Source: Punctularia strigosozonata HHB-11173 SS5 (taxonomy: Eukaryota; Basidiomycota; Agaricomycetes; Corticiales; Punctulariaceae). From it: a DNA stretch of 32,795 bases. Where the stretch lies: assembly GCF_000264995.1 (NCBI RefSeq), contig NW_006767456.1, positions 1,761-34,555 on the forward strand. The letters are read 5' to 3'. This document shows positions 1 through 32,795 of the stretch, piece by piece (position 1 is the first letter of the stretch; each line of letters starts with the position of its first letter). Below the pieces are notes generated by a model. That model worked only from the letters and a program-made list of their open reading frames with translations. It did no database searches and was not told the origin of the DNA. The translations under genes and the position numbers were made by a program.

Positions 1-102
1 GGTAGCGATTCTTAAAGAACAACAATTTTGTAGGTACTTCGGTCTGCACTTGGTCGCGCAGACGGTATTAACCTTAGGCGTTATGAGACAGGTCTCCTAA
101 CC

Positions 103-260
103 GGTAAGCTAACCCTAACGTAAGTACCCCTCTTGACCAAAGAGGAATCAACGTCAACTAAGGAACATTGATACTTAGCCTAACCCTAACCGGCTAACCC
201 TAACAGCTAACCCCTAACCATGGGGTTCCGAACCCTAGCCTAACCCTAAGGCTAGGGTTC
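103..260. repeat. Degenerate interstitial telomere repeats
   Basis: Several short CCCTAA runs lie here (about 110-118, 180-191, 197-205 and 230-250), separated by unrelated sequence, including a 55-bp stretch at about 120-175. The C-rich strand is on +, as expected if the chromosome end is to the left. Positions 1-102 hold unique sequence in which I see no gene. The interruptions suggest repeated rounds of telomere addition and terminal insertion rather than one clean telomere tract. Confidence 0.8.
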
Positions 261-662
261 CCACGATAAGGTACGTGGGTCAGTTTGCTTACGTAAGCTG
301 ATGGTGGCTGTCCGTAGAAGTCTTCGGCTTCCTCGGGCCGGTCGGCCCGGTCGGCATCTCCGCAGTGGGAATGTCTTGGCAGCGGCACGGCGGCATCTCG
401 GCCGGCCTGTCCTTTCTTAGTACACCGAGCTTCGGCTCGGAGGGGAACGGATCGGAACGGGCTTGTCGGGGTTCTGCTGTCCCTGTTGGGATGTTTCTTC
501 CTACGGTGTATGTTCTGCCGTGTCTCGGCTCCCGTGCGGCTCTCCGTGCGGGATTCTTTGTTCCCGATTAGGTGCGTAACCCCGTTCCATCGTCTTGGCG
601 TTGATATTTTTGTTGTCGCCGCGTCGGCCTCTCGGCCGGCACGGTGTCGCTCGGTCATCTCG

Positions 663-736
663 GGCAGAACCCTGATGAGCCTATAAAGGCGAAACAGGGC
701 TGGCTGGGGATCCCCTCAGCCACTGTCGGTTCTGTC
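663..736 (+). ncRNA. Type I hammerhead ribozyme
   Basis: All conserved core elements are present in order. CTGATGA is at 672-678. Stem II is GCC/GGC (679-681 with 688-690) around a six-base loop. GAAA is at 691-694. Stem III opens with A694-U726, C695-G725, A696-U724 and G697-C723 and continues into a GGCTG/CAGCC helper helix (702-706 with 717-721). The cleavage triplet GUC is at 725-727. Stem I is nine pairs between 663-671 and 728-736, including one G-U wobble. Stem I is the open helix, so this is a type I hammerhead. Predicted self-cleavage is after C727. Animal and fungal retroelements use such ribozymes to process transcripts. Confidence 0.9.
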
Positions 737-772
737 TTCGCCCCCGCTCCTCTCTCTGTTGCGACCATCCCT

Positions 773-820
773 GCGCCAAAAAACGCTCGGTCGCTTCGCT
801 CCCTCGCGTTTTTTGGGCGC
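773..820. other. Stem-loop abutting the telomere tract
   Basis: The arms at 773-786 and 806-820 are complementary over 14 pairs with one bulged G, around a 19-base loop. The structure ends exactly where the CCCTAA tract begins, so it may be the 3'-terminal RNA fold of the flanking element and a signal for its reverse transcription. Confidence 0.7.
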
Positions 821-855
821 CCTAACTAACCCTAACCCTAACCCTAACCCTAACC
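821..855. repeat. Telomere repeat tract
   Basis: Just under six units of CCCTAA, the outermost one shortened, on + (TTAGGG on minus). The tract is directly fused on its right to the coding sequence of a minus-strand gene and on its left to the stem-loop. This is the longest uninterrupted telomere tract in the window. Confidence 0.95.
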
Positions 856-1538
856 AGTTCCGCTTGTTCTATTTCCCTGTCGTCGTCCTCCATTATCCGC
901 TGCTCTATGTTCCTGAGGCGGCGCGATAGCCCGTCTATTTCGACCAGGTCCGAGGCCGCGAAGAGGGCTTCGGACCCGGAGGATGTATCCAACCCCGACG
1001 CATCCGCGGCGCGTTGCCTCAGCGCGCCGCTGATACCATCTTCCAAATGCCCCATCAACGGCTCCCACCCCTGTCTCCATTTCGAGATCACGCTGTTCGT
1101 TCCCCTCGCGTGTGTGACCAGAAGCCGGACCGTGGCCGCGACGATGCCCTCCGCCCAAAGTTCGAACGTTCGAAACTGTCGAATCGTCTGTTGCACTGCG
1201 ACGGAGACGGAGGTCGGCACGTTGGTGCCCGCGGGTTCGGTTTGAACCCCAAGGTCCAGACGGTCGACGGAAACCAGGTCCACGTACAGCAAGCCCTCCA
1301 GCTGCCGTAGTGGGCCCTTGTCTACGCGATCGGTAATTCCCGTGCAGAAGTTGCCGGCGTTGTGACAAGCTTCGCAGAGTGGTAGATTCGGCGAAGACGG
1401 TAAGGATACGCAGCGCGTGCCCACGTCTTGGCAAACCTTGCACTGGAACTCGAACGTCTGGCGATGTTGGGGGGCAGGAGTCGCAGAGCTCACCTTCGCC
1501 GGGCCGGCGGCGGTAGCGGTAGCGGGATGGCCAGACAT
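822..1538 (-). CDS. G1: Zn2Cys6/coiled-coil protein cut off by telomere repeats
   Basis: The start is the ATG at 1538. A likely 51-nt intron (1493-1443, GTGAGC to CCAG) sits just before the cysteine cluster, as in its neighbour G2. The spliced product is 221 residues, or 238 unspliced. The cluster is C-x2-C-x6-C-x11-C-x2-C-x6-C (Cys16, 19, 26, 38, 41 and 48), within the Zn2Cys6 pattern. The rest is mostly helical with a possible coiled coil near the end. The last ten codons are telomere repeat read as alternating Val-Arg, up to a TAG at 822-824, so the native 3' end is missing. The gene was probably broken and the end healed by telomere addition. It resembles the D family in layout (short exon 1, cluster, helices). 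Function unknown; DNA or protein binding through zinc is an inference. Confidence 0.7.
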   Translation of the reverse strand: MSGHPATATAAGPAKVSSATPAPQHRQTFEFQCKVCQDVGTRCVSLPSSPNLPLCEACHNAGNFCTGITDRVDKGPLRQLEGLLYVDLVSVDRLDLGVQTEPAGTNVPTSVSVAVQQTIRQFRTFELWAEGIVAATVRLLVTHARGTNSVISKWRQGWEPLMGHLEDGISGALRQRAADASGLDTSSGSEALFAASDLVEIDGLSRRLRNIEQRIMEDDDREIEQAELVRVRVRVRVS

Positions 1539-1883
1539 GGTGGCAGGTGGAGACGCGGAGGGGTTCGCGGGTAAGGTGGGACGGTCGCGACGTCGGAAGG
1601 CCCCCGGTTCACGTGCTTTAACCGAACGGCGCGAAGACGAAAGTGGACGGTGTGTATCGCGTAGAGGTCTCGTCCGTATATAACGACCCCGCGCGGCGAA
1701 GCGACGCGATGCGATGGGACAGCTACGTAAGGCGACTACGTGCAACGTTAGGCGATTACTACACAACGCGATCGTATACGATACCATGCGAAGCGACGCG
1801 ATCGGATCCGATGCCTTACCGTCCGGCGCATGTACGACGTCGGTACGCGGAGCGGTCTAATCAGACGGCTCCGTGCTTCCCGT

Positions 1884-2647
1884 CTACTCTTCGTCCCCGG
1901 TGGGACGCGTTTCTCGGACGTCGGCGTTGAGCGCAACCAGCTCCCTTCCCAACTCGGCCACGCGACGTTCCAGCGCTGAGATGCGTTGCGTAGAATGCTC
2001 CTGGTGTCGCGCGCAGGCCGCTTCCATGTCGCTCACGCGGGTCCTGAGCAGTCGCAGCTCTGTCGGTACCGCCCGCGGACGATCTTCCGCCGGCGTTGGA
2101 GTGGTGCGGACGATCCGACGGATGGACTCGTTGCCGGTTCGAAGCGCGTCGGCGACGGTATGCAGGCTTTGGGCGAGGACGGTTTGGAAATAGTGACCGT
2201 GCAAGGCGATCGCTCGCTCGAACGCGTTGAAGATGTGGTGCAGCCACGCGGAGCTGTACGACATGCGGGTGGACAAGAATCGGATCCACGTCGCGCCGTC
2301 GATAACTGAGTCTGGAGGGTTTTCGTCCAAAGCCGGGAGAGGATGGAGCGGCGGCACAACGGGTCGGTGCACCGCGATGGTGTATTCGCGCCCGCTTTCT
2401 TCTTCGACACGGACACGGACCGATCTTGAGCAGAAGATGTTGCCGGTGCGGCACGGATCGCACGAAGCGGGCCCGCCGGCGGTGTACTGCGGGGAGCATT
2501 CGATGTCGAGTTCCGTACACCTTCTGCACGTCTATGGGACGGCGAAGACGGGCGTTAACGACGGATACATGGGTTACCCGCGCCGTCTAGACGTACCTCC
2601 GGAGACGCGTCGTCAATCGGAACGGTGGATTGTGGCTGACGGTTCAT
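1884..2647 (-). CDS. G2: Zn2Cys6-like cluster plus coiled coil, 232 aa
   Basis: Exon 1 (2647-2597, 17 codons) is joined over a 65-nt intron (2596-2532, GTACGT donor, TTAAC branch, ATAG acceptor, phase 0) to exon 2 (2531-1884). The cluster follows the junction at once: Cys19, 22, 29, 41, 44 and 51, with exactly the spacing seen in G1. A Pro-rich linker follows, then a helical segment containing ATWIRFL, and a C-terminal coiled coil with regular Leu/Arg heptads (about residues 185-220). The W-x2-F segment after the linker matches the (E)EW-x2-FM segment of the D proteins, so G2 is probably a diverged D-type gene in inverted orientation. Few basic residues lie between cysteines 2 and 3, unlike typical DNA-binding GAL4-type fingers. 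Function unknown. Confidence 0.75.
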
Positions 2648-3035
2648 GTCGAATTCGGGTTAGTCCTGGTAGCTCTCTTGTCGAATAGGCGCTCGTATAC
2701 CCGTTGACGCACCAACGCCGATGACGTAAGCTTAACGCGGCGCGCGCGATGTGACCGACCCCGAACGCGGTTCACCCAAGACGAACGACGAGGTCCGAGC
2801 GACGCGCTCCGCAGTGTCCGTCGTCGCTGCAGCGATCACCTATATTACCAAAACCGGTGAGTCCGGACCTGGCATAAAAATGTTCGCTTCCCGGTTCAAC
2901 TGGGTAACTGTCGTTCGTTCGAGTTATAATATGTACATCGGTAGCGAATAAATACGATTGGGTCGCCGTTCTGAGAGTTACCGTAACGCGCAGGGGGGAT
3001 GGACCCTCTGCGGCCGGTCCGAAGGTTCGGGATGA
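2648..3035. other. Intergenic, no gene seen
   Basis: This region lies between the start of G2 and the stop of B1. It is less GC-rich than its surroundings near 2850-2960 and contains AATAAA-like sequence around 2948, but I see no ORF with family motifs. It should hold the G2 promoter and the B1 3' end. Confidence 0.5.
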
Positions 3036-3767
3036 CTACCAAGGGATCGTACCATCCTGCGACTTCCACATGTCGTCCAGCTCCTTAGACATGTCGGCTA
3101 GCATGAAATCGAGGGCCTGGCGGAACGGATCCTCGTCGTCCTCGTCCTCGTCGTCGTTGTCGGCGGAGAGCGCGAGTTCCGTGTCATCGCCCGAGCATTC
3201 CTGCACGACCGACATAAGTTCCTGAATCGTGGCGATATGCTGACGCGTCGCATATCGCACGTCGTCGAGTTCTCCGAGAGAAGCGCGCGTAATGCAGCGG
3301 ACCTCGGATCCTGCTCGAATGCAATTCGGGCAGGATGTCGCCAGATCGCCTTCGCAAACGAGACCCAGACGGAGGCAATTGGTGCATGCCACGGACCCCT
3401 TGCGATTCTAGGGATGATATTAAACGAATCGCGCTGCGGGACGACGGGATTGAACCCACCGAGTTGAACAGCCATGACGCGTAGCGAAGGCGCTCTTTGG
3501 ATATCCTCTGCTCGCGTCCAGAGCGGCGATGATCTTCGGATGCCCATCCGGCGGACATCACTCCCTGAATCGCAAGGTGCGTTACGAACAGGATGCGGTC
3601 CGAAGATGGTTACGTACGGTGTCAGCCCTTTTGGCGTCCCTCTTCGCATCCGGCGAAGCCGTAGCCTTCCTTTTACTACCGGTGCTGTCATTGCTCGCCG
3701 AATGAGCCATCGGGGTGGCTCCGACGCGACGGACGTTAAAGATGGATGCGGCGTTGCGGGTAGCCAT
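3036..3767 (-). CDS. B1: Zn2Cys6-like protein, module copy 1, 208 aa
   Basis: There are three exons: 3767-3618, 3564-3460 and 3407-3036. The introns are 53 and 52 nt, both phase 0, with GTACGT and GTGGGT donors. Exon 1 is basic and disordered. Exon 2 ends in the helix RYASWLFNS. Exon 3 opens NRKGSVACTNC and carries the cluster Cys93, 96, 103, 111, 114 and 123 (C-x2-C-x6-C-x7-C-x2-C-x8-C). It then has SLGELDDVRYATRQHIATI, also found in B3, and an acidic Asp/Glu run before the C-terminal helix. B2 and B3 share the same three-exon plan and junction motifs, which supports the model. It is the first gene of module copy 1, upstream of A1 on the same strand in map position but transcribed after it. 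Role unknown; zinc binding is inferred. Confidence 0.8.
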
Positions 3768-4042
3768 AGGGAATGCAGCTGCTAAGATGACGGGCAGGTT
3801 AGAGAGCCGATGTTAGACGACACTCATCGATGATCGCACACGTGCCCACCGGATCCAGGATGGCCACGTTGCAGTGGATACACGTACGTGGGCGTCCGGT
3901 CGCCGCTAACTTTGCGGTAAAAGCATATGGTATTGCCATACTCGTTGGGTTCATATACAATGTACGAGACGGAACCGCAAAGTCCGCCGCGGCGTATCTT
4001 AAATAACGAAAGGAAAATACACGGAAAGACACTGTCCGACAT

Positions 4043-5363
4043 CTAAGCGCGGCGACTCGCGCGATTGACCTTTTCGACGCCCCTGCTGAGCTCCACCAAC
4101 GTCCCGGATAAAGACACCAAGGATCCGGAAATCTTGCCGAGCAGCTGTTGGACGTCCGCGATGACCGTCGCGTTTTTCTCGAGGAGCGCGGTCTGAACAT
4201 CCGACGCGGCGCGGATATCTGACACCGTCCGTGCGAGGTCCTCGAGGGTCCTTCGGACGCCCTCGCGATCCGAAGTCGATGGAACGGACGCCTCTTGGGT
4301 CGCCCGCACGGTATCCACCAGCGTCGCGAGGCGTTCTTCGATGTCGCCGAGGGCGTTGAGGCGCGACGCGATGTGCTCGAGCTTCTGCATCGCGGCTGGG
4401 GCGATGCGGTCCACGTCGGGTCCGATCGGACTCTCAGCGTCTAGAAGGTCGTGGGACCGCAATGCAGCGAGTGCGGCGGCGGCAGCAGCGGCGGCGTCCG
4501 CAGCCGTAGCCGAAGACGGGCCCGTACCGGTCGCGGACTGACCCCCGGCGTTCGATCCGCGGATTGGCGCGGACGAACTACGGGAAACGCCCGTATCTCG
4601 CAGGCGAGGGTCCGGCGACAAACGGGCGGCGACGGCCGACGGATCCTCCGTCGGGTCGGAAGCTACCCTCTTGATGGCGGAAGTGGCCTTGAGGGCAGCT
4701 GTGGACGATGTCAGCGGAGCGTACCCATTCGTTCTGTCGCACTAACCTCTGGTCGATAAGTCGCGCGAGAAGGCCGGCGACGCTCCAGAACCCGTCGGTT
4801 CGGCGGGGTTGGGTCTAGGTCTTTTCGCGGGGGGCTCGGATTCGGTCGCGCTAGGAGACGGCCTCGTTGCGACGGCGGGCTTGACCGGCCGTGCGCGAGG
4901 AGGGGTGGTTCGGGACGTGGACGCGATCGGTGCCGGAACGTGGACCGCAGGGGGATCGCGACGATCCGACGCCTTCCCCTTCGTAGAGCTCGATGCGCTT
5001 GTCTGCGATGGACCTGGGGGCTTCGAAGCGTCCTTCCGAGCCGCGCGCTTTTCCGGATGCGTGCGGGGGGCGGCGGGTTCCTTGTCGTTGACCGGGAGCC
5101 TTAGGTCAAGCTCGAATCCAAGAGAACCGCGGTGCTCACCATGCTCATATTCCTAACGCCATCTCCCACCTCCGTGATGCCTGCGTCCATGTCGTGATCA
5201 TCCTAAGCCGGACCCGTGGGTACTACAGAGCGAGAGGATCGAGGAAAAGACTCACTGCCGCGCCCAACCCGGCGCGAGCCAAATATTCGGCCAAGAGCGC
5301 AGCGTACTGGGCATCTGTCATTTCTTCCGCGGTAGCGGGGAGTTCGGGTAGCGTGCGGTCCAT
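4043..5363 (-). CDS. A1: disordered/coiled-coil protein, module copy 1, 386 aa
   Basis: Five exons can be read: 5363-5256, 5202-5140, 5080-4747 and 4698-4043, where the first two are short and the last two hold most of the protein, giving four exons and three introns of 53, 59 and 48 nt. Phases agree at each join. The N-terminus has EEMTDAQYAALLAE, matching AEMTDEQYHALLAE in A3. Exon 2 is acidic. Exon 3 is a Pro/Ser/Lys-rich disordered linker. Exon 4 has an alanine run and then about 150 residues of heptad-patterned helix (IEERLATLVDTV, LEDLARTVSDI, VSLSGTLVEL), a predicted coiled coil. There is no zinc cluster. It is divergent from C1 across 270 bp. It is likely an oligomerising partner, by inference only. 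Confidence 0.75.
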
Positions 5364-5633
5364 AGCGAAGCCGAGGTGAAGAGAGAGGCAGACAGGCATG
5401 GACTCTATGTCGGGGCGGCGTAATCGCGCACGTGACCAGACGATGGATCGATTTGCGCAAGTCCGAACATGCTAGACCCAGCGCCTGGCAAAGGGATATC
5501 AGCGACGTGAGAACTATCATTCTTAGGCGCGGACGCAAACCGCACCTTATCCGTATCTCCTCGTCTCCGAGTCCGACGCGCCACGGCGTCTATTGAGAGC
5601 GATAAAATCCGCGTTGACGACAGCGATATCGCG
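5364..5633. promoter_or_regulatory. Divergent A1/C1 promoter region
   Basis: This 270-bp gap between head-to-head A1 and C1 contains CACGTGAC at 5429-5436. The same 8-mer occurs twice in the equivalent A3/C3 gap. A bHLH-type (Cbf1-like) factor would be the usual reader of such a site; co-regulation of A and C is inferred. Confidence 0.4.
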
Positions 5634-6882
5634 ATGGACCGATTCCAACGGCTTTACGACCGGTTCCAGAACCTAGCCTTCAACAGGGCCGTAAACGACA
5701 CCAGGAAGGAGGCGATGGCGATCGGCGTCGCCCTGGATCACATTTCGCTGCATATGCGGCTACTGAACGCATCGATGCTCCCGACCACGCATCCGGAGTA
5801 CATCGGGCGTCGGATCCAAGACCCGGACCCGTCATCGCAGGTGAGCACGTCAATCCAAGGCACCGGCTTCAATCGTTGCTCGTACCACCGTATTTCGCGT
5901 CGCCTTGCCGCGGCGTCCACGTTTACACGACGGCGACATCGACTGAACACGTGACGGTTGAATGCGACGCGCCTACGTCGGTTCGTTGCGCGTCGGTCGT
6001 CTCCCCGTCCGATCTTGACTCAAGCGACGTGCATAGTCGCTAACCTCCGCTTCCGATCGATTCCGAAGGCCATGCAACCCTCCTCGCACGACAAGGCGAT
6101 CCTTCTGGAGCGGATCCGAGCTATCCGGGGCGCTCGACTCGCACAGGAAGGTCCGATGCCCACCGATGGGCGAAGAAGCACGTCCCCTCAAGGCTCGACC
6201 CCTAACACGATCGGCGAGGGGGTTCGGAGGGCCGTTCCTTGCATCGTTCGATTCGCTGACCGCCGGTGTCTAGGGCTCCGGCGCCACCGGGTCGGATCGA
6301 CCCGTGCTCACCATCAGGGTGCCAGCCCTTTCGGATCGAACTAAGGAACCGCCGAAGGTGAGTAAACGTCCGCATCCGTCCGCGGCGGCTCATCGATCGC
6401 GTCGTCAGCTTCATGCGCCCCCCTGCGATCGGTGCGCGACCGGGAACCACGAATGCGTCATGCAGGAGGCGCCGGGCTCGGCCTGCCTTCGCTGCTACTC
6501 GAAGAGGCTCGGATGCAGTAAGGGACATGGCAGGTCCGGTCAGACGAACAGAGGAAAGGCGAAGAAGCCGGCCACGTCGAAAAGCGCAAAGCCGGCCCAA
6601 TCGTCCAATCGCGATCCGTCGGCAGGCCGATCCGCGGACAGGTCAGTCGTCGAGACGCAAGCCCGCCCACCCCAAGCGCAAAACCCATACAGCTCCGCTG
6701 CTGCACGGATCCGCGGCTTGCAACGGCCGGCGCACGAGTGGAGGGACGCCGTCCGCGAGGACTGGTTCACTCGCGACGAATTTATGATCGCGGTCGTGGC
6801 GGTCGCGTTGCAAAACGTTCGGATGAAGAGCCAGATGGGCCGGATCCAAGTCCAGGAGGAGGTGGAAGCGGCCGAGCGGTGA
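5634..6882 (+). CDS. C1: Zn2Cys6-like protein, module copy 1, about 305 aa
   Basis: The proposed exons are 5634-5840, 6069-6221, 6274-6357 and 6409-6882, all phase 0. Exon 1 (starting MDRFQRLYDRF) is joined over an unusually long 228-nt intron with a GTGAGC donor, a CTAAC branch near 6039 and a GAAG acceptor. It could instead be a separate small gene, with C1 starting at the ATG at 6072 (235 aa). The cluster is Cys154, 157, 164, 174, 177 and 184 (x2-x6-x9-x2-x6), preceded by HAPP. A basic Lys/Arg linker (possible nuclear signal) follows, then the family motif NPYSSAAARI and a C-terminal helix. C3 shares the cluster spacing, QEGP in an earlier exon and the NPF motif. Intron 6222-6273 uses a non-standard GTTCGG donor. 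Function unknown. Confidence 0.65.
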
Positions 6883-7151
6883 CTTTGTAGCGCATAGACT
6901 CACGGACCCGCCGGTGGCGCCGGACGCTTATCGTTTTAGGATCGTATATACACAATGTACTTAATGCGAAAAGTATACTACCTGGGTGCGAACGAGTAAA
7001 CCGTAATACGGCTCGCGTGCGCCAAGGAAAGAACTTCAGTCCCCGTCGCCGGAGGCATACCGCGCCGTCGCGAGCGAGGCACGTGGCGCAACGTCACGTC
7101 TCGGACGCGCGGTCTCGAAGCTCTGCAACACTCATCCCTCTAACCGTCGAT

Positions 7152-8043
7152 ATGCCCTCGCACCGAACGCAAAGCTACGTCGGCGATGAAATGGTAAGCA
7201 GAACGGTTTAGGATCGCTTCGGCTTCTCGTTAACGTTCTTCAAAGTGCATCGGATGCCGCACGCACGGCGAGGAGGCGTGCCTCCGATCGACCGTCGATC
7301 CCGATGCGAAACGGCCATGCGAGGCTTGCCAAAGACGCCGGCTGACGTGCGCGAAGGACGTGCACGCCCCGGAGGTCCCTCCGGGACCGAGCGGATCGCT
7401 TCCGACGACGGCCGAAGAATGGGCCGGATTTATGGTGGAGGAGGTCGGGCGCTGGGAGGAGAGAATCGCTGAGGTGGAGGATACGTTGGAGGACGCCATT
7501 CAGAAGTCCCATCGCGCGATGGAGAAGACCATCGCATCCTCGGTGGAGGCCATGTGCAGGGACACCGCGGCCGCTCAGAAGAGGGTCAAGAAGTACGCGC
7601 TATCCAGCGCGTCGGATCTCAAGGAGATGAAGGACGCCGTCGAAAAGCTCACCTCGAGCGACGCCAGCGCCAAGGTCACCACGACAAAGGCCCTCGGGAT
7701 GCTGCACGCGCTCCACGGCACCGTCTCCAACGACGTCGTCCCGCTCGTCAATAGGCAAACGGAGACCATCAACCGGTTGGCCGCAGAGCTGGACAAGGCT
7801 ACCGCCGCGAACGCCGATCAAGATGCGAAGTTCCGGTGGATCGTCGACAAGCTCGCTACGGTCGCGTCGAGGATGAACATCGACATCGGCCGTCCTCCGG
7901 AGCCTCTGTTCCTACCCGGGGACTCCACCCCCTCGCCTCCGCACCCGCCCGCGCTGCCCACCGCCCCCATCGGTCGTCTGACGATCGGAAGCCCTCTTTT
8001 CGGGTCCGCGGACGAGCGCGACGAGCTCATGGCGGACGATTAG
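7152..8043 (+). CDS. D1: Zn2Cys6-like/coiled-coil protein, module copy 1, 279 aa
   Basis: A 14-codon exon (7152-7193) is joined over a 52-nt intron (GTAAGC donor, TTAAC branch, AAAG acceptor) to exon 2 (7246-8043). The cluster begins at the junction: Cys15, 18, 26, 39, 42 and 49 (C-x2-C-x7-C-x12-C-x2-C-x6-C), with Pro before the fourth Cys as in fungal Zn2Cys6 proteins. The family motif PTTAEEWAGFM (about residues 66-76) opens a long helical region with KKYALSSASDLKEM, shared almost unchanged with D3. A Pro-rich tail ends in DERDELMADD. It lies just downstream of C1 on the same strand and converges on F1. Structure suggests a zinc-containing coiled-coil oligomer; its function is not known. 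Confidence 0.85.
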
Positions 8044-8248
8044 AGGACAGACGTCGGACATTGTCATGTACATAGCCGACTTTAACGATGACTTTCGATG
8101 CGCCCGGGTCAAAACGAAAACTGAGTGAATTACGCTGGGCGCTATCCTCCGTACACGACCGTCGACGACTAACGTAGCGTAGAAGCGTTCCTATCGCCCT
8201 CGGATCTACGAGACCGTACGATGCAACGTCGACGCGATCCGGTAACCG

Positions 8249-8795
8249 TTAGGACCGGCGGTCTGAAGGGCGCGATGTCCCCGACGATCGATTCTTGCTG
8301 GCATCGTGCGTCGTGGAATCTTCTTCGAACGCCATCACCATGATGTCGGTAAGTTCGTTCGTACCTCGCACGATCGCCTTCAAACCGTCCGCCATCGCGA
8401 CGGCCGTCTTGTGCGAGTTATCCCGAAGGATCTTGACGGCGCCGGCTTCGAACCGGTCCAGGGCGGACATATATCTGTCGCTGACGTACTCGGTCAACAC
8501 GGCGGCCCTGATCCAACGCTCCGCATCGCTCATGCGCTCCCAACGTTCCATGGTCATTACACCGGACCCGGTGGTTTCCGCTGCAGGTTCCGAACCGACC
8601 TGTTCGGGCGAACGGGTGAACGGTGGTAACTCGCGAGGATATACGACGCTGTCTCGGAGGGCTTACCGGGTCCTCCAGCATGGCTTCCACCTCGCGTTGA
8701 GATCCCTCGAGGAACGTCGTAGGGTCGTCCACTGGAGCGTCGACGGCGTAGCGCGGCGAATGCGTGTCGGGGGACACGTGGGACGAGGTGGACAT
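8249..8795 (-). CDS. F1: small helical protein, module copy 1, 159 aa
   Basis: Exon 1 (8795-8667, 43 codons) is joined by a 67-nt phase-0 intron (8666-8600, GTAAGC to ACAG) to exon 2 (8599-8249). Exon 2 contains RWERMSDAERWIRAA and a long amphipathic helix through FEAGAVKILRDNSHKTAVAM, matching F2 over about 75 residues, followed by a basic disordered tail. There are no cysteine clusters, signal peptide or membrane segment. It is convergent with D1 (205 bp between stops). Conserved position and intron phase in F2 support it as a real gene. Function unknown. Confidence 0.75.
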
Positions 8796-8993
8796 GACGG
8801 TTTCGGTACGAGCGAGAGATCGGATCGAAGCGATCGTCTCGTTTGCCTGACGCGGCGTAGGTATCTCATCGCCACGCCGACTTATTTTAGCTTCGTGCTT
8901 TCGCGTGGCGCATACACGTCGCAGAACAAATAAAAACATTTATTCGCCGGCCTGACGCGGTCCGACGCATATTTCTAGTGCCTATGCCCGCCT

Positions 8994-9732
8994 TTACCTG
9001 CCACCGAACGCCCGCTTGTACTGCCTGTGATCCTGGTTGATCTCGGATCGAAGCGAATCCAACGCCTTGGAGAACGCGTCGGACGGATCGTCGACGATGT
9101 TCGCGAGCTCGTCCAACAAGCGGACGTGACTGTTAGCCTCGCGAGACAGCTGCTGATATTGTGACAGCTCCGGCTGCTTGACGCATGCACGAGGGCACCG
9201 GTCGCGACGGCAATATTCGCATACGTCGGCGTCGTTTGTCTTCCCGTCGCACATGTACATTTTCTTGACGCACCGCTTGCATATGGTCATCGATTTCCTG
9301 TTCTGCGAACGGGATGAGCCGCGGTTTCGCGAACACACGGCTGCGAAACGAAGACGCACCGAATGATAGAGCCACCACGCAAATGCGGCTCGTCCGCCAG
9401 GGGCCGTTTCGCGAGAATCGACCGCAACAAAGCCGGCGGTACCCTGAGACTGCAAAACGGAACGTGTCAACCTGTGCCGGTCGGAGAATAGGAACGCGTC
9501 CCACTCCTCTAATCGGGCTCGGCATCTTCGTGCGAGTCGATGCTCCGACCGCCTGCTTCTTGCTCGACCGAGCCTTACTTTGGCGTTGGGATCCCGACCT
9601 CGCCGCAAGCGAGTGCGTACGGGGCACGGGCTTGTTGTACTCTCTGGAATGACGTTCCAGGTCCTCGAGAAGCGCTAGGGCCGTATCGGGGTGCAAGGAC
9701 ATGAGCGCGGCGGACACGGTCTCCTCATCCAT
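8994..9732 (-). CDS. B2: Zn2Cys6-like protein, module copy 2, at least 208 aa
   Basis: The exons are 9732-9505, 9449-9360 and 9302-8994, with introns of 55 nt (GTGGGA donor, TTGAC branch) and 57 nt (GTGCGT), both phase 0. Exon 2 ends AAFAWWLYHS and exon 3 begins NRKSMTICKRC, matching B1. The cluster is Cys114, 117, 124, 134, 137 and 146, with an extra Cys at 142. The reading frame stays open upstream of the first ATG (to about 9804, FDPTVLARM), so an upstream exon is likely and the true start is uncertain. The inverted-repeat element at 9898-10324 sits 166 bp upstream and may have changed its promoter or first exon. A poly(A)-like AATAAATG lies about 50 bp after the stop. Confidence 0.75.
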
Positions 9733-9897
9733 CCTCGCGAGAACGGTCGGATCGAAAGAGAGGGCAGGGGGCTGGGGGAACGGGAAGATGGGGGTGACGG
9801 ACAAGAAGCATCAAGCCCGCAGCGGATGCCTCTGCGGATGCCGGGTTCTCCCGACATCGGAACATTTACCAACTGTCCGAGGCAGCACGTACCAACT

Positions 9898-10324
9898 AGG
9901 TCTGTTCAATTATGGGCTACAGAGTTTTCAGCTCGTAGCTCGTAGCTCTGTAGCTCGGCGACCCGGCCTGTCCACGTGATTATTCCGCCGGTGTGGCACC
10001 CAGTTTTGGATATTGCGCCGGAGCAGTAGACTATGCGTTCATGGCGTTTATCCTCCCATACAAGTTGTATCAGGCCTCTATACAGGTACGATAGTATTCT
10101 CAATGCCTGCTCAGGCGATACGCGCGGCATATATGCTGGAATATCTAGCAACAGAGGAATGAGGTCTCCGGCGACCGTCGGAGGCAATACCACGTGTCGA
10201 GGCTGGGTCGCCGGGCTACGGGGCTGCACACCGCCGAAATTATCACGTGGCAAGGCCGGGTGCCCGAGCTACAGAGCTACGAGCTCCGAGCTGAAAACTC
10301 TGTAGCCCAGAATTGAACAGACCT
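9898..10324. mobile_element. MITE-like inverted-repeat element (427 bp)
   Basis: The first and last roughly 100 bp are inverted copies of each other, about 90% identical, beginning AGGTCTGTTCAATT. Both arms contain internal AGCTCGTAGCTC subrepeats. A 3-bp direct repeat ACT (9895-9897 and 10325-10327) looks like a target-site duplication, a size used by PIF/Harbinger-type DNA transposons among others. The interior is about 220 bp and carries an open frame on minus (9906-10253) with no recognised domain. It is probably a non-autonomous DNA transposon, and its superfamily is not settled. Confidence 0.85.
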
Positions 10325-10452
10325 ACTGTCCAACGCAGCACGAGCGCCGGTCATCGCATGGATTGCTGTCCCGCCGAAGGGTGGTACGATGTACATACCA
10401 CGACACCGCGGGGAGAAAGCGTAACGAACAAAAGAGCGGTCGGTCGTATTCG

Positions 10453-11586
10453 TTATGTACTCGACATGGTGACCTGCAGGACTCTCCCCAAGGCACCCCA
10501 AAGCGTGGCGACGGTCTCCGATATCGTCTTGATATCTTCGGACATAGCACGCATCGCCTCCGATTGCTGTTTCAGCGTCTCCATATGCGAGGCTTGGACT
10601 CGCGTGACTTCTCGCATCTCGTCCACGATCCGGTCGAGGGTCTCAGCGGATGCGACGCGATCCGCCGCTAAGCGGCCGATGAGGTCCGTCGTCGAGGAGA
10701 GCAGTTCGCGTTGGGATTCGACCTGCTCTCGGATGCGATCGATGCCCTGAAGGCGTCGCACGATATCCGCGAAGGTGTTCTCGGACGAGGACCCTGTGTC
10801 CCGCGTTTCCTCATCGACCCCCCTGGACGGACGGCGTACCCTGCGGATGGGATTCAGGTCTGCCGATGCGGGCACGATGGAGGGCGGAGAGGCGTGCGGG
10901 ACGCACGGTGAGTCCGAGCTCCGAGGTCCGGCCACGCCAGCCGCTGGCCCGAGTCGAAACGTCCCATCCGTGCCCTGAGCGCTGGGGACAGTGGCCTCGA
11001 CGTCAGCGTATGGATCCGGTTGCGAATGTTCTAAGGTGGACGGACCTGACGGTATAGCCACGCACGGCTTCGAACGTCGGATGCGCGACGCGATCTTGTT
11101 TCGATCCGGTGGAAGATCCCTCGACGGGCGTGCCGACAGTTTCGTGTGCATCGGGTAGGACCCTTCCGGACCGAGCCGCTGTACGATCTTTGGACGTGTT
11201 TCGCCCACGCGAGGTTCGCTCGCGAAGTGCGAGCTGGTTTGGCGGTGGCGGGGACGGGGACGGATCGACTTCCATAGGCTGGTGTGGGTGAGCGTTATGC
11301 TTCGGTCGCGCGTAAGCAACATCGCGTACCACGTCCTCGCCCTGTCTACCGTGGTCGGGAACGTCCACGGCCGCTTCGCGACCGTACTGCGACGGATGAG
11401 CGGTAAGTAAGGGAAGCGAGAGATATACGCCCAGCTGCGCACCGACGAAAGCGCTATCCGCAGGCACTCGTCAAAGTACGGCTCGTTTACGAAGTCCAGG
11501 ATCCGCATGGTTAGGGACTGCATGTCAAGCGTATCGCGCGGATTCGCGACACGGCCTCGGCGGCGTGCATCGGGCTTGCGGGGCAT
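10453..11586 (-). CDS. A2: disordered/coiled-coil protein, module copy 2, about 290-311 aa
   Basis: The exons are 11586 (or 11523)-11443, 11386-11330, 11278-11066 and 10974-10453. The introns are 56, 51 and 91 nt, all phase 0, with GTGCGC, GTACGC and GTGCGT donors. Two in-frame ATGs are possible; the second (11523) gives an N-terminus closer in length to A1 and A3. The plan matches A1 and A3: a short helical exon (FVNEPYFDECLRIAL), a short acidic exon, a Pro/Ser-rich linker and a C-terminal coiled coil (about the last 110 residues, with LQGIDRIREQVESQRELL and later heptads). The N-terminal EMTD motif is not conserved, making A2 the most diverged copy. The 91-nt intron has alternative acceptors. 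Function unknown. Confidence 0.65.
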   Translation of the reverse strand: MPRKPDARRRGRVANPRDTLDMQSLTMRILDFVNEPYFDECLRIALSSVRSWAYISRFPYLPLIRRSTVAKRPWTFPTTVDRARTWYAMLLTRDRSITLTHTSLWKSIRPRPRHRQTSSHFASEPRVGETRPKIVQRLGPEGSYPMHTKLSARPSRDLPPDRNKIASRIRRSKPCVAIPSGPSTLEHSQPDPYADVEATVPSAQGTDGTFRLGPAAGVAGPRSSDSPCVPHASPPSIVPASADLNPIRRVRRPSRGVDEETRDTGSSSENTFADIVRRLQGIDRIREQVESQRELLSSTTDLIGRLAADRVASAETLDRIVDEMREVTRVQASHMETLKQQSEAMRAMSEDIKTISETVATLWGALGRVLQVTMSST

Positions 11587-11997
11587 GGAGGCGTCGGAGG
11601 CGCGTAGACAGAGCGTAAAGAGCACGGATCCGACGTGCCCCGACTTCATCCAACGTCGGATCGGATCGCGTGGAAACCTTAACACGTCGACGCACGCGAT
11701 CGTCAAGGTCGGCGAACGTACGTACGACGATCGACGGCCCATCGGATAGTCACAAATGCTCTGGATGCGACGATAAGCGACGTCGGATCCGGGCGCGGCC
11801 CCGTCCCGCACTAAAAAGGGACCATCGGACAGATCATACAACGGATACGGAAAGGTCCGTTTGCAGCGTCGCATTTTCCGCCACCGTACCCGTGGGAACA
11901 CGTTGTTTGGGAACCGACGCGCATCGTAGTGTGTCGGTTTCTTACACCCACCCGTCCGCTTACGTCGGCACGGCTAACGTCGCTCACCTCGCCGACG
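11587..11997. promoter_or_regulatory. Divergent A2/C2 promoter region
   Basis: This 411-bp head-to-head gap corresponds to the A1/C1 and A3/C3 gaps. I do not see CACGTGAC here, only an ACACGTT near 11898. The open minus frame that runs through it shows no family motifs. Confidence 0.35.
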
Positions 11998-12632
11998 ATG
12001 AAATCCCGTCGCCGCGTTCCCGATGACATTAAGTATCCTCGCATGCGTCATGTCCTGGATACGCTCGAGGCGCGACGACAGCAAGAGCAAGCCCGTCAGG
12101 CGGAGCCGACGCGGGTCGACAACGATGAAGCGGCCACGGCATCGCCCGCGCACGGTCGAGGGGTACGCATGTATCCGCGTCGCAACACTTACCAAACCGG
12201 TTGACCAGACGATGCAGCAAAGGCAACCCGAGCAGGGAGTAAACAATCGGGCTCGCGCTACCGTCGGACCTGGGGAACACAACGTACGTGACGCGAGCCA
12301 CGCGTGAACGATGGAGCTGATAGATCCCGCGCATCCCGGATGCTCAGGTGAGGGGCTCTTATGGAAACGCCGAGGGTCTCGACGACGAGGGTCCGTCCAC
12401 TTCCAGCAACCCGTACGCCGAAAGCGTCGCCTGCCTCATGAGGACGGAGGACGCGCTGAACCGGAGCTACGTCGAGACTACCAACCGCGCTTGCCAGTCT
12501 GCGGAGCTCGCCGGGGCCATGGTAGGAGCGCTGCTACAGCATCGACGGATTCGCATGAGCCTGAAAGTGCAAGCGGGCGCGAGGAAGTTTCACGACGGCA
12601 TGAAGAGGGCCCTCGAACTTCCGGACGATTAG
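11998..12632 (+). CDS. C2: C-family protein lacking the zinc cluster, 171 aa
   Basis: The exons are 11998-12162, 12218-12283 and 12348-12632. The introns are 55 nt (GTACGC, TTGAC branch) and 64 nt (GTACGT, CTGAT branch), both phase 0. The first exon is charged (Arg/Glu/Gln-rich) like the corresponding exon of C1. The last exon has SSNPYAESVACL, matching NPYSSAAARI in C1 and NPFAASASRI in C3, then a helical C-terminus with RMSLKVQAGARKFHD. The segment that holds the six cysteines in C1 and C3 is absent, with the splice junction falling where the cluster exon should start. An AATAAA occurs about 100 bp after the stop. The protein may act through the C-terminal domain alone, or this copy may be decaying even though its frame is open. 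Confidence 0.7.
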
Positions 12633-13017
12633 CGTATACGTAGATGCTCGAACTCTGCGGTTCTGGCGTATTCAATTCGCTGCTTTGAATAAACCAGGAG
12701 TTAACTAGTATTTCGTCGTCTCTTCACGCGCAATAAATACAAGTCTGAGAGTATCTACGTCATACTGATATCCATGACTCAAGCACCACTACCGGTGCAT
12801 TGCGATACCAACGTCGGAGCAGTGAGGCACTACAGGGCAGTGCACGACAACTCTCCTGTACCACGTGAACCATCGATATGGCGTCGGCTCGCGGTGAACC
12901 TCTCCCATTCCGAGCGCGAAACCGTCGTTCGCTGTATGGCCCGACGGGCACGTGATCCGATAGCACAGAACGGGCGACGAACCAACTTGACCATCTCCGC
13001 CATCGCGTCCCACCGAT
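12633..13017. other. C2-D2 intergenic region
   Basis: This 385-bp gap on the coding side of module copy 2 holds the C2 poly(A) signal (AATAAA near 12731) and the presumed D2 promoter, with CACGTGAT near 12950. Short open frames here carry no recognisable motif. Confidence 0.4.
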
Positions 13018-13768
13018 ATGGCGCCAAAGAAACAGTCTTACGCGGGTTCCGCTCGGGTACGTCACATACCTTCTCTACGCCGGCGTACGAGACTTACGAT
13101 CGTCCCGTACGCAGTGCCGGCAATGCATGATTCAGGGCGTCGCCAATTGCGTCCGGGTTACGGCGACGCCGACCGCCGACAAACCATGCGACGGCTGCGC
13201 CGTCTCCAGACGGCATTGCGCCGCCCCGTTGCCCGATCCGACGGACCTATCCGAGCACGCGCCCGCCCGTCACCCGACCACGGCCCTCGAGTGGGGCGCC
13301 TTCATGACCAGCATCCTCGGGAAATGGGAGAATAAGCTGGGAGAGATGGAGGCGAGCCTCGCTCTAGCGGCCGAAGCGAGCCAGGAGGCCATGGCGCTCG
13401 TCATCCGCAGCGCCATCGCCGACATCGTCCAGGAATCAGAGACCGCCCAGGCCACCGTCGAGAAGTACTCCGCCATGAACGCCACCGCCCTTCGGGACGC
13501 GAACGAAGCGTTCCGCAACTTGGAAACTACCGTGTCCGGGCACGCCGCCCTTTTACGAGAGCTGCGGAAGGATATGGCGTCGCAGGCGACCGCGATGGAA
13601 TTGATTCGCGCCGATCTCGACGAGCACGCGGCGTGCATCGATGCCATCGCGTCGCAGGAACGCTTCGAGTTCCTGCTTGGCGCGATCAGAAAGATCGGTC
13701 AGAGGGTCGGCGTGGAAGTTGGCACGCCTCCACCGCTCGTACCGACGTCCCAGCAGAGGTCGTATTAG
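13018..13768 (+). CDS. D2: Zn2Cys6-like/coiled-coil protein, module copy 2, 230 aa
   Basis: Exon 1 (13018-13056, 13 codons) is joined over a 58-nt intron (GTACGT to GCAG, phase 0) to exon 2 (13115-13768). The cluster starts at the junction: Cys14, 17, 25, 38, 41 and 48, with the D1 spacing x2-x7-x12-x2-x6. PTTALEWGAFM begins the helical part, and EKYSAMNATALRDANE corresponds to KKYALSSASDLKEM of D1. The tail is shorter than in D1 and D3 and lacks their acidic end. A long T run lies just after the stop (about 13841-13851). It is convergent with F2. Function unknown. Confidence 0.85.
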
Positions 13769-14010
13769 TCGCGCTTTGGATAGGGCGCGAGGTCCGAAGC
13801 TCGCGACGACGATGGGACGGATCGGTATTATCGTCGGGTCTTTTTTTTTTTTCGCCATGTATACGTACCAATGCAACGAAGCCGCGTTGCGCGATTATGG
13901 AATGAGGCGACGGCGACCGTGGCCTCGAAAGACGGCATATCGGACGTATTCGAATTGCAGGGACCACTGCTAATACATACATGAGTCCGAGCGATGCGGC
14001 GAACGGCGGT

Positions 14011-14598
14011 CTAGGCGGGATGGACGGGCGGCTGGTCCTCCTCCACGTCGTCCTCGTCTACGTCGTCGTTGATCTGTCCGACGATCGCCAGTTGGATGAC
14101 GCGGGACTGCTTCACCGACTCCTTCGCGATGCGCTCGATGCCCGAGCCGACGGTGGTTGCGGTGGTGAGCGAGTTTTCGAACATCGCCGACCTGGCGTGG
14201 TCGGTGAATTGTTCCATCTTCAGCCAGAATCGCTTCGTGGCGTCGTTGGTGATGTGAGCCGCCCGCGTCCACTGCTCCGCGGGCGTCATCGCGGCCCACT
14301 CAGACCGCTCGGAACGAGGGATCGCCCGGTCCGCCTGGCGATCCTCGGGGGCGCGTGCCGGTTCCTGCGTCGGATCGCGTGCCGCTGTAAGATCACATCC
14401 TACAAGCGTGCAGGGTTCACTCACCGCGCGCTCCGCCGAGCCTGCTCCGGACGCGAGGACGGTCGATGGCACCGACCCCGCGGCGGGTGACCGCGCGGCC
14501 GTCTCTGCGGCGTCCTTCGCTCGAAGCTCCTTCACGAGAGCGAGCAGTTCCTCCTTCGATAACGCGGGTCGAGAGGGTCCGGAGGCAGGGTTCGACAT
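14011..14598 (-). CDS. F2: small helical protein, module copy 2, 175 aa (195 if unspliced)
   Basis: It starts at the ATG at 14598. The frame is open throughout, but a 60-nt segment (14424-14365, GTGAGT donor, GCAG acceptor) fits the phase-0 intron of F1. Removing it aligns EPARAPED with EPAAETTG of F1. The C-terminal half has EWAAMTPAEQWTRAA and an amphipathic helix equivalent to F1, then an acidic Asp/Glu tail instead of F1's basic one. The N-terminal half contains LSKEELLALVKELRAK, a short coiled-coil-like helix. CACGTGAC lies upstream at 14652-14659 as part of a palindrome. Function unknown. Confidence 0.75.
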   Translation of the reverse strand: MSNPASGPSRPALSKEELLALVKELRAKDAAETAARSPAAGSVPSTVLASGAGSAERAVSEPCTLVGCDLTAARDPTQEPARAPEDRQADRAIPRSERSEWAAMTPAEQWTRAAHITNDATKRFWLKMEQFTDHARSAMFENSLTTATTVGSGIERIAKESVKQSRVIQLAIVGQINDDVDEDDVEEDQPPVHPA

Positions 14599-14905
14599 GG
14601 TGGATGGGGGGCAAGCACGGACAACATGGAGCGAATGGACCGACGGATTGTCACGTGACACGATCGTTCCGTGGCAACAAAGTCGGTCCAAATGCCGCGA
14701 CGGACATCGCGGAGCGCGGATGGAACGTCTCGACACCTGACGTCGCGGCATGAAACGTCGTTCATTGTCCATCGGAGGAACCACATGAGCGCCGTGCGGA
14801 TCTTTATTTCCATCGGTCGCACCTTTGTATTATAACGCGTCGAACCGACGAAAACCATATCGTACATCGAACCGACGGACACGTCTGCACGGCTCTGACC
14901 CACGT

Positions 14906-15596
14906 TCAATACGATCGCATGATCTGGGCCATCCGGTCCAATGCGTTTTCCCGCATTTTGTCGAGCGCGGCTCGCACCGGATCCGGGTCCATGGTCATGA
15001 CGCCGCGCTCCTGTTCGGCGTCGATGGCCTTGACGAGCTCTTCGATCATGGAGACGTGCTGCATGAGGGCGTGACGCGTATCGTCGAGCTCCCCTAGGAC
15101 GGATCGCGGGAGGCAACGGTCCTCGACCCGGTCTTCAACGCACCGCGAGCACGGGGAGTCGGGCGCAGGCTTGCCGTCGCACCGGACGCTGTTGCTCAGA
15201 CAGCGCGTGCAGATCAGCGATCCTGGACGGCTCTATTCCGAGCATCAAAGACCGGTTTACCGGGGGAAACGTAGTACGCACCTCGTTATAAATGCCCCAA
15301 ACGTGGCGCAGCGATCGGTCGTATTCGGTCTCGTCCTCGTCGCCGGTCGACGCGGCGGCTTCGACCGACGCTTGCGACTCCTGTCAGGGCCGTCGGAACT
15401 TACGAAACGCGCCGTATCTACAACGCGACGGCCTGCGCACCTGTCGATTCCTTTTCGGCATCGCGTTCGGGGCGGGCGACGCGTCGGCCTTCCGTTTCCC
15501 GTGCGCACCCTCGCCGGCGGTCGCTTCGTCCGTCGACGGGGGGACGGCCGCGCCGTGAACGGAGGTCTGCCTGCTGTCAGAGGTGGGATGTGACAT
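14906..15596 (-). CDS. B3: Zn2Cys6-like protein, module copy 3, 193 aa
   Basis: The exons are 15596-15441, 15380-15282 and 15232-14906. The introns are 60 nt (GTGCGC) and 49 nt (GTGCGT to ATAG), both phase 0. Exon 1 is disordered with KRKAD and MPKRNRQ basic patches (possible nuclear signal). Exon 2 is acidic and ends RHVWGIYNE. Exon 3 begins SRPGSLICTRC. The cluster is Cys93, 96, 103, 113, 116 and 125 (x2-x6-x9-x2-x8). LGELDDTRHALMQHVSMI follows, closely matching B1, and then a helical C-terminus. The shared exon plan and motifs with B1 and B2 make the model firm, though the function is unknown. Confidence 0.85.
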
Positions 15597-15818
15597 GGCG
15601 TTGCGAGGGCGACGCATGCGAGCGTGCTGGCGGCAGTCGAAGGCAAAGGCAAAGATGCGTACGGGCTTCGCGTAGAGGAGCTCCGGGTGGTGCCGTCGCG
15701 TCGGACGCTGCCGTGGAGATTGCACTGCCACCACATGGTACATATTGAAAAGACGATACGTAGTTGTATAATACACGACGACGCGACGCCGTTCCACGGC
15801 CAGAGCGAAAGGATCGGA

Positions 15819-17239
15819 TCACGACCAGTTCCTGCTATTGATCGCGGCACCCAACCGAAGCAGGACGCTGAGAAGTCCCTCGGCCTCGTTATGTACCTGA
15901 GCGAGCGACACCTGGTTCAGTCTGAGAGCATCGCCCTGCTCGGCCTGCGCGCGGCGGGTCTCCGCAATCTGCTGCTGGACCTCGGTCACCTTGCTCAGGA
16001 GCTCCTCGCGATCGCCCTCGGCCTGCATTCGGAGCTCTTGGGCCGCGCGTACGTTGAGCTCGAGCGTCCTCACGTCCCTCGCGATGTCGTCGACCGCGTC
16101 GAGTCGCCTGGCTATCGCGTCCAACCTTTGGGACCACGATCGGTCGAGGTCCAAGAGTGGGCGCGTGGCCAACGACGGATCGGCGCCGGATCCGCGATGC
16201 ACGGCGGGATCCGCATCCCGGCTCCGTTCGCGCTGACCAGGAGATGCCGCCGAGGAGCTCGCCGCTGCCAGAGCCTCTGCCGAAGCGCGAGCTGGGGCGA
16301 TGTTACGTCTCGTCGCTCCGTCGATGCGAGCGGCGGACGGGTTCGCAGGCTGGACGGGTCGCCCTCTATCTGTCGTGGGGATGGTCGACGCGGGTCGTAG
16401 CGCTTGGACGGGTCGGAGGGGAGGCGGGTTGGTGCCTATGACCATGCCGGCGGACGCGGGTTGGCGAGACGTCGACGCGTTGCCAGACCCTCGAACGGCC
16501 GGCGTCAGATCCACGACCGGCCCGTCATCGGGTGTACGCGCGGTGTCGACGGCTGGGCTCCGGCTCGCCGACGCGGAATGGGCGGTGCGGATCGGGACCA
16601 TCGTCGCCGGATCGTACACGGTCTGCGGATGCGCCGCGAAGGCCGGCACGGAAGCCGCTTGCGAGGCGACGTCCGACGTCCCCTGCTTCTTCTTCTTCTT
16701 CTTCGTGTCGGGCGCGGGCGAATTCGACGCGTCGCTACCCTTCCCCGAGGCTTCGGTCTCCCCGGATCTCCCCCGTTGACGGGCGGATCTTCTGACCGGT
16801 GCGGTGATCCTGACCGACGAGTCGCGTCGTTCTGATGTCCTCTGCGGTGCGGCTCGTGCTTGGCGAGAGGGTTCCGCCCGGGATCGAAGGGTCCGAGAGG
16901 TGGCCGGCTGCTGGGCGCTGGACTCCGGTTCGCCCTGATGAAAGGGCGTTCGTACCGGGGCGAACAGACGGTACGTCGGAGGACGCTCACCATGACCACG
17001 TCCTCTACCAGTTGGTCCACCTCCTCCTCGCTCGTGGCGTCGACCGACGCGGAGTCGCTCTGCTGTTCGGCACGGGAGGTCAACGGTGGCCCGTCGAACC
17101 ACAATCCGACGACACTCACCGAGATGGATTCGATCGGGACCGCGCCTTCCTGTCCCTGGAGCTCCGCCAACAAAGCGTGGTACTGCTCGTCGGTCATCTC
17201 GGCGGCGCTAGCGGGGAGCGGAATGACGTCTTTCGGCAT
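15819..17239 (-). CDS. A3: disordered/coiled-coil protein, module copy 3, 435 aa
   Basis: The exons are 17239-17120, 17062-16991 and 16934-15819. The introns are 57 and 56 nt (GTGAGT and GTGAGC donors, phase 0). Exon 1 carries AEMTDEQYHALLAE. Exon 2 is acidic (TSEEEVDQLVEDV). Exon 3 starts with about 220 disordered residues rich in Arg, Ser, Pro and Ala, including a run of six Lys (possible nuclear signal), and ends in about 140 residues of strong heptad pattern (RLDAIARRLDAVDDIARDV, LSKVTEVQQQIAETRRAQ). This is the same order of parts as A1. It is divergent from C3 over 286 bp. It is probably an oligomeric scaffold, by inference. It is the longest A copy. Confidence 0.85.
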
Positions 17240-17525
17240 GTCGGACGGTGAGCGGAAGAGCGAAGGGAGACGAAGCGCGACTCGGGGACTCGCAAACGAC
17301 CGCACGTGACCGTCCGCCCCGTTCGAGGGCGAGCCGCTGAAGTCCGACGCGGCATCCGCGGATCCGACCGACCCTTTCCACCCACGCGTCCGTACGCACG
17401 TGACGAAGGTGCCGTGGGCCTCAAGACTGAGTGAAAGCTGCGTGTCGTGCATCTACACTGTCCTCTCTCTCACGAGCCTTCCTAGCCCCACCGAATCGCA
17501 ACATCCTCGATCCGACGACACCGCG
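17240..17525. promoter_or_regulatory. Divergent A3/C3 promoter region
   Basis: This 286-bp gap contains two CACGTGAC sites (17303-17310 and 17397-17404) and a CT-rich stretch near 17460 before the C3 ATG. The A1/C1 gap shares the site, so both gene pairs may answer to one factor. Confidence 0.45.
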
Positions 17526-18782
17526 ATGCCGATAAGCGTTCAACACAAGCAGCAGCTGCTTTCGACAGCACGGTCCGCGCGCGAGCCCCTCCCGGACTCG
17601 CGAGAAGACTATGCCGAGGACGCGGTCGAAGATCGTCCGGAGTCGGACGAAGGATCCGACGGCGAGAGCGAGTACGACTCCTGGCAAAGCGACGATCCGG
17701 GCGACTCGGAAGACTACGTGGAGAGAAAGGTGCGCATCGCGCGCGTGCCGTTACGGAACCGCGCTGATGTCTCACAGGGCTCGCGACGTTCGCGCCTGAA
17801 ATCGGTAGGCAATGTTCCGGCTTTACTCGCGTCTCTCACCTGGCATGCAGAAGGCGAAACGCACGGATCGTCGCGCGAAGATGAAGGATAATGCGGACGC
17901 TGTCGCGGTGAGTGCTCTAAACGTGCCGCGTCGTCTCCGGAGCTTAACCCGATGCTCTAGCAATCCGAGCACCGTCCTCAGGAGGGCCCGCGACCCAGCG
18001 GTGCGCTGCCGCCTCCATCTGGCGGACCGGTACGTCGAACCTCCATCTTCGCTTCGTCGGGTGCGGGTCGCTAATCATATCAGAGGGTTCACTCGCCGCC
18101 GTGCCGTCGGTGCAGGAAGCACGGGTTGGACTGCGAGATGCAGGAAGCGCTTGGTGCGGCGTGCGCGCCGTGCTACGAGGGCAAGGTCCGCTGCGAGAAA
18201 GGGGCCGGAAGGACCGGGAGGCGCAGGGGCGTCAACCTGAAGAAGGGCCGCAAGCCGGCCAGGATGCTGCCGTCGCGTTCGGCGGGCCCGTCGCGAGCGT
18301 CGCCCGACGATCCGTCGGACAGCGACGTTCGGATCGTCTCGCCACCGCCGTCGGACAGCGACGTGCAAATCATCTCGCCGCCCCCCTCGCCTCGCACGCA
18401 GGAGCGCTTCAAGACGAAGCGAGGAGATGCAACGATCCGTCGCGAGGCCCCGGCGACCGGTTCTCACCCGGAACGGCGCGGTCCGGTCGAGGTCCGCGAC
18501 GGCGACGAGGACCCAAACGACCCGAACGACCTTCGCCTGGACGACATGCAGCTCGGACCGCCGCCGGTCGACTACAACCCGTTCGCGGCCTCCGCCAGCA
18601 GGATCCTCGCGACCGCCGTACGCGCGCGTGAACCCGCCGACCAAATCCGCGAGCGCGAGGCGCACAGCCTGGGGCTGCTGGCCGCGTTCACCGCCGTCTC
18701 CTTGGACAACATTCGGCTTTCGGCGCGGTTGGACAAGCTCAACGCGCAGCGCGTCGCCGACAAGTACGCGACCCCGCTGTAG
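17526..18782 (+). CDS. C3: Zn2Cys6-like protein, module copy 3, 351 aa
   Basis: The exons are 17526-17729, 17778-17804, 17851-17907, 17961-18029 and 18084-18782. The introns are 48, 46, 53 and 54 nt, all phase 0. The first is a multiple of three and might be retained. Exon 1 is acidic and disordered. The third exon is basic (KAKRTDRRAK). QEGPRPSG echoes QEGPMPTDG in C1. The cluster is Cys126, 129, 136, 146, 149 and 156 (x2-x6-x9-x2-x6), preceded by HSPP and followed by a Lys/Arg-rich stretch. Next come a repeated SDSDV motif with SPPP and the family motif NPFAASASRI, with a C-terminal helix (LLAAFTAVSLDNIRL). The basic flank makes nucleic-acid binding more plausible here than in B or D. It is the most complete C copy. 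Confidence 0.8.
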
Positions 18783-19009
18783 CTCTATCTATTTCCGTCG
18801 GAATCGTATGTAATATAATGGAGCGTTTGCGATGCCACCCGACGAACCGGCTCAGACGACAGCGTGTATACACGTCTCCGACTCGAGGGATCCTTGCCCC
18901 GAACCGGTTCCGGCGGAAGTTCCCAAAAGCGAGCACGTGACGGTTCGATTCGTATCGCCGGTGACCGCCGCCGATTGAGTTCGCCCGCTTCCGCATCTTC
19001 ATCCGCACC

Positions 19010-19863
19010 ATGAACCAGAAATTCTACTCCCTCGACGAACGCGTGAGTCCCACGTCGGATATCGCTCGGATTGCGCTGACAATCCGCACCTATCGCAGTG
19101 CATGGGATGCGTTATTCATCGGCAGTCGCTATGTGTCCGGTTCACCGCGAAACCGGACGAGAACAGGCCGTGCCGTAGCTGCATGGGGCACGACATGATC
19201 TGCGTCCCCTCCCGGCCCACCCGCGTCCCTACCACCGCCGAGGAGTGGGCGGAATTCATGGCGGACCAGGTCGCGATCTGGGGCAACCGGTTGGATGCGA
19301 TGGGCGAGGAGTTGGAGAGGAGCGTGGAGAGGACGCACTCTCGGATGGCTGCGACCATCGGTGAGTCGGTCGTCGCGATGACCGAGGAGTCCGCCCGCGC
19401 CCAGCTTCATGTGAAGAAGTACGCGCTGTCGAGCGCGTCGGAGATCAAGGACATGAAGAACCAGATGCGCGAGCTGGTCGTCGCCGGCGACAAGGACGGC
19501 TCGGTCGTCGAAAAGGCCTGCCGCATGGTCGAAGAGTTCGACGACAAGCTCCGAGCCATCGTCCCGATGGTGAACAAGCAGTCCGAGGCCGTCTCGAACC
19601 TTTGCGAAGACGTGGAGGCGACGACGCGAGCCCTCGACCGGCGCATCACCTTCTACGTCGATAAGCTTCGCGAGGTGGCCCGGAGGGTCCAGGTCGACTT
19701 TAGCGACCCGCCGCCGGTGTTCGGTACCGACCCCAACGATCCGTCGCACTCGCCGATCCGCCCGGTGGCCAGGGCGGACGACATCGCGGCCCCGGAGCCC
19801 CACAGCCCCCTAGTCGACGCCGAGGGATCCGACGAAGGGGTCGGGGCTATGGAGGAGAACTGA
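19010..19863 (+). CDS. D3: Zn2Cys6-like/coiled-coil protein, module copy 3, 265 aa
   Basis: Exon 1 (19010-19042, 11 codons) is joined over a 56-nt intron (GTGAGT, CTGAC branch, GCAG) to exon 2 (19099-19863). The cluster is at the junction: Cys12, 15, 23, 36, 39 and 46. PTTAEEWAEFM opens a helical region of about 150 residues, including KKYALSSASEIKDM and a later segment VDKLREVARRVQVD parallel to VDKLATVASRMNID in D1. The tail is acidic. D1 and D3 are closer to each other than to D2. CACGTGAC lies 69 bp upstream of the start (18934-18941). It converges on the large helicase gene, not on an F gene. Function unknown. Confidence 0.85.
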
Positions 19864-20214
19864 ACGGGGGGGAGGAGGGGGGGTGGGGATCGCGTCGTGA
19901 AATGTATATAATAACCGCTTCGGAACCGCATAATAACGAGCGCGACGCTTTCCGATTTTACCGAGCGACTCGGAACGTCGAATGCGCTGTCGTTGCGCGC
20001 GATAAATGCGCTCGGAGCGATGGCGTAACAGGTATCCAATGGAACGACGCCGACCGAGAAGGGTCGCGCACCGGCAAGTACGTTACGCACGTCGTAAACG
20101 CGCTCGGACCGCCGTCTTAGCCTTTCCTGAATCGAGCGGTGCATAAGGTACCGACGAATACTTTACACGCAACGCCGAGGTTCGTCTAACTTACGTCGGA
20201 TCGCCCCGCGCCGC
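19864..20214. other. Intergenic with G-rich run
   Basis: Four G runs lie just after the D3 stop (about 19866-19888: seven, two, seven and four Gs), a possible G-quadruplex. TATATAATAA follows near 19904. The rest holds no recognisable gene and should contain the 3' ends of D3 and the convergent helicase gene. Confidence 0.5.
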
Positions 20215-23200
20215 CTACCCGTCGATCTCCAACACCGTCGCGTAGTCCAACTCGATCGTCTCCACGAAACACCGGACGATGTTGGACGCCCAAGGTTTCG
20301 CCACCTCCCGCTTCATGAGCCAGGGGACGAACTCGTCTAGAGATCGGAGCCGGTACCGGTCCTTCCAGATGGACTCTCCTCGGTCGTCGCGCCTCGTGAG
20401 GTGCCAGAGGAACGGCACCAGGACGTCCTTCCACTCGCAGGTCGTTCGGTTGCCGTGCTTGCCCATGCGACCCGAAGATTGAGGTACGTGGCAGAACCAG
20501 CAGATCCGAGGGGTGCGGGCTTGCTTCTCGTACTTGAGTCGACCCGAGAACTCGAGGTACGAGTCCTTTCCGGAGGGGTCGTCGACGACAGAGCCGCACT
20601 CGAGGATGGACTCGTGGCGAGCGACGGTGGGCCTTTCCACGCAGCGGTTGTGCGAGAACCAGCATCCGATGCAGCAGTCCGCGAAGGGTCGCATCGCCCG
20701 CAATATGCGGTCTTCCATGTCGGCGTGGGCCAGCGCCTCGGATGCGCATCGTTCGTCGACCTTTCGCTGCGCCGCTCGGAAATCCGTCTCGTCGCCGAGC
20801 CGGATCTGCATATCTTCCTCGTCGAAATATTCCGACGGAGTCCACGTGTCGACCGGCTCATCGGATCGGTCTGAGGAGCGAACAGTCAGAGGAGGGCCGA
20901 TCGGAACGAGGAAGCAGCCGCGTCGCGTCGCTCACCGGTTTCGTTGCGGTCCTCGCAATTCGAGCATCGTAAGGCGCCGGGCACTTCGGAGCAGCGCGAC
21001 GGTGCGATGTCCACGCACGACGCGATGACGGACCGAATGCATTCCTTGGTTCCGGCGAGGTTCCGACCCAGGTTGTGACCGAGGATGTCCTCCTTCGGGT
21101 TCACGTCCTTACCGGAGAACGCGTCGCTCGCGGGCATGAACTGGACCAGGCACGGTCGGCCGTCGCGTCCGCCTCTCCCGATCTGCTGCACGAGCTCGAG
21201 TATGCACGGGAAGCTGTACGCGACGACGACGCAAGGGATGTGCGCGTAGTCGTAGCCGGCTCCGAGGGCGGACGTGGCCACCAGGCAGCCTCCCGGGGTG
21301 TCCTCGAACCTCGCGATCATCTGCTGTCGCTCGTCTTCCAACCTCTGACGCGCGTAAGGGGGGAGGTCCTTCTCCTGCTTGGAGAGGCTGCAGTAGAAGT
21401 CGCATCCGAGGTACTTCGATACCGTCTCTCCGTAGGCGTGCGAGGGGACGAAGATCAGAAAGCGATCCGTGTCATCGCGATAGGTGTCCAGACATTGCTG
21501 CACCACGATCGTCCTTCTTATGCGCGCCGGCATCTGCGTTCCTTCCACAGGGCGTTTCATGATGTACTTGTGGTTCGGTCGAACCGTCGGCTCGCGGATG
21601 ACGATCGGATTTTGCTGGAGGAGCAGGTCCGCGAGGTGGTCCTCGGCGAGGGGGGGTAGAGTCGCGGTGAGCGCGATGACCTGGGCGCCGAACATCCTGA
21701 CCTTCCACATGTTCTCCATGATGTCGGACCGAAACTCGCACTGAGTGAGCCGGACGTGCGCCTCGTCCAACACGAATCGCGTGACGGGATACGGGGTCGA
21801 GATGTGGTGCTCGGTGATCGCGCTCCTCCAATCTTCGGATCCGATGCGATCGTAGCTCACCACCACCACCCTGGTCGGAGGGGGGATGGTTCCCGCCCTC
21901 CATATGTGGTGACAGACGCCGGCGCGTTCGAGCTTCCTTCCCGCCTCGTCTAGGAGGACCTTGAGCGGAACGACCAGGACCGTGGTGGAATTGTCCACGA
22001 GGCCGGCGATGATGACCGGCGTGGTTTTGCCGGCGCCGGTCGGTAGGACCACCTGCAGGTCGTTGCGCTGTATGAGCGTCTCGTATATGGCCTCACATTG
22101 CCCGTAGGACCGGTAAGTGCATCCCTCCCCGTACAGCCGTCGCATGTGCTTCGTGACGAGGGGCTTCCAGTGGTAGATCTTCCTCTCCGCCCTCTTCTGG
22201 GATCGTACGGTGCTCAGGGACTGCTGGGTCGAGAAGTCTTCGATCTCGGAATCCGACGCTTGCAATCGCGGGGAACCCGGGTCACCGTCCGATACCGATT
22301 CGTCGTCTCGAGGATGCGCGTCAGACGAAAAGTTCGCGTACGCGGAGCGCGGAGGGTTAACTCACCCGGATGTCCGTAGCCGGGTGTGGAGGGCGGTAAG
22401 CTCGAGGGCCATGGCTGAGGAGCCGCGATGGCGATGGGCTTCACGGGTCGAGGTTTGGGTCGCGTTTTGCTGCTCGCGTCGTTCGGTCCCGACGCGCTCG
22501 GGCGATCCGAACTCGACGGACGCGGTGCGCCGCCCGCGGGAGTGGCCGATGGCTGGTTCGGCCCGTTCGAATCGACCTTCGGAGCGGCCTTGCTGTGTCG
22601 GGCAGGGGCGGACGCCACGGGACGCCGCGTGGAGATCGGCGTGCTCGGAAAGGCGGCGTCCGGCGTGGGACCTGGTCCCGCGACGTGCTCTGGGCGAACT
22701 GCGGGACGCGGGTTGAGTATGCGTCGAGCGGGAAATACGAAGGTGCTGCGTCGCGTACCGTGAACGATTTGGGCAGCCCCGTTCGAAGGGGATGATTCCG
22801 CAAAGCCGCGAGGTCCGGACGGCGTACCTTGGCCGCGAATCGCGATGGCTGCTTCCGCTGGCGCCTGCGGTTCGTTCCCCTCGAGCGGTGCAGCCCCGCG
22901 GATAGCGGCCGGGGAGGTCGCCTCGGACGCTCTTCCGGGAGCGGCGACGGAGCGTAGTACGGCCTCCATCGCGGACGTGATTTCCGCGCGGATGGCGGAA
23001 AGGATCGCGTCGGGAAGCGGCGCGTCGCGGGCGGTACCGTAAGGAGACGTGGCCCGAAGCTCCTCCCTCACCGCTATCCTGACGGCGTCCTGCAGCTTCT
23101 TGTCCGACTCGTCCTTCTTTTTCGCGCATTCCTTGAACAGACCCGCGCCCAGGAGCGACTCGAACTTGTCTCCGGTGCACTCCTCGTGAGGCAGCAGGAC

Positions 23201-26200
23201 GCCTGCGGGCACCACGCGCATGAGGACCTGCCACTGGGCCGCGCGCTCGAACATGGCCTGCAGCATGTGTCCGCTGTACTGACCGTCGGACGTGTTGGAC
23301 CGCGCGTAGAGCCTCCGATCGACCGAGTCGCTGTGACCCATGCCGACGGCGTCCATGTGCTCGAGGTTGATCTGCACCTCGATCTCGGGGGCGACGTCGT
23401 GGATGGCCAGGAGGTCGCGTCGGTAGGCTTTGAAGACGTGCCTCCTGGCGTTGATGCCCAGGGGCACGCCGCATACCTTCTTCGAGTGGGCCATCATGGC
23501 GACGCTGACGGCTTCCGGATCGAACGCCTTCCCGTGCATGTCGCAGAAGATGAGCCTCTGGTAACCCGAGCCCGCGTTCTCGTCTTCGGGGCGGAGCTTC
23601 TGCATCAACCAGGCCGCGAAAGGTCGGTACACCGCGATGACCTGGAGGAGGAGGTCAGCGGTGAACGCGTCGAGCGGCCTCGGGACCGCTTTCTCGTACG
23701 CGGTGGAGTGACCCTGCTTTCGGTACTGCGTGGTGATCGTGAGGTACTTGCCGAAGAACCGTAACCCGCGTATCGAGTCGGCGTAAGGACCGTTCAGGTG
23801 TTCCAAGAACACGAGCTCGGTGAGCCTAGGGGGGGGACCGCTGAGGTCTACCGACAGCATCGTCAGGGTCTTCTCGAGCTCGGCCAGGCATCGGAGCCAC
23901 TCGAACCCGTGCGCCACGTCCACCTGCAGCCGGCTCATATCCGGCTCGTCGGGATTGACGAAGAACCAGTTGCGAGCCGTCGCGTCGCCGACGATCGCGT
24001 CGAAAAACCGGGTCTTGCTGTGTAGGGCCTCGTTGCGGTGGTCCGAGAGGAAAGAATACCGCAGCGCCCTGTTCGTCATGTCGTCCTTGACGTCGGATAT
24101 GTCGACGTGAACGGCCAGGCCGCGGGACACCTTGCGCTTGCTGGCCATAGCCTCGGCCTGTAGGTCCCTGAAGATGTCGTGCAGGTGCTGCAGGGTGACC
24201 TCGTACCCTTTGTAGACGAGCGAGGTGAAGTTGACCGGGTCCTTCCATATGACGTTGACCTCGCCGTCGCTGCTCATGGCGACCTCGTTGATCAGATGGC
24301 CCTGGCTCTTCATGACGCCGAACGCGCTGCGTCCTCCGTTGGTGTAAAACAGGCGGATGGCGAGCGCCGCCTCCTCCAGGTCCCTCGCCGATCGGCCCTC
24401 CGCGGTGCGGTAGATCTCTCGAAGCGCGCAGAGCCGGATGGCGTACTGCATGTGCGCCATGAGCGGGGTGACGTGGACGGCCTCCTTGAACTGCCCGTTG
24501 GATCGGATCGACAGCAACACGACGCAGCGCATCACCGGGTGCGGGATCGCGTTGTCTGCGGTCTCGAGATGGTCCCAGGAACGCAGGAAGATCTCGCCGA
24601 AGGTGCGGTGGACGAGGGCCATCAGCTCGTCCTCCGAGGCGACGTTCTGGTCGTCGCCGTCGGTTTCGGGGCTCAAAGCGCGTCGGAGGCTGACGAAAGG
24701 TTCCGCGCCGGGATCACATCCGGGTATCGAGTACGCGGTCAGATCCGACGGATCGAGCCTCAGTATCATGAGGAGTAAGGCGGCCACGGTGCGAGAGTAC
24801 TTCCGCAGCGTGTCGCGCTGCTGGAGGACCTTGAACGGCCGGTGTTCCAGCCTAAAAGCGGGCGTCGGATCAGCGACGACGTCTCCTGTCCACGGTAAAG
24901 GCGACAGACTTACTCCGCGTGCGCGTCGGCCGTCGCGAGCAGCTGGAGGACGATGGGCGGAGAGTCCGCGACGAGCTGCTCGCACTTCCTGAGGTACCGA
25001 TGCACCAGGTCGTGCATGCCTGCCAGCGGGTCCGTCTTGTCGCTCCCGACGTCTACCAGGGCGCAGAGGTCGCACGTGTTGTATCCTACGACGTGCTCCG
25101 GCCACTTCAGCGCCGAGAGCCAGAACGGTATCGACTTGGGACTTTCGCCGAGGACGACCGTGTTCATGTCCTGCATCTCCTCCCTGACGCTCCGGTACTT
25201 GGCCTCCGTAGACGGAACGCTTCGGTCTCCGACGAACGGCCCGGATACGTAGATGCGGGATTGCGGGTCGTTCGGCACCAACGCCTGCACGTGTTGGACG
25301 AATCGCATCTGCGCGGTCCGATCGTCGTTCTGCCTCGGAGGCTCCGCGCAATCCGCATGATCCTTGGCGTAGTGTCGACGGAGCTGCGTCTGGTAGTTGG
25401 TGGTGAAGAATTCGCAGCCCTCGTACTTGCAAACGAAGGCCTCGGAAGTCTGCAGGCACTGAAAGGGGCCCTTCCAGTCGAGCGTTCTCGGATCCGGCAG
25501 CCGTTCGAGCAGATACGGATGGGCAACGATCGTCCGAGCGAGATGCGCTTCGAGTCGCTGCCAAGCCTGGGATCCGTGGTTCGGAAGATGCTTGCGGACG
25601 TGCTGGACCGCGTCGATCGTTCCGACGCAGCACTTGCAACTGGTGCAGACGAGCAGTCGGAGCGGTTCGTTGATCACCAGGTTGGCGGAGTCCAGCAGGG
25701 CGCTCCGACGAAGCTGACCCTCCTATCGCAGAGGTTCCGTCGAGGCGTTAGTCGGCGATATGGATACAGTAAACACGCGCGTCGAGCGACTTACGGTGGT
25801 GTACTCCGTCGGATGGGACTCCCCGCCCGCCGGTTCTTCCGTGCCCGTATCGGTACCCAGCGGGCCCGCCTGGTTTGGAACGCGAGGAACGCGATGAGAA
25901 ACAGCATGCGGGTGGCGATGAGGAGAGCAGACGATGCCGTACCGGGTGTGCCGTTTCTTCACTTTGCACCGCGCTCTCGTATTGATCGCTGTCGACCCGG
26001 TCCCCCGGACTCGGCTGCTGCCCCGCCCGAATCTGACGATGGTTTCAGTTGGCCACGGACTGCCTGCCAACGAACGTTCCGTGCTAACCTGGGCACCGGC
26101 GCCTTCCGCCTCGACCGTCGGATCCGGCTGCGGAGCTGCGGGTACCTGCTGAGGGGAGGTCAGCTGCGGACTGGCTCGGATCGAAGGCGACGCGCGAACC

Positions 26201-27647
26201 GTTCCCAGCCCTAGCCGTCGCGCGAGCCAGCGTGTCTGATCGAGCTGTCCCCCTTCGTGTTTGTCGACGACCGCCCTCGCCCTAAGGCCCCGAGGTACGG
26301 TGTTGGTCTTCTCGGAGGAAGTCGACGCCGTAACACCGCGAATGGAGGGTGCGGCGCGTACCGCGCTGGCCCCTGGAGCCTTTGCGAGCGGTACGGCATG
26401 GCGAGCCCCTTTCCGCGGCTCGATCCCCGATGGCGGGTCGTGCGCAGTCGCCGTGCTGTCTGGCAACGGCGTGGTGCTCGGGCGACTGGCTTCGTCCGAC
26501 GCGTTGAGTACCACGGTCCTTGTGCGATCCGAACCCGCTTGGTCCGATCGCGGTAGCTTAGCGAAGACGCCCTGTAGAGGTGTCAGGTGGTGGTCGAAAT
26601 GACGAGGCGGATGGAGAACGGTTGCGAACCTCAGGATCCCAAGGTCGCGCGCCTCCTCCCGGCAATCGGACGTGACTCCTGAACGCCTCGTTGTTGCGGA
26701 AGGGATGCCCGTGCGGATGGGAGTCGCAGTAGCATATGTACGCGGTGTCGTGTGCGCGAGCGAATCGGACCTTGACATTGCCCTTGAATGTCAGGTCTAT
26801 GTCGGTGGCGCATTTCCGCATGTGCGAAGTCAGCTGCTTCCCGGTTTCGAAGCATTCGCCGCATCCGGTGCATCGCTTTTCGGACGGTGTCGCGGCCTTC
26901 GTTTTCCTCTTCTGCGTTTTCGATCCTTCGCGGCGTGATCAGCTATGCTGCCCGTGTCGCCGCGCGGGGAGCGCTTACCTGCTTCATCCGTCGCCGTGGC
27001 TTCGGACCCGCTCCGGGCTCTTTTTTTCCCTTTCCCATCGTCGACCGCGGCCGCTGTTGCGCCGTTAGAACGGTCCGACTCGGTGAACGCGAACGACTCA
27101 CCGCGCGCAAACATGTGCTTCTGCTGGGCGTAAGCCTCCACCGGTGTGCCGGCATGCGGACTCGGCTGCGCGACCTGCGTCGGAGTGGGCGTACCGCCCG
27201 TCCCCTGCGAGGGATAAGAGCCCAACGGCGAGGGAGAGCTCGTGGGGCCGTATTCCATGCTGTATTCCTGCGACTTCATCGGGATGTATTCGCACGGCTG
27301 CGACGGCGTGCCGATGAAAGGATCGGACTGCGAAGGTAACGGGTTGAACCCGGGGGCCCAGAACGGGTCTTCTAGCGGAGACTGGGGTTGGTGGTGCACC
27401 GGCGTGAAAGGACTGATCGGATAGTAGAAGGTGGCGTGCTGGGGTCCGGGATGCGACCATTGCATGGGGGCCGTAGGCGGCGTCGCGTAGTGACCGAATT
27501 GAAGGCCGACCTCCTGCGTGGAGTCCTGACCCGGGGCGACTCGACCGGTATCGGTCAAATGCGCTGGAAACCTGCATCAGACAGCTGCGCGAGCGGTACT
27601 GACTCGTGCTTACCCATGTCGGCGTCGTGCGGTGGGATGTCGGACAT
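20215..27647 (-). CDS. Zinc-finger / tyrosine-recombinase-like / RecQ helicase fusion (telomere-linked helicase type), 2,321 aa
   Basis: The proposed exons are 27647-27614, 27563-27102, 27053-26979, 26925-26630, 26571-25795, 25722-24914, 24851-22366, 22306-20936 and 20870-20215. All eight joins keep frame, and introns are 48-72 nt. Parts in order: Pro/Tyr-rich N-terminus; C2HC finger Cys209-212, His225, Cys229; disordered linker; C2H2 fingers Cys574/577-His589/593 and Cys646/651-His665/670; recombinase-like domain with Arg1160, Lys1196, Asn1285-x2-Arg1288-His1289, GHS at 1323-1325 and Tyr1333; Walker A LPTGAGKT (Lys1740); DEAH at 1827-1830; TATLPP; QIGRGGRDGR; Cys/His-rich tail. Fungal telomere-linked helicases share the C2H2 and RecQ parts. 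RecQ helicases unwind DNA 3'-5' using ATP. Exons from 25722 on are firm. The first five could be a separate gene, and the 26629-26572 intron has a weak GTTCGC donor. It is probably nuclear, acting at chromosome ends or in element movement (inferred). Confidence 0.75.
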
Positions 27648-29301
27648 CGATAATAGCGACTTTGAGGTGCGGAAATCCGTGAGGCGCTGTGCGTATCGAC
27701 CAAGAGCCGTTGACGAGAGCGCGTTATGCCGCAGGATGTAAAAACAAAAAATGCAGCGGGGAGCGGAGAGGGTGTTTGGCGTTCGAAAGTCGAGGTTTTT
27801 GTTCTTGCGCTTGCGGGCATGGTCGGCTACGGACCCCTGCGACGCTAAAGAACCTTGGAGATGGGGCGACGCGCGGGTCTGCCGACGCTGCCCGATGCTT
27901 CGTATCTGCGGCGATTTGTTTTAAAAAGATGTCCATTAACGCGGCGATCGTACGGTGTAAGGGTGCCTACGCTTTCGAATCAATATGCGCGCAACGCGTT
28001 TCCCTCGGTGCTTCGCCGCAGAATGTCGGGACGGCCACGCGTGCAGGTGCTTTGCGTATCTAATGGCTCGCGATGCACCCAACCTCTATCGCGCTTTCCG
28101 TGTCGCGGTTCACTGAAGTTGCCCTTTCTGCGTCGCGGTGCACGGAAGCAACACAGCCACCGTCCCAGGGGCTGGGCCTCGACGAGCTTTGAAGGCGCAT
28201 CGGCAACGACAATCTGAGATCGGCACCGGAGTGCGGGATTCGGTGCCAATGTCGGGTAGCCGTATCCGCTTCCGTCGCTATTCAGCGCTCCGACGCCGCG
28301 CTCTGCTGCTCGAACGTGCGCTCCGGCGCCGATCCGTGGGCGGGGCAACACGTGGTGAGCTATGCCTGACGACAGGATCCAGCTGCGTGACGTACCGTGT
28401 TGTAGGACCGGCGAGAGAGGAGAGGAGTGCTTTGCAGGTGCTTCGCGGATGGTGGATCTTGTTCGTTGGCCATCCACGTTCTCACACTACCCGCGTACCT
28501 GACAGGTTCGCTCACACGCCCCTCGCTTGACGCTGGGGGGTCCGATACCTGAGTCCTCCAACGGCGGGTCGTGTCGATCGTGTCAGCCTTCCCATTCAAG
28601 TTGGTTATGCGCTTCCGTTGCCTGTTCCTGCGCGAACGCTGCCGCCTCATGTTGGCATATCTGCGTCCGAGACATGGAGACTGGTAGCCTGCACTTTTCC
28701 CCATGCCGATCCTATTGACCGCGGTCGCTACTGCGATCGCCGGATCAATCCGGTGTTGCCATCTGACAATGGCAGCGGTGGGAATGGCGGTGGATGCGGA
28801 AGACCGATGTGATTTGCGTACCGTGGCCGGTTTATCCGGAGTCGTGGATTTGCCGGACCGGCGGATATGAAATACGGTGCGCGAGCAGGGTCAGCTTAAG
28901 GATTGATCGAAATCATCAGGACCCCATGCGCAACCTGGCACCGGTCGACGTAAACCCTATGTTAGGGAGTCTAACCCTAGAGTATACTCGACTAATCACC
29001 TTCGCTGGGGCGCACACGAGAGGGTTAGCGGGAAAAGGCGCAGTTGCGTCGACGACCCGGCATGCGCGGTCGCGGCGACAACCCGACGTGATATGAGATT
29101 GCGCGCGTAGGGCGTACAAAGAGGGGACAGGGGATACAAGATAAGGGTGGGTAACTAAATTGTATGCTATACGAGAAACAGCCTTGTCAGGCCGAGAGGG
29201 ACACACGAAGACGGCAAGAAGTTTTACCTGGGCGAGCAACAGCCGAGGCGAGAGGGGCAACGGCAACGTTCCCCGCTCGGCCGCTGTTCTATATGCCCAG
29301 G
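27648..29301. other. 1.65 kb without a supported gene
   Basis: Open frames on both strands lack family motifs, consistent composition or convincing splice sites. An A-rich patch lies near 27738-27750. A pair of similar stretches at 28095-28145 (each with TCGCGGT and CACTGAAG/CACGGAAG) may be a small diverged repeat. A lone CTAACCCTAG telomere-like motif occurs near 28971. The left end must contain the promoter of the large helicase gene. Confidence 0.5.
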
Positions 29302-30267
29302 CTAACTGAGACAGCGCAGCGGCGCCGTTAAGACAGGGGGAAAGCACCCGGTCACTGACCCGCAGGCCATCGGGCCCGTCGAGGTCTCGCGCGGACGGGT
29401 AACCGGGGTGCAAGTACTGGCTGAGACATCGTCCGACAGCCGCGCGCACTGGCCGTAGTACTCGACTTGAGTATGGGGCCGGGAGGCGCAGACGTTGGTG
29501 TGCGCGTCCGGCTTCGTCTGCGGGATGGCGCTCGTCTTGCCCGTCTGCGAGTCTTCGAGCTCGAACGTCGCCTGCACGTCGCTTCCGCCGACCGTCGCGT
29601 TCCCGCGCGCGAGGCTCGGGAAAGGGAACTCGGCTTCCGTTTCCGTCTCGGTGTCCTCGCCCGTTTTCACCAGCAGGTTCGCAGGCCGGGCTCGCCGGTT
29701 GTAGACCCTGACCTTCTCGAGCCCACCGTCTTCTTCTTCCACAAAGTGAAACGATTTGACCGACGGCGTGGCCGGTTCGGATTTGGTGCGCAGGTGAAAG
29801 CTGTGGTGGTTCGGCATCAGCTCGTCCGGGATGTGAGGCACGGACGAGGACGACGGCGTCCGCTGGATCTGAGGACGCGGCGAGGACGGCATGACCGACG
29901 GTGAGGGCGGGCCAGAGGAGCTGGCGCGCGGGAACCGGATGCGCGGCGAACCGCCGCTCGGGAAAGGCGAGAGCGCCGTGGTGTTGGTGTGCAGACCCAG
30001 GTGCGCGTGTGCGGGGACGGGCGAAGGAGCCGCGATCATCGGGTCATCCTGCTCCTCGCGCGAGTCGTCGTTGAGGAAGAATGCCTTCTTCCCCGTCGTC
30101 TTCCGGCGAGGCAGGACGCCGAGCGAGCCAAATGGACCAGGACTGGACGAGGGGCTGAAGGAGCCGGAGGGGAACGTAGGGTGACCCGAAGAGCGCGTCC
30201 GCCTGTGACCCTGGCGGACGGGTGCCGCGGGCTCCTCTAGGTTTGCAGTGGGGGCAGTGTAGACCAT
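29302..30267 (-). CDS. 5' part of a Gac1-like PP1 glycogen-targeting subunit gene, probably truncated
   Basis: The start is the ATG at 30267, in good context. The first 217 residues resemble the N-terminal half of basidiomycete CBM21 proteins that bring protein phosphatase 1 to glycogen: HRRTRSSGHP, GSLGVLPRRK, TKSEPATPSVKSFHF (171-175 is an RVxF-like docking site), GLEKVRVYNRRARPANLL (182-199) and DTETETEAEFPFP (205-217). The family normally continues into a CBM21 glycogen-binding domain of about 100 residues. Here the frame stays open to 29302 but the sequence after about 29610 does not look like CBM21, apart from a weak FELEDSQT segment that might recall the domain's FxLDDWQT. It is therefore probably a host gene truncated by subtelomeric rearrangement. 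An unseen splice to a later exon is the alternative. Confidence 0.5.
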   Translation of the reverse strand: MVYTAPTANLEEPAAPVRQGHRRTRSSGHPTFPSGSFSPSSSPGPFGSLGVLPRRKTTGKKAFFLNDDSREEQDDPMIAAPSPVPAHAHLGLHTNTTALSPFPSGGSPRIRFPRASSSGPPSPSVMPSSPRPQIQRTPSSSSVPHIPDELMPNHHSFHLRTKSEPATPSVKSFHFVEEEDGGLEKVRVYNRRARPANLLVKTGEDTETETEAEFPFPSLARGNATVGGSDVQATFELEDSQTGKTSAIPQTKPDAHTNVCASRPHTQVEYYGQCARLSDDVSASTCTPVTRPRETSTGPMACGSVTGCFPPVLTAPLRCLS

Positions 30268-30565
30268 GGCGTGCGTTGAGGGGGCAGCCTGTCCTTGGTT
30301 GACTTAGGCGAAATGTGGAAGCACTGGACTTGAAATCCTGTGCTAGCGCCATGACTACATCCATGGCTCCAGGGATATGAGCCAGCTGGTGCCCCAGTCA
30401 GTAGAAATAGACTGTCGCATGAATGGGAGCTCGCCTCAACATGACGGTCTACCGATTGACTGTAGAATGTAATGCACGGCGAGCAAATCGGACCCTTGAA
30501 GTTCTTGAACGTAAGGCTGCACGCTGGACAAGCAGGGCGACTCTGCAAATACTTTCTTCAGTGGG

Positions 30566-32300
30566 ATCCATCCACCGGGTAGATGTGTGGATGTGGTGGA
30601 CTTGATCCGACGCTTCCGACAGGTGGATGCGGTGGACTTGTGGACGAGGTGGACGAGGTGGATCCGTCCACAAGGTAGACAAGGTGGATCCATCCACCGG
30701 GTAGACTTGTGGATGCGGTGGACTTGATCCGACGCTTCCGACGGGTGGACGCGGTGGACCGGCGGACTTGTGGACGAGGTGGATCCGTCCACAAGGTGGA
30801 CGAGGTGGATCCATCCACCGGGTAGACTTGTGGATGCGGTGGACTTTATCCGACGCTTCCGACGGGTGGACGCGGTGGACCGGCGGACTTGTGGATGAGG
30901 TGGATCCATCCACACGGTAGCCGAGGTGGATCCATCCACAAGGTGGACTTGTGGATGCGGTGGGCTTGATCCGACGCTTCCGACGGGTGGACGCGGTGGA
31001 CCGGTGGACTTGTGGATGAGGCGGACGAGGTGGATCCGGTGGGCTTGATCCGACGCTTCCGACGGGTAGACGCGGTGGATCGGTGGACTTGTGGACGAGG
31101 TAGATGAGGTGGATCCATCCACCGGGTGGACTTGTGGACGCGGTGGGCCTGATCCGACGCTTTGGACCGGTGGACCCGGTGGACCGGTGGACTCGTAGAG
31201 GAGGTGGATCCATCCACACGGTAGACGAGGTGGATCCATTCACAAGGTAGCCGAGGTAGATCCATCCACCGGGTGGACCTGTGGACGCGGTGGGCTTGAT
31301 CCGACGCTTCCAACGGGTAGACGCAGTGGATCGGTGGACTTGTGGACAAGGTGGATGAGGTGGATCCATCCACGAGGTGGACAAGGTGGATCCATCCACC
31401 GGGTGGACTTGTGGACGCGGTGGACTTGATCCAACACTTCTGACGGGTAGACGCGGTGGACCGGTGGATTTGTGGATGCGGTGGACGAGGTGGATCCATC
31501 CACCGGGTGGACGAGGTGGATCCATCCACCGGGTGGACGAGGTGGATCCATCCACCGGGTAGACCTGTGGACGCGGTGGACCGGTGGATTTGTGGATGCG
31601 GTGGACGAGGTGGATCCATCCACAAGGTGGACGAGGTGGATCCATCCACCGGGTAGACGAGGTGGATCCATCCACCGGGTGGACGAGGTGGATCCATCCA
31701 CCGGGTGGACGAGGTGGATCCATCCACCGGGTAGACCTGTGGACGCGGTGGACCGGTGGATTTGTGGATGCGGTGGACGAGGTGGATCCATCCACAAGGT
31801 GGACGAGGTGGATCCATCCACCGGGTAGACCTGCGGACGCGGTGGGCTTGATCCGATGCTTCCGACGGGTAGACGCGGTGGATCGGTGGACCTGTGGACG
31901 AGGTAGATGAGGTGGATCCATCCACGAGGTGGACAAGGTGGATCCATCCACCGGGTGGACTTGTGGACGCGGTGGACTTGATCCAACACTTCCGACGGGT
32001 AGACACGGTGGACCGGTGGATTTGTGGATGCGGTGGACGAGGTGGATCCATCCACCGGGTGGACGAGGTGGATCGGGTGGACGAGGTGGATCCATCCACC
32101 GGGTGGACGAGGTGGATCCATCCACCGGGTGGACGAGGTGGATCCATCCACCGGGTAGACGTGTGGACGTGGTGGACCGGCGGACTTGTGGATGAGGTGG
32201 ACGAGGTGGATCCATCCACCGGGTAGACCTGCGGACGTGGTGGGCTTGATCCGATGCTTCCGACGGGTAGACGCGGCGGGTCGATGTACTCATGGACGCG
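30566..32300. repeat. GTGGATCC-rich minisatellite with higher-order repeat
   Basis: There are about 1.7 kb of tandem and interspersed variants of a 26-bp unit (GAGGTGGATCCATCCACCGG plus GTGGAC), mixed with a longer variant carrying CTTGATCCGACGCTTCCGAC. A block starting near 31371 recurs near 31923, giving a higher-order period of about 552 bp. Stop codons are rare in all frames, so long open frames on both strands (for example 449 and more codons on minus) are a by-product of the repeat. Minisatellites of this kind are common in subtelomeres and are prone to unequal exchange. Confidence 0.95.
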
Positions 32301-32605
32301 AAGGACCGTCCGGTCAATGGATTGTGGTCGTATATCGCTTGCCAAACCGCACTTGGGCATTGGAAAGTACACTTAACATATGCGGACCGATGGTTCTAAC
32401 GGCCTGGAGGGGCAGATCCGATTGTTTGCTAACACGATACGGATACACAGGTAGATGCGACCATCCCGAGGCTTTGGATACCGTCAGGCACGCGAGTGGA
32501 CGCGGTGGATGGGGTGGATGGGCATTCCGACGCGATCCACCGGTCCCACGGTCCACGTAGGCATGATGAGTGGATCCGGTGGGCATCGGACGCGCGCTAA
32601 CGGTC
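32301..32605. other. Unique spacer between repeat arrays
   Basis: This sequence links the minisatellite to the 42-bp array. Degenerate GTGGA/GGTGGAT words reappear from about 32498, so it is partly made of decayed repeat. No gene is seen. Confidence 0.5.
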
Positions 32606-32715
32606 GTGAGAGGATAGGCGCGGTGGATCCGACGGTGGATGGAGGTCGTGAGAAGATAGGCGCGGTGGATCCGACGGTGGATGGAGGTCGTGAGAAGATA
32701 GGCGCGGTGGATGGA
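32606..32715. repeat. 42-bp tandem repeat, about 2.6 units
   Basis: Units begin at 32606, 32648 and 32690 (GTGAGAAGATAGGCGCGGTG and on), the third incomplete. The period is a multiple of three, giving a repeated 14-residue frame on +, but nothing else suggests coding. The unit contains GGTGGATCCG and so looks related to the neighbouring minisatellite. Confidence 0.9.
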
Positions 32716-32795
32716 GGTGGATCCGGTCGCTCTCAGCCAATCCGAAGGCCGGATTCGCGATTTAGGCGGATCCACCGAGCCTAAGGAAGAATAGT

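Follow-up and report, generated by a model that had tools for sequence, protein, structure and literature searches.

The window, which is the whole 32,795-nucleotide stretch of Punctularia strigosozonata DNA that was analysed, contains three consecutive blocks of small genes for which 14 spliced gene models were built. The models reproduce the layout proposed in a sequence-only reading of the same DNA, B(-) A(-) C(+) D(+) F(-) twice and then B-A-C-D, where the letters denote gene families, and the block limits of 3036-8795, 8994-14598 and 14906-19863 hold in their outer coordinates, order and strands. The locus is subtelomeric, with telomere repeats on one side and ORFs matching OrsD and helicase domains on the opposite side (Pfam E values of 4.2e-9 for OrsD, 1e-10 for DEAD and 3.3e-8 for Helicase_C). 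This setting had been overlooked in the earlier reading. The features are as follows.

822-1538, minus strand: G0, Zn2Cys6-type, on the telomere side, its 3' end entering the TTAGGG repeats
826-855, no strand: five perfect repeat units in a telomeric tract that points to the left end
1884-2647, minus strand: G, 232 aa, Zn2Cys6-type, on the telomere side, with an intron one residue ahead of the first Cys
3036-3767, minus strand: B1, 208 aa in 3 exons, with a phase-0 intron preceding its Zn2Cys6-type cluster
4043-5363, minus strand: A1, 386 aa, no Cys, Pro/Ser/Arg-rich middle and a C-terminal coiled-coil-like stretch
5634-5840, plus strand: Cx, small open frame in the A1-C1 interval, residue pattern only
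6072-6882, plus strand: C1, 235 aa, Zn2Cys6-type cluster
7152-8043, plus strand: D1, 279 aa, cluster directly after a phase-0 intron
8249-8795, minus strand: F1, 159 aa, no Cys
8994-9732, minus strand: B2, 206 aa, Zn2Cys6-type cluster
9897-10325, no strand: inverted-repeat (MITE-like) element with 108-nt arms, 88% complementary, upstream of B2 and outside the module
10453-11586, minus strand: A2, 311 aa, placed in the A family by position, introns 1-2 and a profile match in its C-terminal part
11998-12632, plus strand: C2, 171 aa, no zinc cluster, placed weakly by position, NPYAE motif and collinear C-terminus
13018-13768, plus strand: D2, 230 aa, cluster
14011-14598, minus strand: F2, 175 aa, no Cys
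14906-15596, minus strand: B3, 193 aa, six Cys, all within the cluster
15819-17239, minus strand: A3, 435 aa, no Cys
17526-18782, plus strand: C3, 351 aa, Zn2Cys6-type cluster
19010-19863, plus strand: D3, 265 aa, cluster
20215-25747, minus strand: OrsD and DEAD/Helicase_C ORFs, telomere-linked-helicase-like, 3' of D3, read as ORFs

All 14 module genes have open frames with usable, hand-chosen splice sites. Introns are shared within families, as had been claimed, namely the single intron of D, both introns of B, the first two of A and the one preceding the cluster in C1 and C3, and sharing is also seen in F. The second B intron sits 7 residues ahead of the first Cys in B1, B2 and B3, and the intron common to C1 and C3 lies 5 or 6 residues ahead of the cluster. 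In these hand-made models 28 of the 29 introns are in phase 0, though as the splice sites were picked by hand with the paralogs in view the phases are partly set by construction. The weak sites are those of A1 intron 2 (acceptor GACAAG), C1 intron 1 (donor GTTCGG) and B2 intron 1 (donor GTGGGA). ORF blastp at E 1e-3 gave no F match besides F1-F2; since the same test also misses A2 and C2, a very diverged third F may exist.

A six-Cys Zn2Cys6-type cluster with the spacing CX2CX6-7CX7-12CX2CX6-8C is found in B, D, C1, C3, G and G0 (10 of 16 models), and for each of the ten carriers the pattern arose in none of 5000 shuffles. In the first half-cluster the D proteins have CX7C in place of CX6C. 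B3, C1, C3 and G0 contain exactly six Cys, and A1, A3, F1 and F2 contain none at all. The cluster common to B, C and D had not been noticed in the earlier reading. C3 alone exceeds the Pfam Zn_clus (PF00172) cut-off (22.5 against 21 bits, profile positions 18-35 of 39). B3, G0 and C1 fall below it, with 11.6, 10.7 and 10.4 bits, and for D1-3, B1, B2 and G there is no Zn_clus match in Pfam up to E 1. In Gal4 DNA is contacted by a lysine four positions beyond the second Cys. None of the ten clusters has a lysine there, the residue in D3 being an arginine. Because this contact residue is absent from all ten and only C3 passes the Zn_clus cut-off, Gal4-like DNA binding by these clusters is doubtful. 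Searching the PDB by phmmer with the C3 cluster segment gave no matches, and with that of B3 gave two, neither significant, one of them Leu3 (E 2.2).

In the Gal4 fold a short helix follows directly on the first Cys of each half-cluster. The AF2 models of D1 and B1, which are of modest confidence (pLDDT 66.4 and 60.5, pTM 0.36 and 0.37), have the same arrangement; in B1 the helices H94-99 and H112-117 begin just after Cys93 and Cys111, and in D1 two long helices come after the cluster. Foldseek returned no match below E 0.001 for either model, the D1 matches being helical proteins at E 0.25 and above and those of B1 starting at E 4.3. Against the PDB the D profile gave 36 matches up to E 1, mostly viral fusion-protein coiled coils (best E 0.014), and the C profile one (E 0.44). 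The other Pfam matches, to D1-D3, A1-A3, F1, G and others, all lie under the curated cut-offs and are mostly of coiled-coil type. All of them, including the best, Prominin for D1 (E 0.00071, 18.2 against 34.3 bits), were rejected and taken as helix composition. A simple scan found a bipartite nuclear-signal-like stretch in only two of 17 sequences, B3 and C3, which counts against the nuclear reading given below.

The families were recovered by a six-frame ORF blastp that was run blind, with matches inside the repeat array beyond 30400 left out. D pairs were found at E 1.8e-44, 3.1e-21 and 2.7e-17, B pairs at 2.8e-15, 7.4e-7 and 6.9e-4, and C1-C3, F1-F2 and A1-A3 at 3.9e-8, 1.1e-6 and 1.2e-5; the remaining rows were two D shadow frames and matches inside the inverted-repeat element. 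With the spliced models, 9 of the 13 within-family pairs had z scores of 9.6-56.9, a score reached by none of 150 shuffles, and four did not differ clearly from shuffles (A2-A3 1.8, A1-A2 1.8, C1-C2 -0.1 and C2-C3 0.3). A2 and C2 join their families through profile evidence only. The profile comparison, which had been proposed with the sequence-only reading, supports placing A2 in the A family (score 33.3 against 19.8 for the best of 100 shuffles); for C2, where the pairwise scores are not significant, it agrees weakly (23.6 against 21.0 for the best shuffle). Among the controls, the C1/C3 profile scores D1 at 28.2 and G at 40.6 (E 2.8e-5 for the C profile against G), both above C2 because of the cluster, which C2 is missing. 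The D profile gives A2 a score of 22.0 which, with the other controls, means that scores in the low twenties are no proof.

The picture of an old duplication with unbroken order and strong divergence is upheld, the nine measured pairs being 26-38% identical in amino acids across aligned codons, with dS of 1.03-1.62. Values of dN/dS are 0.41-0.76 (NG86). Conservation is highest at codon position 2, and pN is below pS in all nine pairs, in a test biased towards constraint as codons were paired through the protein alignment. Copies 1 and 3 are more similar to each other than either is to copy 2 in each of the four three-copy families (B, D, A and C). Some similarity also crosses families. That of D2-B3 (z 7.2), C3-G (6.4) and B3-C1 (5.7) we attribute to the common cluster and not to family membership, and that of B3-A2 (5.4), A3-G0 (4.9), D2-G0 (4.6), G-G0 (4.6) and D2-G (4.1) to helix or cluster composition. 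The idea that B, C and D are one recently split family was rejected (profile E 0.014 for B-D and 0.0072 for B-C). To judge from its residue pattern, Cx could be what is left of the C-terminal part of a C-family gene; its z scores of 1.1 against C3, 0.1 against C1 and 2.3 against C2 and its hhalign E of 0.042 are not significant and it was not accepted as an established C relative. Searches of viral contigs and of bacterial and archaeal genomes gave no relatives of D, and viral contigs none of B or C, which says nothing about fungi. Rfam gave no match.

Upstream of many of the genes lies the hexamer CACGTG, at the following sites, with distances counted to predicted ATGs.

1610-1615: G0, 71 bases before the ATG
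3839-3844: B1, 71 bases before the ATG
5429-5434: A1, 65 bases before the ATG
5948-5953: C1, 118 bases before the ATG
7080-7085: D1, 66 bases before the ATG
8775-8780: F1, inside exon 1
12949-12954: D2, 63 bases before the ATG, with a second copy at 12862-12867
14652-14657: F2, 53 bases before the ATG
17303-17308: A3, 63 bases before the ATG
17397-17402: C3, 123 bases before the ATG
18934-18939: D3, 70 bases before the ATG

The hexamer is within 150 bases of 10 of the 16 ATGs, where 0.79 would be expected, and 53-71 bases ahead in eight. It was noticed by eye before testing and the 50-75 base zone was set after the sites had been seen; eight genes with a site in this zone were reached in none of 20000 random start placements, and no other of the 64 palindromic hexamers exceeds one gene there. 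CACGTG also ranked first among hexamers upstream of at least four genes. The box is absent near A2, C2, F1 and G, with one-mismatch sites 45, 80, 96 and 106 bases upstream of A2; B3 has none within 350 bases of its ATG and for B2 the nearest is within the inserted element. As the F1 site is inside exon 1, the true start of F1 may be the later Met39. The distance from box to ATG is kept between paralogs (66, 63 and 70 in D, 65 and 63 in A1 and A3, 118 and 123 in C1 and C3). With the box masked, seven of the eight paralogous promoter pairs tested, out of 13, align no better than chance (11-93% of shuffles reach their scores) and D1-D3 is marginal (12 of 300 shuffles). This pattern suggests that the genes may be switched on together via the common box. 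PMC12403569 describes CACGTG as a target of bHLH proteins in general.

The homology, the gene order, the cluster pattern and the position of the box relative to the predicted starts can all be seen directly in the sequence. The reading we tentatively favour, at slightly below an even chance, is that a segmental triplication took place long ago and that the block concerned is co-regulated and codes for a helical zinc-cluster complex of the nucleus. Five small genes near the end of a fungal chromosome would have been duplicated twice as a unit and then have diverged strongly. The products of B, C and D would be small proteins built on the Zn2Cys6-type cluster and those of A and F their partners with no or few Cys. 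One position-fixed CACGTG box, bound by a bHLH factor or a Cbf1-like general factor, would switch on most of the genes, so that the products would appear together, join via their long helices in a nuclear complex and act on chromatin or DNA. Each of the three blocks would supply a diverged version of the complex, the second partly degraded, with C2 lacking the cluster, and the third without F. Fungal gene blocks that keep their order despite such protein divergence are usually linked by function. The position-fixed box ahead of 9 of the 14 module genes is a new argument for the earlier proposal that the products work together; the proposal itself, like the expression, nuclear location, assembly and target of the products, we infer. 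Rather unlikely, in our estimate, is the more specific case of a five-subunit nuclear complex in which zinc-cluster proteins without Gal4-like DNA reading join helical partners, the chromosome end retaining several diverged versions whose subunits evolve in step. If true, it might serve, for example, in telomere or subtelomere chromatin control or in recognition between strains.

A considerable possibility, though well short of even, is that recombination at the chromosome end passively copied five chance neighbours with unrelated roles or in decay, and that the order persists because nothing broke it. The location between telomere repeats and telomere-linked-helicase-like ORFs would fit this, as would the high dN/dS and the signs of decay (the loss of the cluster from C2, the lack of an F behind block 3, the 3' end of G0 in the telomere repeats and the possible fragment Cx). 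However, all 14 frames are open and the box stays at a constant distance from the ATG in paralogs whose promoters otherwise hardly align. The box could also, with a similar and clearly less than even likelihood, be a general core-promoter or nucleosome-clearing element, used by a Cbf1-like general factor and not specific to the block, which is compatible with either account of the block. CACGTG resembles the Cbf1 site, and very few unrelated promoters are available in the window to compare with, starts being modelled only up to 20.2 kb. Yet beyond 20.2 kb there are just four sites (20843, 25073, 25288 and 28349), of which the first three are within the helicase/OrsD ORFs, and none between 25288 and 28349, on the 5' side of those ORFs. 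It seems very improbable that the modules are carried by a mobile element, for example one driven by the neighbouring OrsD/helicase gene. The helicase ORFs do come after D3, where F3 would be expected, but divergence between the copies is too great for them to have moved recently and no terminal repeats surround any module within 1-30400, where the only inverted pair of at least 30 nt is the 9897-10325 insertion and direct repeats are limited to a 36-nt pair inside C3. As Pfam also gave no recombinase or transposase match, the earlier suggestion that the genes move together finds no support.

A literature search, judged mostly by titles, gave none pointing to such a five-gene fungal block. The locus shares its chromosome-end position and its OrsD and helicase domains with the TLH/RecQ neighbourhoods of Agaricus bisporus var. 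burnettii (PMC7473861) and with UTASa/UTASb of Ustilago maydis (PMC10532341); here the helicase ORFs, which may or may not be of the RecQ type, are about 19 kb from the TTAGGG tract. The excerpts of those two papers make no mention of zinc-cluster gene blocks. With the fungal Zn2Cys6 (Gal4-type, PF00172) regulators the proteins share the six-Cys spacing, the helices after the cluster and, in the D1 and B1 models, the short helix that follows the first Cys in both half-clusters. Unlike those regulators they are small, have no Pfam match to a fungal regulatory domain, lack the DNA-contact lysine, with only C3 over the Pfam cut-off, and are encoded in ordered gene blocks together with partners that carry no cluster. 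Should the genes prove to be co-expressed and their products to assemble, a multi-protein complex would be encoded in diversifying copies at fungal chromosome ends, and Zn2Cys6-type clusters would have a function beyond the one in classic single-chain transcription factors.

Spliced models were built for 16 genes, the 14 module genes and two further predicted genes on the telomere side of block 1, G (1884-2647, minus strand) and G0 (822-1538, minus strand). The sequence-only reading had described a module, B(-)A(-)C(+)D(+)F(-), present twice and followed by B-A-C-D, and for each of the three blocks the models agree with it in gene order, strand and outer coordinates; no F gene was found after block 3. 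In the 16 models 28 of the 29 introns are in phase 0, a count that is partly by construction as splice sites and starts were hand-picked with the paralogues in view. The similarity proposed within families was borne out in pairwise comparison for 9 of the 13 pairs (z 9.6-56.9, not equalled by any of 150 shuffles) and not for the remaining four, all involving A2 or C2 (the digit denotes the block), which are not distinct from shuffles. Matches within D, B and F, and for C1-C3 and A1-A3, were also recovered by a blind blastp search of six-frame ORFs. A profile of A1/A3 scored 33.3 against A2 (shuffle maximum 19.8) and one of C1/C3 scored 23.6 against C2 (shuffle maximum 21.0), with 0 of 100 shuffles as high in either case. 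C2 can be placed only tentatively in the C family, mainly from its position, its NPYAE motif and its collinear C-terminus.

For the nine within-family pairs measured, identity over aligned codons is 26-38%, with dN of 0.63-1.00 and dS of 1.03-1.62 (NG86), levels at which dS is high and uncertain. In each of B, D, A and C the highest score is that of copies 1 and 3, and for A and C direct comparison picks up no other pair. Taken as an unrooted comparison of three sequences, this agrees with duplication of the whole block, block 2 being an outlier that is either older or faster.

The hexamer CACGTG, first noticed by eye, lies within 150 bases of the predicted ATG in 10 of the 16 genes (0.79 expected). 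Among hexamers shared by four or more of the 16 upstream regions of 250 bases it ranks top, being present in 11 (1.29 expected), that of B2 through an inserted element:

9897-10325, upstream of B2: inverted-repeat element, arms of 108 nt that are 88% complementary

This element has TAGGTCTGTTCAAT-type ends and CACGTG in both arms, and holds the only box near B2. Eight of the 16 genes carry the box 50-75 bases before the ATG, a zone set after the sites were seen; 0 of 20000 random start placements were as high and no other palindromic hexamer of the 64 tested exceeded one gene there. The distances between box and ATG are 66, 63 and 70 bases in D1-3, 65 and 63 in A1 and A3, 71 in B1, 53 in F2 and 71 in G0, with C1 and C3 further out at 118 and 123. 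The box is absent from B3, A2, C2, F1 and G. The A1 and C1 boxes are 519 bases apart, start to start, and those of A3 and C3 94 bases; a short open frame (5634-5840, plus strand) sits in the extra spacing between the A1 and C1 boxes and may be what is left of an additional C gene.

In the best-supported reading the genes of the block are co-regulated and their products work together; the promoter sequences suggest the co-regulation. The box may alternatively be a general promoter element of the source genome. In the 12219 bases of coding sequence it occurs once against 4.1 expected, the sole copy being in exon 1 of F1, where a later start past it is possible. The leading alternative to this reading is that the block was duplicated passively in the subtelomere. 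Eight of the 13 paralogous promoter pairs were compared with the box masked; 7 aligned no better than chance and D1-D3 was marginal, its score being reached by 12 of 300 shuffles. For B1-B3, B1-B2 and F1-F2 no more than one promoter of the pair has the box. The setting is that of a chromosome end, with five perfect telomere-type repeats at 826-855 in a window of 62% G+C. The 3′ end of G0 continues directly as these TTAGGG repeats, which would fit a chromosome break within G0 that was healed by adding a telomere, and about 820 more bases with scattered CTAACCC lie outside the junction. At the other side of the blocks are:

20215-25747, minus strand: ORFs with OrsD, a long Pfam-less stretch and DEAD/Helicase_C
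30449-32395: tandem-repeat array, main periods 26-172, built around GTGGACGAGGTGGATCCATCCACC
32602-32712: 42-base repeat

The array is open on the minus strand as a frame of 648 codons. Beyond 20.2 kb, one ORF has an OrsD domain (Pfam, 4.2e-9) and a second DEAD (1e-10) and Helicase_C (3.3e-8); these and the Pfam-less stretch may be one gene, and a GTGAGT donor lies near 22365 at the frame change. A GHS...Y motif in the middle stretch may be tyrosine recombinase-like. RecQ-type helicase genes have been placed in the subtelomeres of Agaricus bisporus var. burnettii (PMC7473861) and of Ustilago maydis (PMC10532341), the latter report also mentioning an OrsD domain. Together with the shortness of the introns, this neighbourhood indicates a fungal source, likely a basidiomycete.

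The pattern CX2CX6-7CX5-12CX2CX6-8C is found in B1-3, C1, C3, D1-3, G and G0, whereas none of 5000 shuffles of any of these proteins has it; C2 has no Zn2Cys6-type cluster. In all 10 cluster genes a phase 0 intron lies 0-7 residues ahead of the first cysteine. The cysteine total is exactly six in B3, C1, C3 and G0, two in A2 and C2, and zero in A1, A3, F1 and F2. Only C3 exceeds Pfam's curated threshold for Zn_clus, through a match to profile positions 18-35 of 39. AlphaFold models of D1 (pLDDT 66.4) and B1 (pLDDT 60.5) have a short helix directly past the first cysteine of each half-cluster, with long helices after these; no library structure matched either model at E < 0.001. In Gal4 a lysine four residues past the second cysteine reads the DNA. 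This lysine is found in none of the 10 clusters, D3 having an arginine there. From the cysteine pattern, the single match above threshold, the modelled helices and the missing lysine, the proteins are Zn2Cys6-like and it is doubtful that they read DNA in the manner of Gal4. A bipartite nuclear-signal-like stretch occurs in 2 of the 17 sequences scanned, B3 and C3. We infer a nuclear location, assembly and a target for the block products, which would probably form a nuclear helical complex with zinc clusters.

Searches of the open-licence literature listed no paper with a title suggesting a block of this layout. Subtelomeric gene families that diverge, and domains of the Zn2Cys6 type, are already known; what appears to be new is the ordered, triplicated block together with a box at a fixed position.
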